Source: a bacterium
GTDB taxonomy: Bacteria > SZUA-79 > Acidulodesulfobacterales > Acidulodesulfobacteraceae
Direction of reading: 5' to 3'
Assembly (NCBI GenBank): GCA_021800805.1
Contig: JAJYYR010000001.1
Coordinates: forward strand, 620,001-684,000
Length of the DNA stretch: 64,000 nt
This document shows positions 1-64,000 of the stretch, in pieces. Below the pieces are notes generated by a model. That model worked only from the letters and a program-made list of their open reading frames with translations, was not told where the DNA came from and ran no database searches. The position numbers were made by a program, and so were the translations under genes. The stretch's first letter is position 1, and each line of letters starts with the position of its first letter.

Positions 1-2
1 TA

Positions 3-683
3 AAAGGAGTTGTCGATCCTGAAAGAAAACGTAAAATCATAGGAAAACTTTTTATAAAAATATTTGAAAAAGAGGCTGAAAAAATAAAAGGAGTAAATTT
101 TCTAGTTCAGGGAACGCTTTATCCCGACGTTATCGAATCGGTAAAAGTATTCGGGGCTTCGAGTATCATCAAAAGCCATCATAACGTAGGCGGACTCCCC
201 AAAAAATTAAATTTAAAATTAATCGAGCCGTTGAGGGAATTATTTAAGGACGAGGTCAGAATAATAGGAAAAAATATTGGAATCCCTGATGAAATAATAA
301 AAAGGCAGCCGTTTCCGGGGCCGGGATTAGCCATAAGAATAATAGGCGAAGTCGATAAACGGCGGCTCGATATTTTAAGAAAGGCGGACGCTATTACGAC
401 CGAAGAAATAAAAAAAGCCGGATTATACGATAAGGTATGGCAGTCTTTTCCGGTACTCGTTCCCGTTAAAACCGTCGGAGTTATGGGAGACAAAAGAAGC
501 TACGAGTCGGTTATAGCCCTTCGCGCGGTAACTTCGGCGGATGGAATGACTGCCGATTTTGCAAAACTTGATTACGATATATTAAGGATATGTTCCTCGA
601 GAATAATTTCGGAAATAAAAGGAATCAACAGGGTGGTTTACGATATTACTTCAAAGCCGCCTTCGACGATAGAATGGGAATAA
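3..683 (+). CDS. guaA: GMP synthase (glutamine-hydrolysing), C-terminal part
   Basis: This is the 3' end of GMP synthase, which aminates XMP to GMP in purine synthesis; the 5' part lies before the window. The open frame runs from base 3 without a start codon. It shows the conserved block [11 protein letters not shown], the [10 protein letters not shown] motif of the ATP-pyrophosphatase domain, and the C-terminal dimerisation domain with [11 protein letters not shown]. It ends with the family-typical PPSTIEWE tail, so the C-terminus is intact. dnaE follows after 18 bases on the same strand, so the two are probably co-transcribed. The glutaminase domain is not visible. The identification is firm. 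Confidence 0.97.
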
Positions 684-701
684 AATTAGGGGAATAAAAT
701 T

Positions 702-3700
702 ATGAACGAATTTGTCCATCTGCATCTTCATTCGCATTACAGTCTCTTAGACGGGGCTATTAAAATAGACGATATTATAAATAAAGCTATCGAATTTAAT
801 ATGCCTTCCGTCGCGATAACCGACCACGGCAATATGTTTGGGGCTATCGAGTTTTACGAGAAAGCCGTCAAGAAAAAGTTAAAGCCTATAATCGGTTGCG
901 AAATGTATGTTTCGAAATCGGATATGAAACTTAAGAACGCAAACGAAAAATATTATTACCATCTTATACTGCTTGCCAAAGACGACGAAGGTTATCAAAA
1001 CCTGTCTAAATTAGTATCTAAATCTTATATAGACGGATTTTATTACAAACCCAGAATAGACAAAAATATTCTTAAGGACAACCACAAGGGTTTAATCGCA
1101 TTATCCGCCTGTATAAAAGGTGAAATACCTTACAACATAGTTCAGGGGAAATACGATGCGGCGGAAGAAAGCCTTAAATATTATTTAGAGCTATTTAAAG
1201 ACGATTTTTATTTGGAAATGCAGGTTCAGGGCATGAAAGAGCAGATAACGGCGAATAATGGATTGATAGATTTGTCTAAAAAATACGGCGTCCCCCTCGT
1301 CGCTACCAACGACTGTCATTATCTTCTTAAAGAGGACTATGAAGCCCACGACGTCCTATTATGCATACAGACGGGTAAGACGGTGGAAGACAAAGACAGA
1401 ATGAGATTTTCGACGAAAGAACTTTATTTTAGATCTCAAGAAGAAATGAAGGAAATTTTCGGCGCATACCCCTCCGAAGTAATCTCAAACACTAAAATGA
1501 TAGCCGATAAATGCAACTTTTCTTTTAAGCTTAAAGAGGGACATCATTTTCCGCAGTTTAACGATAAAAAAAATAAAGATTCCGGCATGGTTTCGGAAGC
1601 CGCCGCCGCCGATCTTTTTGAACGCGAAACAAGGGAAGGCTTTGAAGAAGTTTTCGTAAAAAATCCCACAAAAGCCGCCGCCGAATCTTATTTAAACGCT
1701 CCTGAAGCTTATAAAGCAAGATTAGATATGGAAATTGAAGTAATTAAAAAATCTAATTTCGCAGGATATTTTTTAATAGTTTCCGATTTTATTAGATATG
1801 CTAAAGAACACAATATTCCGGTTGGACCGGGCAGAGGTTCCGCTGCCGGAAGTCTTGCCGCGTACTGTTTAAAAATTACCGAAATAGACCCTATTAAATA
1901 TGACTTAATGTTCGAGAGATTTCTTAATCCGGAAAGAATAAGCATGCCCGATATAGACTCCGATTTTTGTATAAACGGCAGGGACGAGGTAATTAAATAC
2001 GTCGCCCGCAAATACGGCGAAGAACAGGTTTCTCAGATAATAACTTTTGGAACTATGCTGGCAAAAGCGGTAATAAGGGATACGGGGAGAGCCTTAAATA
2101 TGCCTTACGCCGAGGTCGATAAAATAGCCAAACTCGTTCCTAACACGCTCGGCATTACCTTGGAAGAGGCGGTAAAAGAAGAACCTAAACTCCGTGATTT
2201 AATAGAAACAAATCCTAAAGTAAAAAAATTGATAGAAATAGCAAAAAGGCTTGAGGGTCTTGCAAGACATGCAAGTACCCATGCCGCAGGGGTAGTCATC
2301 TCGAACGAACCTATACATAACTATATGCCCTTATATAAAGGAACGAAAGAAACCGATGTTATTACCACCCAATATACCGGAACCGATTTGGAAAAGTTAG
2401 GATTTATAAAGTTCGATTTTCTTGGACTTAAAACCCTTACGGTAATGAATGAAGCCATCGGTCTTATAAACGATTCCAAAACAGATGCTTTATTTAACAT
2501 ATATGATATAGATTTAAACGACAGGGCGACTTTTAAACTTTTATCCGCGGGCGATACGACCGGAGTTTTTCAGCTCGAAAGTTCCGGCATGAAAGAATTG
2601 ATAAAAAAACTTGCGCCTAATTCATTTGAAGATTTGATACCGCTTGTTGCGCTATACCGCCCCGGGCCTTTGGGCAGCGGCATGGTTGACGACTTTATTA
2701 AGGCAAAACACGGCAGGGTTAAAATACATTATATCCATCCGTCGTTGAAAGATATTCTCCATGATACATATGGAGTAATATTATATCAGGAGCAGATAAT
2801 GAAAATAGCCACCAATCTTGCGGGTTTTTCTATGGGAGAGGCGGATGTTCTGAGAAAGGGCGTGGGAAAGAAGCAGACCGAGCTTATAAATCAGATGAAA
2901 GATAAATTTATTGCCGGATGTAAAACAAACGGGATAGAAGAAGTAAAGTCCGAAAAGATTTTTTCATTAATAGTAAAATTTGGAGAATACGGCTTCAATA
3001 AATCGCATTCTACGGCTTACGCATATATTGCATATATGACCGCCTATTTAAAGGCAAATTATAAGGAACATTTTACGGCGGCGCTTTTATCCAGCGAGAT
3101 GTCCAATACCGATAAACTGGCAAAGATAATAAACGAGGCAAAGTCGGGTATTAACGCCTGCGAAATACTTCCTCCGTCCGTTAATGAATCCGCCGAAAGA
3201 TTCGCGATAGTAAAAACAGGAGCGGAAGTAGGCGCAAAGCTTGCAATCCGCACGGGGCTGGGAGCCGTTAAAAACGTTGGAAAAGCGGCGATAGATTCTA
3301 TTATGCAGACCCGTGAAAACAAAATATTTAAGGATTTATCCGATTTCTGTTCAAGGGTGGATACGCGCAGAGTCAATAAAAGAACTATAGAAAACCTTAT
3401 AAAAAGCGGGGCTTTGGATATCTGCGGAGAGTCAAGAAAATGGATGCTGGATAATTTAGAATCGATAATGGAAGAAGCCGTCCGCAAAAAGGAGAAAGAA
3501 GATTCGGGGCAGGTCGATTTATTTGCATCCTTAGAAGAAAACGTTAATTACGATAACGGGAAAGACGATTCTTATTTAATAATTTCAGGGGAAAAGGACG
3601 ATAAAAAAACTATACTTTCCTTTGAAAAAGAATCCTTGGGGTTTTATCTTTCGGGACATCCTTTAGACGGTTACGAAGAAAAGATTAAACTGCTCGGCAT

Positions 3701-4430
3701 AAAATCGGTTGCGGATATAGTTTCGGAATATATAAATGCCGCAGGTAAAGGCAGGCAACCCCGCCCTTCTGCGGCGGATAATATGTATAAAATGGTGGGG
3801 GTTATAAATCAGCTGAAAGTGCATAAAACAAGAAACAACGATAAAATGGCGTCGTTTATACTAAACGATAAAAATTCAAATGTCGAAACCGTTTTTTTTC
3901 CAAAAAACTTTTTAAAATACGAAGAAATACTGGGGACTAATCAGCCCGTAATTTTAACGGGAAGAATCGATTTTTCGGGATTAAACGCGGCAGTAAATGC
4001 CGGAGGCAGGGGATTTGAATCTGCGGAAGGGACTATTGAAGATAACGATGGAATAGAGACGGATAAAACAGGTAAAAATAGAGCGGAAACCGGAAAGCCG
4101 GGATACGAATCCGATTATGACGACTTAGATTTAGATATTAAAGTTATAGGCGAAAATATTGAACTATTGGACGAAGTTAAGATAAAAAGACAGTTAAAAC
4201 CGGAAGAAGAGGTATGTATTATAGAAATAAAAGAAAATGCGGCTTTCTTCGCCGCCGGAGAATTTAAAAACTTTCTTTCGGAGATAAAAAACAGCTTGTC
4301 GGATTCCAGAGGAAACTCCAAAGTAATATTAAAAATGTCCGGATACAATATAGTGTTTAACGAGAGTCTCGGCGTGGATAAGGCGCTGCTGAAATCCAAA
4401 CTTTTGACGGACTACTTGAATATTATATAA
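702..4430 (+). CDS. dnaE: DNA polymerase III subunit alpha
   Basis: This is the replicative polymerase subunit, 1242 residues, somewhat longer than the roughly 1160 typical of the family. The N-terminal PHP domain begins with HLHLHSHYSLLDGA. The polymerase region has GPGRGSAAGSLAAY (around residues 375-390) and PDIDSDFC, whose aspartates D417, D419 and D421 match the catalytic acidic triad of C-family polymerases. A helix-hairpin-helix region and a C-terminal OB-fold follow. The extra length is a Gly/Asp/Glu-rich, low-conservation insert near residues 1100-1150, inside or beside the OB-fold. An AGGGG Shine-Dalgarno precedes the ATG. No PolC-type exonuclease insert is seen, so this is a DnaE1-type protein. 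Confidence 0.97.
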   Translation: MNEFVHLHLHSHYSLLDGAIKIDDIINKAIEFNMPSVAITDHGNMFGAIEFYEKAVKKKLKPIIGCEMYVSKSDMKLKNANEKYYYHLILLAKDDEGYQNLSKLVSKSYIDGFYYKPRIDKNILKDNHKGLIALSACIKGEIPYNIVQGKYDAAEESLKYYLELFKDDFYLEMQVQGMKEQITANNGLIDLSKKYGVPLVATNDCHYLLKEDYEAHDVLLCIQTGKTVEDKDRMRFSTKELYFRSQEEMKEIFGAYPSEVISNTKMIADKCNFSFKLKEGHHFPQFNDKKNKDSGMVSEAAAADLFERETREGFEEVFVKNPTKAAAESYLNAPEAYKARLDMEIEVIKKSNFAGYFLIVSDFIRYAKEHNIPVGPGRGSAAGSLAAYCLKITEIDPIKYDLMFERFLNPERISMPDIDSDFCINGRDEVIKYVARKYGEEQVSQIITFGTMLAKAVIRDTGRALNMPYAEVDKIAKLVPNTLGITLEEAVKEEPKLRDLIETNPKVKKLIEIAKRLEGLARHASTHAAGVVISNEPIHNYMPLYKGTKETDVITTQYTGTDLEKLGFIKFDFLGLKTLTVMNEAIGLINDSKTDALFNIYDIDLNDRATFKLLSAGDTTGVFQLESSGMKELIKKLAPNSFEDLIPLVALYRPGPLGSGMVDDFIKAKHGRVKIHYIHPSLKDILHDTYGVILYQEQIMKIATNLAGFSMGEADVLRKGVGKKQTELINQMKDKFIAGCKTNGIEEVKSEKIFSLIVKFGEYGFNKSHSTAYAYIAYMTAYLKANYKEHFTAALLSSEMSNTDKLAKIINEAKSGINACEILPPSVNESAERFAIVKTGAEVGAKLAIRTGLGAVKNVGKAAIDSIMQTRENKIFKDLSDFCSRVDTRRVNKRTIENLIKSGALDICGESRKWMLDNLESIMEEAVRKKEKEDSGQVDLFASLEENVNYDNGKDDSYLIISGEKDDKKTILSFEKESLGFYLSGHPLDGYEEKIKLLGIKSVADIVSEYINAAGKGRQPRPSAADNMYKMVGVINQLKVHKTRNNDKMASFILNDKNSNVETVFFPKNFLKYEEILGTNQPVILTGRIDFSGLNAAVNAGGRGFESAEGTIEDNDGIETDKTGKNRAETGKPGYESDYDDLDLDIKVIGENIELLDEVKIKRQLKPEEEVCIIEIKENAAFFAAGEFKNFLSEIKNSLSDSRGNSKVILKMSGYNIVFNESLGVDKALLKSKLLTDYLNII

Positions 4431-4508
4431 TCGGTGATATAATAAAAAAACCGGTATAAGCCGATTTAGTTAAAATAATAATAGTAATATAAGATAAAAT
4501 AAATATTT

Positions 4509-5471
4509 ATGGCGATACAATATCTCGAATTTGAAAAACCTATAATCGAGCTTGAGCAAAAGATAGAAGAGTTAAGGACGTTTAATCTTGGAGGCTTTGC
4601 CGACGTCAAGGACGAAATAAAAAACCTTGAAGCTAAAAAGGACAAACTTACTAAGGATATATTTAAGAATATAAACAGCTGGCAGATTACCCAGTTGTCA
4701 AGGCATCCTTTGAGACCTTATACTTTAGATTATATCGATTTAATGACGGAAAATTTTGTCGAACTCCACGGAGACAGGCTTTTTATGGACGATAAAGCCG
4801 TGGTCGGGGGTTTTTGCTTTATTAGAGATAACGCCTCGGGCTATAAGCAGAGAGCGCTTATCGTAGGACAGCAGAAAGGACGCAATACAAAAGATAAGAT
4901 GTGCAGAAATTTTGGTATGCCCCATCCCGAAGGTTACAGAAAAGCGCAGAGATTATTTAAACTTGCCGAGAAATACTCAATTCCAATAGTTACTTTAATA
5001 GATACGCCCGGCGCATACCCCGGTCTGGGGGCGGAAGAAAGAGGGCAGTCCGAAGCGATTGCGGAAACAATATATACTCTGCTGAATGTTTCGGTTCCCG
5101 TCGTATCGATAGTAATAGGAGAAGGCGGAAGCGGCGGAGCGCTTGCTTTTGGAACCGGAAACAGAGTTTTAATGATGGAGTATTCGGTTTATTCGGTAAT
5201 ATCGCCCGAAGGATGCGCGTCTATCCTTTATAAAGACACGTCCAAAACCGAAGATGCCGCTAATTCTTTAAAGCTTACGGCACAAGACCTGTTAAACGAT
5301 TCTAAAGTTATCGACGGTATTATACCGGAGCCGCTCGGCGGAGCGCACAGAGATATTAAACTTGCATCCGAAAATCTAAAAAAAGCTATTTTGGAAAATA
5401 TCGAAGGACTTAAAGGACATACCGGAGAAGATTTAAGAAACGAAAGAATAAAAAAATTTTCAAATTATTAA
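4509..5471 (+). CDS. accA: Acetyl-CoA carboxylase carboxyltransferase subunit alpha
   Basis: AccA is the alpha half of the carboxyltransferase that moves the carboxyl group from biotin to acetyl-CoA, the first step of fatty-acid synthesis; it works with AccD, which is not in this window. The 320-residue length is normal for AccA. Recognisable segments are the N-terminal helical region (EFEKPI, LEQKIEEL), RHPLRPYTLDYI, ELHGDRLFMDD, the IDTPGAYPGLGAEERGQ crotonase-fold loop and GEGGSGGALAFG, which forms part of the oxyanion and CoA site. There is no good Shine-Dalgarno before the ATG. It lies 78 bases after dnaE, a gene order common in proteobacteria. Confidence 0.96.
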   Translation: MAIQYLEFEKPIIELEQKIEELRTFNLGGFADVKDEIKNLEAKKDKLTKDIFKNINSWQITQLSRHPLRPYTLDYIDLMTENFVELHGDRLFMDDKAVVGGFCFIRDNASGYKQRALIVGQQKGRNTKDKMCRNFGMPHPEGYRKAQRLFKLAEKYSIPIVTLIDTPGAYPGLGAEERGQSEAIAETIYTLLNVSVPVVSIVIGEGGSGGALAFGTGNRVLMMEYSVYSVISPEGCASILYKDTSKTEDAANSLKLTAQDLLNDSKVIDGIIPEPLGGAHRDIKLASENLKKAILENIEGLKGHTGEDLRNERIKKFSNY

Positions 5472-5478
5472 TTTAACC

Positions 5479-5641
5479 GAAACTTGCCGATTGAAATTAT
5501 TAAATATAATTCAAAAGCATAAAAACTCTGGATTCCCGTTTGCACGGGAATGACACCCAAAGGGTGAAACGCTTTAGTATCTTCAATGTCATTCCCGCGT
5601 AGGCGGGAATCCAGTCTTATTTATTTTAATCGGCAAGTTTC
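5479..5641. repeat. MITE-like element with 18-bp terminal inverted repeats
   Basis: Bases 5479-5496 read GAAACTTGCCGATTGAAA. Bases 5624-5641 carry the same sequence on the other strand with one mismatch. Inside, 5528-5555 and 5587-5614 form a second inverted pair, each half itself a small palindrome (ATTCCCG...CGGGAAT). The 163-bp unit has no coding potential and fills the accA/HD-GYP gap. Single copies of the outer end recur at 24721, 32279 and 50213. The structure is what a miniature inverted-repeat transposable element would show. No target duplication was identified. Confidence 0.7.
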
Positions 5642-5670
5642 AGTTTAATATTAAATTTATCTTTTTTAAG

Positions 5671-7449
5671 ATGGTAGTAGAGTATCCCGATATAGCATAT
5701 TTTTTATCTAAAGACCTTATCTCTAAAAATACAAGGGACGAAATTTACGAAAAAATTTCCGTTACCGCCGCAACTTTTATAAAAAGCGATATTATAACTA
5801 TATTTATGCTTAACGAGGATACCGAGAAGATAAATTGCGTTAAATATTATCAGGACGGTAAATTTATAAAGAAAGATTTAGAGATACTTCTCGGGGAAGG
5901 CTTGATAGGATCGGTAATAGAAAACGGAGAGCCGTTGGTCAGCGGCAATCTTAAATCCGACCTGTCGGATATATATTATGAATTAGAAAGGCAGTTTACG
6001 GGAATGTCTTCCATGTTAAGCGTTCCTATCTATGCCGGTTCTCTTGTTCTGGGAGCGTTAAACATTTACAGAAAAGAAATCTACGAGTTTTCCGAAGAAG
6101 AAATTAATATTGCAAAATTTATAGCTATGATGGGGGGAATTTTTATATACAGCCTCACTTTATATGAAAATGCCAATCTTTTATACTTAAGACAGAAAGA
6201 AGAAAGCCAAAAAATCGCAAATCTTCTTGAGGTTTCAAAGCTTGTTTCGTCTTCTTTAGACCTTTCCAGCATTATAGATTATTCCGTAAAAAGATTGATG
6301 ATTTTTACTAAGACCGAGCAGGCTTTAGTATATCTCAAGGATAAAGATAAAGAAGAAAATAAATTCTGCTATGAATTTTTTAACTGCAATATGACCGGAT
6401 GTTCTATATTCGGCGGCAATTCAAACTGCTATAATATGACCGGATTTGAATGTCCTTTCGTAAAATGTCCGCCGGAGTCTAAAATATTGCATAAATGCAC
6501 AAATTGTCCGCTCTTTAAAAATATGACTCTTAAATTATTTAAAGATTACGATATGGACGGCTCATTCTACGGACACGAGGTTATGAAATTAGACGACTGC
6601 AATTGTTTAAAAGCATTAAGTTCGGATTATCCTACAATTAATTATTACGACGAAAACAATACCGGAAGCGTAGATAAAGCATGCGACTGTTTTTTTAAGG
6701 ACATTGCGAAACAGACGTTTATCGGGATACCCGTTAAAACGGACAAGGATTTTTTAGGTTTGATATTTCTTTTCGGTAAAAAAAGGATAGAATATTCGGT
6801 TGAAACCGTGGATTTTATTTCCAATATTTCAAATATAATTTCCGTCGCGGCATATAATGCCCAGACGCTGAATTATATCGAAGAAGAGCATTTTGAAACC
6901 ATAAGTTCTATATCGGAGGCGATAGAAGCCAGAGATACATACACGAGAACCCACGGCGACAGGCTGATAGATTACGGAGTCGCGGTAGCCAAAGAACTGG
7001 GACTATCCGCAAATGAAATAAAAAACATCAGATATGCGGCGGCAATGCACGACGTCGGGAAAATCGGCATAAAAGATTCCATATTAAACAAACAAGGAAA
7101 ACTGACCGACGAAGAATACGAAGAAATTAAGAAGCATCCTGAAATAGGCTACAATATGCTTAAAAAAATAAAATTTTTAAGCCATATAGCAAACGACGTG
7201 CTTCATCATCAGGAAAGATACGACGGAAAAGGTTATCCGGCAGGAATTTCGGGAGAAGATATACCGGTTGCCTCAAGGATAATCGCGGTAGTGGATACTT
7301 TCGACGCTATGACTACCGACAGGCCATACAGAAAAGCTCTCCCCGTGGATACCGCTTTAGAAGAGATAAATAAAAATTCGGGAACGCAGTTCGACCCAAA
7401 AGTCGTAAAAGCGTTTTTGAATGCGGTAAAATCCAATAAATTGCAATAA
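5671..7449 (+). CDS. GAF domain and HD-GYP domain protein (putative c-di-GMP phosphodiesterase)
   Basis: The protein has 592 residues. An N-terminal GAF-like domain (about residues 20-165) is followed by a second GAF-like region interrupted by a Cys-rich stretch near residues 230-350 (CNMTGCS, ECPFVKC, CTNCPLF, DDCNC), which may bind a metal or sense redox. The C-terminal HD-GYP domain has H460-D461 (HDVGKIGI), the HHQERYDGKGYP block with G521-Y522-P523, and VVDTFDAMTTDRPYR. HD-GYP domains of this kind hydrolyse c-di-GMP. No transmembrane segment is seen, so it should be cytosolic. The start has no clear Shine-Dalgarno and is tentative. cobQ begins 11 bases downstream. The ligand is unknown. 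Confidence 0.88.
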   Translation: MVVEYPDIAYFLSKDLISKNTRDEIYEKISVTAATFIKSDIITIFMLNEDTEKINCVKYYQDGKFIKKDLEILLGEGLIGSVIENGEPLVSGNLKSDLSDIYYELERQFTGMSSMLSVPIYAGSLVLGALNIYRKEIYEFSEEEINIAKFIAMMGGIFIYSLTLYENANLLYLRQKEESQKIANLLEVSKLVSSSLDLSSIIDYSVKRLMIFTKTEQALVYLKDKDKEENKFCYEFFNCNMTGCSIFGGNSNCYNMTGFECPFVKCPPESKILHKCTNCPLFKNMTLKLFKDYDMDGSFYGHEVMKLDDCNCLKALSSDYPTINYYDENNTGSVDKACDCFFKDIAKQTFIGIPVKTDKDFLGLIFLFGKKRIEYSVETVDFISNISNIISVAAYNAQTLNYIEEEHFETISSISEAIEARDTYTRTHGDRLIDYGVAVAKELGLSANEIKNIRYAAAMHDVGKIGIKDSILNKQGKLTDEEYEEIKKHPEIGYNMLKKIKFLSHIANDVLHHQERYDGKGYPAGISGEDIPVASRIIAVVDTFDAMTTDRPYRKALPVDTALEEINKNSGTQFDPKVVKAFLNAVKSNKLQ

Positions 7450-7460
7450 TCCCAAATCAT

Positions 7461-9053
7461 ATGATAAACGGCAAAACAAAATTTTTAATGATTCAGGGAA
7501 CGTCGAGTTCTGCAGGAAAAAGCGTCTTGACCGCCGGATTTCTCAGATATTTCTCGGGCAGGGGCACCCTCTGCTCGCCTTTTAAATCCCAAAATATGTC
7601 GCTTAACAGTTTCGTTACGGAAGACGGTTTTGAAATTGCCGTGTCGCAGGCAGTCCAATCGGAAGCTGCTTTTAAAAAACCGTTAAGGCAGATGAATCCC
7701 ATTTTAATTAAACCTTCGTCAGATAACGAAATGCATCTTGTAGTCGAAGGAAAACATTTCGGAAATATGAATTTCAAGCAATACAACCGAAGAAAAGATT
7801 TTTTTCTAAAAAAAGCTGCGGATTCTTTTGAATTTTTAACCGGACTAAATGATCTTATAATCGCGGAGGGAGCCGGAAGTCCGGCGGAAATAAATCTATT
7901 TAAATACGATATTGCAAATATGGGCTTTGCCGAAATTTACGATATTCCCGTAATCCTGACCGCCGATATAGAAAGAGGAGGGGTTTTCGCTTCTCTTTAC
8001 GGAACGGTCAAACTTCTTCCGCCAAAGTGGAGGAGGCTGATAAGGGGCTTTATTATAAACAAATTTAGAGGCGATGCGTCTATACTCGAACCCGGAATAA
8101 AACAGATAGAAAATAAACTTAAAATACCCTGCCTGGGGGTTATTCCGCATATTAAAAACCTGCATATCGAGGCGGAAGACAGCCTGAATTTTAAAAGCGC
8201 CGGCGTTAACGACGGAAGGGAGTGCGGGGATAAAGCCGCGGACGGAAGAATTAATATCGGAATAGTCCGTTTAGAGCATATTTCCAATTTTAACGAGTTC
8301 GACCCTCTTTTTTTCGACGAAAGGCTGACGGTAAGTTTTTTCGACGACGTTCCTTTAAAAATCGATGAATTCGATATGATAATAATCCCCGGGTCGAAAT
8401 CTACCGTTGCAGACCTAACTGCCGTTAAAAAATCAGGAATTTTTGATTATATAAAACGTTTCGAGAAACACGGAATCATTATGGGGATATGCGGCGGGTT
8501 TCAGATGATGGGGGAGCGGATAACCGACCCTTATAATTTGGAACCTGCCGCCGGTTACGTATCCGCAGACGGCGTGCGGGGCTTCGGTTTTTTTAAAACG
8601 GAAACGGAATTATTGAAAGAAAAGGTATTGATTAATCAAAAATACAAATTTAAAGTTAACGGTAATGTCCGCGGGCATTTTTTGGGCGGATACGAAATCC
8701 ATAACGGAAGAACGTTTTTTTCAAAGAATTATTCGGGCGGCGATATTGCCCCGGATATATCGGATATATTAGAACCGGCTGAAACCGCCGCCGGTTTTTC
8801 GCCGGAAACAAACGCCTCGATAGGCGTCTTATCTAAAGATAATAAGAAAATAGGGACGTATGTTCATGGATTATTCGGCAACGAAATATTTAAAGATTTT
8901 CTAATAGAATTGATAAATAAAAACATTCCCTGCGGATCAAAATCGGGCAACCGTTCCTATGAAACTGTTAAAAACGACGGTTTTAATCTATTATCGGAAA
9001 ATATAGAAAGGCATATAAACATTAAAATAGTGAAAGAAATAATCGGGATTTAA
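7461..9053 (+). CDS. cobQ: Cobyric acid synthase
   Basis: CobQ/CbiP performs four glutamine-dependent amidations of the corrin ring in cobalamin synthesis. The 530-residue protein starts with a P-loop-like segment GTSSSAGKS (residues 11-19) of the dethiobiotin-synthetase-like domain, followed by CSPFKSQNMSLNS. The C-terminal class I glutamine amidotransferase domain has the nucleophile C344 in GICGGFQMMG and the partner H469 in GTYVHGLFG. No other cobalamin gene and no B12 riboswitch is seen nearby, so the rest of the pathway must lie elsewhere or the cell may salvage cobinamide or cobyrinate. Its end overlaps ftsX on the other strand by four bases. Confidence 0.95.
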   Translation: MINGKTKFLMIQGTSSSAGKSVLTAGFLRYFSGRGTLCSPFKSQNMSLNSFVTEDGFEIAVSQAVQSEAAFKKPLRQMNPILIKPSSDNEMHLVVEGKHFGNMNFKQYNRRKDFFLKKAADSFEFLTGLNDLIIAEGAGSPAEINLFKYDIANMGFAEIYDIPVILTADIERGGVFASLYGTVKLLPPKWRRLIRGFIINKFRGDASILEPGIKQIENKLKIPCLGVIPHIKNLHIEAEDSLNFKSAGVNDGRECGDKAADGRINIGIVRLEHISNFNEFDPLFFDERLTVSFFDDVPLKIDEFDMIIIPGSKSTVADLTAVKKSGIFDYIKRFEKHGIIMGICGGFQMMGERITDPYNLEPAAGYVSADGVRGFGFFKTETELLKEKVLINQKYKFKVNGNVRGHFLGGYEIHNGRTFFSKNYSGGDIAPDISDILEPAETAAGFSPETNASIGVLSKDNKKIGTYVHGLFGNEIFKDFLIELINKNIPCGSKSGNRSYETVKNDGFNLLSENIERHINIKIVKEIIGI

Positions 9054-9946
9054 AAGAATTTTTTAGACGACAGATACGTTCCGGCGATACCCGATATTAC
9101 GGCTATTAAAAATACTAAAGCTATTTGCGCCGGATTTAAAAAAATTATTTTTATATGGAAAAATTCCAGAAAACTGTCAAATTTATAAAATATAAATATT
9201 TCATAAATTGCAAAAAGAAGCAGGATAGAAACTAAAAAGGATAAAACGGTACCTATTTCCCCCTCTATGAACATCGGTATTCTGACGTAATTGTCGGTAG
9301 CCCCTATAAGCTTTAATATTTCTATTTCGTTTTGTTTCCTAAGAATAACTAACTTTATAGCGCTGTAAGATATAAAAATAGATAATATGAATAAAAATAT
9401 AAAAAGAATAAGCCCTATAACCTTAGTGAAAAACATAAACTGGGTGATTTTATTCTGAAGCATTTTATTATAATAAACTAATTCAACTCCTTTCATCGAT
9501 TTTATACGCAAATATATATTGCTAAAAAAAATACTGCCGGACGCGTTTCTTTTAAAATTAATTTTTATAAAAGCGGGCATATTGCGCGGGTCAACATTTT
9601 TTAAAATAGATTTTAAATGTTTCACTCTTTTCTCTAAAAACTTCATAGAAGATTTATCGTTATAATATACCGCGCTTTTAACGCCGTGAAGCTCTTTGAT
9701 AAAATTCAGAACGCTTTTTTTATTTGAATTATTTTTATTTTTTAAAAAAACTATCATTATGTTGCTTTTTTGAAAAATATTCATATAATTATAAATATTT
9801 ATATAGCAGAGAATCAAAAAGAGCATTATAAAAAAAGAAAAAGACATTATCAGAAAAGCGAAGACGTTGCCTGAAATATTCGATTTAATATTTAAGACGG
9901 CAATTTTAAAATAGTTCAATAAATAATTAACTCTTTGTGATATCAA
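9050..9946 (-). CDS. ftsX: Cell division ABC transporter permease FtsX
   Basis: FtsX is the membrane half of FtsEX, which couples divisome ATP hydrolysis to periplasmic murein hydrolase activation. The 298-residue protein has an N-terminal membrane segment (about residues 25-50), a periplasmic loop (about 55-160) and three further C-terminal membrane segments, the usual four-helix layout. The cytosolic motif RKQNEIEILKLIGATD is typical of the family. It overlaps ftsE by 20 bases and is translated after it. In many bacteria the partner of FtsX is EnvC; a truncated EnvC-like protein is encoded at 11655 on the other strand. Confidence 0.9.
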   Translation of the reverse strand: MISQRVNYLLNYFKIAVLNIKSNISGNVFAFLIMSFSFFIMLFLILCYINIYNYMNIFQKSNIMIVFLKNKNNSNKKSVLNFIKELHGVKSAVYYNDKSSMKFLEKRVKHLKSILKNVDPRNMPAFIKINFKRNASGSIFFSNIYLRIKSMKGVELVYYNKMLQNKITQFMFFTKVIGLILFIFLFILSIFISYSAIKLVILRKQNEIEILKLIGATDNYVRIPMFIEGEIGTVLSFLVSILLLFAIYEIFIFYKFDSFLEFFHIKIIFLNPAQIALVFLIAVISGIAGTYLSSKKFF

Positions 9947-10565
9947 TTACCCTAGCCCTTCCCATATTTATAAGATTTTTATCGTGCGTAGCCAGCATTA
10001 CGGTAGTGCCTTTATTGTTGAAAGATTTTATTATATCTATTATAATTCGCGAAGTTTCTTCGTCGAGGTTTCCGGTCGGTTCGTCCGCAAGCAGAACCTG
10101 AGGATTTTGGACGAGCGCCCTTGCGATAGCCGCCCTTTGCTGTTCTCCGCCCGATAGACTTAAAGGAAATTGGTCTTTTTTTGTATAAAGTTCCACGCCT
10201 TTTAATATTTCGGAAACGTTTTTTATTATTATATCTCCGAAAATTCCGGAAACCTCAAGTCCGAGAGCGACGTTTTGAAAAACCGTCCTATTGGGAAGAA
10301 GTTTAAAATCCTGAAATACGAAACCTATCTTTCTTCTTAAAAAGGGTATATCGCGCCGCTTTAAATTCTGAAGTTCCGTTCCTAAAAATTTTACAGCTCC
10401 GTGAGTAGGTTTTTCGAGAGCTATAAGCATTTTAAGAGTGGTTGTTTTACCTGCGCCGGACGGTCCGGTTATAAAGATGAATTCGCCTTTATCGACGGTA
10501 AAATTTAAGTCCCTTAAAATATAATTTTTATCGTAGTTTTTATATACGTGGCTGAATTCTATCAA
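9927..10565 (-). CDS. ftsE: Cell division ATP-binding protein FtsE
   Basis: This is the 212-residue ABC ATPase of the FtsEX complex at the division septum. It has Walker A GPSGAGKTT (near residue 35), the Q-loop FQDFKLLPNRTVFQNV, signature LSGGEQQR, Walker B VLLADEPTGNLD and the H-loop ATHD. The length and the FQDF-type Q-loop match FtsE rather than a general exporter ATPase. thiE lies 14 bases upstream on the same strand, so the order thiE-ftsE-ftsX forms one likely transcript. The 20-base overlap with ftsX suggests coupled translation. Confidence 0.95.
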   Translation of the reverse strand: MIEFSHVYKNYDKNYILRDLNFTVDKGEFIFITGPSGAGKTTTLKMLIALEKPTHGAVKFLGTELQNLKRRDIPFLRRKIGFVFQDFKLLPNRTVFQNVALGLEVSGIFGDIIIKNVSEILKGVELYTKKDQFPLSLSGGEQQRAAIARALVQNPQVLLADEPTGNLDEETSRIIIDIIKSFNNKGTTVMLATHDKNLINMGRARVIDITKS

Positions 10566-10579
10566 ATTTGTTAAGACCT

Positions 10580-11227
10580 TTATTGTTTTAAATATTCGTC
10601 TATATTTTTTCTAAACTTTAAAGCTTCGTTCAAAGGGTTTTCGGCATTTGAAACCGCGCTTATTACGGCAACTCCGCTAACGCCCGATACGGCAAGCTCT
10701 TTAATATTTAGTTCGGTTATACCCCCGATAGCTATAACCGGTATTTTAACGGTTTTGCACATTTCAGTTAAAGTTTCGCGTTTCATTGAATCTCCGGCGT
10801 CTTGTTTCGACCCCGTAGGGTAAATCGGACCTGCGCCTATGTAATCCGCGCCGTTTTTTTCGGCTTGGACGGCTTGTTCGATGTTTTCGGAGCTGACTCC
10901 TATTATCATACCCGGAAAAAGTTTTTTTACGTCCGCCGCCGGAATATCGTCCTGTCCTATATGGACGCCGTCCGCTCCGGTCATATATGCAATATCCGGT
11001 CTGTCGTTTATTATTAACGCCGGTCTATTAATGTTGTTAAAACCGCCCAATATTTTTTTTAAAAAAAGAGCTGAATTATATAAACTATGCGCAGAAATTT
11101 TTTTGTTTCTAAGCTGTAGAACGCCGGCGGAACTTTTAACGGCAACGTTCGCTATATTTTCGAGATATTCTATTTCTTCGTTTAAATTAAAATCTTTGGT
11201 TATTATTTGAAAATTTAACGTTTTCAT
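10580..11227 (-). CDS. thiE: Thiamine-phosphate synthase
   Basis: ThiE joins HMP-pyrophosphate and thiazole phosphate to make thiamine monophosphate. The 215-residue TIM-barrel protein contains LQLRNK, a variant of the family LRxK motif, then INDRPDIA, ADGVHIGQDD, GVSSENIEQA, GADYIGAGPIYPTGSKQD and IPVIAIGGI, all standard ThiE blocks. The helical start (FNLNEEIEYLENI) is slightly longer than the shortest family members. No other thi gene and no TPP riboswitch was recognised in the 120 bases before the start, which it shares with a divergent lipoprotein promoter. It heads the thiE-ftsE-ftsX cluster. Confidence 0.93.
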   Translation of the reverse strand: MKTLNFQIITKDFNLNEEIEYLENIANVAVKSSAGVLQLRNKKISAHSLYNSALFLKKILGGFNNINRPALIINDRPDIAYMTGADGVHIGQDDIPAADVKKLFPGMIIGVSSENIEQAVQAEKNGADYIGAGPIYPTGSKQDAGDSMKRETLTEMCKTVKIPVIAIGGITELNIKELAVSGVSGVAVISAVSNAENPLNEALKFRKNIDEYLKQ

Positions 11228-11291
11228 TTTATTTAGTTAATATATATGATATTATATTATAAATTTTTTTCAATAAAAATAAAAATTTCTC

Positions 11292-11320
11292 TTGACAAAA
11301 TCCTTTGCTAAAAATAGAAT
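11292..11320 (+). promoter_or_regulatory. Sigma-70-type promoter of the small lipoprotein gene
   Basis: TTGACA (11292-11297) and TAGAAT (11315-11320) are separated by exactly 17 bases, a near-consensus vegetative promoter. A strong Shine-Dalgarno, AAAGGAGGTG (11331-11340), follows. Together they predict a highly expressed gene. Confidence 0.8.
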
Positions 11321-11347
11321 AAAAAATGTTAAAGGAGGTGATAAATT

Positions 11348-11575
11348 TTGAAAAAGCTTACAGTATTAGTTTTAGGAGCGTTTTTAGTCGTATCTGCATT
11401 AGCATTCTCAGGTTGCGCAAAGAAACCGGCTCCGAAACCGGCCCCTAAAGCTCCGGCAGCAGTAACTGCTCCGGCAGCACCGGCAGCAGCTTCTGCCGCT
11501 AAAGCTCCTGCTAAAAAGGCAGCTAAAACAACCGCAGCCCCTAAAGCTCCGGCAGCCCCTAAAGCAAACAGCTAA
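11348..11575 (+). CDS. Small Ala/Pro/Lys-rich lipoprotein
   Basis: The 75-residue product begins at a TTG placed 9 bases after AGGAGG. A signal peptide ends in the lipobox FSGC (Cys at residue 22), so the mature protein is a lipoprotein of about 53 residues. The rest is nearly all Ala, Pro and Lys (repeats of KPAPKAP and KAPAAP type), an extended basic sequence with no fold. It resembles the abundant small envelope lipoproteins, or basic tails that touch peptidoglycan or DNA, but no family is assigned. It has its own strong promoter and is followed by a terminator hairpin, so it is monocistronic. Abundance in the envelope is inferred from the promoter only. Confidence 0.75.
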   Translation: MKKLTVLVLGAFLVVSALAFSGCAKKPAPKPAPKAPAAVTAPAAPAAASAAKAPAKKAAKTTAAPKAPAAPKANS

Positions 11576-11597
11576 GATTTTAGAATTCAAAATTTTC

Positions 11598-11642
11598 TAC
11601 CCGCTTTTTTATGCAAATACAAATCGGCATAGAAAAGCGGGA
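11598..11642 (+). terminator. Terminator-like hairpin after the lipoprotein gene
   Basis: CCCGCTTTTTTATGC (11598-11612) pairs with GCATAGAAAAGCGGG (11628-11642) and is followed by a T-rich stretch. It separates the strongly promoted lipoprotein gene from the envelope operon that begins at 11655. Confidence 0.65.
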
Positions 11643-11654
11643 TTTATTTTATAG

Positions 11655-12353
11655 ATGAAAAAAAAGACGGTATATTTTATAGTTTTCTCGATAGTAATTT
11701 TAACCGCTTCCTGTTTCAAAGCGAATTCGGCATATCCTCTCAACCTTCATATAAAATCAGATTCAAATTATTCCGCTATATTAAAAAGACTGAACTTTTA
11801 CAAAAAAGACCTCGCATTTTTATCGGACAAAATTTCTAAAAAAAAGAAGGAAATTAATGACTTAAAAAATAAAATAAAAAATGCCGAAAATAAAATTAAA
11901 AATTTAAAAAATAAAATAAAAAAAGACGGTCGGCTTATTAAAGGTCTGACTATGAGAATTTTTGTAATCCATACAGAGTCGGGTTCGTCCAAACTATCGT
12001 CTTTTAAAGACGGCGTCGACAGTTTTATTATAAACTACCAGCTCAAAACTCTCTTGCAAAAAGAAGAAATGAAACTCTCTAAATTAGTTAACCGCAAAAA
12101 TAAATTTTTAAAACTTAAGAGATTTTTAAAAAAAGAAAAAAATATTTTGGTTAAGGCGGTTAAAAGTATAAACGGCACAAAAATAAAACTGAAAGATTTA
12201 ATCGGTGGAATAGATAAATATATAAAATCGGTAAAAATAAAACATAAGCATAATAAAAATAATAGACTTTTAAAGCGTAAAGTTATAAAATTAATTCATA
12301 ATTTAAACGAAGGTTCTAAAAAGAACGATATAAAATTTATTATAATGAGGTAA
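11655..12353 (+). CDS. EnvC-like secreted coiled-coil protein without LytM domain
   Basis: The protein has 232 residues: an N-terminal signal segment (about residues 1-26) and then a long Lys-rich coiled coil, with clear heptads through LKNKIKNAENKIKNLKNKI and again around residues 130-190. Position and coiled coil match EnvC/YibP, which links FtsX to amidases, because ctpA and a divergent polysaccharide deacetylase follow at once, as in many proteobacterial envC loci. The C-terminal LytM/peptidase M23 domain is absent: the gene stops at residue 232 and ctpA begins three bases later. Whether it still binds FtsX is inference. It could be a degenerate or specialised EnvC. Confidence 0.6.
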   Translation: MKKKTVYFIVFSIVILTASCFKANSAYPLNLHIKSDSNYSAILKRLNFYKKDLAFLSDKISKKKKEINDLKNKIKNAENKIKNLKNKIKKDGRLIKGLTMRIFVIHTESGSSKLSSFKDGVDSFIINYQLKTLLQKEEMKLSKLVNRKNKFLKLKRFLKKEKNILVKAVKSINGTKIKLKDLIGGIDKYIKSVKIKHKHNKNNRLLKRKVIKLIHNLNEGSKKNDIKFIIMR

Positions 12354-12356
12354 GTA

Positions 12357-13703
12357 ATGGGCAGACTGCAGTATTCTTTAATTATTATACTTTCCGTTTT
12401 TCTGGCTTCGGCATTTGCGCCGAAAGTAAATAAATGCTTTGCCGTCGGCAAAAACAGCCAAAAAAATCTGAAGTACACCATAAACAAAGAGAAGTTAAAC
12501 GAACAAACGCTCAAAAATTTAAGGCTGTTTTCAAAAGTTTATTCTTTAATAAAAAATAATTATATTAAAAAAGAATCTTCTAAGAAGCTCGTATTCGGCG
12601 CAGTGGAAGGCATGGTATCGACCCTGGATCCCCATACGTATTTTCTTACTCCTTCAGAATTCAGACAGATGAGGTCGGAAACTTCAGGAGAGTTTACGGG
12701 CATAGGCATTAAAATTTCGACAAAGAACAATTATATAGTCGTTATAGCTCCTATCGACGGTTCTCCAGCCGTTAAGGCAGGGATTAAAGCCGGAGATATT
12801 ATCGAAAAAATAAATAATATCTCAACTTACAAAATGAATATAATGAAAGCGGTAAGCCTTTTACACGGCAAAACGGGCACTTCGGTAAATCTATTAATCG
12901 AACGAAAAGGGTTCGCGCATCCGAAGATTTTTCGGCTTATGAGAGAAAAGATAATTTTAAAGAGCGTTAAATATATGATACTTCCGCATCATATCGGCTA
13001 CGTAAGAATTTCGAGTTTTCAAGAACATACTAATTCCCAGCTTTTAAAAGCATTAAAAATATTAAACTTAAGAGAGCATAAAATTAAAGGACTCATACTC
13101 GATTTAAGAAACAATCCGGGCGGGTTATTGAACGAAGCCGTCAAGGTATGCAGCGATTTCATAAAAAGCGGAGTAATAGTTTATACGAAAGGAAGAGTAA
13201 AATCGCAGGACGAAAAATATTATGCGCTGGGAAAACATATAGTTCCAAATTATCCTATAGCAGTTATAGTTAATGCCGGCACGGCAAGCGCCGCCGAAAT
13301 AACGGCGGGAAGCCTGCAGGCGCATAAAAGGGCGGTAGTAATCGGAACGAGAACATTCGGGAAAGGTTCGGTGCAGACGGTTTTTACCCTTCCCGACGAT
13401 ACGGGAATGGGTCTTACCACGGCTTTTTATTTTCTTCCAAACGGCGTTTCCGTGCAGGATACGGGCGTCATACCTAATTTTGACATCCACAGTTCTAAAG
13501 ATTTTATATTCGTCAAGCCCCTTAGGAAATTAAGAGAGGTTAATTTAAGACATCACTTTCAAAATCCAGAAAGCAAAAAGCTGAAAAACAAGCCAAGTTA
13601 TAAGGCTTTCAAGGTTTATTTCAAAAAAGACGACCAGTTCAGGTTCGCTTATGAACTCTTAAAGAGCTGGGACGATATTAAAAGCATAGGAGTAAAGGAG
13701 TAA
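12357..13703 (+). CDS. ctpA: S41-family carboxyl-terminal processing peptidase
   Basis: This is a periplasmic protease of the CtpA/Prc family, 448 residues. A signal segment (residues 1-30) is followed by a helical region, a PDZ domain (about residues 110-190, with GIGIKIS and AGIKAGDIIEKIN) and the S41 catalytic core. The Ser-Lys dyad is visible as S311 in NAGTASAAEI and K336 in GKGSVQ, with Q340 four residues on. Ctp proteases trim C-termini of envelope proteins and regulate peptidoglycan hydrolases. It sits between an EnvC-like gene and a deacetylase-like gene with 3- and 7-base gaps, so it is part of one operon. Confidence 0.93.
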   Translation: MGRLQYSLIIILSVFLASAFAPKVNKCFAVGKNSQKNLKYTINKEKLNEQTLKNLRLFSKVYSLIKNNYIKKESSKKLVFGAVEGMVSTLDPHTYFLTPSEFRQMRSETSGEFTGIGIKISTKNNYIVVIAPIDGSPAVKAGIKAGDIIEKINNISTYKMNIMKAVSLLHGKTGTSVNLLIERKGFAHPKIFRLMREKIILKSVKYMILPHHIGYVRISSFQEHTNSQLLKALKILNLREHKIKGLILDLRNNPGGLLNEAVKVCSDFIKSGVIVYTKGRVKSQDEKYYALGKHIVPNYPIAVIVNAGTASAAEITAGSLQAHKRAVVIGTRTFGKGSVQTVFTLPDDTGMGLTTAFYFLPNGVSVQDTGVIPNFDIHSSKDFIFVKPLRKLREVNLRHHFQNPESKKLKNKPSYKAFKVYFKKDDQFRFAYELLKSWDDIKSIGVKE

Positions 13704-13710
13704 AAAGGGA

Positions 13711-14949
13711 TTGGCTGAAAAAAAGATCAATAAACTTTTTTTAATAATAACGATTATTTTAATAGTTATTATTTTTTCGGCAGTCGTCTATTATGAGTTT
13801 TTTTACCTTAAGACATCGAAAACTATTTCAAAAAAAATTTATCGCGAGCAAAAACTTCTTGTCGAACCCGCTTTAAAAATAAAAGAATATAAAAAGCGCC
13901 CGGTAAAAAACTTTAAGAAGTTTTTTAAAAAAGTCCTGATAAATCTCAAAATATCTAAGACGGATATTATAAAACAGCATATCGATTTAAATATTAAGGC
14001 GCCGGTTAATTTTAAAAACAATTTAAAACGAATCAAGGTAGATTTTTTAAAATACAATATTCTTATATCGCAAAACGCCGGATTCGACCGGATAGAAAAT
14101 ATTTTTAACGATGAATTTAAAAATATTATAATTCCATCGAAAGCGGGTTTAAAGTTTTATTCTTATTCTGTTAAGAACAACTGTCTGTGCCTATATTTTT
14201 ATTTCAGATCAAAACTATTTTTAAAAGCGGTATTCATAGTAAAAGGAATTAACCACAGCGGATTTACGTCTATAAACGGATATGTCCAATCTCCTAAAAT
14301 AGCTTTAGATATAGACGACGTCGGATACCGCAGATATTATATAAACAGTTTGATTTCTCTTAAAACCCCGATTACTTTCGCTATATTTCCGTATGCGCCT
14401 TATTCGAAAGACATCGATTTAAAACTTCATAAGCTCGGATACGAAACGATTATGCACACTCCTATGGAACCCGTAAATACCGCTCTTTTTCCGGGCGACG
14501 GAGCGCTTTTCATATCTATGGATAAAAAAGAAATAAGGCGGAAAATATTTACCGATATACATAGGATTCCTTATATCGACGGCGCTAATAATCATGAAGG
14601 GTCTCTGTTTACGTCCGATAAAAAGAAGATTTGCGATGCCGTAGCGGATTTTAAGAAAAAGAATATGTTTTTTGTGGACAGCTTGACGGACGATAACAGC
14701 TATGCTTACAGGTGCGCGTTAAAACAGGGTATTCCGTCGGCGCAGAGAGATGTTTTTATCGACGATAAGCCTTCGGACGGTTATATCGGAAATCAGATTA
14801 AAATTGCGGCGGCTTTAGCGAAAAAGTTTAAAAGAGTCATAGTAATAGGTCATCCCAGACGGGACACCGTTAAAACCTTAATGAGCGGGATACCGGCACT
14901 TAAAAAAGAGGGATATAAGTTTGTTCCTCTATGCGAGTTTTTAAGGTAA
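13711..14949 (+). CDS. Divergent polysaccharide deacetylase family protein
   Basis: The 412-residue protein starts at TTG with an AAAGGAG upstream. An N-terminal membrane anchor (about residues 10-30) leads to a Lys-rich periplasmic linker and, from about residue 195, a divergent polysaccharide deacetylase domain (YibQ/DUF610 type): PKIALDIDDVGYRR, ITFAIFPYAPYSKD, HTPMEP, GANNHEGS and VIVIGHPR. The paired aspartates (DIDD) and the HTPMEP/NNHEGS histidines correspond to the metal-binding pattern of NodB-like enzymes. The substrate is unknown; proteins of this group are commonly encoded after envC and ctpA. pyrF follows after six bases. Confidence 0.88.
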   Translation: MAEKKINKLFLIITIILIVIIFSAVVYYEFFYLKTSKTISKKIYREQKLLVEPALKIKEYKKRPVKNFKKFFKKVLINLKISKTDIIKQHIDLNIKAPVNFKNNLKRIKVDFLKYNILISQNAGFDRIENIFNDEFKNIIIPSKAGLKFYSYSVKNNCLCLYFYFRSKLFLKAVFIVKGINHSGFTSINGYVQSPKIALDIDDVGYRRYYINSLISLKTPITFAIFPYAPYSKDIDLKLHKLGYETIMHTPMEPVNTALFPGDGALFISMDKKEIRRKIFTDIHRIPYIDGANNHEGSLFTSDKKKICDAVADFKKKNMFFVDSLTDDNSYAYRCALKQGIPSAQRDVFIDDKPSDGYIGNQIKIAAALAKKFKRVIVIGHPRRDTVKTLMSGIPALKKEGYKFVPLCEFLR

Positions 14950-14955
14950 TATATA

Positions 14956-15744
14956 ATGGCAACCGAAAATTTTAAAGATAAGGTTATAATAGCTTTAGAT
15001 TACGACGGTTTGAAGCCTGCCAAAGAACTGCTCGAAAAACTTAAAGACAGGGCTTGTTTTTATAAAATAGGGTTTGAACTTTTTACCGCCTGCGGAGCAG
15101 AAAGCGTCGATTTAGTAAAAAGCTACGGATGTAAAGTATTTTTAGACCTTAAATATCACGACATTCCCAATACCGTTTATAAAGCCGTCAAATCTGCCGG
15201 TAAATTAGGGGCGGATATAATTAACGTTCATGCTTCCGGAGGTATGGATATGATGAAAGCGGCAAAAATGGGAGCCGAAGAAGCTTCATTTGCGGCGGGC
15301 AGACATATCGACGTCATTGCCGTTACGGTTCTTACCAGCCTGTCGGACGCCGACGTCCAACAGATTTTTTACGGCTTCGAAAAACCGCCCGTATCACGCG
15401 ATTTAGCCCTGCATCTCGCGGAATTAGCCAAGACCTCCGGTTTAGACGGCGTAGTATGCTCGGGACACGAATCGCTTGAAATAAAAAATACATTAGGGCA
15501 GAATTTTAAAACGGTAACTCCGGGTATAAGACTGAAGGCAAAAAATACGGAAAAAACCGCGGGCATAAAAAGGCTGAACGATGATCAAAAAAGGGTAATG
15601 TCGCCTTCCGAAGCTTTCAACGCGGGCGCGGATTATATCGTAGTAGGAAGGGAGATAACGGGAGCGGAGAATCCGGCAGACGCCCTTGCGGACATTTACT
15701 CCGATATAGAAAATAACATAAACATAAACACGTCGTATAAATAA
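14956..15744 (+). CDS. pyrF: Orotidine 5'-phosphate decarboxylase
   Basis: PyrF converts OMP to UMP, the last step of de novo UMP synthesis. The 262-residue barrel has the catalytic DLKYHDIPNT motif (D64, K66, D69), KIGFELF for substrate phosphate contacts, GADIINVHASGG, VTVLTSL and VTPGIRL, then GADYIVVGREIT. It is of the short bacterial (PyrF1) type. It follows the envelope operon with a six-base gap and precedes rlmB by one base. The fused pyrK-pyrD gene of the same pathway is encoded about 4.7 kb downstream. Confidence 0.96.
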   Translation: MATENFKDKVIIALDYDGLKPAKELLEKLKDRACFYKIGFELFTACGAESVDLVKSYGCKVFLDLKYHDIPNTVYKAVKSAGKLGADIINVHASGGMDMMKAAKMGAEEASFAAGRHIDVIAVTVLTSLSDADVQQIFYGFEKPPVSRDLALHLAELAKTSGLDGVVCSGHESLEIKNTLGQNFKTVTPGIRLKAKNTEKTAGIKRLNDDQKRVMSPSEAFNAGADYIVVGREITGAENPADALADIYSDIENNININTSYK

Positions 15745-15745
15745 G

Positions 15746-16507
15746 ATGAAAAATATGCGGCTTACGGTTTACGGCGCAAATACCGTCAGAGAAGCGATCC
15801 TTTCCGGAAATATAAAGAACGGAGGCAATGTTTCCGTCAGCGAAAAAAAATGGAAAAGCGGAACTATAGACAAAAATCTTGTCGGGCTTCTTAAGGAAAA
15901 AAATATTAATATTATCGTCAAAAACGACGCCGCTTTTATAAATGAATACGGTAAGGAAGCATTTATAAAAGGCATAGCGGTTAACGTCGAATATATGGAG
16001 AAAGATTACGAGGATTTATTTGATAAGGCAGGCGGGGATAATTATATGCCTCTGTATTTAATATTAGACGAAATAACCGACCCGCAAAATTTAGGTTCTA
16101 TGATTAGAACGGCAAGCGGAGCCGGAGTTTCAGGGATAATAATGCCGAAGTCCAACTCCGTTTTTATAACGCCTTCCGTCGCCTATGTTTCGCAGGGGGC
16201 ATTATTCTACGTCGATTCGGTAAGGGTAGCTAATATTTCGAGGACGATAGACGATTTAAAAAAGCGCGGCATATGGGTCGTGGGTCTTTCCGGAGAAGCG
16301 GACGAAACTATATACGATATGGATTTTAATGTTCCGTTGGCAATAGTCGTCGGTTCGGAAGGCCGCGGATTAAGAAGGCTTACCGCCGCTAATTGTGAAA
16401 AGGTATTAAAAATTCCCATGGAAGCCGGTGTAAACTCCCTGAACGCATCGATAAGTTTTGCCGTTGCCGCATATGAAATTTTGCGCCAGAGAAGGATAAA
16501 AAAATAG
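15746..16507 (+). CDS. rlmB: TrmH-family RNA 2'-O-methyltransferase (RlmB-like)
   Basis: This is a SPOUT methyltransferase of 253 residues. An N-terminal substrate-binding domain (about residues 1-85, L30e-like) precedes the catalytic domain with motif 1 LDEITDPQNLGSMIRTA, motif 2 IVVGSEGRGLRRL and motif 3 IPMEAGVNSLNASISFAVA. The motif 3 asparagine and serine spacing fits RlmB, which methylates a guanosine 2'-O in 23S rRNA, but TrmH paralogues with other targets cannot be excluded. It ends the pyrF transcript and is followed by the promoter of a cold-shock gene. Confidence 0.88.
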   Translation: MKNMRLTVYGANTVREAILSGNIKNGGNVSVSEKKWKSGTIDKNLVGLLKEKNINIIVKNDAAFINEYGKEAFIKGIAVNVEYMEKDYEDLFDKAGGDNYMPLYLILDEITDPQNLGSMIRTASGAGVSGIIMPKSNSVFITPSVAYVSQGALFYVDSVRVANISRTIDDLKKRGIWVVGLSGEADETIYDMDFNVPLAIVVGSEGRGLRRLTAANCEKVLKIPMEAGVNSLNASISFAVAAYEILRQRRIKK

Positions 16508-16508
16508 C

Positions 16509-16643
16509 TTGACATTATTCATTCGGTAGTTTAAACTTTGTAGAGTGGCTTGTTTATCTAGTTGTTTAGATAAAAGCCTAATTTATTAATTTAGAGGCTG
16601 CTATTATTTGAATGGCGGCTCAAGATTCAAGGAGAAGTAGAGT
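16509..16643 (+). promoter_or_regulatory. Promoter and structured 5' leader of the cold-shock gene
   Basis: TTGACA (16509-16514) and TAAACT (16532-16537) are 17 bases apart. About 100 bases of leader follow before the start codon. The leader holds a hairpin with TTTATCT/AGATAAA arms near 16551-16572 and a second AGCCT/AGGCT pair, then AAGGAGAAG as Shine-Dalgarno. Long structured leaders act as RNA thermosensors in cspA genes; that role is inferred here. Confidence 0.7.
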
Positions 16644-16847
16644 ATGAGGTACCAAGGGAAAGTGAAATGGTTTAACGACAGTAAAGGTTTTGGTTTTATT
16701 GAACAGGAAAACGGACCTGATGTTTTTGTTCATTATTCTGCAATTTCGCAGGATGGTTTTAAAACATTAACGGAAGGACAAAAAGTAGAGTTCGAAATAA
16801 CCAACGGCGCAAAAGGCCCACAGGCTATCAACGTAACTAAGGGTTAA
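16644..16847 (+). CDS. Cold-shock protein, CspA family
   Basis: This 67-residue single OB-fold protein binds single-stranded RNA and DNA and prevents RNA secondary structure. RNP1 (KGFGFIE) and RNP2 (DVFVHYSAI) are intact, and [14 protein letters not shown] is the family signature. The C-terminus [10 protein letters not shown] is standard. It is monocistronic, with its own near-consensus promoter, a structured leader and a terminator at 16981. It may be constitutive rather than cold-induced, since many bacteria carry several paralogues. Confidence 0.96.
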
Positions 16848-16980
16848 TCCCGTTTATTGCTTTAAACGGCATATGCGATCTACTTGCGTTAAATACATAT
16901 TAAATAGTTCACTATCCTATATAATTTAGCAAGCAAAAAATAGCATACCGTTTTAAAAGTTTGACCGTTTCAAAAGTCAT

Positions 16981-17021
16981 TACCCCAGTAAATAAATTAA
17001 ATTTATTGGGGTATTTTTATT
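16981..17021 (+). terminator. Intrinsic terminator downstream of the cold-shock gene
   Basis: TACCCCAGTAAAT pairs with ATTTATTGGGGTA (one G-T pair) around a short AT loop and runs directly into TTTTTATTT. This closes the csp transcript. The 206-base gap before typA otherwise shows only AT-rich sequence and the typA Shine-Dalgarno. Confidence 0.8.
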
Positions 17022-17053
17022 TAATAAATAAAGAAAATCGGAGGTATATATAA

Positions 17054-18895
17054 TTGAATTTTCAAGAAAAAATCAGAAATATTGCCGTAGTCGCGCATGT
17101 TGACCACGGAAAAACTACGCTTATCGACAAAATGCTTAAAGAAAGCATAAGCAAAAGAGATTTTGAAGCTCTTTCCGAAAGAGCTATGGACAGCGACGAG
17201 CTGGAAAAAGAAAGAGGAATAACTATTTTATCGAAGTGTACGGGAATAAAATATAAAGATTATAGAATTAATATCGTGGATACTCCGGGACACGGAGATT
17301 TCGGAAGCGAAGTCGAAAGAGTGCTTGCCATGGTGGACGGCGTTCTTCTTCTCGTGGATGCTTTCGACGGTCCTATGCCCCAGACGAGGTTTATCCTTAA
17401 AAAATGTTTTGAATATAATTTACACGTCCTTCTTGTAATAAATAAAATCGACAGACCCGGAGCCAGACCGGAGGAAGTTTTAGAAATGGTTTACGACCTT
17501 TTTCTCGAACTCGGCGGAGAAAACGTAAATCTGGATTTTCCGGTTATTTATGCTTCAGCTAAAGAAGGCTATGCTATCAAAGATTTAAAAATTCAGGGAG
17601 AGGACAGATTTAAAGACAAGCTCAACCCTTTGTTCGATGCAATAATAGATTTCATACCTCATCCTCCTATACTGAATAAGCCCGAACTTGAATTTTTAGT
17701 TACGAGCATAGGACACGACGATTTTCTCGGCGCTACCGCGATAGGAATAGTTAAATCCGGCAAACTCAAAGTAAACGATTCGGTATATTTATATAATGCA
17801 AAAGACGAATTAGTAAAGACAAAACCTAATAAGATGTTTTTATTCGACGGACTTAAAAGAACGGAAACCGCTGAAATTAATGAAGGCGATATCGCTTTGG
17901 TAGCCGGACTTACCGGAGTGAACGCCGGCGATTACATCGTAAGCGATAAGCCGGTTTCTCCTCTTCAGAGAATAAAAATCGACGAGCCGGTTATTCTCGT
18001 AAATTTTATAGTTAATAAAAGCCCGTTTTCGGGAAAAGAAGGAAAACTTGTTACGACGAGGCAGTTGAGGGAGAGGCTTTTTAAAGAGGTATCCAACAAC
18101 GTCGGACTAAAAGTCGTGGAAACAGGAGACGAAACGGTATTCGACGTTTACGGCAGAGGGCTTCTACATCTTTCTATCCTTATAGAAAAAATGAGGAGGG
18201 AAGGATTTGAATTTGCCGTTTCCAAACCCAAAGGCGTAATAAAAGAAGTCGACGGAAAAAAGATGGAACCTTACGAGCTTTTATATATTACGGTCAAAGA
18301 CGAATTTACAGGCGGGATACTTGATAGGCTTTCTTCTATGAAAGGCAATTTATTAGATATGACGAAAGACGACAAAGGCAACACGTATCTTGAATTCGTA
18401 ATACCTTCGAGAAGCATAATGGGTTTTCATAACGAGTTTTTGACTATGACCAAAGGCACCGGAACGATGAACCATAATTTTTATAAATTCGACGAATACG
18501 CTTTCGATATATCTCCCAGAAAAAACGGAGTAATGATATCTATGGAAAACGGCGAAGCTAATTCTTACGGACTGTTTAACCTTCAGGACAGGGGCAGTTT
18601 ATTCGTAGCTCCTCAAGATGAAGTTTACGAAGGTATGGTAATAGGAATCCATTCTAAGCCCGGAGATATTACCGTAAATCCAACTAAAAAGAAACAGCTT
18701 ACTAATATGAGGTCTAAGGCTTCAGATGAAATGATAACGCTGACGCCCCCTATAAAACTTACGATAGAATATGCCCTTGAATTTATAGAAGACGACGAAC
18801 TCGTTGAATTTACGCCCAAATCTATACGTCTTAGGAAAAAATTATTATCGGAAAACGACCGCAAAAAAGAATCGAGGGGTCTTCTCAAAACATAA
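17054..18895 (+). CDS. typA: Ribosome-associated translational GTPase TypA/BipA
   Basis: BipA is a ribosome-binding GTPase involved in 50S assembly at low temperature and in stress responses. The 613-residue protein starts at TTG after GGAGG. G motifs are AHVDHGKTTLID (G1), RGITI (G2), DTPGHGDFG (G3), NKIDRPGARP (G4) and SAKEG (G5). Domain III and the BipA-specific C-terminal domain (SRSIMGFHNEFLTMTKGTG, IGIHSKPGDITVNPTKKKQLTN) are complete. Location beside a cold-shock gene fits its known cold-related role, though each has its own transcription signals. A single-gene unit is likely. Confidence 0.96.
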   Translation: MNFQEKIRNIAVVAHVDHGKTTLIDKMLKESISKRDFEALSERAMDSDELEKERGITILSKCTGIKYKDYRINIVDTPGHGDFGSEVERVLAMVDGVLLLVDAFDGPMPQTRFILKKCFEYNLHVLLVINKIDRPGARPEEVLEMVYDLFLELGGENVNLDFPVIYASAKEGYAIKDLKIQGEDRFKDKLNPLFDAIIDFIPHPPILNKPELEFLVTSIGHDDFLGATAIGIVKSGKLKVNDSVYLYNAKDELVKTKPNKMFLFDGLKRTETAEINEGDIALVAGLTGVNAGDYIVSDKPVSPLQRIKIDEPVILVNFIVNKSPFSGKEGKLVTTRQLRERLFKEVSNNVGLKVVETGDETVFDVYGRGLLHLSILIEKMRREGFEFAVSKPKGVIKEVDGKKMEPYELLYITVKDEFTGGILDRLSSMKGNLLDMTKDDKGNTYLEFVIPSRSIMGFHNEFLTMTKGTGTMNHNFYKFDEYAFDISPRKNGVMISMENGEANSYGLFNLQDRGSLFVAPQDEVYEGMVIGIHSKPGDITVNPTKKKQLTNMRSKASDEMITLTPPIKLTIEYALEFIEDDELVEFTPKSIRLRKKLLSENDRKKESRGLLKT

Positions 18896-18982
18896 GATTC
18901 TAAACAAATATGGATTTTAATTATATAATTATTATATAATTAAAACATCGTATATAAAATAAAAACAGGATTAGACCGCCGT

Positions 18983-19810
18983 ATGAGAATCAAAGTTTGC
19001 GCCGTACAGATGTCGCCTTCGAAGGATATCGATTCGTCGGCAGTTAAAGCGATGGAATTTTTATCCATGGCGGCGAAGAACAAAGTCAACATCGTTTGTT
19101 TTCCGGAACTTTTTTTGATGAGCTGGTTTTTACAGGATAAAAGCCCCGAAAAAATACTGGAGAATATTAAAGCGGCAGAAGATTTAAACGGGAAAACCGT
19201 AAGTTTTTTCAGAGAACAGGCTAAAAAATTTAATACGGTTATTATACTTCCTTTTTTTGAAAAATACGAAAATAATTATTATAACAGTTCCGTCGTAATA
19301 AGCGAAGAAGGCGGCATAATCGGGGTTTATAGAAAAGTGCATCTACCCGACGTTGAATATTACTACGAGAAATCCTATTTTTTAAGCGGAGACGGTTTTC
19401 CGGTTTTTAAAACAAGTTTCGGAAATATAGGAATTCAGATGTGCTGGGATAATTTTTATCCCGAATCTGCCAGAATTTTAGCCATTAAAGGAGCGGAGAT
19501 TATTTTCGCTCCAACCGCTTCGGCTTTTAATACGAACGATAAATGGTTTTTGTCTATTTCGGCAAACGCTTTTTTAAACGGTTTGTATATATTGAGAGTT
19601 AACAGGGTAGGCAAGGATAATCCGCTGGATTTTTACGGAAAATCTTTTTGCGTAGCGCCCGGCGGAAATATAATAGACGATTTTGCCGGAATAAATGAAT
19701 GCGCCCTTATTTATAATATAGATACCAAAGAAGTAGAGAGAGCCCGTGAAAATTGGCCTTTTATCGAAAACCGCTCTAAGGACGCATATAAGGATATTAT
19801 TAATTATTAA
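18983..19810 (+). CDS. Carbon-nitrogen hydrolase (nitrilase superfamily)
   Basis: The 275-residue protein has the complete Glu-Lys-Cys triad of the superfamily: E42 in CFPELF, K118 in YRKVHLPD and C154 in IQMCWDNFYPE. The length and the motif CWDNFYPE resemble N-carbamoylputrescine amidase and related aliphatic amidases rather than true nitrilases, but the substrate cannot be fixed from the sequence. There is no signal peptide, so it should act in the cytosol. The neighbouring acetyltransferase and pyrK-pyrD genes give no clear pathway clue. It starts 87 bases after typA. Confidence 0.85.
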   Translation: MRIKVCAVQMSPSKDIDSSAVKAMEFLSMAAKNKVNIVCFPELFLMSWFLQDKSPEKILENIKAAEDLNGKTVSFFREQAKKFNTVIILPFFEKYENNYYNSSVVISEEGGIIGVYRKVHLPDVEYYYEKSYFLSGDGFPVFKTSFGNIGIQMCWDNFYPESARILAIKGAEIIFAPTASAFNTNDKWFLSISANAFLNGLYILRVNRVGKDNPLDFYGKSFCVAPGGNIIDDFAGINECALIYNIDTKEVERARENWPFIENRSKDAYKDIINY

Positions 19811-19855
19811 CTTCTTATTATATATAATGCCGTTAAGATTAAAATATCGTTTCGT

Positions 19856-20437
19856 ATGAAAATAAATTTTTTAGACCTTAAAGAATTTGCTTCGCAATCC
19901 TCTTCGCCGGAATTCCAAATTTTGACCGAATATGTTATCAGAGAAATGTTCGACCTGCACAAACAGGCTTCGAAAACCGTATGGGAAAGAAAAATGTTCG
20001 ACGATGAACTGAAGCGTGGAGGGTCGGGTTTTTTAATATGTTATTCGGATGCGGCGGCGGGTGCAGCGGCAGGGATTGGCGGCGGCGGTTCTCCGGAAAA
20101 ATTTACCGTAAAAGATATAGACGTTTCCATAAAACTGGACCTGCAATCGCAAATCAACGGTTTTTTTATATTTTATAACGTTTTGGATGAAATGCATATA
20201 CTCGATATTACCGTTGCAAAAAATATGCAGTCTAAAGGCATAGGCTCGTTAATGCTTGATAGGATTATAAAGATAAATGCGGAAGGGGGCATAAAATATT
20301 TTTTTCTTGAAGTCAGAACTTCAAATTTAACGGCGGTAAGCCTTTATAAAAAATTCGGTTTTAAAATATTTATGCTTAGAAAAAACTATTATGAAGATAA
20401 CGGAGAAGACGCTTTATGCATGGTAAAAGAATTGTAA
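19856..20437 (+). CDS. GNAT-family N-acetyltransferase (RimI-like)
   Basis: The 193-residue protein has a C-terminal GNAT fold: the acetyl-CoA loop is in VAKNMQSKGIGSLML (Q/R-x-x-G-x-G/A pattern), followed by FFLEVRTSNLTAVSLYKKFGF and the RKNYYEDNGEDALCM ending typical of RimI, which acetylates the N-terminus of ribosomal protein S18. The N-terminal 70 residues are longer than in RimI and contain an Ala/Gly-rich insert near residue 65. The gene overlaps pyrK-pyrD by 22 bases, so translation is probably coupled. RimI-type function is likely but other protein acetylation targets are possible. Confidence 0.82.
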   Translation: MKINFLDLKEFASQSSSPEFQILTEYVIREMFDLHKQASKTVWERKMFDDELKRGGSGFLICYSDAAAGAAAGIGGGGSPEKFTVKDIDVSIKLDLQSQINGFFIFYNVLDEMHILDITVAKNMQSKGIGSLMLDRIIKINAEGGIKYFFLEVRTSNLTAVSLYKKFGFKIFMLRKNYYEDNGEDALCMVKEL

Positions 20438-22299
20438 GCGAAAAGTGCGGAATAACCGTCAACAGAAAAATAAAAGATACCGAAGGAACTTATATTTTAA
20501 GAATTAAAAACCGATTTATCGCATCCAATTATAAGCCCGGACAGTTTGTTATGATAAAAGCGAACGAAGGAGGGCTTAATCCGCTTCTAAGCAGACCGTT
20601 TTCTATTTTCAACAAATTTAGCGATGACGAATTTGAAGTGTTGTACAGAGTTTTTGGCGCGGCTACCGAAATTCTCAGCGGGGTTAAAGAAGGCGGTTTT
20701 TTGGAAGTTACCGGTCCTTTGGGAAACGGTTTTAATCCCGCCGAAAACAAAACGCGGATATTGGTTGCGGGAGGCATAGGCATCGCCCCTCTTTATTCTA
20801 TTCCTTTATATTCGGACGCGTCGTTAACTGTATCGTCCGCTTTATCCACAGGCAATAAAACGATTTTATATTATGGGGCAAGAAAAGCCGAAGAGTTGTA
20901 TTTCAGACACAGTATTCACTCGAGATTCGACGAAGTATATTTTGCCACCGACGACGGTTCTTTCGGATTTAAAGGCAACATAATCGATTTGCTTTATGAA
21001 AACATGGGCGGTTATGGAGATGGAAACGCGTCTTTTTATGCCTGCGGTCCAAAACCTATGCTTAACGCCCTTATTTCCAAGTTTTCGGAGTCGGGTCTTT
21101 CAGGCAGGCTTCAAGCGTCGTTCGAAGAAAGTTTCGGCTGCGGCATAGGGGTTTGTTTAGGATGCGTAATAAAAACCAAGGCTAAGACTAAGACCGTCGG
21201 AAATAATGAAAACGTAACGGATGCCGATGCTGCCGCTGACGGAGACGGAGATGGATACGGTTTTGAATATAAAAGAGTATGCAAAGACGGTCCGGTTTTT
21301 TATGCCGACGAGATTTTCGATGCCGCTCCCGTCCCCGCCCCGGTTTCCATAAAAAAGCCGGAGGCGGAAAAAATAAGCCTGTCCGTAAAACTCGGAAATT
21401 TATTTTTGGATTATCCGGTTATGCCGGCTTCCGGAACTTTCGGATACGGAGAGGAATTTTTTGAAATTATCGATTATAATTATTTTGGAGCGCTGGTTAC
21501 TAAAGGTATATCGTTAAAACCTTCTAAAGGAAACGAAATGCCGAGGATATGCGAAACCTCCTGCGGAATGATTAATTCCATAGGACTTCAAAACGTTGGT
21601 TTTGAAGCGTTCAGGGATGATAAAATGCCTTTTTTAAGAAATTTTAATAAACCGGTCATAGTAAATTTTTTCGGAAGTAATATCGACGAATATGTCCTGC
21701 TTGCGGATAAACTTGCAAACGTCGAGGGTATCGGCGCGCTCGAGGCGAATATATCCTGTCCCAACGTAAAAGAAGGCGGGAGGTCTTTCGGCTCCGACCC
21801 CGAAGTCGTATATGAACTTGTTTCGTCGGTAAAGGAAAGAACAGGGAACAAACTGCCTTTAATCGTAAAACTGACTCCTATGGTGAGCGATATTTCTTTA
21901 ATCGCCGAGGTCTGCGAAAAGGCCGGAGCGGATATTCTTTCCCTTATAAATACTATTCCCGCGGCAAAAATAGACATAAAAACGAAAAAATTTAAGTTAG
22001 GCAGGGGTTACGGCGGATTATCGGGCGCCGCGGTCAAACCGGTCGCCGTAAAGTTAGTAAGCGACGTATATAAAAGCGTGAGAATCCCGATAATAGGAAT
22101 GGGCGGGATAAGCTCATGGGAAGACGCCGCCGAATTTTTTCTTGCGGGGGCGACCGCCGTTGCGGTAGGCACATATGCTTTCGTAAAGCCCGGAATAATT
22201 CCGGATATTATATCCGGATTAAGGGGTTACCTTGCGCAAAACGGGTTCGATAACATATATCAAATAATAGGTCTGGCGCATAATGACGATAATAACTGA
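20416..22299 (+). CDS. pyrK-pyrD: Fused dihydroorotate dehydrogenase: PyrK electron-transfer subunit and class 1B PyrD
   Basis: The 627-residue protein joins two enzymes that are normally separate. Residues 1-300 are PyrK: a ferredoxin-reductase-like FAD domain (RPFSIFN), an NAD part (VAGGIGIAPLYSI) and a 2Fe-2S ligand set C242, C247, C250 and C289. The last cysteine is 39 residues on because an Asp/Ala/Gly-rich insert lies between. From about residue 320 it is class 1B PyrD (PVMPASGTFGYG, NSIGLQNVG), with catalytic C448 in ISCPNVKEGG and C-terminal FMN-phosphate motifs (IGMGGI). It would oxidise dihydroorotate with NAD as acceptor. It overlaps both neighbours. Confidence 0.93.
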   Translation: MHGKRIVSEKCGITVNRKIKDTEGTYILRIKNRFIASNYKPGQFVMIKANEGGLNPLLSRPFSIFNKFSDDEFEVLYRVFGAATEILSGVKEGGFLEVTGPLGNGFNPAENKTRILVAGGIGIAPLYSIPLYSDASLTVSSALSTGNKTILYYGARKAEELYFRHSIHSRFDEVYFATDDGSFGFKGNIIDLLYENMGGYGDGNASFYACGPKPMLNALISKFSESGLSGRLQASFEESFGCGIGVCLGCVIKTKAKTKTVGNNENVTDADAAADGDGDGYGFEYKRVCKDGPVFYADEIFDAAPVPAPVSIKKPEAEKISLSVKLGNLFLDYPVMPASGTFGYGEEFFEIIDYNYFGALVTKGISLKPSKGNEMPRICETSCGMINSIGLQNVGFEAFRDDKMPFLRNFNKPVIVNFFGSNIDEYVLLADKLANVEGIGALEANISCPNVKEGGRSFGSDPEVVYELVSSVKERTGNKLPLIVKLTPMVSDISLIAEVCEKAGADILSLINTIPAAKIDIKTKKFKLGRGYGGLSGAAVKPVAVKLVSDVYKSVRIPIIGMGGISSWEDAAEFFLAGATAVAVGTYAFVKPGIIPDIISGLRGYLAQNGFDNIYQIIGLAHNDDNN

Positions 22300-23824
22300 T
22301 TTACTTGCGGTTTTATCCGTTTTATTACTTGCGGCTTTAGCCGCCGTTACGATATTGTTCGCAAGATATGCAGACAAGCGGAAGAAATTAACTTCGGAGA
22401 TAATCGATAAAAATCTGTTTGAAAAAGACGCGCTCGTAAAGAAAATTATCGTATTAGAGGAAGAGGTCAAAGCTATAAACGGCAGGCTCGAAGCGGCAAA
22501 CGGCGCGCTTGAAGAGGCGAACGCTTTAACGGAAAGGCTCAGGGAAGAAGATAAAAATTTATTTGCAAAAGTTTCGGAATTAACCTCCGAAAACAAAAAT
22601 CTTAAAGAAAAAACCGAAAATATAAAAACAGACTATGAAACGAGATTAGAAAGGCAGAAAAAAGAATTTCTCGATTTCGAGCAGGCGTTTAAAAACCTTT
22701 CGGAAAATCTGTCGGCGAAGATACTTGAAGAAAAAAGCAAAAAACTTTTAGAAATTAATAAAGACAGCATCGGCGGAATACTCAATCCTCTTTCCGAAAA
22801 AATTTTGGAGTTTCAAAAAAAAGTGGAGGAAACCTACGATAAAGAATCAAAACAAAGATTTTCCCTTCAAAATGAAATTAAAAAGCTGGTAGAAACGCAG
22901 GATACTATGAAACAAACCACCGAAAATCTAACCAGCGCGTTGAAAGGCACGGGGAAGGTTCAGGGCGACTGGGGCGAAATGATATTGGAACAGCTGTTAG
23001 AATATTCAGGGTTAATCGAAGGACAACAATACGAAATTCAGCCGACGGTTAAGACGACCAATGAAATGGACGAAAAGATAAATTTAAGACCGGACGTTAT
23101 CGTTCATCTTTCGAAAGATAGAGATTTAATAATAGATTCCAAGTCTTCTCTAACCGATTACGAAAGATATATGAGTTCTGCAGATGTAAAAGCCTCTGCC
23201 GGTATAGATGCCGATGCCGAAAAATTTTTAAAATCCCACGTCAGTTCTATTAAAAGACACATAAATGAGTTAAGCGACAAAAAATATTCAAATTTATCCG
23301 GTTCTAAGAGCATAGATTCCGTTATTATGTTCATACCTATCGAATTTGCCTATACGGCAGCGGTAAATTACGACAGGGATCTTTTAACTTACGCATATAG
23401 CAAAAATGTCATAATAGCGACTCCGTCTATTGTTATGCTCATTTTGAAAATAGTTTACAACCTTTGGGTTCAGGAAAAAAGTCAAGAAAAAGCCGCAGAA
23501 GTTATGGCTATTGCAGGACAGCTATACGATAAATTCTGTTCCTTTTCTAAAAGCATGGAAGATATAGGTTCTTCGATAAATAAAACCTCCGCGGCATACG
23601 ATAATGCCAAAAAACTCCTTAGTGAGGGGAGAGGGAATATAATGTCGAAAATTGACAAAATAAAATTGTTGGGAGCAAAGACGACTAAATCTTTGGACGC
23701 CGGAAAATTCGACCGCGAGGAAGGGGGCGAAATCGGGGGCGAAAACGAGACTGCCGATACTGACTCCGGCATAGATGCAGACGCAGATGCAGACGGCTTA
23801 TTTTTAGAATCTAAATCCGATTAA
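22283..23824 (+). CDS. rmuC: DNA recombination protein RmuC
   Basis: This 513-residue RmuC-family protein has an N-terminal membrane segment (about residues 5-27), a coiled coil up to about residue 190 and the RmuC domain, with QGDWGEMILEQLLEYSGL, LRPDVIVHLSKDRDLIIDSKSSL and IMFIPIEFAYTAA. The acidic/lysine pattern (D...DSKSSL) fits the predicted PD-(D/E)xK nuclease core. RmuC limits inversions at short inverted repeats in E. coli. The Asp/Ala-rich tail is unconserved. It overlaps pyrK-pyrD by 17 bases and ends the long plus-strand run of core genes. Confidence 0.93.
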   Translation: MTIITDLLAVLSVLLLAALAAVTILFARYADKRKKLTSEIIDKNLFEKDALVKKIIVLEEEVKAINGRLEAANGALEEANALTERLREEDKNLFAKVSELTSENKNLKEKTENIKTDYETRLERQKKEFLDFEQAFKNLSENLSAKILEEKSKKLLEINKDSIGGILNPLSEKILEFQKKVEETYDKESKQRFSLQNEIKKLVETQDTMKQTTENLTSALKGTGKVQGDWGEMILEQLLEYSGLIEGQQYEIQPTVKTTNEMDEKINLRPDVIVHLSKDRDLIIDSKSSLTDYERYMSSADVKASAGIDADAEKFLKSHVSSIKRHINELSDKKYSNLSGSKSIDSVIMFIPIEFAYTAAVNYDRDLLTYAYSKNVIIATPSIVMLILKIVYNLWVQEKSQEKAAEVMAIAGQLYDKFCSFSKSMEDIGSSINKTSAAYDNAKKLLSEGRGNIMSKIDKIKLLGAKTTKSLDAGKFDREEGGEIGGENETADTDSGIDADADADGLFLESKSD

Positions 23825-23896
23825 AGATATATATAACGCCCCTAAAGCCCCTTTAATTTTTAAAAATCAGAGGGATTATTTCATCTTTAAACAAAA

Positions 23897-24010
23897 ACTC
23901 CCGACGGCGTCGTCAAACGCGGTCGGGAGTGAAGATACGGAGACGGGCGCTTATAAACCGTCTGCCTGCGTATTTGTCGTAGTGGAATAAATCTGCCCCC
24001 TTTGTTTTTT
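23897..24010 (-). repeat. REP-like hairpin repeat, copy 1 (minus orientation)
   Basis: ACTCCCGAC...GTCGGGAGT at 23897-23930 is a long palindrome. On the minus strand it ends in GGGAGTTTTTG, so it would terminate minus-strand transcripts reading out of the 24015-24487 gene pair. The associated tail GAATAAATCTGCCCCCTTTG lies at its far end (about 23986-24005), separated by about 55 bases of unrelated sequence. It is one of nine related copies or fragments in the window. Confidence 0.75.
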
Positions 24011-24014
24011 TAAT

Positions 24015-24227
24015 TCATACAGCATTTTTGTAAAAATCAAGTTCATATGTATAGAGCGATTTTAACGGAATTTTCTTGGAAGCGTTTAAAATTTCTAAAC
24101 CGACTATTTCTCCGGTCTTAGTTACATCGATATTTAATCCTTCCTTTACTTCTATCACACCTTCGGGTTTTTTACCCGAAAGTTTGATATAAGCGGCATC
24201 GACGTCTTTATCGTATAACACTTTCAT
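24015..24227 (-). CDS. DUF2283 family protein (putative antitoxin-like partner)
   Basis: The 70-residue protein fits DUF2283: MKVLYDKDVDAAYIKLS, then an EVKEGLNIDVT strand pair and GEIVGLEILNAS. It overlaps the upstream DUF4258 gene by four bases. DUF4258/DUF2283 pairs occur widely as small two-gene modules and are suspected toxin-antitoxin systems, but no activity is established from this sequence. A Shine-Dalgarno (AAGGAGC) lies just before the start inside the upstream gene. The REP-like hairpin at 23897 would terminate the transcript. Confidence 0.8.
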   Translation of the reverse strand: MKVLYDKDVDAAYIKLSGKKPEGVIEVKEGLNIDVTKTGEIVGLEILNASKKIPLKSLYTYELDFYKNAV

Positions 24228-24487
24228 AATAGCTCCTTTCTTTTAACCTTTAACGGGTAGGCAGTTATAACCGTGGTTTCGTTATTATTGACGGCAAAAC
24301 AAATTTTCACCGGCAAGCCGTATTTCCTTGCAAGTTTATCGTCTATTAATTCATAATTGCCCACAGCCGAACATTTATCGGATAAATGTTCTTTTACGGA
24401 TTTTACAATATCAGTTTCGTCCAAATCATATAATTTCATTCTTCTTCTCGCATGTCTCGATATTTTAATATCGCTCCGATTTATCAT
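24224..24487 (-). CDS. DUF4258 family protein (putative toxin of a two-gene module)
   Basis: The 87-residue protein carries the DUF4258 signature SRHARRRMKLYDLDETDI near the N-terminus, a RelE-like small fold in which the conserved His/Arg residues are candidates for RNA cleavage. The central part, YGLPVKICFAVNNNETTVITAYPLK, forms the predicted sheet. It is the first gene of a two-gene minus-strand unit with DUF2283 (four-base overlap). A toxin role is inferred from fold and gene pairing, not shown. Confidence 0.78.
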   Translation of the reverse strand: MINRSDIKISRHARRRMKLYDLDETDIVKSVKEHLSDKCSAVGNYELIDDKLARKYGLPVKICFAVNNNETTVITAYPLKVKRKELL

Positions 24488-24632
24488 TTCTATACTTTAT
24501 CAAATTTATAAATTCTTAATAAGTCGTGAACTTGAATACTTCTATCATGTATTTATTTTTTATAATTATATCATATTTTAAACTGAACAAAAATGTTAAA
24601 GCAATTTATGCCAAGCAGCTCTATAATAAAAA

Positions 24633-24696
24633 ACTCCCGTCCACATCGCAAATGCAGTCGGGAGTAAAGGAATAAATAAATCTGTCCCCTTTGTTT
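24633..24696 (-). repeat. REP-like hairpin repeat, copy 2 (minus orientation)
   Basis: ACTCCCGTC...CAGTCGGGAGT at 24633-24665 is followed immediately by AAAGGAATAAATAAATCTG and TCCCCTTTG (24666-24692), the standard tail. The loop sequence differs from copy 1 (ACATCGCAAATG), so the stem and tail are conserved while the loop varies. The rest of the 24488-24780 gap is AT-rich, with no further gene seen. Confidence 0.78.
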
Positions 24697-24720
24697 AGAT
24701 AGCAGCGTATTATTTTAAAT

Positions 24721-24738
24721 TCAATCGGCAAGTTTCAG
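24721..24738 (-). repeat. Solo copy of the MITE end (CTGAAACTTGCCGATTGA on minus)
   Basis: The 18 bases TCAATCGGCAAGTTTCAG match the terminal repeat of the element at 5479-5641 in reverse orientation. No second end is nearby. It lies 43 bases before the brnT start. Confidence 0.7.
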
Positions 24739-24780
24739 ATATTGTTGCATATTGATACAGAATATGTAATAATAAAGAAT

Positions 24781-25056
24781 ATGAATTTTGAGTGGGACGA
24801 GTCCAAAAGCATTATAAATAAAAGCAAACACGGCATCGATTTTTGTACCGCAAAAGATATATTTTTAGATGAAAATCGCGTAGAAATTATAGCGCCGTAT
24901 CCCATAGAAAATAGGTTTATTAACATAGGAAAGCTTAACGGAAAGTTATGGACAGTTATTTTTACAATCAGGGGAGACGCCATAAGAATCATTTCCGCGA
25001 GACGTTCAAGAAAAAAAGAGGTGAAATTATATGATGAAAAAAAAGACTACAGCTAA
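24781..25056 (+). CDS. brnT: BrnT family toxin
   Basis: BrnT is a RelE-like ribonuclease toxin. From the chosen ATG the protein has 91 residues and opens with the family motif MNFEWDESK, followed by INKSKHGIDF, then the conserved strand segments RFINIGKLNGKLWTVIFTIRGDAIRIISARRSRKKE. The R-x-I-S-A-R-R block contains the usual catalytic arginines. An upstream in-frame ATG at 24742 would add 13 residues not typical of the family. The gene overlaps brnA by 26 bases, the normal BrnTA arrangement with the toxin first. Confidence 0.9.
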   Translation: MNFEWDESKSIINKSKHGIDFCTAKDIFLDENRVEIIAPYPIENRFINIGKLNGKLWTVIFTIRGDAIRIISARRSRKKEVKLYDEKKDYS

Positions 25057-25291
25057 AACCGCCGAAGAGTTCGACCGCCGTTTTGACGAAGGCGAAGACA
25101 TTACTGACATCATCGACATCTCTAAGGCTGCTATAACGCGCGGAGGCAAGAAAGTCCGCCTCACAATCGACGTATCTTCGTCTTTAGTTAAGGAAATAGA
25201 CGATATAAGAATGAGAATAGGCGTCGATAGAGGGGCTTTGGTTAAAATATGGCTTTACGAAAGAATCAAGCAGGAAAAAGGTGTCCTATAA
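25031..25291 (+). CDS. brnA: BrnA family antitoxin
   Basis: This is the antitoxin partner of BrnT, 86 residues. The N-terminal half (TAEEFDRRFDEGEDITDIIDIS) is the toxin-binding region. The C-terminal half (KKVRLTIDVSSSLVKEIDDIRMRIGVDRGALVKIWLYERIKQ) is a ribbon-helix-helix DNA-binding fold that would dimerise and repress its own promoter. An AAAAAAGAGGTG Shine-Dalgarno lies in the end of brnT. Toxin and antitoxin both look intact. Confidence 0.88.
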   Translation: MMKKKTTAKTAEEFDRRFDEGEDITDIIDISKAAITRGGKKVRLTIDVSSSLVKEIDDIRMRIGVDRGALVKIWLYERIKQEKGVL

Positions 25292-25419
25292 TCGAAATAT
25301 TCATCAAATTTAGACGAATCGAGATCATAATCAAATTCGTACCGATATAACATCTCGTACAACTCCCTTGCCGTTTTATCGAAAATTCCTGCCGCTATTA
25401 TTGTCCCCTTAGCGTCCAT
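25255..25419 (-). pseudogene. Short minus-strand open frame, possible gene remnant
   Basis: A 54-codon frame runs from ATG at 25419 to TAA at 25255. It encodes a protein-like sequence starting MDAKGTIIAAGIFDKTAREL and rich in Tyr/Asp/Phe near the end. Its last part is antisense to the end of brnA. Codon use resembles the host genes, so it may be the truncated start of a former gene. I do not recognise a family and a chance frame is possible. Confidence 0.3.
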
Positions 25420-25432
25420 TTTTTTAAAGCCG

Positions 25433-25510
25433 GGTAGCCGGCATTGATTTCTAACGCATTTGCGGCTATGCCGGTAAAAAGAGAATAAATAAATCTGTTC
25501 CCTTTGTTTT
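25433..25510 (-). repeat. REP-like repeat variant, copy 3 (different palindrome, same tail)
   Basis: The tail GAGAATAAATAAATCTGTTC at 25481-25500, continued by CCTTTG, matches the other copies. The palindrome before it is different: GCCGGCAT at about 25433 pairs with ATGCCGGT near 25475. The stem has been replaced while the tail is kept. Confidence 0.6.
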
Positions 25511-25567
25511 GTATAATCACCCTTTTTTTACTCAAATTGCCGTAAAAATTGATTATGCCGTTGAATT

Positions 25568-25689
25568 GACAATTTTTGTCATTTTTTAAAAATAAGCGAC
25601 AATTTTTGTTATAACTATATAATGCAATAAAATCAAATATCTATAAAGAATTAATCAAAATTGTTAAATTTAAGTTGACAATTTTTGTT
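25568..25689 (+). promoter_or_regulatory. Three copies of a GACAATTTTTGT site upstream of pilA (PilR-like enhancer sites)
   Basis: GACAATTTTTGTC at 25568-25580 is a perfect palindrome (GACAA-TTT-TTGTC). GACAATTTTTGTT recurs at 25598-25610 and 25677-25689. They lie about 110-240 bases upstream of the sigma-54 promoter, the distance expected for enhancer-binding activators. PilR sites are described as T-rich stretches ending in TGTC, which these resemble. Binding by PilR is inference. Confidence 0.6.
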
Positions 25690-25790
25690 AATTATCATAT
25701 TTTAATAAAGAATATGATTTTAGCGGCAATATGAAGCAAATGCCTTTAAATACAATAAATTAAGTAAGTTTTTATATCAATTTTTACATC

Positions 25791-25806
25791 TGGCATAAAA
25801 TATGCT
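25791..25806 (+). promoter_or_regulatory. Sigma-54 promoter of the pilin gene
   Basis: TGGCATAAAATATGCT matches the sigma-54 consensus (TGGCAC-N5-TTGC) at the invariant GG and GC with correct spacing. The start site would lie near 25817, giving a 70-base leader before ATG at 25889 with AAGGAGG at 25875. Pilin genes in many proteobacteria are transcribed this way under PilS/PilR. Confidence 0.75.
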
Positions 25807-25888
25807 CTATTTATAATAAACGATAATTATCAAAAAAATGAAATAATAAACCAAATTTAACATAATTAACTTTTAAGGAGGCAACAAA

Positions 25889-26572
25889 ATGAACATCAAT
25901 AGGCTGAAAGGCAAAAAGGGTTTTACCCTTATCGAGCTTTTGATTGTTATCGCCATTATCGGCATCTTGGCGGCGATAGCTATCCCTACGTATTTAAGCT
26001 ATGTCAACAGGGCTAAGGATTCGGAAGCAATGACGAACTTGGGGGCTGTGTTTACAGATGAAACGGCGTTTAATGCTACTAATTCAGTTTATATTAGTGC
26101 TGGAACAGCTTCCACATTTCCACTCCTTGCAGTAGGCACAGCCACGGCAACTCATCCTTTTTATGCTCCTGCGGGAACCTATGATGTCGATGATGCCCCT
26201 TATTCCTGTGCTGCTGGCGTTCCGCCAACAGTATTAAGTGCCAATGGTGGATCTACAATAACTGTAGGTGCGGCTGTGCCGGCAGCTGGTTGGCCTACTT
26301 ATGCCGCAGGAACTGCTAAAGGTGGTTTCGGAGACTTAGGATTTAATCCCGCAGGTACATTATATTTCTACTATGGTGTTGAAGCCATGGCAACGAACAT
26401 CGCAGTACCCGCAGTTGGAACTGTTATTACACAGGCAAAGGCAACGAATGGTGCGTGTGGGACAGGGTATTTAGCAGAAGCCGAAACGAATTTTGCCACA
26501 AACAATGTTCAGGTTTACGCCGTAAATGACTACTCATCTAACCCGATGCTGGTGCTTGGAACCGCTTACTAA
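25889..26572 (+). CDS. pilA: Type IV pilin (PilA-like major or minor pilin)
   Basis: The 227-residue prepilin has a short basic leader and the class III cleavage site KKG/FTLIE, so mature residue 1 is Phe and Glu5 is present, followed by the hydrophobic helix [17 protein letters not shown] and [13 protein letters not shown]. The C-terminal domain is Ala/Gly/Thr/Pro-rich with two cysteines (YSCAAG and GACGTG) that could form a loop disulfide. It is much longer than the short 'nanowire' pilins of Geobacter. Codon use after about codon 55 (many GCA, ACA, CCA) differs from the N-terminal part and from neighbours, suggesting exchange of the variable domain. No assembly genes adjoin it. Confidence 0.93.
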
Positions 26573-26605
26573 AACAAATATAAAACAAAAAATTAAATGT
26601 ATTAG

Positions 26606-26690
26606 AACATAGGGGACAGAACATAGGGGACAGATTTATTTATTCTCTTACTCCCGACCGCATTTGACGACGCCGTCGGGAGTTTTTGTT
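26606..26690 (+). repeat. REP-like hairpin repeat, copy 4
   Basis: ACATAGGGGACAG occurs twice in tandem (from 26607), then GATTTATTTATTCTCTTACT leads into a CTCCCGACC...GTCGGGAG palindrome and TTTTTG. It starts about 35 bases after the pilin stop and could act as its terminator. Confidence 0.78.
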
Positions 26691-26715
26691 TGCATTTTTT
26701 GACAATCCCTGAACA

Positions 26716-26788
26716 AAACAAAGGGGACAGATTTATTTATTCTCTTACTCCCGACTGCGTTTGACGACGCCGTCGGGAGTTTTTTTTA
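26716..26788 (+). repeat. REP-like hairpin repeat, copy 5
   Basis: AAAGGGGACAGATTTATTTA, TTCTCTT, then CTCCCGACTGCGTTTGACG paired with CGCCGTCGGGAG and eight T residues. It is nearly identical to copy 6, which follows with an 83-base period. Confidence 0.8.
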
Positions 26789-26798
26789 TTTCTAAAGA

Positions 26799-26876
26799 AA
26801 ACAAAGGGGACAGATTTATTTATTCTCTTACTCCCGACTGCGTTTGACGACGCCGTCGGGAGTTTTTTTTATTTCT
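26799..26876 (+). repeat. REP-like hairpin repeat, copy 6
   Basis: This is a tandem duplicate of copy 5 with the same stem, loop, tail and T tract. Together copies 4-6 form three consecutive terminator-shaped hairpins after the pilin gene. Confidence 0.8.
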
Positions 26877-26950
26877 GCTTTTTAAATAAAATACTTTGCG
26901 CCGTTTATTGCAAAATCGCAGGCTGCCGTGGCAGGGGGCTTTTATAGGTA

Positions 26951-27273
26951 TGCGAATTTGTGAATTATTTAATAATATAATAGGATAATATAATAAATAC
27001 CTATATTTAAAGATAATTAAATAATTCGCAAACAGTCGTGAAATATTGGGAATAATTGCTAATTATTTAAAGATTAGCGGCCGAAAGAAAAAGGTCTTTT
27101 TTCTTGGCTGTCTTAAATTTTTAAATTATTCACAGAGGGATTTTCCGGCAGATACATTGAAATAGCGGTGTCGTGATGGTATATGCAAATATTTCGCAAA
27201 TACTTCACGGGGTTTAATTGGCGTAAAATCCTGCGTTTATATGGTATTGTGGCAAATAATTCACAAATTCGCA
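26951..27273. repeat. 323-bp non-coding element with 20-bp perfect inverted ends
   Basis: TGCGAATTTGTGAATTATTT at 26951-26970 is exactly inverted at 27254-27273. The interior is AT-rich, lacks an open frame, and repeats fragments of the ends (AAATAATTCGCAAA near 27023, TTTCGCAAATACTTCAC near 27197). It occupies most of the gap between the REP copies and the 27437 gene. The shape suggests a MITE or another small mobile element; a structured RNA cannot be excluded. Confidence 0.6.
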
Positions 27274-27436
27274 AGATTTTTAACAATTATCCGATTTGGT
27301 AAATATAAACTAAATAGAATTTATATGGCTAATTTTGACGATTAATAAATTGTTTTTAAATAAAGTAAACTTGATATTTTTTTTAAGCGATAGTATATTG
27401 ATATATATAATTAATTTTTTAAAAAAGAGGTTTGAA

Positions 27437-27625
27437 ATGTCCGGCAGGGATTTAATAATAAATGAAATTGACAGGCTGCCCGAAGATCTCCTTCCCGAGG
27501 TATTCGATTTTATAAAATTCTTAGAAGCCAAAGAAAATCTCGCTTCCGCTTCGCAGTTTCTTTCCGAAAAGGCTTTCGAAAAGATATGGGATAACAACGA
27601 GGACGCCGTATATGACGGTTTATAA
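27437..27625 (+). CDS. DUF2281 family protein (antitoxin of a MazF-like toxin)
   Basis: The 62-residue protein MSGRDLIINEIDRLPEDLLP... has the DUF2281 pattern: an amphipathic helix, LPEDLLPEVFDFIKFLEAK, then an acidic tail. The ATG at 27437 follows AAGAGG; longer in-frame starts from 27335 add a hydrophobic stretch from non-coding DNA and are rejected. The stop overlaps the next gene by 14 bases. DUF2281 proteins are common antitoxin partners of PIN or MazF-like toxins; the role here comes from the gene pair. Confidence 0.82.
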   Translation: MSGRDLIINEIDRLPEDLLPEVFDFIKFLEAKENLASASQFLSEKAFEKIWDNNEDAVYDGL

Positions 27626-27953
27626 AAAGGGGGATATAGTTCTCGTCCCTTTCCCTTTTAGCGACCAAACTTTTGTGAAGAAAAGACCCGCCGTCGTCAT
27701 AAGTTCAGATGTCCACAACGGTCGTTCCATGGATATAGTTATAATGGCGGTTACGAGCAATACCAAAAATCCCATAAGAATAGACGAGTGCATTATCAAG
27801 GATTACAATTCTGCCGGTCTCTTAAAGCCTTCCGTTATAAAACCGGCTATTTCTACAATAGATAAATCTTTAGTTTTGAAAAAACTGGGGAATTTGTCAT
27901 CCGAGGATTTAGATTTGCTAAACAAAGCATTAAAAGAATTATTAGCCATATAA
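27612..27953 (+). CDS. MazF/PemK-family endoribonuclease toxin
   Basis: The 113-residue protein has the MazF-like barrel signature: KKGDIVLVPFPFSDQTFVKKRPAVVIS near the N-terminus (with the conserved R in KKRPAVV), IVIMAVTSN in the centre and KPSVIKPAISTIDKSLV toward the C-terminus. These proteins cleave single-stranded mRNA at short motifs. It overlaps the DUF2281 gene, so the pair should be translated together. All conserved parts are present, so it looks functional. Cleavage specificity cannot be predicted. Confidence 0.88.
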   Translation: MTVYKKGDIVLVPFPFSDQTFVKKRPAVVISSDVHNGRSMDIVIMAVTSNTKNPIRIDECIIKDYNSAGLLKPSVIKPAISTIDKSLVLKKLGNLSSEDLDLLNKALKELLAI

Positions 27954-28031
27954 TCTTTCCCTTAAAATTTCGATAAAATATTCCCTAGAGGGCAATTTCG
28001 CTATACATCTACACCAATCCAATATATAATA

Positions 28032-28115
28032 GTACAAAGGGGTCAAAAAAGGGGTCAGATTTATTTATTCCCATACTCCCGACTGCATCTGCGACGCAGT
28101 CGGGAGTTTTTATTT
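28032..28115 (+). repeat. REP-like hairpin repeat, copy 7
   Basis: ACAAAGGGGTC, then AAGGGGTCAGATTTATTTAT, then ACTCCCGACTGCATCTGCG paired with CGCAGTCGGGAGT and TTTTTATTTTT. The loop differs again and GACAG is changed to GTCAG. It lies after the MazF-like gene and can serve as its terminator; the remainder of the 302-base gap contains the promoter listed next. Confidence 0.78.
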
Positions 28116-28149
28116 TTGCGACGGTTTAAAATATGGGTTTGATACAATG

Positions 28150-28178
28150 TTGACTTTTAAATATAATTATTGTATGAT
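28150..28178 (+). promoter_or_regulatory. Sigma-70-type promoter of the Phd/PIN pair
   Basis: TTGACT (28150-28155) and TATGAT (28173-28178) are spaced by 17 bases, about 70 bases before the antitoxin ATG at 28256, which has an AAAGAAAGG Shine-Dalgarno. Confidence 0.65.
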
Positions 28179-28255
28179 TATTTAAGATACTATATATCCT
28201 ATAATAAAATACTTATAAATACCATTAAATAAAACTAAATAAAGAAAGGTATAAT

Positions 28256-28543
28256 ATGAAATTTATGACAAGTAAGGAATTAAGGAGTAATCCGTCAAAG
28301 CTATGGGAATCCGGCACGGGCGAGGAAACCGTAATAACGGTCAACGGAAAGCCTAAGGCTATTGTAATTGAAGCGGAAAATGGCAACATAGAAGAACAGT
28401 TGAAATCTATTAGAAGAGCAAAAGCCCAGTCGGCTCTCGATAAATTAAGGACATATTCCGTAAATCGCGGTTTAAATAAACTGACGGAAGGGGATATTCT
28501 TGCCGAAGTTAAAAAAGCAAGGAAGCAAAAGGATTCGGTATGA
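28256..28543 (+). CDS. Phd/YefM-type antitoxin
   Basis: The 95-residue protein opens MKFMTSKELRSNPSKLWE, a Phd/YefM N-terminal DNA-binding domain (TSKELR...), followed by ETVITVNGKPKAIVI, the typical beta hairpin. The C-terminal helices (KAQSALDKLRTYSVN...) would wrap and block the toxin. It overlaps the PIN-domain gene by four bases (ATGA). The pair is a type II toxin-antitoxin module of VapBC type with a Phd-like antitoxin. Confidence 0.88.
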   Translation: MKFMTSKELRSNPSKLWESGTGEETVITVNGKPKAIVIEAENGNIEEQLKSIRRAKAQSALDKLRTYSVNRGLNKLTEGDILAEVKKARKQKDSV

Positions 28544-28938
28544 ACGTCGTACTCGATACTAACGTCATAGTTTCCGGCATAATTAAGCCTGACGGTTCTC
28601 CGGCTAAGCTGCTAAATATGGCGGTTAACGGAACTTTGACGATTAACGCCGATACGAGAATCTTATCCGAATACGGCAGGGTTTTAAGCAGTCCTAAGTT
28701 TTCTTTTCCCGAAACCCTTATAGAGCATTTATTGAGTTATATATCGTCAGAATTAAAACTTGTAACGCCGGACCCATTTTTGTTCCCCGTCAAAGACCCG
28801 TCCGACCTTCCGTTTATTGAAATAGCCGTTCAAGAAGATATACCTTTGATAACCGGTAATATTAAACATTTCGAGAATATCGAAAACCTCAGGCTTTATT
28901 CCCCGGCTAAATTCTTAGAAAAATTTGGATTATTATAA
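28540..28938 (+). CDS. PIN-domain ribonuclease toxin
   Basis: The 132-residue PIN-domain protein starts MNVVLDTNVIVSG with the first catalytic aspartate (D6) and continues with SPAKLL, a central acidic residue in RILSEYGRVL, and DPSDLPFIEIAVQEDIPLITGN, which supplies the later acidic residues (PSDLPFIE, near residues 85-92). It belongs to the subgroup with a short C-terminal SPAKFLEK motif. PIN toxins cleave tRNA or rRNA. All acidic positions are present, so it should be active unless bound by the upstream Phd-like protein. Confidence 0.9.
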   Translation: MNVVLDTNVIVSGIIKPDGSPAKLLNMAVNGTLTINADTRILSEYGRVLSSPKFSFPETLIEHLLSYISSELKLVTPDPFLFPVKDPSDLPFIEIAVQEDIPLITGNIKHFENIENLRLYSPAKFLEKFGLL

Positions 28939-28948
28939 CCCGCTTTGG

Positions 28949-29260
28949 AACAAAGGGGACAGATTTATTTATTCTCCTACCTTAATCCTGCAGGGCTACC
29001 TCATGAATTTAATACATTATTTAAAAATAAGAAAAACAAAAAAATTGTCTTGCAAATGGGTTCAGTTCATACTTCTCTTTTTTGATATTTTCTTTAACGT
29101 ACTAATTTGTTTATTTAATAAATTTTCTCTTTAAAAACCGATAAATTATTGGTATAATGTTTATATTGTATTCTTTTTGATGCTAAAATAGATCAATAAA
29201 GGAAACATAAATGAATCGTTAATAAAATTGCATTTGCATTAATATACAGGAGGTCTAATT
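28949..29260 (+). repeat. Fragment of the REP-like repeat (copy 8) and gene-free leader of the BI-1 gene
   Basis: CAAAGGGGACAGATTTATTT followed by ATTCTCCTACC (28950-28981) is the left arm of the repeat; the CTCCCGAC hairpin has been lost. The rest of this 322-base gap is AT-rich. An extended -10 element TGGTATAAT lies at 29150-29158 and an AGGAGG at 29249, serving the next gene. Confidence 0.6.
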
Positions 29261-30001
29261 ATGTCGTTTGGAAATTCAAATTATAATGGAAACGGAAGCA
29301 GTTACGATTATGATATTACCCGCAGAAAAGCTAATACTAACGAGGGGTTATCGGATTTTTTTCGCGGCGTGTTTACGTGGATGACCTTGGGATTAGCCAT
29401 AACGGGCTTCGTTTCTTATTTAGTAGCGATGGATAGACCGATAGCGCTTTACCTTTACTCTCATATAATGCTTTTTTACCTGTTAATAGGTCTTCAGCTT
29501 GCCGCCGTATTAGGATTATCCTTTGGAATAAACAGACTGCCCTCTGCCGTCAGCGAGGCTATATTTATAATGTATTCGGCGCTTACAGGCGTTACCTTCT
29601 CTTTTATATTTTTGGTTTACACGAGTCAGTCTATAGGAGAAGTGTTCTTAATAACCGCCGGATCTTTCGGACTGCTTGCGTTTCTCGGATATACCACTAA
29701 AAGAAATTTGACGGAAATGGGCAATTTCATGATGGTTGGACTTTTTGCTATTATAATCGCCATGGTTGTGAATTTTTTCCTTCATAGTTCGACGCTTATG
29801 TATGTGGTTTCGATACTCGGCGTTGTTATATTTTTAGGTCTTACCGCATATGATATGCAGAAGCTTAAACAGATTTATTTGAGCGGTTCTTACGACGCAA
29901 GGAAAGAAACGGTAATGGGAGCATTATCTCTTTACTTGGACTTCATAAACCTTTTTCTTATGTTGTTGATGCTTTTCGGCGGCGGCGGAAGAAGAAAATA
30001 A
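29261..30001 (+). CDS. Bax inhibitor-1 / YccA family membrane protein
   Basis: The 246-residue inner-membrane protein has a hydrophilic N-terminus (about 45 residues, Gly/Asn/Tyr-rich) and seven predicted helices. Family hallmarks are FTWMTLGLAITGFVSY, YSALTGVTFS and, near the C-terminus, GLTAYDMQKLKQIY followed by ALSLYLDFINLFLMLL. BI-1 proteins act as pH-sensitive Ca2+/H+ leak channels, and the bacterial homologues YccA and YbhL associate with FtsH protease. It is monocistronic with an AGGAGG Shine-Dalgarno. Confidence 0.92.
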   Translation: MSFGNSNYNGNGSSYDYDITRRKANTNEGLSDFFRGVFTWMTLGLAITGFVSYLVAMDRPIALYLYSHIMLFYLLIGLQLAAVLGLSFGINRLPSAVSEAIFIMYSALTGVTFSFIFLVYTSQSIGEVFLITAGSFGLLAFLGYTTKRNLTEMGNFMMVGLFAIIIAMVVNFFLHSSTLMYVVSILGVVIFLGLTAYDMQKLKQIYLSGSYDARKETVMGALSLYLDFINLFLMLLMLFGGGGRRK

Positions 30002-30013
30002 CGGCGAATGAAT

Positions 30014-30799
30014 CTATTTTACAAAATTTTTTAATTTTCCTATGTTTTCGATTTCGATTTCAAAGAAATCGCCTGAGCTTAAACTGCCGACGCCGGATGG
30101 AGTTCCTGTAGAAATAACGTCTCCCGGAAATAAAGTCATAATTCCGGAAATAAATTCGACTAATTCAAACGGGCTGAAAATTAAATTTGAAGTATTGGAA
30201 GATTGTTTTAATTCTTCATTTAAATAACCTTTTATGCTTAAATTATTTGGATTTTCTATTTCAGTTTCTATAAAAGGACCTATTGGCGCAAAAGTATCAA
30301 AAGACTTCGACCTCGTATATTGAATATCTTTAGATTGTAAATCCCTTGCCGTTACATCGTTAAGGCAGGTATAACCGAATATGTAATCGGCGGCGTGTTT
30401 ACTTTTAACGTTTTTAGCCGTTTTACCGATAACCACCGCAAGTTCCGATTCGTAATCTACTCTTTTTGAAACGGCTGGACGTATTATAGTTCCTAAATGG
30501 GGAAGTATGCAGGAATTGGGTTTAATAAAGAGCAAAGGTTCTGTAGGCAAGTTTTTTTTCATTTCTTCGGCGTGGTCTTTGTAATTTAAACCGACTGCAA
30601 CAATCTTAGTGGGCGTTACCGGAGGTAAAAATTCAAGTTCGGTCATTAAGTATTGTCTTCCTTCATAGTTAAAATCGTTTAAATCGTTAAAATCAAATTT
30701 ATCTACGACGTTGATAAAAGTTTTTTCCGGATCGGTAGATAGAGTGCCGTAATAAATGTTCATTTCACCGGTTTTATGTCTAAATCTTCCAAATTTCAT
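30014..30799 (-). CDS. Fumarylacetoacetate hydrolase family protein
   Basis: The 261-residue protein has the FAH fold: VAVGLNYKDHAEEM, PLLFIKPNSCILPHLG, then the metal-site motif DYESELAVVIGK (E-x-E pattern), GYTCLNDVTARDLQ, KSFDTFAPIGPFI and TLFPGDVISTGTPSGVG. These conserved acidic residues bind Mg or Mn in hydratases and oxaloacetate decarboxylases of the superfamily; the substrate is open. It is convergent to the BI-1 gene with a 12-base gap and has its own upstream region of about 250 bases shared with the divergent flavoprotein gene. No pathway partners adjoin. Confidence 0.88.
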   Translation of the reverse strand: MKFGRFRHKTGEMNIYYGTLSTDPEKTFINVVDKFDFNDLNDFNYEGRQYLMTELEFLPPVTPTKIVAVGLNYKDHAEEMKKNLPTEPLLFIKPNSCILPHLGTIIRPAVSKRVDYESELAVVIGKTAKNVKSKHAADYIFGYTCLNDVTARDLQSKDIQYTRSKSFDTFAPIGPFIETEIENPNNLSIKGYLNEELKQSSNTSNLIFSPFELVEFISGIMTLFPGDVISTGTPSGVGSLSSGDFFEIEIENIGKLKNFVK

Positions 30800-31055
30800 A
30801 ATTATCCGTCGCCTCCTTGCTATGTTTTTATTGTTTTAAGATATAATAATTATAACATATTTGGAGTTTTTTTATAGTTATAATGCAAAATTAAGGATGA
30901 ATTATTATATTGTATTTTAATTAATTCCAATCTATAATATTAAATAGATTATATATGTATATATATGAATAATAATATATTGTGCGGTTTTAAACTAACG
31001 GCTAATATTAATTAAATATTAAATAATTATCTATTTAAATTTTTGGGAGATGTTT

Positions 31056-32225
31056 ATGAATATGAAAAAGGCGCTGGTTCTGGGAGGCGGTTTTGCGGGA
31101 GTAGAAGCCGCAATACGATTAAGAAAATACAATTTTGACGTAACGTTAATTTCCGAAAGGGATTTCATGTATATTTATCCGCTTTCAATATGGATTCCTA
31201 CCGGCGCGCTGGATTTTAAGGATGCGGTATTACCCTTAAATAAATTGAGCGCCGTTCATAAATTTAATTTAATAATAGATTCGGCTGTTAAAATTTCTTC
31301 AAAAGAAAAGAAAGTCATATGCAGGAACGATACTTACGGCTTCGACTATCTTGTTATCGCAGTCGGCGCGGGAAAAGTCAAGCCGGAGGGAATAGAGAAT
31401 ACTTATTCAATTTGCGGAATTCCCGAAGAATCGCTCACAATAAAAGAAAAATTAACCGGGTTGGTTAAAGCGGGAAAAGGAAGGATAGCCGTTGGAATAG
31501 GCGGAAATCCGAAAGACCCTTCGGCTATGAGGGGCGGTCCGGCTTTCGAAGAATTGTTTAATATCGACAATTTATTAAGAGATAAAGGATTGCGCAATAA
31601 CTTTGAATTAAATATTTTTGCGCCTATGGAAACTCCCGGTCAGCGTTTGGGCGATAAAGCTTATAAACTGCTGAATCAGTTTTACGAAAATCTTAAAATA
31701 AATAAATATTTCGGTAAAAAAATAAAAAGATTCGACAAAGACGCCGTAATTTTCGAAGACGATTCAAAGCTTGAAAGCGACCTGATTATTTTTGTTCCGG
31801 CCGGAAGCGCGCATGAGATATTTGCCGGTTCCGAACTGCCGCTTACCGAAGCCGGATTTATAAAAACGGACGACAATTTAAAAGTCGAGGGATTGGACGA
31901 TATTTATGCGATAGGGGACTCCGCCAGCCTCGACGGTCCGCCTTTCAAAGGAAAGCAGGGACACGTCGCAGAAATGATGGCCGGTATCGCGGCTCATAAT
32001 ATAAACGAAAAGGAAGCCGGAACTAATAATTATAAAGGTTACAAAGAGCATGTGCATATTTTATGCGTAATGGACAACGGCAAAGGCGCCGTTTATATTA
32101 AAAGAAATGTAAAGGGGGAGACGGTAATCGCCCTGCCGGTCGTGGGACACTGGCTTAAAAGATTTTGGGGATGGTATTATAAGAATTCTAAATTAGACAG
32201 GTTTCCCAGGATTCCGGGATTTTAA
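31056..32225 (+). CDS. FAD-dependent oxidoreductase, sulfide:quinone oxidoreductase-like
   Basis: The 389-residue protein has an N-terminal FAD site KKALVLGGGFAGVEAAIRL, a second dinucleotide segment around KGRIAVGIGG, the FAD motif DDIYAIGDSAS, and a C-terminal amphipathic region GHWLKRFWGWYYKNSK, typical of monotopic SQR and NDH-2 proteins that sit on the membrane and reduce quinone. The domain order is SQR-like, but the two redox cysteines of canonical SQR are not convincingly placed (candidates in YSICGIP and HILCVMD), so sulfide need not be the substrate. The start at 31056 is preferred because GGGAG ends six bases before it; the ATG at 31050 overlaps that Shine-Dalgarno. Confidence 0.82.
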   Translation: MNMKKALVLGGGFAGVEAAIRLRKYNFDVTLISERDFMYIYPLSIWIPTGALDFKDAVLPLNKLSAVHKFNLIIDSAVKISSKEKKVICRNDTYGFDYLVIAVGAGKVKPEGIENTYSICGIPEESLTIKEKLTGLVKAGKGRIAVGIGGNPKDPSAMRGGPAFEELFNIDNLLRDKGLRNNFELNIFAPMETPGQRLGDKAYKLLNQFYENLKINKYFGKKIKRFDKDAVIFEDDSKLESDLIIFVPAGSAHEIFAGSELPLTEAGFIKTDDNLKVEGLDDIYAIGDSASLDGPPFKGKQGHVAEMMAGIAAHNINEKEAGTNNYKGYKEHVHILCVMDNGKGAVYIKRNVKGETVIALPVVGHWLKRFWGWYYKNSKLDRFPRIPGF

Positions 32226-32627
32226 TAGCTGCAGCGGGTATGTCAAAATGAAAAATATATCGCAAGATTAAAAAATAACTGAAACTTGCCGATTGAAATA
32301 AATTTGACATACGTTAATTTTTATGATAGTCTAAACTTATATACGGCAATAATAATACATGTATAAACGATACGCATAAACATAACAAAATTAATTTCTT
32401 CGTGTTTTCATTTTTATTCGGCTTTAAATTCCAATTTTAATTATTTAATTAACTTATAGTATTATATATTGCAATATTTATAATAACTAAATTTTACCTG
32501 ATAAATTTCTTAGGCATTCATTTTTTCTCGAAAGAACCCCCTGTTTTATATTAAATGCTTCCGGTACAATTACGGCAGGCATATATAATATTAACCAATA
32601 TAACTTTAATTTTAAGGAGGTTTTAAC
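32226..32627 (+). other. Gene-free stretch with a solo MITE end
   Basis: CTGAAACTTGCCGATTGAAA at 32279-32298 is another solo copy of the 5479-5641 end. The remainder is AT-rich. AAGGAGG at 32614-32620 is the Shine-Dalgarno of the next gene. No other structure is evident. Confidence 0.55.
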
Positions 32628-33194
32628 ATGAAACAATTTATTTATCTTATTGCTTTAATGTCAATTTTGGCTTTTAGCGTAAATGCGAGCGCATATATGC
32701 CTGCTTATCATCAGGAACAACAGGGGGGAGTGCAGCCGGGTAGTCAACAGGCGGCGACGCCTCCAGCTACGCCTCAGTATGCTCCGCCTCAGACAAACGG
32801 TAATACTGTCGCCTCACCGCCGTCTAATGCGCCTTCCGTCAATAACCCCAACGCGGCTAAAAAAATAAATGTCGGCCCTGCAAAAATAAAGATTATAAAA
32901 AGAGTCGTGTCGAAAGCGGTCAATGCGCTGACCACAAAAAATTATCCAAAGTTTATTAAAACAGCTTCTTCGGTGTTTAAAAGAAACGTAAGCGTAACAA
33001 AGTTCGACGAAGTATCTTCGTCGTTAAATAATAAATTCAATTTAAAAAGCGGATATAAAATTAAATATATGGTGGCGTTAGAACAAGCGGGCATGAAGAT
33101 TTATTTGTGGAAACTAATGCTTAAAAGCGGAAATGTTACTTACATTAAAACTATAATAAAACATAACAAAATCGCTGGAATGGCATTTGTGTAA
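32628..33194 (+). CDS. Secreted hypothetical protein with Pro/Gln-rich linker
   Basis: The 188-residue protein has a cleavable signal peptide (to about SVNASA, residue 23), a disordered Pro/Gln/Asn/Ala-rich linker (about residues 25-80) and a basic C-terminal domain of about 105 residues. That domain begins VGPAKIKIIKRVVSK and alternates helices and strands (NYPKFIKTASSVFKRNVS, YKIKYMVALEQAGMKIYLWKL). The layout suggests a periplasmic or outer-membrane-associated protein. I do not recognise the C-terminal domain. It has a strong AAGGAGG Shine-Dalgarno and is followed by a GC-rich hairpin. Confidence 0.7.
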   Translation: MKQFIYLIALMSILAFSVNASAYMPAYHQEQQGGVQPGSQQAATPPATPQYAPPQTNGNTVASPPSNAPSVNNPNAAKKINVGPAKIKIIKRVVSKAVNALTTKNYPKFIKTASSVFKRNVSVTKFDEVSSSLNNKFNLKSGYKIKYMVALEQAGMKIYLWKLMLKSGNVTYIKTIIKHNKIAGMAFV

Positions 33195-33236
33195 GATATA
33201 AACTCCAAATTGTTTATTCTTCTTTGCCTCTTTGTT

Positions 33237-33270
33237 CCCCGCCTGTATTTTTTGGGCAGGCGGGGGGGGG
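33237..33270. other. GC-rich hairpin ending in a nine-G tract
   Basis: CCCCGCCTG (from 33237) pairs with CAGGCGGGG (ending 33265), and the G run extends to nine bases (33262-33270). No T tract follows on either side, so a standard intrinsic terminator is unlikely. A long G run is striking in such AT-rich DNA and may be prone to length change. Confidence 0.5.
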
Positions 33271-33398
33271 CAGAGGAGGAAGAAACCGTAGAAAGATTTT
33301 TGCCGATATGAGAATTTGCATATAAAGCTTACCAAACTTTTTAAAATTATTAAATCCGGGAAAAGCGGTATTTTTTTAAGTTTAAACCTTCGACACGA

Positions 33399-34775
33399 AT
33401 GCGTAAAAAATATAACTCTTTATTATCTTTATTATCTTTATTATTTTTCGTTTTATTAATTTTAACAATATCGGTCATAACGATATATTGTTTTGCGGAA
33501 CCTTCTTTTGCCTTAACAAGATTAAAAAAACATGACCGAAGTATCGATATTAATATTAATTATTCAAAAATAAGAAAATCTCTTAAAATATTATCATTAG
33601 GCCGGCTTATAAAATCTTCTTTGAAAAATTATAATATTATGCGTTTAAAGCTTGGAGCAGAGGCGCTAAAAGAAAATATCGAAATTTCAAAAAGCCTGCC
33701 GGACCCGAGAATAGCTTTCGGCTATAACGATTCGGACGGGTTTAATAACTTTGCCGTCGGCAACAATGAATACCCCGGCAGTAAATTTAGATATACTTTT
33801 ACCCAATACATACCTTTTCCGACAAAACTTTTTCTTAAAAGCAAAATTGCGAAATATTCCTTCAACTACGCTGACGAGACGACTAAATCCGCGGTTTATT
33901 CGACTGCGGCAAACGTAAAGAATTATTATTACCGCCTTGCGCTTTTCGAGCGGGATATTACAATTATAAAAAGCGATTATTCGTTGTTAAAATTATTGGA
34001 AAAAAATACTACCGAAAGATATACCTTTGGAAAAGCTAAAGAAACCGATGTTATAAGAATAGATTTAAGAATGGTAGCGCTTAAAAACAAGTTGATTAGA
34101 TTAAAAAAAGACAGATTGAAAACGCTTTATAAATTGTCCAGAATTACGCAGATAAAACTTACCGGATTGAAAGGCAGCGCATTATTCCCTAAAAAAGTAA
34201 AATTAGATATAAAAAATTTTAAAAAAACGATAGCCGAAGTATATAAGGATAATCCCGCGATTAAAGCCGTAAATTTTTTATACGATAAGTCAAAATTTCA
34301 GAAAAAATTAGCGGACCAGAGCCTTTATCCCGATATTATTTTTCACGTTAAATACGGATATAGATACGGTATCCAACCGGCTTTGGGCGGTTCCATAGGA
34401 TTTGTGGTGCCGCTTTACTTTAATTCGAGGCAGATTCCCGAAATGAAAAAAGCCAAAAAAAATATGATTTCGTCTTTATTCGGCAGGGTATGGGCTTACG
34501 ACGGAGCCGATAAAATAGTAAGGACACTTTTATTAAACATAAAAAAATATTATAAACTTTACATGGTCGAAAAAAAAGTTTATATTCCCGAATCGTCTCT
34601 TTTATTTAAACTGTATGTTAACAGATACATATTCGGTAAAGTATCGGCGTTTGAATTGTTAAATGCATTTAAAAAAAAGGTAAAAGCCGAGTTGTTAAGT
34701 TATGATTATGAATTTAATCTTCTAAAAAACGAAGACGACCTGTCGTTGGTTTTGGGCAAAATACATAATATTTAA
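33399..34775 (+). CDS. TolC-family outer-membrane efflux protein (CusC-like)
   Basis: The 458-residue protein has an N-terminal signal segment (about residues 10-38) and two copies of the alpha-helical barrel repeat typical of outer-membrane efflux proteins: EISKSLPDPRIAFGYN opening the first, then YYRLALFERDITIIKSDYSLLKLLEKNT, and YDKSKFQKKLADQSLYPDIIFHVKYGYRYG in the second. The DPRI and YPDI motifs and the GSIGFVVPLYF strand resemble the heavy-metal (CusC/CzcC) type. It is followed 28 bases later by its periplasmic adaptor. The transported substrate cannot be told. Confidence 0.87.
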   Translation: MRKKYNSLLSLLSLLFFVLLILTISVITIYCFAEPSFALTRLKKHDRSIDININYSKIRKSLKILSLGRLIKSSLKNYNIMRLKLGAEALKENIEISKSLPDPRIAFGYNDSDGFNNFAVGNNEYPGSKFRYTFTQYIPFPTKLFLKSKIAKYSFNYADETTKSAVYSTAANVKNYYYRLALFERDITIIKSDYSLLKLLEKNTTERYTFGKAKETDVIRIDLRMVALKNKLIRLKKDRLKTLYKLSRITQIKLTGLKGSALFPKKVKLDIKNFKKTIAEVYKDNPAIKAVNFLYDKSKFQKKLADQSLYPDIIFHVKYGYRYGIQPALGGSIGFVVPLYFNSRQIPEMKKAKKNMISSLFGRVWAYDGADKIVRTLLLNIKKYYKLYMVEKKVYIPESSLLFKLYVNRYIFGKVSAFELLNAFKKKVKAELLSYDYEFNLLKNEDDLSLVLGKIHNI

Positions 34776-34803
34776 AATATAATATAATATGTAATATGGT
34801 AAT

Positions 34804-36036
34804 ATGCGAAATTTTTTACTTAAAATTAGAAAAATAGCCGGAGAAAATAAGAGCGTTACGCGCGGCGTTCTGATTGCCGTAATCGCTTTATTTGCCGGTA
34901 TGGTTATATATAAGTATTTTATCTCGCCGGAAAATTATGAAAATAAATTATACGACATTAAGAACATTAAGAATTACGTTATTACTTTCGGCGGAAAAAA
35001 GAATAAAAAGCAATTATTAAAATTAAACTTAAGCAAATTTAAAAATATCAAAAAAGATATTAAACAGGTAAAATTAATAAAAATATCTCCAAAGGTAAAG
35101 GCAAAAGGGCGTTTAATTTTTGCAACTCCGTTGGTTAGAATAGTTTCCTTGAAATTTGGCGGCTATGTTTCAAAAATTTATGCAGATAAAGCCGGTATTC
35201 GGGTTAGAAAAAATAAACCGCTGTTTTCTCTTTACAGCCCTTCTTTAATAGACGCTGAAAACGATTATATACTGGCGTATAAAAATTACGAACGCCTCAA
35301 AAGCACCTCGTTTAAATCAGAGGCATATACAATCTATCTATCGTCGGAAAAAAAGCTTTTATTCTGGGGAATAAACAAACATAAAATTAAAGTTATTAAA
35401 TTGGGCGTCAGAAAAATTATCAAGCAAATACCGATATATTCTCCTATTAACGGAATCGTGATTAAAAAATACGTCGAATATGGAAGATATATTAAGTCTG
35501 GAAAATCGCTTTACGAACTTGCCGATACGTCGAAGTTATGGATAAAAATAATGTTGAATATAAGATATTTAAAATCTATCCATACGGGTGAAAAAGTCCG
35601 GATTAAATTGTCAAAATATAAAAATAAAAAAAATTTTTACGGCACTGTATCTTATATTTATCCTTCAACATATAGTCGCGGAAAGTTAATTAAAATAAGA
35701 ATTTCCATACCTAATAAAAACGGCATTCTCAAAATAGGTTCTTTCGTATATGCCATGTTAAAATTGCGTTCCACCCGCCTTCTAACCGTTCCGGTTTCCT
35801 GCGTAGCGCATGTAGGATATAAAGATATAGTTCTTGTTTATAAAGGCGGCGGTTATTTCCTGGCAAAGAGCGTTATCTTAGGGAGGGGCAACGGTAAGTA
35901 TTATGACGTGATCGAAGGATTAAAGCCGGATGAAGAGGCGCTGAGATTAAAAAACCCGAGAGGAATAAACAGTAAAACATTAAACAAAATTTATCGTTAC
36001 GTTATTTTAACGTCGGCTAAAATGAAAATTGCGTAA
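34804..36036 (+). CDS. Efflux RND periplasmic adaptor subunit (CusB-like)
   Basis: The 410-residue membrane-fusion protein has an N-terminal membrane anchor (about residues 18-38), then GRLIFATPLVRIVSLKFGGYVSKIYADKAGIRVRKNKPLFSLYSP, split here as the lipoyl half-motif, a helical hairpin (AENDYILAYKNYERLKS), the second half IYSPINGIVIKKYVEYGRYI, and beta-barrel and membrane-proximal domains ending VIEGLKPDEEAL. The helical hairpin and YSPINGIV pattern match CusB/CzcB-type adaptors. The expected RND pump gene (CusA-like, about 1000 residues) does not follow: a methyltransferase gene comes next. The Met-rich metal-binding N-terminus of CusB is absent. Confidence 0.85.
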   Translation: MRNFLLKIRKIAGENKSVTRGVLIAVIALFAGMVIYKYFISPENYENKLYDIKNIKNYVITFGGKKNKKQLLKLNLSKFKNIKKDIKQVKLIKISPKVKAKGRLIFATPLVRIVSLKFGGYVSKIYADKAGIRVRKNKPLFSLYSPSLIDAENDYILAYKNYERLKSTSFKSEAYTIYLSSEKKLLFWGINKHKIKVIKLGVRKIIKQIPIYSPINGIVIKKYVEYGRYIKSGKSLYELADTSKLWIKIMLNIRYLKSIHTGEKVRIKLSKYKNKKNFYGTVSYIYPSTYSRGKLIKIRISIPNKNGILKIGSFVYAMLKLRSTRLLTVPVSCVAHVGYKDIVLVYKGGGYFLAKSVILGRGNGKYYDVIEGLKPDEEALRLKNPRGINSKTLNKIYRYVILTSAKMKIA

Positions 36037-36125
36037 CATTGGGCAACATTCGTAACAATTGGCGTAACATTTTTTAAATTGGAAAATTTTAAATTTAAAA
36101 AAAAATTAGGAAGAATACATAAGCA

Positions 36126-36761
36126 TTGGAGAAAACCAAGATAATAATAACGGCTTCGGCATCGAAACGCCGGATAATATATGAACCCTTACTTATGAAA
36201 TTAAAAACATACGATTTATTCCCTGCGTTTTTTTCTTTTATTATAGACAATAAAATTAGGAATTTATTCGAAAATATGGACAAAAACGTCGAACTTATGG
36301 GAGCCGGGCCTGCCATGAAAATACTTGAAGTAGGTTGCGGAAGCGGATTCGTTACTCCGTTTTTGTCCAAAGCCGTGGGGATGAAAGGGTCCGTTATCTC
36401 GGTCGATATTCAGGAAAAAATGATCGAGAAGGCAAAGAGAAAAAGAGGATATTTACAAAACGTCGATTTTCGCGTATCCAGCGCAGCCGATTTAAATTCG
36501 ATAGCGGACGGCGAAATAGACTTAGCATTTCTATATTATTCGTTTCATGAAATAGATAAAAAAGACGAAGCCGTGAGAGAATTATACAGAGTATTAAAAC
36601 AAAACGGCATATTGTCTATTAAAGAGCCGAGATTCGAAGTTTTTAAGAAAGACAGAAAATCTTATAAAGAATTTATAATAGGGCGCGGTTTCGAGTTTAC
36701 GGAAAGCATAAAGCCGTGCGATGTTTTAGGCTGTTATCTTAAATTTATTAAAATTAATTAA
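36126..36761 (+). CDS. Class I SAM-dependent methyltransferase
   Basis: The 211-residue protein (TTG start; an ATG at 36195 is an alternative that removes 23 residues) has motif I ILEVGCGSGFVTPFLS, the acidic strand-2 residue in VISVDIQEKMIEKAK, motif II-like DFRVSSAADLNSI and EIDLAFLYYSFHEI, and post-motif ELYRVLKQNGILSIKEP. This is the UbiE/arsenite-methyltransferase-like branch. The substrate is unknown. The 90 bases before it hold short repeats of GTAACATT (36034, 36063) with unclear function. Confidence 0.85.
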   Translation: MEKTKIIITASASKRRIIYEPLLMKLKTYDLFPAFFSFIIDNKIRNLFENMDKNVELMGAGPAMKILEVGCGSGFVTPFLSKAVGMKGSVISVDIQEKMIEKAKRKRGYLQNVDFRVSSAADLNSIADGEIDLAFLYYSFHEIDKKDEAVRELYRVLKQNGILSIKEPRFEVFKKDRKSYKEFIIGRGFEFTESIKPCDVLGCYLKFIKIN

Positions 36762-36788
36762 TATAAAATATAATAATAATAATTAATG

Positions 36789-38027
36789 TTAAATCAAGCC
36801 CGATTTTTTTACTTCTTCTAGATACATCAAAGCATCGGTATTTATTGAAAGAATATCGGAAATAGAAGCGGAAGGGTTAATTTTTTTAAGAACGGTATCC
36901 GCCGAAATATAATTGCCGGCGCTATATATATCCATAAATTCCGCTAACTCCCCTAACTTTCCTTTATGTTCTACCATCGCTTCATAGATGACGGGGTCGA
37001 TTGTTATTTTACCGAATAATTCTTTAAGGGATATTCCAAGAGCGACGTTTACTAAAGAAAGCATTCCCGCCAAAAATGCTTTATCGGAAAGATTTTTGTT
37101 TATATATCTTTTGCATATATCTTCCATCATTCTGCCTTTTATCATTGCGCTTTCTAATAAAGGGTCAGACCTAAAGTCGCTTTTTTTTGAAGCAAGAACT
37201 ATGGTGAGTATCCATCTTGAAACATTGTCGTATCCCAAAAGCGCTATAGCCTGTTTTACCGAAGATATTTTTGCCATGAATTCATATGCTACCGAATTTA
37301 TAAGCGTAAGCAGGCGATATATCAGGTCGGGAGACATTTTAAAAAGCGATTCAATTTCTTCTATATCCGCATTGGATTGAAACGAATTAAATATATTAAG
37401 CAGTATTACATAATCGGGGTCTAAAGTTACGGAAGAAATTATAGAAGGCTTTTGAAAAAAATAACCCTGAAACAAATCGAAGCCGAGACCTTTGTAAAAC
37501 TGAAAATCTTCGTTGGTTTCAACTTTAGAGGCTATTAATTTTGCTCCATAGCCTTTGAGAAGCATAAGCATTTCCTTTATTTCGGTTTTAGAATACTGCT
37601 TGGAATCAAGTTTTATATAATCGGCTATTTCCAGAATCGGTTCCCATTCTTCGTCGTAAGTAAAATTATTTAAAGAAACACTGAAGCCTTTGCTTTTAAA
37701 TTCTTTTAAGACCGAAACGGCATTATCGTCGATTTTGCTTGTTTCGAGTATTTCAAGCACGATCTTGTCCTTCGGCAAAAGCTCTATCATACCTCTTTTT
37801 AAAATATCCGGAGTTACGTTTATAAATGCCGGACTTTCGCCCATCAGGACTTTAAGTCCCATATCATATATATTTTCGAGCACGTTTGCGGTAGCGCTTA
37901 AATTATCAGATACCGATACGCCCGAAGAGTTTTCTTCGGCGGCGCTTCTGAATAATATTTCATATCCGAATATACTTTTGTCGCCGCTTATTATAGGCTG
38001 CCTGCCGACAAAGGTCGGTTTATTCAT
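36789..38027 (-). CDS. EAL-HDOD signalling protein (YuxH-like)
   Basis: The protein has 412 residues from the chosen ATG. The N-terminal domain (FVGRQPIISGDKSIFGYEILFR) is a divergent EAL domain of the YuxH type; it lacks the full set of metal-binding residues, so c-di-GMP hydrolysis is unlikely. The C-terminal half is an HDOD domain (SNADIEEIESLFKMSPDLIYRLLTLINSV, IALLGYDNVSRWILTI, AFLAGMLSLVNVALG). Such proteins act as signalling scaffolds in motility and virulence control. A TTG 12 codons upstream has no Shine-Dalgarno, whereas GGGAGG lies three bases before this ATG, closer than usual. Confidence 0.87.
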   Translation of the reverse strand: MNKPTFVGRQPIISGDKSIFGYEILFRSAAEENSSGVSVSDNLSATANVLENIYDMGLKVLMGESPAFINVTPDILKRGMIELLPKDKIVLEILETSKIDDNAVSVLKEFKSKGFSVSLNNFTYDEEWEPILEIADYIKLDSKQYSKTEIKEMLMLLKGYGAKLIASKVETNEDFQFYKGLGFDLFQGYFFQKPSIISSVTLDPDYVILLNIFNSFQSNADIEEIESLFKMSPDLIYRLLTLINSVAYEFMAKISSVKQAIALLGYDNVSRWILTIVLASKKSDFRSDPLLESAMIKGRMMEDICKRYINKNLSDKAFLAGMLSLVNVALGISLKELFGKITIDPVIYEAMVEHKGKLGELAEFMDIYSAGNYISADTVLKKINPSASISDILSINTDALMYLEEVKKSGLI

Positions 38028-38267
38028 GTGCCTCCCGTGTATTATTTTATTGCCATTATCCAATATATTAATAATATTAGTAATGCAGTTAATAATGAAA
38101 ATTAATCCTTATTATACTTTTTATATAACACGTTTAGCTTTAAGTCAATCAAAATCTTTGTTGTGTCAATAACTTTTTCTTAATTAAAAAGAATGATAAA
38201 ATGGCAACTAACGACGTTTACTATGGATTGAATCTGAACATAATTATATAATTTAGGAGGCGTAAGA

Positions 38268-38657
38268 ATGGAAACTGCTACATTGTATTTTGAATGTGAA
38301 AATTGCGGGCAGCCGTTTGATATTGAAATAAATAGCGGAGATTTTCAACGCATAAAAACGTATGAGCGGAAGCCGGCGGCGCAGGCACAGGCACAGGCAC
38401 AGGCGCAGGCGCAGGCGCAGGCGCAGGCGCAGGCGCAGGCGCAGGCGGGAGAATATATTTACGAATTAAGAAGCGAATCTCATTGCTGCGGCAAAAACAT
38501 CGAGATAAAAATTAACGTGAAGAGATATTCTGCCGAGGAACATAGCCGCCATGAGATATATTATAAGGGGCTTAGAAATTTAAGGATAGGCGGCAATTTC
38601 GATAACATCATAAATGAGGTCTGTGACAGGGAATTTCAAGAGATAGAGATTTTATAG
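38268..38657 (+). CDS. Zinc-ribbon-like protein with (Gln-Ala) repeat
   Basis: The 129-residue protein begins METATLYFECENCGQPFDIE and ends with SHCCGKNIEIKINVKRYS, so CxxC at residues 10-13 and a later CC pair could form one zinc ribbon. Between them is a run of 11 Gln-Ala dipeptides encoded by a hexanucleotide microsatellite, which changes length in whole codons. The C-terminal 50 residues (YYKGLRNLRIGGNFDNIINEV) are helical. AGGAGG precedes the ATG. No family is recognised for the whole. The repeat acts as a flexible linker between two conserved-looking halves, and length variants would remain in frame. Confidence 0.7.
   Translation: METATLYFECENCGQPFDIEINSGDFQRIKTYERKPAAQAQAQAQAQAQAQAQAQAQAQAGEYIYELRSESHCCGKNIEIKINVKRYSAEEHSRHEIYYKGLRNLRIGGNFDNIINEVCDREFQEIEIL
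38382..38447 (+). repeat. Hexanucleotide microsatellite, 11 units of CAGGCR
   Basis: Three CAGGCA units are followed by eight CAGGCG units, with no other interruption. Each unit encodes Gln-Ala in the gene around it. Confidence 0.95.
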
Positions 38658-38678
38658 GAATGACTATTTTGGCTTGAC

Positions 38679-38752
38679 AATTTACGCAAAACCCAATTTC
38701 TATCGGCAAATTTACGCAAAAACTTGACTTTATCAATTTATGTCATATTATA
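38679..38752 (+). promoter_or_regulatory. Promoter region of the OmpA-type gene with two AATTTACGCAAAA repeats
   Basis: AATTTACGCAAAA occurs at 38679-38691 and again at 38709-38721, 30 bases apart (about three helical turns). TTGACT (38724-38729) with TATTAT (38746-38751) 16 bases on forms a sigma-70-type promoter directly downstream. The repeats look like activator sites. An AGGAGG precedes the ATG at 38813. Confidence 0.6.
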
Positions 38753-38812
38753 TATAATATATGTATGCCTTATAATAATTAACCAACTTGAAATCAATTT
38801 TAGGAGGTTTTT

Positions 38813-39463
38813 ATGCAAAAAAAGTCAACAAAGATAATATTTTCAGTCTTTTTAACGTTTATTTTGGCGGTTTCGTTTACCGTTGCGGGCGGTTACTCAA
38901 ACGCGGCCTTTGCTTCCGGCGCATCATGGTCAACTCCATGCGGTTTTGGAAATTATAGGGGTACTTCTTACCTCTCTACGCCCTGCGGTTCCTCTTATAA
39001 CTGCTGCCCCCAACCCGCTTCGGTAGCCGCTAAATCCGTGCCGGTAACTCAGTCCGTGAAAAAACCGGCTCCCGTACAAATCGTAAGAAAACGAGTCGCA
39101 TCTAAAACTCAAGTTTCTTCTTATGACGTCTCGGTACATAATATTTATTTTGCTTTTAACAGTCAATCCTTAACGGGTAGAGATAAGGCGATTCTTCATA
39201 GGGATGCCGCTTATCTTAAAAATAACCCGTCTATAACCATTCAAATTCAGGGAAACTGCGACAGAAGGGGTTCGGAGGAATATAACCTTGCGCTTGGATG
39301 GAGAAGAGCCAATACCGCCAAAACATATCTTGAACATCTTGGCGTTGCGGCAGATAGGCTTAAGACAATCAGCTACGGAAAAGAAAAACCTGTATGTATG
39401 GCTCATACCGAAGTTTGTTATGCAAAAAATAGACGTGATCATTTTGTCGTAGTATCGAGGTAG
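38813..39463 (+). CDS. OmpA/Pal-like peptidoglycan-associated protein
   Basis: The 216-residue protein has a signal peptide (cleavage near AFA-SG, residue 35), a Cys/Ser/Gly-rich segment (TPCGFGNY, STPCGSSYNCC), a basic Pro-rich linker and a C-terminal OmpA domain. That domain has YFAFNSQSL, IQIQGNCDRRGSEEYNLALGWRRA (split here as the peptidoglycan-binding helix) and CYAKNRRDHFVV, which resembles the Pal ending. There is no lipobox, so unlike Pal it is probably periplasmic and soluble rather than lipid-anchored. The four cysteines of the N-terminal segment may form disulfides. It has its own promoter with repeat elements upstream. Confidence 0.87.
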   Translation: MQKKSTKIIFSVFLTFILAVSFTVAGGYSNAAFASGASWSTPCGFGNYRGTSYLSTPCGSSYNCCPQPASVAAKSVPVTQSVKKPAPVQIVRKRVASKTQVSSYDVSVHNIYFAFNSQSLTGRDKAILHRDAAYLKNNPSITIQIQGNCDRRGSEEYNLALGWRRANTAKTYLEHLGVAADRLKTISYGKEKPVCMAHTEVCYAKNRRDHFVVVSR

Positions 39464-39571
39464 GGGGATTAAGGAGCGAAAACGTAGAACAAATTAGAAA
39501 AGGCATAAATAACTGCTAAATTATGCGTTATATGCTTCTAATCACGTAAATATTAAATAGAGGTATTTATT

Positions 39572-40339
39572 ATGAAAAAAAGATTATTGATACCGGTTGC
39601 TTTTCTTCTCGCCGTCTTTCTAAGCGGATGTGCGGCGTATAATTCTCAATCGGCTTATTCGGAGGGATATTATATAGGCGCCCAAGGTCCTAATTTCGCT
39701 TTCTCGGTGGGAAACGGGATAAATGCTTATTATGTGCCTTCTTTTGGGGCATATGTCTACGGCTATAACGGATATTACTATAGATGGATGAACGGCGGCT
39801 GGGTTTACGCCAACGTTTACGACGGTCCGTATTATCCTGTCGCTGCCGGAATCTTTGTTCCCGGACCGTTGCTATACGGCCCGCCTCCTCCTATTTATGG
39901 AAACGCTCCTTATTTCACTTGGTGGAGGGCGAATGTAGGTCCATGGTACAGGGTTCACCATCCCGGCTGGTGGGGTATGCACCATCGTTTTTTAGGCAAT
40001 TATAATGCATGGCAGAGCCATAGGCGGGACTTTAGAGGAAACTTTAATGAATTTCACCATGAAGGATTCAGAGGTCCAAGACCTGGTGGCCCGGGACCTG
40101 GTGGTCCAAGACCTGGTGGCCCGGGACCTGGTGGTCCAAGACCTGGTGGCCCGGGACCTGGTGGCCCAGGACCTGGTGGGCCGGGACCTGGTGGCCCGGA
40201 ATTCAGAGGTCCAAGACCTGGTGGGCCGGGACCTGGTGGCCCGGAATTCAGAGGTCCAAGACCTGGAGGGCCGGGACCTGGTGGCCCAGGACATGGTGAT
40301 CAGGGAGGTCATCATAAAAAGAATAGGAATGACCAATAA
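39572..40339 (+). CDS. Lipoprotein with aromatic domain and Gly/Pro repeat tail
   Basis: The 255-residue protein has a lipobox LSGC (Cys near residue 20), a Tyr/Gly/Trp-rich domain (YGYNGYYYRWMNGGWVY, YGPPPPIYG, YRVHHPGWWGMHHRF) and from about residue 165 a tail of repeated RPGGPGPGGP units with interspersed EFRGP, ending in a His/Lys-rich stretch. The tail is low-complexity and repeat-expanded. The aromatic part resembles surface-exposed Tyr/Trp-rich lipoproteins found near OmpA-type genes, but I cannot name a family. A terminator hairpin follows. Confidence 0.75.
   Translation: MKKRLLIPVAFLLAVFLSGCAAYNSQSAYSEGYYIGAQGPNFAFSVGNGINAYYVPSFGAYVYGYNGYYYRWMNGGWVYANVYDGPYYPVAAGIFVPGPLLYGPPPPIYGNAPYFTWWRANVGPWYRVHHPGWWGMHHRFLGNYNAWQSHRRDFRGNFNEFHHEGFRGPRPGGPGPGGPRPGGPGPGGPRPGGPGPGGPGPGGPGPGGPEFRGPRPGGPGPGGPEFRGPRPGGPGPGGPGHGDQGGHHKKNRNDQ
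40065..40299 (+). repeat. Degenerate tandem repeat encoding the Gly/Pro tail
   Basis: Units of the type CCAAGACCTGGTGGCCCGGG ACCTGGTGG recur with small changes through this stretch and form two higher-order copies that include GGCCCGGAATTCAGAGG. Repeat-number change here would lengthen or shorten the lipoprotein tail in frame. Confidence 0.85.
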
Positions 40340-40365
40340 TAATAACTAAAAACCATTTATAAATA

Positions 40366-40412
40366 ATTAAACCGCACAATAAAAGAAAATAAATCTTTTA
40401 CTGCGGTTTAAT
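40366..40412 (+). terminator. Terminator hairpin after the Gly/Pro lipoprotein gene
   Basis: TTAAACCGCA pairs with TGCGGTTTAA, with an inner AAAAGA/TCTTTT pair. T-rich sequence (TTATTTTAG) follows. Confidence 0.7.
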
Positions 40413-40442
40413 TATTTTAGCAGTGCAGCGGCAGGAGAAAAT

Positions 40443-40622
40443 ATGCTTTATAAAGCCGATACCGTCGCTTTTTCCGGTCTTTTGCATTAAGAAGACGTTG
40501 AACAACTTATAAATAATGTAAAAAATTTGGAGCCGCAATGGAATTTTAAAGTAGCAAACAAGTAAGATTTTTTAAAAATTGCATTAAATTGAATTTACTG
40601 TCCGCTCAGCGGACAGTTTAAG
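40443..40622 (+). pseudogene. Short frame interrupted by one stop, and a hairpin before the next gene
   Basis: ATG at 40443 opens a frame (MLYKADTVAFSGLLH) that meets TAA at 40488, then continues in the same frame (EDVEQLINNVKNLEPQWNF...) to 40622. It may be a small gene broken by a nonsense mutation or two chance frames. Its end coincides with a perfect hairpin, CTGTCCGCT-C-AGCGGACAG (40599-40617), just before the Shine-Dalgarno of the next gene. The hairpin could be a terminator or a translational control element. Confidence 0.3.
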
Positions 40623-40631
40623 GATGGTATA

Positions 40632-40928
40632 ATGAGAAAGATTAGATTAGCGATTTTGGGATTAACGGTAGGGGTTTTAGGATTAGGACTTTACGGGTGC
40701 GCAAAGAAATACAACAGCGTTTCGCTGCATACGGCAAAATACTATGAAAAACACCAAAAACAGATGGCGGCAATGATTAAAAATTGTAATAACATTCAGA
40801 TTAAATTCACGACCAGAAGCCAGGTCAAAAAGTTTTTAAAGTCCAATACGGGTAAGGAATGCTCTAATGCTGGAGCCGCTCAGCTGGTAGTTTTAGCGCG
40901 GGACGCAAATAAGAATCTTAGCAGTTAG
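40632..40928 (+). CDS. Small lipoprotein resembling the EexN family
   Basis: The 98-residue protein has a lipobox GLYGC (Cys near residue 23), then KYYEKHQKQMAAMIKNC and, near the C-terminus, KECSNAGAAQLVVLARDAN. The spacing of two cysteines, with ECxNAxxA after the second, is the pattern of EexN entry-exclusion lipoproteins, which block redundant conjugative DNA entry. Similar small lipoproteins also occur in genomes without conjugative elements, so the role is unsettled. It is the last gene before the integrated region that begins at 41023. Confidence 0.6.
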   Translation: MRKIRLAILGLTVGVLGLGLYGCAKKYNSVSLHTAKYYEKHQKQMAAMIKNCNNIQIKFTTRSQVKKFLKSNTGKECSNAGAAQLVVLARDANKNLSS

Positions 40929-41022
40929 AAATCGGCGGGGTGGTAATATAATAATCTTTAATCGAGGCGGAGGATGAAATGCCGCCCCTGAGACCGTTCA
41001 AAATTATGTGTCAATATTTTAC

Positions 41023-41073
41023 TGGTAGGCACGGGCGGTCTCGAACCGCCGACCCCTACCGTGTCAAGGTAAG
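41023..41073 (-). tRNA. 3' half of a tRNA-Val(GAC) gene (integration site remnant)
   Basis: On the minus strand this reads anticodon loop TTGACAC, anticodon-stem and variable bases, a T arm GGCGG-TTCGAGA-CCGCC, acceptor strand CGTGCCT, discriminator A and encoded CCA (CCA ends at 41023). The D arm and the 5' acceptor strand (AGGCACG expected) are missing; AT-rich unrelated sequence follows instead. It is therefore not a working tRNA but the kind of 3' fragment left at the end of an integrated element. The integrase gene begins 153 bases away on the side where the 5' half should be. Confidence 0.8.
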
Positions 41074-41189
41074 GAACAAAGCAACCTTAACAACGCTTAA
41101 TTACTGATATTATGCCGATTATAGCCGATAAAGCTGTTTGTCCTATCGTGTCTTTTTTTATTGTATTTTACCGTATTTTATATTATAAT

Positions 41190-41210
41190 TACCCACAAAA
41201 ATTACCACAC
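41190..41210. other. Repeat that may be an integrase arm-binding site
   Basis: On the minus strand these bases read GTGTGGTAATTTTTGTGGGTA, closely similar to GTGGGTGATTTTGTGGGTA at 51948-51966. Each contains GTGxGGT and GTGGGT motifs and each lies within about 120 bases of a tRNA 3' fragment. Such paired motifs can be arm-type sites for tyrosine integrases. Confidence 0.45.
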
Positions 41211-41225
41211 TAATTTAAGGCGGTT

Positions 41226-42260
41226 ATGCTATATAAAAGGGGTAAAATTTACTGGTGCGAATTCCATATCGAAGGGCAAAGGTTTAGGTTTTCCACTAAA
41301 GTAACCGACAAAAGCCTCGCGAAAGAAATCGAGCAAACCATTAAATCGGATATTATCAGAAAACAATTTAAAATTCCACAAAAAAATAAAAAAAAATTTA
41401 TTCTGGCGGAAATATTTCAGGAATACATAGGCAGCCTCAACAATGCCAAAGGGACTGTCGAAAAGAAACTTTATCATGCAAAACATTTTTTAGACGCATT
41501 CGGAAATACCGACATAAAAAATATTACGTCCATCGATATTAAGTCTTACCAGCTGAAAAGGAAAAACGAATATTTATCGATTCCGGTTAATAGAGGCAAA
41601 AAGGAAAGCGAAATAAATTTCGATTTCGTCAACGGCGAGATATTAACGCTTTCAAGTTTTTTTAATTATGCAATAGAAAAGGGTTATATAGAAAATAATC
41701 CGGCTTATAAAATCAAAAAGCTAAATACTCTCTCCCGCCTTAAAACCTTATCCGATTCCGACATCGAAAAGCTTATCGCAGCGGCTACAAATAAGCTTAC
41801 CAAAGATTTAATTACCTTTTTAATCTATACCGGTTGCCGGAAAGGAGAGGCGCTTAATCTTAAATGGGACGACGTGGACTTACAGAACGACGTAATAGCG
41901 ATAAAAGGAACTAAAACTAAATATGACCGGTATATGCCTATAAGCAAACCCTTAAAAGAGCTTTTAAGGGGCATTGAAAAGAAAGACGACTGTTTATATG
42001 TTTTTAACGATAAAGGACGAAAATTAGGCGATTTTAAGCGTTCTTTCCATACAGCCTGCCGCAATGCCGGACTTAAGGATCTTCGTATTCACGACTTACG
42101 GCACGTATTCGCAAGCAAAATGGTAATGAACGGAACATCGCTTTATATTACCGGCGAGCTGTTAGGACACAGGACTACGCAGATGACGAAAAGGTATAGC
42201 CATTTGGTCCCGGATACGCTGAAGAAAGCGGTTGACGACGTTTGGAAAATAAAATCTTAA
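41226..42260 (+). CDS. int: Tyrosine recombinase / integrase
   Basis: The 344-residue phage-type integrase has an N-terminal arm-binding part (MLYKRGKIYWCEFHIEGQRF), a core-binding SAM-like domain (residues about 65-160) and a complete catalytic domain: R205 (TGCRKGE), a lysine in KGTKTKYDR, H289 and R292 (HDLRH), H315 (LLGHRT) and nucleophile Y324 (KRYSHL). All catalytic residues are present, so it should be active. Its place beside a tRNA-Val 3' fragment implies that this tRNA gene is or was its target. The gene opens the mobile region and is probably regulated by the excisionase-like proteins further on. Confidence 0.95.
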   Translation: MLYKRGKIYWCEFHIEGQRFRFSTKVTDKSLAKEIEQTIKSDIIRKQFKIPQKNKKKFILAEIFQEYIGSLNNAKGTVEKKLYHAKHFLDAFGNTDIKNITSIDIKSYQLKRKNEYLSIPVNRGKKESEINFDFVNGEILTLSSFFNYAIEKGYIENNPAYKIKKLNTLSRLKTLSDSDIEKLIAAATNKLTKDLITFLIYTGCRKGEALNLKWDDVDLQNDVIAIKGTKTKYDRYMPISKPLKELLRGIEKKDDCLYVFNDKGRKLGDFKRSFHTACRNAGLKDLRIHDLRHVFASKMVMNGTSLYITGELLGHRTTQMTKRYSHLVPDTLKKAVDDVWKIKS

Positions 42261-42349
42261 AGGTATTTACTTTAGCAATGCTTTGTTTTATTATTAAATA
42301 AATACGATATTATTAGATATTAATCTGATAAAAATTTACATATATAATT

Positions 42350-43315
42350 ATGACTAGAAGCATGTATTTTAACTATATTGAATCGAAAATATCTTTTCTT
42401 TCATACCGGATAGAAAACAGAGGAAGCCTTAATATTTTTGATTTCAATATTCATGCAGAAAATTTCTATATGTATCTTTTTAATAAAATGTTTAATCTTG
42501 AACTTAAAAATATAAATAACGCTCATAAAAACTATGAAGCGATTGATCTAGTTGATGAAAAGAATAAAATTGTCGTTCAGGTTTCAGCGACGGCCACAAA
42601 AGATAAAATTGAGTCTGCTTTATCAAAGAATATAATAAACTCATATAAGGATTACACCTTTTATTTTATTTCGATTTCGAAAGATGCCTCCGGACTAAAA
42701 AATAAAACATATGTGAATCCTATCGGGATTATTTTTAACCCACAAGAACATATCTTTGATATATCCACAATTCTTAAAACAGTTTCAGCTATGGACATTG
42801 ATCAATTACGAGATGTTTATGAGTTTATAAAAAAAGAACTTGGGCAACAGTATGATATACCTAAGTTAGAATCAAATCTTGCACATATTATAAATATCTT
42901 AGCAGAAGAAAATTTATCCGATGGATTTGAAATCAATATTAATGAGTTTGAAATAGAGCGAAAAATTGGATTCAATGAACTTGTAAAAGCAAATTATGCC
43001 ATTGACGATTATAAAGTTTATTATGGTATCCTAAATAAAAAATATACAGAATTTGACAAGTTCGGCAAAAATAAAAGCTTTTCTGTTCTTAAAGCAATTA
43101 GAAATGAATATATATCTAATTTGAATATTCCAAATAATGATGATAAATTTTTTAAAATAATTGAAAATATTAAAAATAAAATTATATTGAGTCCAAACTT
43201 TAATGAAATCCCAACTGAAGAATTAGAGCTTTGCGTTAATATTATAGTGGTTGATGCTTTTATAAAATGTAAGATTTTTAAAAACCCCAAAGGTTATAAC
43301 TATGCTTCTTCCTGA
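42350..43315 (+). CDS. SMEK-domain protein, effector component of an ABC-3C system
   Basis: The 321-residue protein opens with YFNYIESKISFLSYRIENRGSLNIFDFNIHAENFYMYLFN and continues with NKIVVQVSATATKDKIESAL and YTFYFISISKD, which is the SMEK pattern: a helical part followed by a VQVSATA-containing nuclease-like core with E/D and Q/K candidates (EAIDLVDEK, VVQVSATA). The second half (residues 170-321) is helical. The next two genes, a 75-residue protein and a DUF2326-type ATPase, overlap it in turn, which is the gene order of ABC-three-component systems. Effector activity on invading nucleic acid is inferred from that family. The DNA is more AT-rich than the host genes. Confidence 0.78.
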   Translation: MTRSMYFNYIESKISFLSYRIENRGSLNIFDFNIHAENFYMYLFNKMFNLELKNINNAHKNYEAIDLVDEKNKIVVQVSATATKDKIESALSKNIINSYKDYTFYFISISKDASGLKNKTYVNPIGIIFNPQEHIFDISTILKTVSAMDIDQLRDVYEFIKKELGQQYDIPKLESNLAHIINILAEENLSDGFEININEFEIERKIGFNELVKANYAIDDYKVYYGILNKKYTEFDKFGKNKSFSVLKAIRNEYISNLNIPNNDDKFFKIIENIKNKIILSPNFNEIPTEELELCVNIIVVDAFIKCKIFKNPKGYNYASS

Positions 43316-43529
43316 TAACATTGACCCTGAAAATACTATTTATTATAATGGGGCAATTGTTTTAAAAGCGTTGCAATCAAATCCCCAACAATCTCTCCTA
43401 GATTTATATATAAATGTAAAACAACAACGAAACATGGGCTTTCCAATATATATATTATCTCTTGATTGGCTTTTTATTTTAGGAGTGGCTATCCTAAATA
43501 ATAAAGGAGAAGTTATTTTATGTTCCTAA
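43302..43529 (+). CDS. Small middle component of an ABC-3C system
   Basis: The 75-residue protein (MLLPDNIDPENTIYYNGAIV...) overlaps the preceding gene by 14 bases and the following ATPase gene by 10 bases. The sequence KALQSNPQQSLLDLYINVKQ followed by PIYILSLDWLFILGVAILNNKGEVILC resembles the short 'middle component' proteins of ABC-3C systems, which contain a winged-helix-like fold and join effector and ATPase. No other function is evident. The tight overlaps imply that all three proteins are made together. Confidence 0.72.
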   Translation: MLLPDNIDPENTIYYNGAIVLKALQSNPQQSLLDLYINVKQQRNMGFPIYILSLDWLFILGVAILNNKGEVILCS

Positions 43530-45235
43530 AATCTTTAATTATAACGAGCGATTCTGAAATTATAAGGAATATTGATTTTAAAAATGGCATAAATTTAATA
43601 GTAGATGAGACCCTTTCGACAGAAGATAAATCAACCGGTAATAATGTAGGCAAAACAACCGTTTTAAAATTGATAGATTTTTGTTTAGGCGGGAATCCTA
43701 AAGCGATATATACGGATAATGAATACAAAAAGCAAGAATACTCTTTCGTGAAAGATTTTTTAATTAAAAATAAAATTTTAATCACTCTTGTATTAAATGA
43801 ATCTTTAGATGCCGAAAAAATAAAAACAATTACCATAGAACGTAATTTTTTACCAAGAAAAGACATTATAAGGCGGATAAACGGCGAATCTTTCACTGAA
43901 GAAGAATTTGAATTAAAATTATTAAAATTAATATATCCAGAGCATGACAGTGAAAAGCCCACTTTTAGACAACTTATATCGCACAATATAAGATATAAAG
44001 ATGAAAATATTAATAATACTTTAAAAACGCTTGATAAGTACACAACTGATGCAGAGTATGAAGCGCTCTATTTATACCTATTTGGATGTAGATTTAAGGA
44101 AGGCGACAAAAAACAAGAATATCTAACATTATTAAAACAAGAGGAGTCTTTTAAAAAAAGATTAGAAGCACATCAAACAAAAACTGCTTATGAAACGGCT
44201 TTAAGTTTAATCGAAATGGATATAGAAGAATTAAATAAAAGAAAAAGTAATTTAAATTTAGATGTTGAGTTCGAACTAAAATTAAATGAATTAAATAAAT
44301 TAAAATATCAAATAAATAAAATAAGCTCCGAAATTTCAAATTTAGATATTCGAATGAACTTAATCAAGGAAGCCAATGAAGAATTACTATCTTCTAAAAC
44401 AAATATAGATGTTGAAGAATTAAGGCAAATCTATAATCAGGCCGTTAATTTTATAGATAAGATACAAAAAACATTTGAAGATTTAGTTAAATATCACAAT
44501 ACGATGATAGAAGAAAAAATAAAATATATTTCAAAGGAATTGCCTGATTTAAAAACAAATATAAAGTCTAAAAAAGAACATTTGCAGAGACTGCTTGAGC
44601 AAGAAAAAAAATTAACAGATAAAATTATTAAAACCGATTCTTTTGCGGACTTGGACAAAATCGTAACAGAGTTAAATGAAAAATTTATGAAAAAAGGAGA
44701 ATATGAAAACGTTTTACAACAGCTCGAAGACGTTGAAAGAAATATCAGAGATTATACTAATAAATTAGATAAAATTAATGATGGTCTGTTTTCGCGAGAT
44801 TTCGAACAAATTGTTAAAATTCAACTTGATAAATTTAACCGGTTTTTTTCAGATATATCTAATTATCTTTATAATGAACGTTACGCAGTTAAATATGACA
44901 TAGTTACAGATAAGAATGGTCGCCGATTATATAAATTTAGTTCATTTAATACAAATTTGAGTTCCGGAAAAAAACAGGGTGAAATTTCTTGTTTTGATAT
45001 TGCTTATACGCTTTTTGCAGATCAAGAAAAAATTAATTGTCTTCATTTTATTCTAAACGATAAAAAAGAATTAATGCATGACAATCAGCTTATTAAAATT
45101 GCTAAAATAGTAGAAAAAAAAGGGATACAATTTGTTGCGTCAATACTACAAGATAAACTCCCCGAAGAACTAAATAAAAAAGAAAATATTATATTAAAAT
45201 TATCGCAACAAAATAAACTTTTCCGTATTGAGTGA
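43520..45235 (+). CDS. DUF2326-type ABC/SMC-like ATPase of an ABC-3C system
   Basis: The 571-residue protein has an N-terminal Walker A GNNVGKTT (residues 40-47) followed by LKLIDFCLGG, a long coiled coil (about residues 200-440), then FNTNLSSGKKQGEISCFDIA, a signature-like motif, and INCLHFILNDKKELMHD as Walker B with a D-loop. This layout with a split ATPase head and central coil matches DUF2326 proteins. ABC-3C ATPases are proposed to sense non-self nucleoprotein and trigger the effector. AAAGGAG precedes the ATG. Confidence 0.82.
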   Translation: MFLKSLIITSDSEIIRNIDFKNGINLIVDETLSTEDKSTGNNVGKTTVLKLIDFCLGGNPKAIYTDNEYKKQEYSFVKDFLIKNKILITLVLNESLDAEKIKTITIERNFLPRKDIIRRINGESFTEEEFELKLLKLIYPEHDSEKPTFRQLISHNIRYKDENINNTLKTLDKYTTDAEYEALYLYLFGCRFKEGDKKQEYLTLLKQEESFKKRLEAHQTKTAYETALSLIEMDIEELNKRKSNLNLDVEFELKLNELNKLKYQINKISSEISNLDIRMNLIKEANEELLSSKTNIDVEELRQIYNQAVNFIDKIQKTFEDLVKYHNTMIEEKIKYISKELPDLKTNIKSKKEHLQRLLEQEKKLTDKIIKTDSFADLDKIVTELNEKFMKKGEYENVLQQLEDVERNIRDYTNKLDKINDGLFSRDFEQIVKIQLDKFNRFFSDISNYLYNERYAVKYDIVTDKNGRRLYKFSSFNTNLSSGKKQGEISCFDIAYTLFADQEKINCLHFILNDKKELMHDNQLIKIAKIVEKKGIQFVASILQDKLPEELNKKENIILKLSQQNKLFRIE

Positions 45236-45315
45236 TATGTAGAATTTAGTTATTTATTTATAAGGAATGGCGGTTAATGAGGTATGGAAGGACAATAAAA
45301 TAATCCTTGACAAAT

Positions 45316-45333
45316 GTTAACATATAAGTTAAC
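45316..45333 (+). promoter_or_regulatory. Operator-like palindrome before the HigBA pair
   Basis: GTTAAC-ATATAA-GTTAAC (45316-45333) is a perfect inverted repeat that sits between TTGACA (45307-45312) and the toxin start at 45341. HigA-type antitoxins usually bind such sites to repress their own promoter. Confidence 0.65.
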
Positions 45334-45340
45334 GCATAAT

Positions 45341-45694
45341 ATGCGTAGAACCGTTATATTTCATAAGACGCTGGAAGGAAGACGCCCGGTAAGGGAGTTT
45401 TTAGATTCTTTAGACGGAAAGATTGCACAAAAAATAGTATGGGTATTAAACCTGCTGGAAGATTTAGATAATATTCCTTCTTTGTATTTTAAAAAACTTA
45501 CCGGTTCGGACGGCATATGGGAATGCCGCATAAAATAAGCTTCTAATATTTATAGAATATTTTGTTTTATGCTGGACAATTCAAGCGTCGTCTTAACGCA
45601 CGGTTTTATTAAAAAGACGCAGAAAACACCCGCATCCGAAATAGAAACGGCGGAAAAATATAAATACGATTTTATAAAAAGGAGCCGCAAATGA
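45341..45694 (+). pseudogene. HigB-like (RelE superfamily) toxin gene with an in-frame stop
   Basis: The frame starts MRRTVIFHKTLEGRRPVREFLDSL and reads through KKLTGSDGIWECRIK to TAA at 45536-45538. The same frame then continues without a gap with ASNIYRIFCFMLDNSSVVLTHGFIKKTQKTPASEI to TGA at 45692-45694, which overlaps the antitoxin ATG by four bases. In intact relatives this protein is continuous (WECRI..NIYRIFCF..LTHGFIKKTQKTP). One nonsense codon therefore splits a 117-codon toxin gene. The upstream 65-codon part lacks the strands that hold the catalytic residues. Readthrough or a sequencing error is possible. Confidence 0.8.
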
Positions 45695-45966
45695 GCGATT
45701 TAAAAAAATACATAGACGAAAGAAAAAAAATAGACCCGTCTTTTGAAAAGGGGTTCGACGAGGGCTACGAACAGTTTAAGATCGGTGCGACGCTCCGCCA
45801 GATGCGCGAGTCCGCCGGACTAACACAGGGAGAACTTGCCGCTAAGCTTAAAACAAAAAAAACGGCGATTTCTATGATAGAAAATCATGCCGAGGATATT
45901 AAGATTTCTACCCTTGAGCGGGTAGCGGCAGCACTGGGGAAAAGAGTAAATATCAGTATTGTTTAA
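45691..45966 (+). CDS. HigA-like XRE-family antitoxin
   Basis: The 91-residue protein has an acidic N-terminal part (KYIDERKKIDPSFEKGFDEGYEQFK) and a C-terminal HTH domain (GATLRQMRESAGLTQGELAAKLKTKKTAISMIENHAEDIKISTLERVAAAL). It is the antitoxin of the interrupted toxin gene at 45341. The antitoxin frame is intact, as would be needed while any toxin was made. AAAAGGAGC precedes the start. It should bind the palindrome at 45316. Confidence 0.87.
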   Translation: MSDLKKYIDERKKIDPSFEKGFDEGYEQFKIGATLRQMRESAGLTQGELAAKLKTKKTAISMIENHAEDIKISTLERVAAALGKRVNISIV

Positions 45967-46090
45967 AAATTTTAATATAAGGAGAATAAAGTACTCCCCA
46001 AAGTCAAGACTAAAATTTTAATATCTTAAAGTGTATCATCGTTATATAATTTACTATTTTAATTAATGATATATTGTTTTGCTTGTTAGA

Positions 46091-46183
46091 TTAACCAAAA
46101 TGCACCTCCTTAGGAGTTTTATATCTTAAAGATTGGTGAAGCCTTTCGTTATTATAAAATTTGAAATGATGTTCGGTTATTCC
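46091..46183 (-). pseudogene. 3' remnant of an IS3-family transposase gene
   Basis: On the minus strand a frame ends EHHFKFYNNERLHQSLRYKTPKEVHFG-stop (TAA at 46091-46093). It matches the last residues of IS3-type transposases (YNxxRxHQSLxYxTPxEV). The upstream transposase and the inverted repeats of the element are gone. The fragment lies immediately before the HamA-like gene on the other strand, so an insertion sequence once sat at or near the start of that gene. Confidence 0.75.
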
Positions 46184-46237
46184 GCAAAAGGTGTTCTATT
46201 AAAACGGAATACACAACAGAAGTCAAAAGGTGGAATA

Positions 46238-47056
46238 TTGCAACATATTAAAAAATGGCTCACTAAAACCAGTGGAACATTAAATACTGCTGATAGTAAA
46301 ACTGTAGAAATCTGGGAGTTAAAATATGGCTCGAATGATGTAATTTTATCATCATGGGCAAAACATTTCAGAAATCACTATTGTTCAGATAATCAAATTG
46401 ATTCTTTATGTAGCGGAACGGGTCTAACCCACACAGAATATCTCAATCAAATAAAGTTTCCTGACTCTAACCGCGCACCTGGTCCGAGTATTCGAGCTGG
46501 TGACTTCGGCGAAATACTGGTTGCGGATTTCCTCGAATATATCTTAAGTTATTGGGTTCCGAGGACCCGCTATGACAACAAAAATATCCGTAACGAATCT
46601 ACGAAGGGCAGCGATATTATAGGGTTTCGTTTTGTGAACAGTAATACAATAAATCCTATAAATCCTATGGATGAATTAGCCATATTTGAGGCTAAAGCAC
46701 AATTTTCTTCAAGCAAATCATCCCCGCGTTTGCAAGATGCCGTGGATGACTCTGGTAAAGACAAAATAAGAAAGGCAGAAACTTTAAATGCAATAAAACA
46801 AAGATTTTTAGATCGCCATGAAGAAGATAACGCTAAAAAAATAGAACGTTTTCAGAATGAAGAGGATAGCCCGTATAAGGAAATTTACGGAGCTGTGGCG
46901 CTTTTTGATAACAGATTTTTTAATCATGTTCTTGAGTCTTCAACCGATTCCTCGAGCCATCCATCTTTAACCAATCTTACGATGATTGTCATTAAAGGGG
47001 ATGACATGATGAAACTGGTTAATGAACTTTATAAGAGGGCGGCAGATGAAGCCTGA
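46238..47056 (+). CDS. hamA: HamA-like nuclease of a Hachiman-type defence system (DUF1837)
   Basis: From TTG 46238, preceded by AAAGGTGGA, the protein has 272 residues. Helices (HIKKWLTK, WAKHFRNHYCSDNQIDSL) lead to the DUF1837 core: GPSIRAGDFGEILVADFLEY with E92, NESTKGSDIIGFRF with D126, and IFEAKAQFSS with E151-x-K153, a PD-(D/E)xK nuclease pattern. RLQDAVDDSGKDKIRKAETLNAIKQR follows. A longer in-frame start at 46133 would read through the IS3 remnant on the opposite strand and is probably not native, so the true N-terminus may have been altered. hamB overlaps its end. Hachiman nucleases degrade DNA on phage infection. AbpAB is a close alternative. Confidence 0.85.
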   Translation: MQHIKKWLTKTSGTLNTADSKTVEIWELKYGSNDVILSSWAKHFRNHYCSDNQIDSLCSGTGLTHTEYLNQIKFPDSNRAPGPSIRAGDFGEILVADFLEYILSYWVPRTRYDNKNIRNESTKGSDIIGFRFVNSNTINPINPMDELAIFEAKAQFSSSKSSPRLQDAVDDSGKDKIRKAETLNAIKQRFLDRHEEDNAKKIERFQNEEDSPYKEIYGAVALFDNRFFNHVLESSTDSSSHPSLTNLTMIVIKGDDMMKLVNELYKRAADEA

Positions 47057-50000
47057 ACGTAAATCTCTAAATCTTCTTGCCCAGGCTAGATCAAAAGCCA
47101 AGATGTTTGAATATGATGTTCCAGATGATTATCATATTGGACTCAGGCAGGATCCTGCAAAACTTTTTACCCTTTCCATTGGCCTTTTAGGAGATGCAGC
47201 AGCCGAAATTAATAGAAAAGAGAGATTGTCTTCCGTTGATATTGAGCAGTCGCGAAAAGAATTGCTTTTCTCATCTCATTTCTTTGATGCATATTTGCAA
47301 TCTAAATTAAACAAAGACCTCGACCCTTATTTAATCCTTCTTGGTTCTGCTTCATATTATTTATGCGATTTACCTGGCAGCGCTAAAGTTTTGGCTGAAC
47401 AAATTAACGGAAGACCTCTTGACCTTGGGTGCAATGGTTTGGAAAATTTGCTTATATGGCTATTAAAGGCTGACTTATCGGCTGATTTAAGCATTGCCGA
47501 TGAGTCGGTTAGTCAAATTTTATTGTCTATTCGTAAATTTTTTGAAGACGGTCTCGAACGGGATAAGCTAATTAAATCTGCCGACCTTCTTAGAGAAAAA
47601 GCTTACGAGTCTGGAATCCCACGAAAACTTTTATTCTGCGATGCTATTTCCGCCGTTATTAAAAAGAAAATAAAAAACTCATGCTGGGAATCTTTGCCTT
47701 TATATTCCGGAATATCACAAAATAAATGGAAAGAAGTATTGCAAAAAAAGTCGTTCATAAAAGAACTTTGGCCAGCACAACATCTTATCGGCGAAGCTGA
47801 CGTTTTTAAGGGTAAATCAGCGGTAATACAGATGCCGACAAGTGCTGGTAAAACTAAAGCTACCGAGATCGTAATACGCAGCGCTTTTCTTTCCAATCGC
47901 ACTTCTATGGCAATTATCGTAGCTCCGTTTAGGGCGCTTTGCCAAGAGATAAAAAACAGCCTGCTTGAAGCATTTAATAATGAGCTTGTTGGAGTAGATG
48001 TATTAACCGACGCATTGCAAACTGATTTTAGTGTTTCAAATTTTATGGAACACCAGATATTGGTTGTTACGCCGGAAAAACTGCTTTATGTGCTTCGTCA
48101 TGTGCCGGAATTTGCATCTAATGTCGGTCTTTTAATTTTTGACGAGGGACATCAATTTGATAACGACATACGTGGTGTAACCTATGAGTTGTTAATCATA
48201 TCCTTACTTTCTATGTTGCCCAAAGGGGCTCAAAAAGTATTAATTTCGGCCGTAATCAAAAATGCAAAGGAGGTAGGCGAATGGTTGAATGGTAATTCTA
48301 ATGTTGTAAATGGGGCAAGCTTAAACCCTTCATATAGGTCTATTGGATTTACAAGTTGGTCTGATACTTTAGGAAGAATAGAATATGTTTCCAATAAAAA
48401 TCCCGACCAAAATGAATTCTACGTACCTAGGGTTATAGAAAGTATTAGGCTTAGAAAAAACCCCGGAGAAAGAACATTGAGATTATTTCCTAAAAAAAAC
48501 GAAGGACAAGATATAGCTCTTTATCTTGGCTTAAAATTGGTTAAAAATGGTAGCGTGGCCATATTTTGCGGTCGCAAAGATACGGTAGGTAAAATCTACA
48601 AGAGGGCATTAGAGATTATCGAAAGGGATTTGTCTTTTCCGCTACCGAAAGATTTTTCAAAACAAGACGAGATTGACAAACTATATTTTTTACACAAGGA
48701 GAATTTTGGTTCTAATGCTTCAATATCTAAAAGCGCTTATTATGGTATCTTTTCTCATCACGGCAGTATTCCTAATGGCATAAGGTTAGCAATAGAACAC
48801 GCCTTGCGCGAAAATCTTATTAAATTTGTTATTTGCACTTCAACTTTAGCTCAAGGGGTCAATCTTCCAATTCGTTATTTGATAATAACTGGAGTTAACC
48901 AAGGTAGGAAGGCTATGAAGATCCGTGATTTTCAAAATCTTATAGGCAGGGCAGGTCGTGCTGGTATGTATACGGAAGGTAGTATTTTATTTGCTGATAA
49001 CAAATTATATGATAATAAATTTGGAAAATATGAAAAATGGAATTGGAAACGAATTAAAGATTTTTTAGATCCGGTTAACTCTGAAGAATGCAATAGTAGT
49101 TTACTTGCTATTTTCGATCCGATCCTCAGTGAGGATAAAAAAAATAAATTGAATGTGAGCTTTGTTGATATCTATGAAGCAAAAGAACAGAATAATATCT
49201 TTAATTTTGTCGATGAAATTTTGAGAAAAAATACGGTGAATGGATTTACTAAAAACAATGTTGAGGAACAGATAGATTTAAAAATTTCCCTTATTGCTGC
49301 AGTTGAGAATTTCTTATTATCCCATTGGGACTGGGATGAAAAAGCATTCTCAGTGGAAGATACTATTTCTCTTGCCGAGAAGACCCTTGCCTTTCATTTA
49401 GCGGATGAAAAGAATAAAGACAATATTTGTAATTTATTCAAGTTAATTGCTAATAATATTTCAATAAATATTACGGACCCTGAACGTCGAAAAGCATATG
49501 GAAAAACACTCTATGGAATACAAGTCGCAAAATCTATTGAAGAGTGGGTCAAGGACAATATAGATGCTTTTATAGCCGCTGTTAACGACGAAGATATTAT
49601 TGAACTTATTTGGCCTCTATTTATGGAACATATCAAAAATAAAATATTTAAAAAATTTGACGTGGATTTGTTAAAAAAAATCTCAAAAAAATGGATCGAA
49701 GGTAGCCCATATCATGAATTGCTATCGATAATAAACGGGGACGAAGCCGAAACCGGAAAAAATAGTTTAAATATTGAAGATATAGTTGAAATATGTGAAA
49801 GGGCACTATCTTATGATGGTAATCTGATTATTAATGCTATATGTGAATTTATTATAGCTATAGGTAATGGTAGTAATGAAAACTTAATAAAGCGGCTTCA
49901 AGCTTTCCAGAAGCGTCTAAAATATGGATTGCCAAGAAAGGCCGTCATTTTAATATACGAACTAGGTTTTTCTGATCGAGTAATTTCACAAGGTATGGCC

Positions 50001-50135
50001 AAGTCATTAAATATAAATAGTATAAATATGGAAGATATAAAAAATGAACTTAGGTCAAAAAAAGATGAGGCTATTTCGTTTATTGATCTATACCCGTCTT
50101 ATTATGCTAAAAGGATGAAAGAATTTATAGGGTAA
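47046..50135 (+). CDS. hamB: HamB-like DEAD/DEAH helicase of a Hachiman-type system
   Basis: The 1029-residue protein starts at ATG 47046 inside the end of hamA (11-base overlap, Shine-Dalgarno GAGGG). After a helical N-terminal domain (about residues 1-240) it has the superfamily 2 core: Walker A PTSAGKTKA with K269, FDEGHQF with D366-E367-G368-H369, a motif III-like SAVI, the strand containing FVICTSTLAQGVNLP (motif V) and FQNLIGRAGRAG (motif VI). The C-terminal 400 residues are helical and unconserved by eye. HamB is proposed to sense DNA damage or DNA ends and release HamA nuclease. The gene is longer than its N-terminal context needs and appears intact. Confidence 0.85.
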   Translation: MKPERKSLNLLAQARSKAKMFEYDVPDDYHIGLRQDPAKLFTLSIGLLGDAAAEINRKERLSSVDIEQSRKELLFSSHFFDAYLQSKLNKDLDPYLILLGSASYYLCDLPGSAKVLAEQINGRPLDLGCNGLENLLIWLLKADLSADLSIADESVSQILLSIRKFFEDGLERDKLIKSADLLREKAYESGIPRKLLFCDAISAVIKKKIKNSCWESLPLYSGISQNKWKEVLQKKSFIKELWPAQHLIGEADVFKGKSAVIQMPTSAGKTKATEIVIRSAFLSNRTSMAIIVAPFRALCQEIKNSLLEAFNNELVGVDVLTDALQTDFSVSNFMEHQILVVTPEKLLYVLRHVPEFASNVGLLIFDEGHQFDNDIRGVTYELLIISLLSMLPKGAQKVLISAVIKNAKEVGEWLNGNSNVVNGASLNPSYRSIGFTSWSDTLGRIEYVSNKNPDQNEFYVPRVIESIRLRKNPGERTLRLFPKKNEGQDIALYLGLKLVKNGSVAIFCGRKDTVGKIYKRALEIIERDLSFPLPKDFSKQDEIDKLYFLHKENFGSNASISKSAYYGIFSHHGSIPNGIRLAIEHALRENLIKFVICTSTLAQGVNLPIRYLIITGVNQGRKAMKIRDFQNLIGRAGRAGMYTEGSILFADNKLYDNKFGKYEKWNWKRIKDFLDPVNSEECNSSLLAIFDPILSEDKKNKLNVSFVDIYEAKEQNNIFNFVDEILRKNTVNGFTKNNVEEQIDLKISLIAAVENFLLSHWDWDEKAFSVEDTISLAEKTLAFHLADEKNKDNICNLFKLIANNISINITDPERRKAYGKTLYGIQVAKSIEEWVKDNIDAFIAAVNDEDIIELIWPLFMEHIKNKIFKKFDVDLLKKISKKWIEGSPYHELLSIINGDEAETGKNSLNIEDIVEICERALSYDGNLIINAICEFIIAIGNGSNENLIKRLQAFQKRLKYGLPRKAVILIYELGFSDRVISQGMAKSLNINSINMEDIKNELRSKKDEAISFIDLYPSYYAKRMKEFIG

Positions 50136-50466
50136 TCCTTTTATTTAAACGCTCAAAATTTTATGACAGCGGTATGATACTCTAAAATTTTAAGAGAACG
50201 CTTATAAAAAACCTGAAACTTGCCGATTGATTTTTCTTAAATCCCTTGCCATACTGTCAACGGCAAAGTAAAAGTGCACCACATCGGCACTCTAAAAGTG
50301 CACCGGTAGTTTAATAAATAATAGCTAAGTCACCATATTCCGTTTCTCTCCTTTGTTTATCTTTAACTGCCGGTATCGGCAGTTAAAGATAGGTACATTT
50401 TTAATATCCAATAAAGATAAATTGATATCCTCTACATTTAATCATACCGCTATTTATATAAAATAA
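50136..50466. other. Gene-free stretch with a solo MITE end, repeats and a perfect hairpin
   Basis: CTGAAACTTGCCGATTGA (50213-50230) is a solo MITE end. AAAGTGCACC occurs twice (50271 and 50295), reminiscent of an eroded insertion sequence. ATCTTTAACTGCCG-GTAT-CGGCAGTTAAAGAT (50359-50390) is a perfect 14-bp stem with a 4-base loop but no T tract. It lies between two convergent transcripts and may stop either of them. Confidence 0.6.
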
Positions 50467-51087
50467 TCAAGAAAAGGCATCCAAAGACGGATCTTGGTTC
50501 CATACGTATTCCATATATGCCGAGATTTTAGTTGCCGTTTCTTTTCCGAATTTATCCGATATAAAAGCAAGAGTAGCATCAATTCCGGCGGATACCCCTG
50601 CAGAAGTATAAAACTTTCCCGAATTTACCCATCTTGCCTTTTTAATCCATGATACCTTTTCGTTTTGCGAGCTGACCCAATCAAATGCAATCTTATTAGT
50701 GGTCGCTTTTATTCCGTCTATAAGTCCCGTCTTAGCAAGTAATGCCGCACCGGTGCAGATAGAAATAACGTTTGCGGTTTTTTCGGCATAAGATAAGATA
50801 TACTCGATAAGCCGTTCGTTGTTCACTTCCGTGCGGGTTCCCATTCCGCCCGGAATTAAAAAGACGTCTATTTCGTGATAATCCTTAAGCTTATAATCGG
50901 AAAAGACTTTTAATCCGTATGCGTCTGAAATTAATCCGCCGTTTTCCGAAACGGTAATTATTTTAACTTGTCCAGACGTAATCTTAGACAATGCCCCGAA
51001 AACTTCGAGAGGTCCGAAAATATCGAGAGGTTCAAATCCGTTAAAAAGCAAACCCCCTATTGTCAGTTTAACGTTATCCCCATGCAT
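50467..51087 (-). CDS. DJ-1/PfpI family protein
   Basis: The 206-residue protein has the DJ-1/PfpI fold: MHGDNVKLTIGGLLFNGFEPLDIFGPLEVF, DVFLIPGGMGTRTEV and the nucleophile elbow ISICTGAALLAKTGLIDG with the conserved cysteine near residue 113. C-terminal sequence KFYTSAGVSAGIDATLAFI is typical of isonitrile hydratase and ThiJ-like members. The C-terminal AraC DNA-binding domain of GlxA-type regulators is missing. It overlaps the upstream gene by 14 bases. It may handle reactive small molecules; the substrate is unknown. Confidence 0.87.
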   Translation of the reverse strand: MHGDNVKLTIGGLLFNGFEPLDIFGPLEVFGALSKITSGQVKIITVSENGGLISDAYGLKVFSDYKLKDYHEIDVFLIPGGMGTRTEVNNERLIEYILSYAEKTANVISICTGAALLAKTGLIDGIKATTNKIAFDWVSSQNEKVSWIKKARWVNSGKFYTSAGVSAGIDATLAFISDKFGKETATKISAYMEYVWNQDPSLDAFS

Positions 51088-51565
51088 TGGATTTACCTGT
51101 TATGCTCTTTATCGTTATTTTAATTACCTCTAAGCTTGCGCCGGTCGTAGATTGGAAATTTTTAAGATATTCTTCCTCCAACGACATATAATCTTTGGCA
51201 GGGTAATATTTTTTGTTTAATTTAACAAGCGCCGTTCTTTTTTCGCCGATGTCATTAACGAAGAAAGCTTCCCCTTCGATCATAACGCTTTTATAAGCTT
51301 GGGTCAAATTGCACGGGGGTTTCTTTGCTATTATGCCGCCTTCGATAAAAGTTAAAAAACTGACGGAGCCGCTTTTCTTTAATAAGCTTATTTTTCTTCC
51401 TTCTCCGGAAGAATGAAAGAATACGGCTTTATCATGATATACGAAGTTTACCGGAACGCTATATGCAAAACCGTCTTCGCACATCCCCAAAATGCCTATT
51501 TTAGAATCGGCAAGGATTTTTTCCATTTCCAGTAATTCCGAGATTTCCTTATCTTTTCTTCTCAA
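51074..51565 (-). CDS. Pyridoxamine 5'-phosphate oxidase-like FMN-binding protein
   Basis: The 163-residue protein resembles the NimA/Pyridox_ox_2 group of split-barrel flavoproteins: KIGILGMCEDGFAYSVPVNFVYHDKAVFFHSSGEGRKISLL, split over the FMN-binding strands, and VSFLTFIEGG, then VMIEGEAFFVND and a C-terminal SLEVIKITIKSITGKSN. These proteins bind FMN or haem and can reduce nitro compounds. It precedes the DJ-1-like gene and both are translated from one minus-strand transcript. The pair may detoxify small molecules, which is inference. Confidence 0.83.
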   Translation of the reverse strand: MRRKDKEISELLEMEKILADSKIGILGMCEDGFAYSVPVNFVYHDKAVFFHSSGEGRKISLLKKSGSVSFLTFIEGGIIAKKPPCNLTQAYKSVMIEGEAFFVNDIGEKRTALVKLNKKYYPAKDYMSLEEEYLKNFQSTTGASLEVIKITIKSITGKSNAWG

Positions 51566-51853
51566 AGTAATATCTACCTTTAAATTAAAAATTATATTCT
51601 ACTAAAGCTTGCCGCCGCTCGTTTTCTTTTGTTTTAGTTGCATTCAGAAACCCCCGTGCAATTTGACCCGGCGCAAACGGTTACCTTTACTAATATTATA
51701 ACAAAGATACATATTATTGCAATTTCTTTTATGCCGGTAAATGCTCCGTTCCGGTAGGTTACATCTAATATAGAGGGTTTTAGGGAAAATAAAGGGGTCT
51801 GATTTATTTTTTTATACAGGCGAAAGGCCGGTTTAGTTAAATAGCCACTGAAT
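51566..51853. other. Gene-free stretch with a REP-like fragment
   Basis: AAAATAAAGGGGTCTGATTT ATTTTTTTA at 51787-51815 is an eroded copy (number 9) of the REP-like tail without a hairpin. A 77-codon minus-strand frame crosses this region and the tRNA fragment; it is not credible as a gene. Nothing else was recognised. Confidence 0.5.
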
Positions 51854-51901
51854 CGCTTCGGGAGCAAGGGGTCGCTGGTTCAAATCCAGTCGTCCCGACC
51901 A
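51854..51901 (+). tRNA. 3' half of a tRNA-Pro(CGG) gene (integration site remnant)
   Basis: The bases read anticodon loop TTCGGGA with anticodon CGG, GCAAG-GGGTC, T arm CTGG-TTCAAAT-CCAG, acceptor strand CGTCCCG and ACCA ending at 51901. The 5' part (acceptor CGGGACG and D arm) is absent; upstream bases do not pair with the anticodon stem. It is a second, different tRNA 3' fragment, so it does not form a direct-repeat pair with the tRNA-Val fragment at 41023. It marks another recombination edge. Confidence 0.75.
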
Positions 51902-51947
51902 TATTTTAGCGGTTTTCCGGTCTTGTTAAAAATCAATTTTTAAAACT

Positions 51948-51966
51948 GTGGGTGATTTTGTGGGTA
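51948..51966. other. Repeat that may be an integrase arm-binding site
   Basis: GTGGGTGATTTTGTGGGTA has two GTGGGT motifs with an AT spacer, 46 bases beyond the tRNA-Pro fragment. It closely resembles the inverted sequence at 41190-41210 beside the tRNA-Val fragment and integrase gene. Confidence 0.45.
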
Positions 51967-51988
51967 GGTTTTAAGGTTTTTTAAATCT

Positions 51989-52402
51989 TTATTTTTTAGC
52001 GGCAGTAAAATTTCCGGATTTAATCTGTTTTAAATTATCGACTGGCAGATTATAAATATATATCCACGTTTTTATTATTTCGCCGCCGATAGTTTTAACA
52101 TCGCCTTTAATTCGCTTAAAAAGGGTAGGCTCTAGGAATTTATCCGAGCATTCCTCATATTCGTCCAGCGCGGGCAGTATTTTTTCAGGATTATTTAGCA
52201 AATATAACTCTCCGTAAACTTTATCGAGCTGATTATCCGACGGCACCGCCCCTGGATAATCTTCGACCATATATAATTTCCCGTTCCATACCGCATCGTC
52301 TATAAAACGGGCGTTTTTGGCGAGCAAATGGTACATGTCGTTATTCATGTCGCTTTTAAGCGTGCCGTAAACGAATAAGTATTCCTCGGTTTCTTTCGAC
52401 AT
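51989..52402 (-). CDS. Gamma-glutamylcyclotransferase-like protein
   Basis: The 137-residue protein has the GGCT fold motif LFVYGTLKSD near the N-terminus, then AVWNGKLYMVEDYPGAVPSD and, in the centre, GELYLLNN followed by LDEYEECSDKFL, whose glutamate is the conserved catalytic acid. The family opens gamma-glutamyl amines or peptides to 5-oxoproline; AIG2-like members have other targets. It is the last gene of a minus-strand run beginning near 54.6 kb. An alternative is a small moonlighting protein without activity. Confidence 0.84.
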   Translation of the reverse strand: MSKETEEYLFVYGTLKSDMNNDMYHLLAKNARFIDDAVWNGKLYMVEDYPGAVPSDNQLDKVYGELYLLNNPEKILPALDEYEECSDKFLEPTLFKRIKGDVKTIGGEIIKTWIYIYNLPVDNLKQIKSGNFTAAKK

Positions 52403-52413
52403 ATATAATTCTA

Positions 52414-52923
52414 TTATTTTTTTATTTTTTTAATTAAATATACGCATAAGTGTTTCTTGTTTATTTTTTTAATTAATTCAAGAAGGTTTTCGAATCCGTT
52501 TTCTTTTAAAGATATATAATTTTTCGTATGTTTATTATTATCCATCATTTTAACGTAATATTCAAACATATATTTTATTTCGATTATCTTGAGCTGTTTT
52601 AGCTTCCAAAGGACGGCTATAAATTCAAAAAAGTTAAAAAAATCTACGCATTTTTCCTCTAATGCTTCGTTTTTGCGGGTTGTCAAAGCTTCCTCTAGTT
52701 GTTTCATTAAATATTCGTGTTTACTTGAATAATCTATTTTTTTTCTTATTTCCGCATATTTAGAATCGTAGAAAAACTTTTTGAACAGGTTGTTTAACAA
52801 ATCCGTCCTGCGCATCTTGTTGTTAATATACAGGCTTTTTAAAGCGATGACGGAAGCTACGATAAACGATAGCGCCGTAACGACGGAAGCGATTACGCCT
52901 ATTTCTTTCCATGTAATTGTCAT
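52414..52923 (-). CDS. Membrane-anchored helical protein of unknown function
   Basis: The 169-residue protein has one N-terminal membrane helix (GVIASVVTALSFIVASVIAL, about residues 9-28) followed by a basic, helical cytosolic part (MRRTDLLNNLFKKFFYDSKYAEIRKK, LEEKCVDFFNFFEFIAVLWKLKQL). It resembles DUF4760-type single-pass proteins in layout, but no motif fixes a family. It lies 28 bases after an Abi-C/HEPN-like gene and 11 bases before the cyclotransferase gene on the same strand. A membrane partner for that predicted abortive-infection protein is possible but speculative. Confidence 0.6.
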   Translation of the reverse strand: MTITWKEIGVIASVVTALSFIVASVIALKSLYINNKMRRTDLLNNLFKKFFYDSKYAEIRKKIDYSSKHEYLMKQLEEALTTRKNEALEEKCVDFFNFFEFIAVLWKLKQLKIIEIKYMFEYYVKMMDNNKHTKNYISLKENGFENLLELIKKINKKHLCVYLIKKIKK

Positions 52924-52951
52924 AAAATTTTCTTATTACGCTAAATTGGGG

Positions 52952-53752
52952 TTATTTAAATTGTTTATTGAAAGATTCAATTAAAAATTCCGATATTGTT
53001 TTTGCAGAATTAACCGCAAGTTTTGCATGATGTTTTTCCGGTTTCTGTCGTCGCGCATGTGAATCGCTCATCTTATTGCGCATTTCTGCTAAACCGTCCA
53101 CTACTGAAATCAGGCCAGAAAGCATTTTGGCTATATGATTAGGATATTTGGGGTCCGATGGATTTAACTTTAAGATAGCTCTTATTTTTTTATAGCCATC
53201 TAAAATGTCCCCCTTATAGTCGTCTTCCTGATTATTGTTTGATAAAATATGTTTTATTATCGTTTCAACTATAGTTCGGGCATTTGTAATTGCCCCGTCA
53301 AAATCGCCATCTTTAATTTTATTATCGCATTTTTCGATTTGCTCTTTTAAATAATCATCGTTTAGCTTTAATAAGGCATCTGGTTTTATATCATTTTCCA
53401 ATGAATACACTTTATATCTTTTACCAGAAAAACGTAATTCAAATCCGTCGTAATATATGGTTTTATTTATTTTATCAACTACATTTTGAACACTGCTTTT
53501 GTTGTCAATATATAAAACGGGGTCAACGACTTCTTCAAGTAATTTTTTGAGGTTATCCGTGCCGTTTAATTCTTTTAATTTTCTTTCGGCATACACATAT
53601 CTAGTAGGAAATCCTTGAGCATAACTATCTTTGGACTCGCAGTGCCTATTAAACAATTCGACGAGAACAGGGCCTGATCTATAAAGCGTATCGGTTATAT
53701 CTCCTGTTATAATTTCTGATAATTTATGAATGTGAGATTCGTCTATCTTCAT
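52952..53752 (-). CDS. Abi-C (abortive infection C-terminal) domain protein, HEPN-like
   Basis: The 266-residue protein has a variable N-terminal half (about residues 1-125) and a C-terminal Abi-C-type domain: NDDYLKEQIEKCDNKIKDGDFDGAITNARTIVETIIKHIL, then ILDGYKKIRAILKL and GLISVVDGLAEMRNKMSDSHARR. The R-N-x-x-S-D-x-H motif (R-x4-6-H) is the HEPN ribonuclease motif, so an RNA-cleaving abortive-infection role is plausible from family knowledge. There is no clear Shine-Dalgarno before the ATG. The N-terminal half probably senses the trigger and I do not recognise it. Confidence 0.8.
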   Translation of the reverse strand: MKIDESHIHKLSEIITGDITDTLYRSGPVLVELFNRHCESKDSYAQGFPTRYVYAERKLKELNGTDNLKKLLEEVVDPVLYIDNKSSVQNVVDKINKTIYYDGFELRFSGKRYKVYSLENDIKPDALLKLNDDYLKEQIEKCDNKIKDGDFDGAITNARTIVETIIKHILSNNNQEDDYKGDILDGYKKIRAILKLNPSDPKYPNHIAKMLSGLISVVDGLAEMRNKMSDSHARRQKPEKHHAKLAVNSAKTISEFLIESFNKQFK

Positions 53753-53763
53753 AGTGTTTGTGT

Positions 53764-53874
53764 TTATTTTCTTACTCCATGAATCATAATTTCTTGACCA
53801 GTAATTTCTGAACTTATTTCGTCGATAAATTGGAATGGAGCTTTTTCTAAGAATTCATAATAAGGCAACCACAT
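53764..53874 (-). CDS. Possible 36-residue protein
   Basis: ATG at 53874 begins one base after the stop of the 71-residue gene and runs MWLPYYEFLEKAPFQFIDEI... to TAA at 53764. The Tyr/Phe/Glu-rich sequence and its tight coupling suggest a real small gene or the C-terminal fragment of a lost one. No family is recognised. Confidence 0.35.
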   Translation of the reverse strand: MWLPYYEFLEKAPFQFIDEISSEITGQEIMIHGVRK

Positions 53875-53875
53875 A

Positions 53876-54091
53876 CTATAATAACTTTAAAAGTTCCGCT
53901 TTTTGCGAATCGCTAAACCTTTTTATCGTAATTTCGTCGGTAAACCATTTGGCGGCGGGCGGGAATAATCTCGAAATCCACAAGTCGAATTTCTGTTCCA
54001 ATCCCCAGAGGTTGACTAATCGCTCGTAAGCCGGATGTTTTTCGCAAAGGTTCGCGTCGATTTGCCTGATTTTTCTGATAAAGTTTTTCAT
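53876..54091 (-). CDS. Hypothetical small protein linked to the ORF6N gene
   Basis: The 71-residue protein (MKNFIRKIRQIDANLCEKHPAYERLVNLWGLEQKF...) is predicted mostly helical and carries one cysteine. A clear GGGGAGG lies seven bases before the ATG, so translation is likely. It follows the ORF6N gene by 33 bases on the same strand. No known domain is visible; the FPPAAKWFTDE segment is the only distinctive motif. It may work with the ORF6N protein, which is often an accessory regulator in phage and mobile DNA. Confidence 0.55.
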   Translation of the reverse strand: MKNFIRKIRQIDANLCEKHPAYERLVNLWGLEQKFDLWISRLFPPAAKWFTDEITIKRFSDSQKAELLKLL

Positions 54092-54124
54092 TTTTTTTGC
54101 CTCCCCGATTTTAAAAAATTAATT

Positions 54125-54646
54125 TTATTTTTCCGTTTTAAATCCTATCTTCCTTGCCGGTTTTTCCGGCGGAGCCATTAGCTGCCTGATAGCGTCGAAA
54201 ATAGCTTTTATTTCGTCGTCATGCCGTTCCACTTTCAGTTCAAGCTGGTTTAGTTTTCGGGCGAGTTCCTTATTGCTTTCGATTAACCCCCGCAATCTGA
54301 CGAATACCCTCATTATCGCAATATTTACCTGAATTGCCCTGTCGCTGTTAAGGACGCCGGACAGCATTGCTACGCCCTGCTCGGTGAATACGTAAGGCAA
54401 ATGTCCGCCGAAATATTTTTTAGATGGTATCACATTTTGTGATACCATCATATCCGCTTCGGAATCCGATAACTGAAACATAAAATCATTGGGAAAACGC
54501 TCTATATTTCTTTTGACGGCCTGGTTTAAAACTCTTGTTTCTACGTCGTAAAGCTCAGCAAGGTCTTTATCGAGCATAACCTTCTTATTGCGTATAAAAT
54601 AGATTTTGTTTTCGATTAGTTCCGTCGGGATAATGGAATTTGGCAT
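54125..54646 (-). CDS. ORF6N domain-containing protein
   Basis: The 173-residue protein has an N-terminal ORF6N domain: LIENKIYFIRNKKVMLDKDLAELYDVETRVLNQAVKRN, RFPNDFMFQLSDSEAD and a GGHLPYVFTEQGVAMLSGVL block, followed by a coiled coil (NKELARKLNQLELKVERHDDEIKAIFDAIRQL) and a basic tail. ORF6N/KilA-N proteins are DNA-binding accessory proteins found in phages and mobile elements. It heads the minus-strand group that includes the Abi-C-like gene. Its target is unknown. Confidence 0.9.
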   Translation of the reverse strand: MPNSIIPTELIENKIYFIRNKKVMLDKDLAELYDVETRVLNQAVKRNIERFPNDFMFQLSDSEADMMVSQNVIPSKKYFGGHLPYVFTEQGVAMLSGVLNSDRAIQVNIAIMRVFVRLRGLIESNKELARKLNQLELKVERHDDEIKAIFDAIRQLMAPPEKPARKIGFKTEK

Positions 54647-54742
54647 AATTCGATTATATTTTAATGTTTAACTTAATTGAAACTTTAACTTTCGAAATAT
54701 TCATTTTACGCTCCCTATTATAAAATGTTTCCAAAGATTATT

Positions 54743-57580
54743 TTAATCCATCTTCTTTTTTATTGTATATCTATATTTTTTTCTGACCGATTTGGCGGGT
54801 TTCTTTGTTGTCGGCATGAAATATTCATTAATATGTTCGGTATATCGACATCCTTTTGTGTAATTTTCGCAGCCCAAAAACTTATTGCTATTTTCACGAT
54901 TTTGCCTTTCGACCAACAGTCCTGTTCCGCATTTAGGACAAACTTTTGGTATATTGCAACTGTCGTTGAATATAATCCCGTCTTTTTTAGGTTGTCTTAT
55001 AATATCTAACATGAATGGTGAATATCCGTATTTATTTGATAGTATTACCGCTTCCTTTTTTGCCCTCGTCAGCGCTACGTAAAAAAGCCTTCTTTCTTCG
55101 GGATACTCGATACCTGAATTATTCTGCGGCAGCATTAAATCTAAAAGGGGATCGTTTTCAAGTATCCCAGGAAAACATCTCCAATCTATGGATATATCGA
55201 ATAAGCCCAGTATAATAATATAATCGGCTTCCAATCCCTTAGAACCATGTATTGTCGAAAATTCTATATCGCATACATCGTTAAATAACTCTTTAATGGA
55301 TTTTACGTCATCGGCATCTAACCCAACGGTATGTTTCATTGTATATCTGCTTAATATAAATATTTTTGGTCTTTTTTTATTTGAATCTATTGACAGCCAA
55401 TTTTGAATCGATTCCTCGACGATTTTTTTTATTTCGGCATCGTCCTTGTATGTCTTAATGTTAATAACGGCGTTCTTTCTTTTATCTACTGCTGAAACGG
55501 ATTTTCTTTTTAAAAAAGAATCTTCTTGAACGAATAAAGATGCTATATCGCTTATTCCCTGATTACTCCTGAATGTTTTAGTAAGATAAACTTCATTAGT
55601 CGGACCAAAATAAGACGCAAATCCGTTGAATATATTTAGATCGGCGCCCTGAAATCCGTTTATGGATTGCCAGTCGTCTCCTACGCCGAAAAGAATGCCG
55701 TCTTCATGTTGATCCAATGCGGCTTTTATCATTTTAGCTTCGCCTGAGGTAATATCTTGAAATTCATCTATCAGCATAAATTTATAGGGCGTATCGACTA
55801 TATTTTCGTCGAGGTATTTTCCCGCAAGCCCTATCATATCGGCATAATCTATTTTATTGTCTTCTTTAAGTATTTCATTATATTTTTTTATTATAGTCGT
55901 TAGAACTTCAATAAATAATCGCGCCCTAATTATGTCTTTCTGTCTATTTATTCTATTTAATAAATGCTTCTTGGTAAAACCGTTGGATTTAACAAGGGAA
56001 ACGCCTCTCAAAATCAGGACGTCGATATTGTTTATCCCTATTTCTTTTAATTTTTCGTCTATTTCCCTATTATCGCGTAATATGGGATTTAAACCCAACG
56101 ATTTAATCTTATTTTCGAGTTTATCTAACAATGTTCCGTCGAAATACTCGGCGCTAGTCGTATAGAAATTTAACGGATTTAATTTTTTCATAATCTCTAT
56201 TTTTCGCTTTGCCTGCAATTCGTATTCTTCGGGGTTGTCGAAAAAGGCAGGTGCTTTAAATTTCTTGTTTAACGCAAAATGTTCGTGATATACCTTTGCT
56301 TTTGGATAATAAAAATCAGGGTTATAGCTATCCCACTCTGCGCTTATCCTTCCTTCTTCCCACTGTTTTTCGTATTCAAAATCTATACCGTGGATATAAA
56401 GCCAGTTTGCTATTACCGCCTCCTCGAAAGAACGTACGAAATGACCCGATAACGTTTTAATCCCTTTGTTTTGATAGTTGTTTTTATAAATATTCTCTAA
56501 ATATCTATCGTATTCTTCTTGGTTGGCAAAATCGGTAGCGACTGGATTTTGTATATGAATAGTGCTTTTTAATAGAAAATAATTAATTTTGAAAATCGTA
56601 TCCGTCCCTAAGAGAGAAGTTATGGCTTTATTAATATAAGAATTCGATTCACCTTCGCCAAGTATATTTTTCGTTTCTTTCTTTTTTATTACAGACAAAC
56701 CGAACGAGTGAAATGTTTGCGCTTTTACTTTGTCGATATTTTTAACTATATTCTTTTTAGATTCAAGTCTCTCTTGCATTTCCTTAGCCGCATTTTTATT
56801 GAATGCGATGCACACTATTTCTTCCGGCTTAAATAAACCTTTTTCGATAACGTAGGCAACCTTGCCTGTAATAACTGATGTTTTGCCCGAACCGGCAGCG
56901 GCAACGACGAGATTATTTTCTTCCATTATTACAGCTCCTATCGCTTGCTCGTGCGTTAAAGGATTATGTTCTATGCGTTTAAACAAATTGTCGTATTTTT
57001 TAATTTCATTTTCCGCGTATTCATCGTTTCTGTCGTTTATTACGCGATCTGCTTTATTGAAAAAATGGTTTAAATAATTAAAAAGAGAGGTTAACTTTTC
57101 GTGATTCGGGGTTTCGACGAATAGCGGCTTGGATATCAGTTTTTTATATGGTTTAAATAATTTTTCCCATTCGATAGATTCGACAAAACTTAGTTTATCT
57201 CTATTTGCTATATATTTATCGGTTTGCAAAAAATCTTCGACCGCTTTTTTTGCAGATTCCATAGAAAATATTAACGAAGCAATTTCTTTGTTTAGATTTT
57301 CTTTTTCAAATTCAATTTTATTCTTAATAATATTATCGATATAATTATATAAAATTTTGGCGTTTTTATTAGAAAGCCCCCTAAAAATATATTTTTTATT
57401 TTGAGCGTGCAAAATAACCGACGAAAAAAGAAAATTGCGGATGATATTCGTTTTAGATGAACAATCGATTATAATCTTGATATTTTTAAATAAAATATAA
57501 TCCTTGCCTTCCAAACGCAATTCAAAGTTATTGTTTGCCAAAATAAAACGCCAAAATATAAACGGCTTTATTGTTTGCAT
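54743..57580 (-). CDS. UvrD/HelD-like superfamily 1 helicase with embedded nuclease-like segment and zinc finger
   Basis: The 945-residue protein has Walker A AAGSGKTS (G230-T234 region), then an insert of about 100 residues at 380-480 with EEAVIANWLYIHGIDFEYEKQW and YNPDFYYPKAKVYHEHFAL, in which E404, D422 and E433 fit a PD-(D/E)xK-like pattern. Walker B is LIDEFQDI with D605-E606, and motif V/VI blocks are TIHGSKGLEADYI and LFYVALTRAKKE. The C-terminus (CPKCG...CENYTKGCRY) is a topoisomerase-type zinc ribbon. This matches the helicase IV (HelD) branch. It may act in recombination or defence. It lies between the ORF6N gene and the phage repressor. Confidence 0.88.
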   Translation of the reverse strand: MQTIKPFIFWRFILANNNFELRLEGKDYILFKNIKIIIDCSSKTNIIRNFLFSSVILHAQNKKYIFRGLSNKNAKILYNYIDNIIKNKIEFEKENLNKEIASLIFSMESAKKAVEDFLQTDKYIANRDKLSFVESIEWEKLFKPYKKLISKPLFVETPNHEKLTSLFNYLNHFFNKADRVINDRNDEYAENEIKKYDNLFKRIEHNPLTHEQAIGAVIMEENNLVVAAAGSGKTSVITGKVAYVIEKGLFKPEEIVCIAFNKNAAKEMQERLESKKNIVKNIDKVKAQTFHSFGLSVIKKKETKNILGEGESNSYINKAITSLLGTDTIFKINYFLLKSTIHIQNPVATDFANQEEYDRYLENIYKNNYQNKGIKTLSGHFVRSFEEAVIANWLYIHGIDFEYEKQWEEGRISAEWDSYNPDFYYPKAKVYHEHFALNKKFKAPAFFDNPEEYELQAKRKIEIMKKLNPLNFYTTSAEYFDGTLLDKLENKIKSLGLNPILRDNREIDEKLKEIGINNIDVLILRGVSLVKSNGFTKKHLLNRINRQKDIIRARLFIEVLTTIIKKYNEILKEDNKIDYADMIGLAGKYLDENIVDTPYKFMLIDEFQDITSGEAKMIKAALDQHEDGILFGVGDDWQSINGFQGADLNIFNGFASYFGPTNEVYLTKTFRSNQGISDIASLFVQEDSFLKRKSVSAVDKRKNAVINIKTYKDDAEIKKIVEESIQNWLSIDSNKKRPKIFILSRYTMKHTVGLDADDVKSIKELFNDVCDIEFSTIHGSKGLEADYIIILGLFDISIDWRCFPGILENDPLLDLMLPQNNSGIEYPEERRLFYVALTRAKKEAVILSNKYGYSPFMLDIIRQPKKDGIIFNDSCNIPKVCPKCGTGLLVERQNRENSNKFLGCENYTKGCRYTEHINEYFMPTTKKPAKSVRKKYRYTIKKKMD

Positions 57581-57650
57581 TTAAAGATTGCTTGTAGATT
57601 TTCAAATTAATTGATAAATACTTTTTGATACGGCATACATCGATTGTTTT

Positions 57651-58391
57651 TTAAATATTCTGCCACACCCATACGACCTTTCCTATTACGAAATGGTCGC
57701 CGTCCGTTATTTCTTCTTTTTTTATGAATATATCGTCGAATTTAGGGTTTTCGCTTTTTAAAACAATCCCGTCCCTGTTCTTTATCGCGTATTTTATCAC
57801 GACCCCTTCGTAATCGAGATTGACGCAATATATATATCCGGATATTAATTCTTTGCAATCGGTATCTATAGCGACGTATGCGCCGTCTTTTATAATAGGC
57901 TCCATGCTCGGCCCCATTACCTTAACAACGCTTAAGCGTTTTTTATAAAACTCTTTAGGGACTAAAAGCGTGTCTATCGGTTCTATTTCGGTTAAATCTA
58001 TAAACTTGCCTGCGCCGGCGAAAGAATAAACGGGAACGATTTGATATTTGGATTTGTCGACGGCGGTTTCGTCGGATACGGATAATGCCGGAACAAAGGG
58101 GATGGTGGATTTTGGCTCGCGATGAGGGAAAAAGTAGGAAATATCTAATATTTCAAAAATTTCATTAGGTAATAATTTAAGATTTTTAATATATTTACTT
58201 AGCTTATAGTTTGGTAATGCTCTAATACCTCGTTCATAATTATAATAAGTTTGTCTGTCTTCATTTAACAATGAACTAAACTCATCAATCGTTAAACCTT
58301 TTTTGTCCCTTATCTTTTTAAATTTCTCGCCTAAAGATTCATTGAATTTTTTAACAATATTTATTTCTTTGCTTTGTTTCGCTTTTGTCAT
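57651..58391 (-). CDS. Phage-type repressor with HTH and S24 peptidase domains
   Basis: The 246-residue CI/LexA-like repressor has an N-terminal XRE helix-turn-helix (LTIDEFSSLLNEDRQTYYNYERG) and a C-terminal S24 domain: cleavage site FAGAG (A125-G126 or A127-G128), Ser162 in GPSMEP and Lys200 in VVIKYA, the dyad for self-cleavage. It should repress the lytic promoter of the divergent cro gene and be inactivated after DNA damage. It faces that gene across 142 bases containing operator-like palindromes. Both domains look intact, so the element could still be inducible. Confidence 0.92.
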   Translation of the reverse strand: MTKAKQSKEINIVKKFNESLGEKFKKIRDKKGLTIDEFSSLLNEDRQTYYNYERGIRALPNYKLSKYIKNLKLLPNEIFEILDISYFFPHREPKSTIPFVPALSVSDETAVDKSKYQIVPVYSFAGAGKFIDLTEIEPIDTLLVPKEFYKKRLSVVKVMGPSMEPIIKDGAYVAIDTDCKELISGYIYCVNLDYEGVVIKYAIKNRDGIVLKSENPKFDDIFIKKEEITDGDHFVIGKVVWVWQNI

Positions 58392-58533
58392 TGTAAAACA
58401 ATAATATTAAAGGATTTTAGTTATTTCAATATTCAATATGAAAATTTTTTAAAAAAAATACTTGACTTGTTTTCAAATTGTTTATATTATATTTTCAATA
58501 TGAAAACTAATTAACAAAAAAGGAAGATAAATA
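58392..58533. promoter_or_regulatory. Lysogeny control region: divergent promoters and operators
   Basis: TTTTCA-ATA-TGAAAA (58492-58506) is a perfect palindrome. ATTCAATATGAAAA at 58431-58444 is a close second copy, and TTTTCA at 58470-58475 is a third half-site. A near-consensus promoter TTGACT-N17-TATTAT (58462-58490) for the rightward genes overlaps them. The arrangement is that of a phage immunity region, with repressor on minus and Cro-like gene on plus. Confidence 0.75.
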
Positions 58534-58749
58534 ATGAATATACATCCGTTAAAAATATATTGTCTTAAAAATAAAATCAAGCAAAAAAAGCTTGCGGAAT
58601 TAGTCGGTATTTCAGAAATTACTATCCATAGAATAGTAAACTATAAAACTAAATTATATCACAAGAAGACTATCCAAAAACTCCATGCTTTTACTGGAAT
58701 TCCAATAAATGATCTTATTTATAAGGAGGCATCCAGTGAAAACGATTAA
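58534..58749 (+). CDS. Cro-like XRE-family regulator
   Basis: The 71-residue protein is one helix-turn-helix domain (LKIYCLKNKIKQKKLAELVGISEITIHRIVNYKTKLYHKKTIQKL) with a short acidic tail. It is the first gene right of the immunity region and is divergent from the S24 repressor, as Cro is in lambdoid phages. AAAAGGAAG precedes the ATG. Antagonism with the repressor is inferred from position. Confidence 0.87.
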   Translation: MNIHPLKIYCLKNKIKQKKLAELVGISEITIHRIVNYKTKLYHKKTIQKLHAFTGIPINDLIYKEASSEND

Positions 58750-58921
58750 TAAATCGCATGATTTATATTTATCGCAAGTATTAGAGGAATATAAGAAATC
58801 CTTGCGACTATCCAAAAAATATCCTGACGATAAAATTCTAAAAATTCAAGTAAGTTGCGATAAATATACCATTAAATCTTTAATTTTAAAGGAATATATA
58901 AAAAAATGGCAAGAAAGCTAA
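58736..58921 (+). CDS. Hypothetical small early phage protein
   Basis: The 61-residue protein starts at GTG 58736, seven bases after AAGGAGG and inside the end of the Cro-like gene. The sequence KTINKSHDLYLSQVLEEYKKSLRLSKKYPDDKIL is basic and helical. A longer frame beginning at 58709 has no Shine-Dalgarno. No domain is recognised. It ends 15 bases into the next gene, so it is part of a tight early operon. Confidence 0.6.
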   Translation: MKTINKSHDLYLSQVLEEYKKSLRLSKKYPDDKILKIQVSCDKYTIKSLILKEYIKKWQES

Positions 58922-59208
58922 ATGTGAATATCCAGAACCACGAACTATTCATGATTGAAAAAAACGACCTCGAAAGCTTAATGGAGGTCTTTTCCAAACC
59001 GAAAAAGTATCTCACGGTGAGCGAAGCGGCGAAATATCTAAATATCGCGGATTCGACCGTTTACGAACTAATCAGGGAAAGGCAGATACCGCATAGTAAA
59101 ATTAAATCGAAAATACTTATAGATATAAAAGACCTTGACGCTTTTTTCAAAAAAAACAGGGTTCAGAATTTGGAAAAGGCATTAAATAAGGTTAAGGTTA
59201 AATTCTAA
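58906..59208 (+). CDS. Excisionase-like helix-turn-helix protein
   Basis: The 100-residue protein has a MerR/excisionase-type DNA-binding domain: KKYLTVSEAAKYLNIADSTVYELIRERQIPHSKIKSKILIDIKDLDAFFKK. This is the HTH_17 fold typical of Xis proteins and of phage and plasmid accessory regulators. An excisionase would bias the integrase at 41226 toward excision, but that gene is 17 kb away and another target is possible. It overlaps the previous gene. Confidence 0.82.
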   Translation: MARKLNVNIQNHELFMIEKNDLESLMEVFSKPKKYLTVSEAAKYLNIADSTVYELIRERQIPHSKIKSKILIDIKDLDAFFKKNRVQNLEKALNKVKVKF

Positions 59209-59228
59209 AATAAAAAAGGAGCGGGATA

Positions 59229-59435
59229 TTGAAATTAAAGGAGTTAAGGCTAAAATTAAACCTTTCGCAGCAAAAGTTCGCCGACCTTCTCGGAGTAAAT
59301 AAGATGTCCATTTATTATATCGAAAAGGGAAAAAGAAAAATGTCGGTTAAAGTAGCGGTAAGGGCTATAGAAGCGGCAAAAAGTAAAAATATAAATTTAA
59401 CCCTGAACAATTTTTACGAAGAACTCAATAGATAG
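59229..59435 (+). CDS. XRE-family regulator
   Basis: The 68-residue protein starts at TTG after AAAGGAGCGGG and contains one HTH domain (LKELRLKLNLSQQKFADLLGVNKMSIYYIEKGKRKMSVKVAVRAIEAAK). A second small regulator in the same early operon suggests layered control. Its DNA target is unknown; the immunity region palindromes or the replication gene are candidates. Confidence 0.85.
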   Translation: MKLKELRLKLNLSQQKFADLLGVNKMSIYYIEKGKRKMSVKVAVRAIEAAKSKNINLTLNNFYEELNR

Positions 59436-59445
59436 GAGAACGACA

Positions 59446-60984
59446 ATGTCCGAAATTAAATGGATTAAGATAAAAACAGACATCTTCGACGACGAAAAAA
59501 TCAAGTTAATCGACGCAATGCCTGATCGGGACGCAATTTTAGTTATATGGTTTAAATTGCTGGCTCAAGCCGGAAAATGCAACGCGAACGGTACCGTCGT
59601 CTTCAGCGGAAAAGTTCCTTATTCCGACGAAATGCTGTCCGCCGTATTTAACCGACCCTTAAATACCGTGAGGTTGGCGTTAAAAACGTTTCAGGAATTC
59701 GCCATGATAGAAATATCCGAAGATAAAATTATCCGTATTAATAATTGGAATAAACATCAGAATATAGAAGGAATGGAGAAAGTAAAAGAACTGCACAGGT
59801 TAAGCCAGGAAAAATACCGAAATAAACAGAAGTTGTTAGCTTGCGATTTCGACGAATTGGAAAGTAATATTTACCAAAGCTATTTAGACGGAAATAGTCT
59901 TAGAGAAATAGGGAATAAATTTAATATTTCAAAGGATACGGCAAATAGGATTATTAAAAAGATTAAATCGGCGGCATGCGAAATTTCAAATTCCGTCTCA
60001 CGAGACGGCTCAAATTTAAACGTATGCAACGATGAAGCCCGTGATGTCACGGATAAAAATCAAACCGTCTCGTTAGTGTCGCACGACTGTCTCGCAAGTG
60101 TCTCGCAAGTGTCTCAAAAGTGTCTCGCTACTGTCTCGCAAGTGTCTCAATGTGAGACGGAAACTGTCTCAAAAACTGTCTCAAATCTTGTCTCACGAGA
60201 CGGCTCAAATCCAGAATATATAAAGGATTATGGCAGTGATTATCACGGTGATGTCTCAGTGATGTCTCGTGACGCCTTAGATATAGATAAAGATAAAGAT
60301 AAAGATATAGAAAAAGAAAATATAAAAAAAGAGGAGGAGGATAAGCGCAGCAGCGAAAATCGCTCCTGCGCTAAACCGATATCCCCGATAATTTCATTCG
60401 ATTTTAAAACCAATTCTTTTTGCGATATACCCGATTCGGTTATGCTGCTTTTACGAACCGCTTATCCTGAAATAGATACCAATTCGGAATTAAAAGAAAT
60501 TTCCCTCTGGCTTGCCGCACATCCGGACAGGGTCAGCGAAATTAATAACGACGACGGCAATTTTATCAGGTTTATCGTAAAGTGGTTTAGAAACGAAATC
60601 GATAAAAGCAAGACTGGTTTACAAAAAGATAAAAGTCGTCCGGCAAAACCGGCAAGCAAGAAATACGCCGTAACCTTTAATCCCGAATCCGCAATATTGG
60701 AAGGACTTTCGGATAATGATATTAACATCTTGAGATCCAAATTTCCGGCTTTAGACATCGATGCGGAAATCAGGCTCATGGAATCTTGGTTATTCAGTAA
60801 TCCAACGAGAAGACCTAAAAACATTATGCGGTTTATCAATATCTGGCTTACTAAAAATCAAGATAAAGCCGCGATGAAATCTCTTAACAACTTTGCTTAT
60901 AAAACTAAAGACGAAATTCGCATGGAAAGGAACAAAGAGGTTTCGGACAGGATGGAACAAAAGATACTGGCGGGGTTGTTATGA
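59446..60984 (+). CDS. Phage replication organizer protein with duplicated C-terminal domain
   Basis: The 512-residue protein begins with a phage replisome organizer N-terminal winged helix (MSEIKWIKIKTDIFDDEKIKLIDAMPDRDAI, PYSDEMLSAVFNRPLNTVRLAL) over about 120 residues, then an HTH (SLREIGNKFNISKDTANRIIKKIK). A low-complexity Ser/Val/Gln region (residues 183-275) is encoded by the iteron-like array at 59993-60268. The C-terminal half has two similar modules (P-x-x-D-x-x-x-E...WLxxxPxR...RFIxxW near 345-390 and 420-475). It resembles lambda O in having an origin inside its gene. It would bind the array and recruit the helicase loader. Confidence 0.83.
   Translation: MSEIKWIKIKTDIFDDEKIKLIDAMPDRDAILVIWFKLLAQAGKCNANGTVVFSGKVPYSDEMLSAVFNRPLNTVRLALKTFQEFAMIEISEDKIIRINNWNKHQNIEGMEKVKELHRLSQEKYRNKQKLLACDFDELESNIYQSYLDGNSLREIGNKFNISKDTANRIIKKIKSAACEISNSVSRDGSNLNVCNDEARDVTDKNQTVSLVSHDCLASVSQVSQKCLATVSQVSQCETETVSKTVSNLVSRDGSNPEYIKDYGSDYHGDVSVMSRDALDIDKDKDKDIEKENIKKEEEDKRSSENRSCAKPISPIISFDFKTNSFCDIPDSVMLLLRTAYPEIDTNSELKEISLWLAAHPDRVSEINNDDGNFIRFIVKWFRNEIDKSKTGLQKDKSRPAKPASKKYAVTFNPESAILEGLSDNDINILRSKFPALDIDAEIRLMESWLFSNPTRRPKNIMRFINIWLTKNQDKAAMKSLNNFAYKTKDEIRMERNKEVSDRMEQKILAGLL
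59993..60268. repeat. Iteron-like array with 11-bp periodicity (candidate replication origin)
   Basis: GTCTC cores occur at 59995, 60067, 60089, 60100, 60111, 60122, 60133, 60144, 60166, 60178, 60190, 60253 and 60264, and inverted GAGAC at 60002, 60154 and 60197. A degenerate GTCGC at 60078 gives eight sites from 60067 to 60144 exactly 11 bases apart (unit TGTCTCGCAAG). Two copies of GTCTCACGAGAC (59995-60006, 60190-60201) flank the array. An AT-rich, GATAAA-repeated stretch follows (60278-60340). The layout resembles a lambda-type origin with iterons and a melting region inside the initiator gene. Confidence 0.8.
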
Positions 60985-61685
60985 CCGAAAAAGAAAAAAT
61001 AAGGCTTAAAAATGCGTTAATAGTATGTGCCGAAAGCTATAACAGAGCTTTATCCGACGGTGTTATCGAGTTGTATTTTACATGTTTAAAACACTATCCC
61101 ATAGAAAAAGTTCTTTCGGCTTTAATGTCGTGTATTAAGGAAATCTCTTTTATGCCGACGGTACACGATATTATAGCAAGAATAGAATCTTGTCCGGCAG
61201 ACGGACAAAACGACCCCGAAGCCCGTGCGGAGCAGGCTTGGAGTTATGTTTTAAAGGCAATAGAATATTGCGGAGCGTATAAATCTTTTACGTTTAAAGA
61301 TGTCGTTATTAGAAAGGTCATCGATACTTGGGATTTCAAAGTTTTGTGTAATACCGATAGGGAAAAAATACACTGGAAGAAAAGAGAATTTACCGATTCC
61401 TATAAAAATTTTTTAAAACTAAAAACAGAATTAAATGCGCCGTTATATTTTGCTGGAGAGCTTGAATTGCAAAATTCAAACATATTCGATGCCGAAAAAT
61501 ATAAGGATGGATATATGGGTCAATATGTTTTAGTAATAGATGAAAATATTAAAAAGATAAAACACGAAGAACTTAAGCTCTTTCTTGAAGGCGATAAGAG
61601 CGATAAAAATATTGCATCCGTTAAAAGCGGCAAAATTATAGAAATTAAAAAACAAGGGGTGATAGAAAATGCGGCAGGTAAATGA
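60981..61685 (+). CDS. Putative phage replication protein (helicase-loader position)
   Basis: The 234-residue protein overlaps the replication organizer by four bases (ATGA). Its N-terminal part (KALIVCAESYNRALSDGVIELYFTCLKHYPIEKVLSALMSCIKEISFMPTVHDIIARIE) is helical and matches the DUF6475-like, replication-P-type arrangement, and it ends in a mixed tail. Position after an O-like protein suggests a helicase loader. The sequence lacks a Walker A motif, so it is not an AAA+ DnaC-type loader. Confidence 0.6.
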   Translation: MTEKEKIRLKNALIVCAESYNRALSDGVIELYFTCLKHYPIEKVLSALMSCIKEISFMPTVHDIIARIESCPADGQNDPEARAEQAWSYVLKAIEYCGAYKSFTFKDVVIRKVIDTWDFKVLCNTDREKIHWKKREFTDSYKNFLKLKTELNAPLYFAGELELQNSNIFDAEKYKDGYMGQYVLVIDENIKKIKHEELKLFLEGDKSDKNIASVKSGKIIEIKKQGVIENAAGK

Positions 61686-62034
61686 GAAAATCTTAAGCTT
61701 ATATTACGAAATAGGCGAATATGAAAGGATATTAAGAAATTTCCAATTAAAAGCGGAAATTATTTTTACGGAATTAAAAAGAAAGAAAACCGTTCCGATA
61801 GAATTTCAAACATTCAGGTTTTTAACGGATAGATTTTTCGATAAAAGCTATGAAAATATAAACAGACTTGAGGGCAACTTCGTTTATAAACAATTTCTGG
61901 AACTGTCTTATTTAATGTCCGCGTTTGCCGTGAAAGAGAAAGAACTGAAAGTATTTGGCAAAGCTGTCAGAGAGTTTTACGAATCTAGCATTGATAAATT
62001 AAGTAAGATTCAGATAATAAATTTGATGAAATAA
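61669..62034 (+). CDS. Hypothetical helical protein in the phage early operon
   Basis: The 121-residue protein overlaps the previous gene by 17 bases. It is predicted all-helical (KILSLYYEIGEYERILRNFQLKAEIIFTELKRKKT, YENINRLEGNFVYKQFLEL) with no membrane segment and no recognisable motif. Its place between a replication gene and a ParB-like gene suggests an accessory of DNA replication or of phage early control. No function is assigned. Confidence 0.6.
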   Translation: MRQVNEKILSLYYEIGEYERILRNFQLKAEIIFTELKRKKTVPIEFQTFRFLTDRFFDKSYENINRLEGNFVYKQFLELSYLMSAFAVKEKELKVFGKAVREFYESSIDKLSKIQIINLMK

Positions 62035-62047
62035 AAAAGGAAAAAAT

Positions 62048-62728
62048 ATGATAGATAATTTACTATTGGAAGTAAAAAAAGCAAATCCCGAAATATTAAA
62101 CCGGACTATACGCGAATGGTATACAAGCGAAATCGAAATTATGCCCTTCGTTAAAGAAAAATACTGGCAGGACGCGGGGTCGGTCAATATATTCAGGATA
62201 GTAGGAACGCAACACCCCGACTATGCCGGTTTAACTTGGCTATCTTTTTTGGGATTGGGCAAACGAATGTATTTAAACCTTGATTTATTCGATAAAAACC
62301 CTGGATATTACCGCCAGACGGAAAAGAAAATACCATCAATATATTATCAAAGCATAGACGGCGGGGATTTATACGTCGGCGGGGACGGCAACCACAGAAC
62401 TGCCATTGCGAAAGCCGCTTTTTTCCTAACCGGCGAAACCATGATCCACGGGGTAACTATAACGGATTACAGGATAGACTGGAAATTAAAAGAAATTTAC
62501 GAAGAATTAACCGCGTTAATCGCGACGAGGAAACTGCCGTATAAAGCCGATATAGTTTCCAAAACCGTATCGAGGGACGACACGGCGGGCTGGATGCTTG
62601 AAAAATACGACTTAAAAATCAAATTATTTGATTTCAAAAAACAAAAAACAACTTTGCTATATATGTATGAGGCAAAAAAATTGATAAGTGACTTAAGTAA
62701 AAATTTTTGGAATAAATTTTGGAGGTAA
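62048..62728 (+). CDS. ParB-like/sulfiredoxin-fold protein
   Basis: The 226-residue protein has a ParB/sulfiredoxin-type core with the motif YVGGDGNHRTAIAKAAFF (G-D-G-N-H-R), preceded by SIYYQSIDGGDLYV. DGNHR-type motifs bind nucleotide and are found in ParB-like CTPases and in DNA modification and phage proteins. The N- and C-terminal extensions (REWYTSEIEIMPFVKEKYW, and EKYDLKIKLFDFKKQKTTLLYMYEAKK) are unassigned. AAAAAGGAAAAA precedes the ATG. It may act in DNA modification or partition; which is not clear. Confidence 0.72.
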   Translation: MIDNLLLEVKKANPEILNRTIREWYTSEIEIMPFVKEKYWQDAGSVNIFRIVGTQHPDYAGLTWLSFLGLGKRMYLNLDLFDKNPGYYRQTEKKIPSIYYQSIDGGDLYVGGDGNHRTAIAKAAFFLTGETMIHGVTITDYRIDWKLKEIYEELTALIATRKLPYKADIVSKTVSRDDTAGWMLEKYDLKIKLFDFKKQKTTLLYMYEAKKLISDLSKNFWNKFWR

Positions 62729-62730
62729 TT

Positions 62731-62870
62731 ATGCAGATAGCAATAGAACGACAGAAGCAAAAAAGAAATAAGGGCGTGGAACTAAAATTAATACCGAGAT
62801 TGGAACATTCGATAATTCTATCTCATGGGGCAAGGAATTAGAAATAGATATAGAAAAAGCGGACAATTGA
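62731..62870 (+). pseudogene. Frameshifted small gene related to the 63616 gene
   Basis: ATG 62731 follows GGAGG and opens MQIAIERQKQKRNKGVELKLIPR, close to MQAMVSKQKTVNKKI...ELKLIPR of the 63616 gene. The frame ends at 62839. In another frame the sequence continues as FDNSISWGKELEIDIEKADN to TGA at 62868. The gene appears broken by a small indel near 62790. The short first part may still be translated. Confidence 0.5.
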
Positions 62871-62936
62871 TATCGTAGAATCGAAAACTTCTCAAATAAA
62901 AGCTATAAACTCCCAATCCGTATAAGGGAGAAAATT

Positions 62937-63362
62937 ATGATTAACAAGGATACGAGAAATGCTATTTTTGAAATGATAACAATCTTTAAGAAAGTAGGAA
63001 TAAGAGTAGTGTTGTCGCTGATTATTGCTGTATTGTTGTTTAGCATAGGCGCATTTCTTCTGCCTTATAATTTGCCTTTATATATAAGCGTAATTATTAT
63101 ACTTTGTCTAATTATTTTGCTATTTTTTGTAACGATGCATCCGACTATAACGATTCCACTGTATTGTATGCTTATCGGTTTTGTATATAGATTAAATATT
63201 ATATTTGCTGTTATAACCAGCGTGGTTTATTTAATTATTCTTTATTCGATACTATATATCAAACTTAAAAAAAATGAAAAAATAGAAAAAGACAATAATA
63301 TGCCGTTAAATCGGGCAAGAAGAAGAATATTAAAAAAAATAAATAGAGAGAAAAAATCGTGA
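62937..63362 (+). CDS. Membrane protein of unknown function
   Basis: The 141-residue protein has a short N-terminus, about four membrane helices (RVVLSLIIAVLLFSIGAFLL, LYISVIIILCLIILLFFV, ITIPLYCMLIGFVYRL, IIFAVITSVVYLIILYSILY) and a basic C-terminal tail of 35 residues (KKNEKIEK...RARRRILKKINREKKS), which places the tail in the cytosol. In size and location it resembles phage-encoded small integral membrane proteins. No family is assigned. AAGGGAGAAAAT precedes the ATG. Confidence 0.65.
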   Translation: MINKDTRNAIFEMITIFKKVGIRVVLSLIIAVLLFSIGAFLLPYNLPLYISVIIILCLIILLFFVTMHPTITIPLYCMLIGFVYRLNIIFAVITSVVYLIILYSILYIKLKKNEKIEKDNNMPLNRARRRILKKINREKKS

Positions 63363-63407
63363 AAATTTCTGGAACCTTTTAAAAAAAAATTACTCGCAAA
63401 TTTTTTC

Positions 63408-63593
63408 ATGATGCTTGTTTTAGAAAAATATTTAATGGCGGACGTGCTTCCCGAACTGCACAAACTGCACAACGCAACGTTATTAATAATACTTTTCCTT
63501 ACGAGTTTTGTAAGCTTTTGGATGTGGCTAAACGTAAAAATTGTTCTTTCGTGGATGATTCGACATAAAAAATTAAAAGGTATCAAAAATTAA
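63408..63593 (+). CDS. Possible small membrane protein
   Basis: The 61-residue frame starts MMLVLEKYLMADVLPELHKL and contains one membrane helix (LLIILFLTSFVSFWMWLNV). No clear Shine-Dalgarno precedes the ATG, although the spacing between flanking genes and the plus orientation fit. It could be a real single-pass protein of the phage region. Confidence 0.45.
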   Translation: MMLVLEKYLMADVLPELHKLHNATLLIILFLTSFVSFWMWLNVKIVLSWMIRHKKLKGIKN

Positions 63594-63615
63594 ATAAATT
63601 TTTTTGGAGGTAAAA

Positions 63616-63897
63616 ATGCAAGCGATGGTTTCAAAACAAAAAACGGTTAATAAGAAAATCGGAAAAACGGAACTAAAATTAATCCCGAGAAAAACCAATA
63701 ATCCGAACAAATTCAAATCCGTAGAAGTCTTTATGATAAAGAAAAACGCCGAAGAAATCATAGCGGAAATAAAAAATTACGGACACTTGCTCGATACCGA
63801 CGACCCGTCGGTTAAATACGTTTATGAGCAGTCGGTTAAGCTGGTTGGAGCGGTGCATAGCTTGATTAATAAGGTTGTTGATAAAAAAAATCACTAA
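63616..63897 (+). CDS. Hypothetical phage-region protein
   Basis: The 93-residue protein starts at ATG 63616, seven bases after TGGAGG. The frame could start at TTG 63604, but this Shine-Dalgarno would then be coding. It has a basic N-terminus, ELKLIPRK, and a helical C-terminal half (KKNAEEIIAEIKNYGHLLDTDDPSVKYVYEQSVKLVGAVHSLINKVVDKK). The broken gene at 62731 is a relative. Function unknown; the KLIPR segment is the shared feature. Confidence 0.65.
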   Translation: MQAMVSKQKTVNKKIGKTELKLIPRKTNNPNKFKSVEVFMIKKNAEEIIAEIKNYGHLLDTDDPSVKYVYEQSVKLVGAVHSLINKVVDKKNH

Positions 63898-63905
63898 AAT
63901 AAAAA

Positions 63906-63933
63906 CCCTGTTCGCTGTTTTTAGCGAACAGGG
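63906..63933 (-). terminator. Intrinsic terminator for a minus-strand transcript from the right
   Basis: CCCTGTTCGCT (63906-63916) pairs perfectly with AGCGAACAGGG (63923-63933). On the minus strand the stem is followed by TTTTTATTTTA, whereas the plus strand has no T run. It would stop a minus-strand transcript arriving from beyond the window, so convergent genes lie to the right. Confidence 0.7.
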
Positions 63934-64000
63934 TAAGCATAACGTAATCAATTTTTATTGTGGTAGTAATTCCACCAGATAAAAGGAATCGCAAAAGCGA

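Follow-up and report, generated by a model that had tools for sequence, protein, structure and literature searches.

In the part of the published account available to us (PMC3349717), the origin of phage lambda lies within gene O and consists of four iterons of 18 bp together with an AT-rich segment of 38 bp. For phage SPP1, the accessible text of PMC6316719 describes G38P (gp38) as binding direct repeats of oriL within gene 38, with an AT-rich unwinding element also present. The rep gene of Lactococcus phage Tuc2009 (AF109874) is annotated in its database record with the words 'contains origin of replication', and the linker portion of that gene holds direct repeats, four copies of CAACCA at 11-bp spacing; the rep gene of TP901-1 has three copies of CCAGAT at 15 bp. 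Neither the Tuc2009 nor the TP901-1 Rep protein matched the PF09681 profile built in this work (E<=1).

The locus considered here lies in a stretch of 64,000 nucleotides, called the window throughout, and has iterons inside an initiator gene and an AT-rich segment beside them, as in lambda and SPP1. It resembles lambda in that the repeats and the adjoining AT-rich segment both fall within the gene, and Tuc2009 in that direct repeats occupy the linker of the initiator, although the core is a different one. The lambda-type layout proposed in an earlier reading of the DNA (the sequence-only reading) thus agrees with what the available parts of the lambda and SPP1 papers describe (PMC3349717, PMC6316719). 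From the comparisons set out below, the segment 59995-60345 is very probably the replication origin of the element in which it lies, and this phage-like element probably has two distinct functional arrays in its origin, both inside the initiator gene (Table 1).

Table 1. Features of the initiator gene and its neighbours, in window positions
Feature	Position	Strand	Remarks
CI-like repressor gene	57651..58391	-	Peptidase_S24 1.6e-17, HTH_3 1.3e-7; phrog_4
Initiator (replisome organiser) gene	59446..60984	+	512-aa ORF; holds array 1, array 2 and AT tract
Phage_rep_org_N domain, N-terminal, residues 6-125	59461..59820	+	Pfam match
Extra helix-turn-helix (HTH), about residues 141-175	59866..59970	+	Recognition helix SKDTA; weak Pfam matches, model helices, alignment
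Disordered linker, residues 182-313	59989..60384	+	pLDDT <50; carries the arrays and AT tract
First palindrome GTCTCACGAGAC	59995..60006	+	One direct and one inverted core
Isolated inverted pair CGTGATGTCACGG	60040..60052	.	Resembles two quartet-type cores; read from the sequence, away from array 2
Array 1	60067..60201	+	11-bp register 60067-60148 (degenerate 60078), then 60166, 60178, 60190; inverted 60154, 60197
Array 2, family-type quartet	60236..60273	+	GTGAT 60236, GTGAT 60248, GTGAT 60259, GTGAC 60269 (12-11-10 bp)
AT-rich tract, presumed unwinding element	60276..60345	+	77% AT; codes DIDKDKDKDIEKENIKKE
Two tandem C-terminal domain copies, residues 314-392 and 405-482	60385..60891	+	BLASTP and model
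Gene directly after initiator, possible helicase loader	60981..61685	+	PHROGs

The claim that an initiator gene hosts the array is borne out by its protein, which matches PF09681 (E 1.1e-50; 171.1 bits, above the Pfam cut-off of 23.3) and the replisome organizer family phrog_4880 (6e-48), the PHROGs families that it matches being named as replisome organisers and DnaD-like helicase loaders. The extra HTH behind the N-terminal domain gives Pfam matches below cut-off (HTH_28, E 0.0024), which counts against a reading with two DNA-binding domains; the HTH_38 cut-off is reached by the HTH of two relatives, P0002 and P0004, and the structure model has helices in this region at residues 135-147, 152-159 and 163-184. 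The AlphaFold model is weak overall (mean pLDDT 61.7, pTM 0.25), its N- and C-terminal parts being better than the linker. The C-terminal part is, on alignment of its two copies (25% identity over 73 columns, BLASTP E 1e-8), a diverged tandem duplication, and the copies possibly provide a putative contact to the helicase or its loader. With Foldseek, the model gave no match to the PDB at E<=0.001 (the best being CRP-family proteins, E 0.05) and nine matches at that threshold to viral structures, including a Streptococcus phage replisome organiser (3.1e-6). The protein sequence matched no solved structure at E<=0.1, and a search of Rfam returned nothing at gathering scores.

The window reads as bacterial chromosome up to a tRNA-Val gene (41023-41098), directly followed by a tyrosine integrase gene (41226-42260), and the element that carries the initiator gene is integrated at the tRNA-Val of an Acidulodesulfobacterium relative; TypA from the chromosomal side shares 97% and 91% identity with proteins named Candidatus Acidulodesulfobacterium. 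To the right of the integrase gene follow defence-type genes, a CI-like repressor gene, Cro-like, excisionase-like and HTH genes, the initiator gene and the possible helicase loader gene. The product of the last matches the helicase loader family phrog_2289 over residues 15-87 (E 1.1e-8), its best match being phrog_10105 (E 1.2e-26), a family of unknown function. No right end of the element was seen in the window and no virion gene among the ORFs examined, and the element may therefore be either a prophage or a phage satellite. No paper on both Acidulodesulfobacterium and prophage was found in the literature.

Several further features of the window were recorded. The defence region includes a Hachiman-type pair at 46133-50135 (HamA, PADLOC E 5.7e-111; HamB, E 0), and more defence-like genes lie at 42350-45235 and 52952-53752, with matches to a restriction-Argonaute-like N-terminal part (E 2.7e-27), PDC-M68B (E 6.6e-37) and AbiJ (E 5.3e-37). 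An ORF6N-type antirepressor-like gene occupies 54125-54646, and a UvrD-like helicase with matches to GajB and an RT-associated helicase is encoded at 54743-57580. A unit of 83 bp that has a terminator-like inverted repeat is duplicated exactly in tandem (26715-26876), the hexamer GGCGCA is present in 11.7 copies (38378-38447), and 30-bp repeats (40073-40298) encode the Gly-Pro-rich tail of ORF 39572-40339. Single GTCTC sites in opposite orientation are found at 40990 (-) and 41038 (+), at the tRNA-Val beside the integrase gene.

An exact search for GTCTC recovered the thirteen direct cores and three inverted cores that had been claimed, and the one degenerate core was read from the sequence; together they span 274 bp. 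The direct cores lie on the + strand at 59995, 60067, 60089, 60100, 60111, 60122, 60133, 60144, 60166, 60178, 60190, 60253 and 60264, the inverted ones at 60002, 60154 and 60197, and the degenerate core is GTCGC at 60078. The claim of eight sites in exact 11-bp register (60067-60144) holds when this degenerate site is counted; after 60144 the direct cores are separated by gaps of 22, 12, 12, 63 and 11 bp. The two sequence copies said to flank the array were found, as the palindrome GTCTCACGAGAC, at 59995 and 60190, and array 1 terminates in the second copy (60190-60201), but the flanking is not strict, since direct cores 60253 and 60264 lie further downstream. Around the thirteen direct cores strong constraint is seen only at -1 (T in 11 of 13), +5 (7 A, 6 G) and +8 (A in 10 of 13); most spacer columns vary, and the five core columns are constant because they define the sites. 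The AT-rich region reported after the array coincides with the AT maximum of the gene, the 60-bp segments starting at 60276 and 60277 having 81.7% AT against 60.9% for the whole gene.

GTCTC is not enriched over the window as a whole (47 sites against 40.5 expected; 17 of 100 shuffles reach 47), and 16 of the 47 are concentrated in the 274 bp. The gene was compared with synonymous-codon shuffles of itself that keep the protein, 20,000 rounds for core counts and 500 for self-matches at given lags. The 13 direct cores compare with a shuffle mean of 4.8 and maximum of 11, the six 11-bp-spaced pairs with a mean of 0.07 and maximum of 4, and the 16 sites within 275 bp with a mean of 5.0 and maximum of 12; the three inverted cores, taken alone, are not unusual (2,903 of 20,000 shuffles reach 3). 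Self-matches of 5-mers at lags 11, 22, 33 and 44 number 30, 24, 27 and 20 (shuffle maxima 10, 6, 14 and 5) and are marginal at lag 55 (10 against 9) and lag 12 (15 against 14). Chance or codon use as the source of the array is rejected by these shuffles.

The signature of the wider initiator family was sought in PF09681 genes for which DNA was at hand: 121 were found by profile, of which 119 were kept, the window's included, and grouping at 75% identity left 60 representatives. Of 398 sampled genomes from one phylum, 11 had a match above the PF09681 family cut-off. The linkers of the 59 representatives other than the window's contain 146 GTAAC on both strands together (mean 80, maximum 93 in 200 shuffles), and 30 of the 59 have at least three (shuffle mean 12, maximum 18). 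The excess of GTCAC/GTGAC is smaller, with at least three in the linkers of 6 of the 59 against a shuffle maximum of 5, and GTCTC shows no excess. Direct GTAAC pairs at most 40 bp apart in these representatives are spaced solely by 10-12, 21-24, 33, 35 or 36 bp. When all triples of spacings from 8 to 14 bp were scanned, 12-11-10 ranked first, with four identical 4-mers at this spacing in 14 of the 59 genes (mean 0.07, maximum 1 in 60 rounds of shuffling) and four identical 5-mers in 12. Among the 35 genes with at least three GTAAC or GTCAC (one more was set aside as too short), an AT-rich segment (45 bp, top tenth) follows the cores within 50 bp in 32, as against 46% for random places. All such fractions refer to representatives that are related and so are not independent trials. 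A gene-by-gene test for clustered 5-mers counts against the origin reading, 13 of the 60 genes passing at p<=0.01 and 19 at p<=0.05; every clustered 5-mer was eligible, and some of the top-scoring ones were of low complexity. One PF09681-like gene, L220, has GTCAC repeated at 15-bp spacing instead, coding for an SPEA repeat, and ends soon after.

The same pattern, searched for as GTAAC at 12-11-10 in viral contigs and blind to proteins, led back to the family: among the 120 stretches listed, 103 lie inside a same-strand PF09681-like ORF. Among these listed matches, the 103 stretches form 53 of 66 clusters, the other 17 forming 13; many come from near-identical phages, and 20 of the 103 encode a protein whose first 120 residues are identical to those of one used to build the profile. 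With the order of spacings reversed (10-11-12), 22 stretches were found in all, 2 of them in a PF09681-like ORF.

The window follows this rule (derived here, from 14 of 59 representatives) with array 2, a 12-11-10 quartet directly before the AT tract that starts at 60276, its core being GTGA rather than GTAAC. Any quartet of identical 4-mers at this spacing arises in 2 of 2,000 synonymous shuffles of the window gene. An inverted GTGAT lies at 60242, and GTCTC cores 60253 and 60264 interleave with the quartet. The earlier proposal of the GTCTC array as probable origin is supported as to place and revised as to signature, the origin signature of the family being the GTGA(T/C) quartet (60236-60273) and not GTCTC. 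By eye, no clear pattern was seen of N-domain residues covarying with the core. Might the GTCTC cores nevertheless be the iterons bound by the N-terminal domain, with the GTGA quartet as a relic? The GTCTC set is much longer, with 16 exact sites, two of which overlap the quartet; moreover, another initiator type uses 11-bp GTCTC arrays before an AT tract (see below). Yet the quartet retains the family spacing and stands next to the AT tract, and in the 59 relatives that lack the HTH no linker contains as many as three GTCTC. Four HTH-bearing relatives, P0002-P0005, also retain, as inferred from protein, a quartet of GTAA next to an array of GTCCC or GTCTC. An origin with a single array is thus quite improbable.

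The HTH-bearing relatives bear directly on the role of array 1. Candidates of similar length with the most shared words were scored, and ten proteins (P0001-P0010) were aligned; the extra HTH aligns in P0001-P0005 and is absent from P0006-P0010. A profile of P0001-P0005 had 1,987 protein matches, and among the best 120 of these the five score at least 840 bits and the next, P0006, 441. The cores of P0002-P0005 were inferred by back-translation of the protein and not read from DNA. With one gap allowed, the longest 11-bp run that the residues permit is nine GTCTC in P0001 and six in P0005, and seven, seven and eight GTCCC in P0002, P0003 and P0004; in P0005 the top-scoring core is CTGTC, with seven, in a register that overlaps that of GTCTC. 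Residue shuffles (40 per protein, all 1,024 cores) gave best runs of 3 or 4.

Between the GTCTC and the GTCCC proteins, VS becomes VP and CL becomes CP, with SQ or SH unchanged, which is what one base change per core would produce in three reading frames. This frame-by-frame switch makes selection for the peptide unlikely and, together with the synonymous shuffles, supports the earlier claim that selection acts on the DNA. It also weighs on the very remote alternative that tandem duplication or selection for a peptide produced the array, which would have no role as DNA. Slippage does make tandem arrays, and the spacers here are partly alike, but the array exceeds what synonymous shuffles produce, a change of VS to VP and of CL to CP with SQ/SH kept is not expected from peptide selection, and the linker is predicted to be disordered.

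A 12-11-10 quartet beside the AT tract is permitted in all five HTH-bearing proteins, with GTGA as the core for the window's protein and GTAA for the other four. Among eight proteins without the HTH it is permitted on back-translation in P0006, P0012 and P0016 and not in P0007-P0010 and P0241, which counts against the origin reading. P0002-P0004 also permit CCCA at 12-11-10 within array 1, and this geometry is therefore not unique in itself. The recognition helix of the HTH is SKDTA where the core is GTCTC (two proteins) and SKNTV where it is GTCCC (three proteins). P0005 has an N domain 36-40% identical to those of all the others, its HTH is 72% identical to the window's and 55-62% to the rest, and its C-terminus is 80% identical to that of P0002. 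These identities and the correspondence of HTH and core suggest that HTH and array 1 travel together; the link comes from five proteins, of which two have similar first halves, and the N-domain tree divides as the HTH tree does. On these alignments, the odds that the extra HTH is the partner of the GTCTC array are about even.

Arrays of GTCTC are not confined to this gene. Four GTCTC at 11-bp spacing occur in viral contigs in at least 120 stretches, falling into at least 60 clusters (the largest of 27, 18 and 11 loci); the 120 listed include other initiators, non-coding arrays and simple repeats. The array was rejected as a PF09681 marker, since none of the 120 listed stretches has a PF09681-like ORF over it at E<=1e-4, five ORFs matching weakly (E 0.0013-0.018). 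When 20 ORFs over such arrays were hand-picked from their translations, one per cluster from 20 of the 60 clusters, 19 matched replication families of PHROGs, a rate biased by the selection; the exception, L027, is a CI-like repressor. Since such arrays are found over other replication ORFs of viral contigs, an 11-bp array in an initiator gene is, as far as these sequences indicate, a recurrent design.

In one such group the array lies antisense over a DnaD-like initiator ORF, in 15 of the 120 stretches listed at 11-bp spacing, none of 36 at 10 bp and 1 of the 120 listed at 12 bp; ten of the 15 matches trained the profile, and only five are therefore independent. The DnaD-like initiators (L043, L052, L068) share with the window the GTCTC core, the 11-bp spacing and a KDNKDN-type stretch after the array in gene direction; they differ in that the array is antisense, the N-terminal match to PF09681 has E 0.0013 or worse, and there is no Pfam assignment. 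No extra HTH was seen in this other initiator type, and the HTH is thus not needed for GTCTC in general. In L014 and 17 further loci of its cluster, 11-bp GTCTC cores lie where the N-terminal domain of a small replication protein (phrog_3926, E 1.4e-5) ends, and the related viral contigs L028 and L079 carry very large arrays, of 45 and 49 cores in the part inspected. Arrays of GTCTCA at 11 bp that are apparently non-coding were seen in L006 and 26 further loci of its cluster, as well as in L007, L021, L026 and L093; several have a CCTGATACTAGCAT-type motif upstream in common, and one guess is that those of the L006 type are integrase arm sites.

A partition site, integrase arm sites or a repressor operator would each be a most improbable account of the GTCTC array of the window. 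Plasmid partition sites with 11-bp repeats are known, non-coding 11-bp GTCTCA arrays exist in other viral contigs, and there are the single GTCTC sites by the tRNA-Val; but the array lies inside an initiator gene, and the two tRNA-Val sites are not arrayed. The repressor operator in particular was rejected, since GTCTC is absent from 56772 to 59994 and hence from between the repressor and Cro-like genes. A role in control is better placed and still unlikely: array 1 would titrate or couple the initiator, or repress its gene, and so limit replication from array 2. Extra iterons are known to control plasmids, and array 1 is long, has two palindromes and lies away from the AT tract; the same data, however, fit array 1 as an accessory part of the origin.

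The reading that we prefer as probable is a composite origin of the lambda/SPP1 type, with two arrays for two DNA-binding domains. The N-terminal domain would bind the quartet, the extra HTH would load further initiator onto array 1, the resulting nucleoprotein complex would open the AT tract, and the helicase would be delivered there via the C-terminal domains and the product of 60981..61685. A more far-reaching version has a probability of about 0.45. In it, both DNA-binding domains of the initiator would be sequence-specific and each would have an iteron array of its own inside the initiator gene; the HTH and its GTCTC or GTCCC array would be a cassette added upstream of the ancestral quartet, every core of the array changing as the HTH changes; and the disordered linker would largely be a translation of the origin. 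If this is right, four cores at 12-11-10 bp and an AT tract provide a signature with which the origins of many PF09681 phages could be read off. The locus would also be a natural example of an initiator that gained a second DNA-binding domain together with a matching array, and a specificity code could be sought first in the D/N and A/V differences of the HTH that accompany GTCTC and GTCCC. It would further place this initiator type in an Acidulodesulfobacterium-like host.

Close relatives of this arrangement are the PF09681 phages of Streptococcus and relatives, such as SM1 (gp19; L177, with L122 being the same phage). They have the same N-terminal domain and, in the linker, GTAAC cores about a helical turn apart followed by an AT-rich DKDK-type tract. 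They differ from the window in having GTAAC and not GTGA, and neither an extra HTH nor a GTCTC array is present in those read; SM1 gp19, at 265 aa, is also shorter than the window initiator. The likeness to lambda is one of layout, as no O-like family is among the 13 PHROGs families matched by the initiator protein at E<=0.1. For SPP1 the comparison is with the published description of oriL, the accessible part of which mentions neither a second array nor an extra HTH. A literature search found no paper that combines replication initiator, two DNA-binding domains, iterons and phage. The general design, an origin within the initiator gene, is known, and the doubled form looks new against these sources; as far as their available text goes, both the doubled form and the 12-11-10 rule extend beyond the descriptions of lambda and SPP1 (PMC3349717, PMC6316719).
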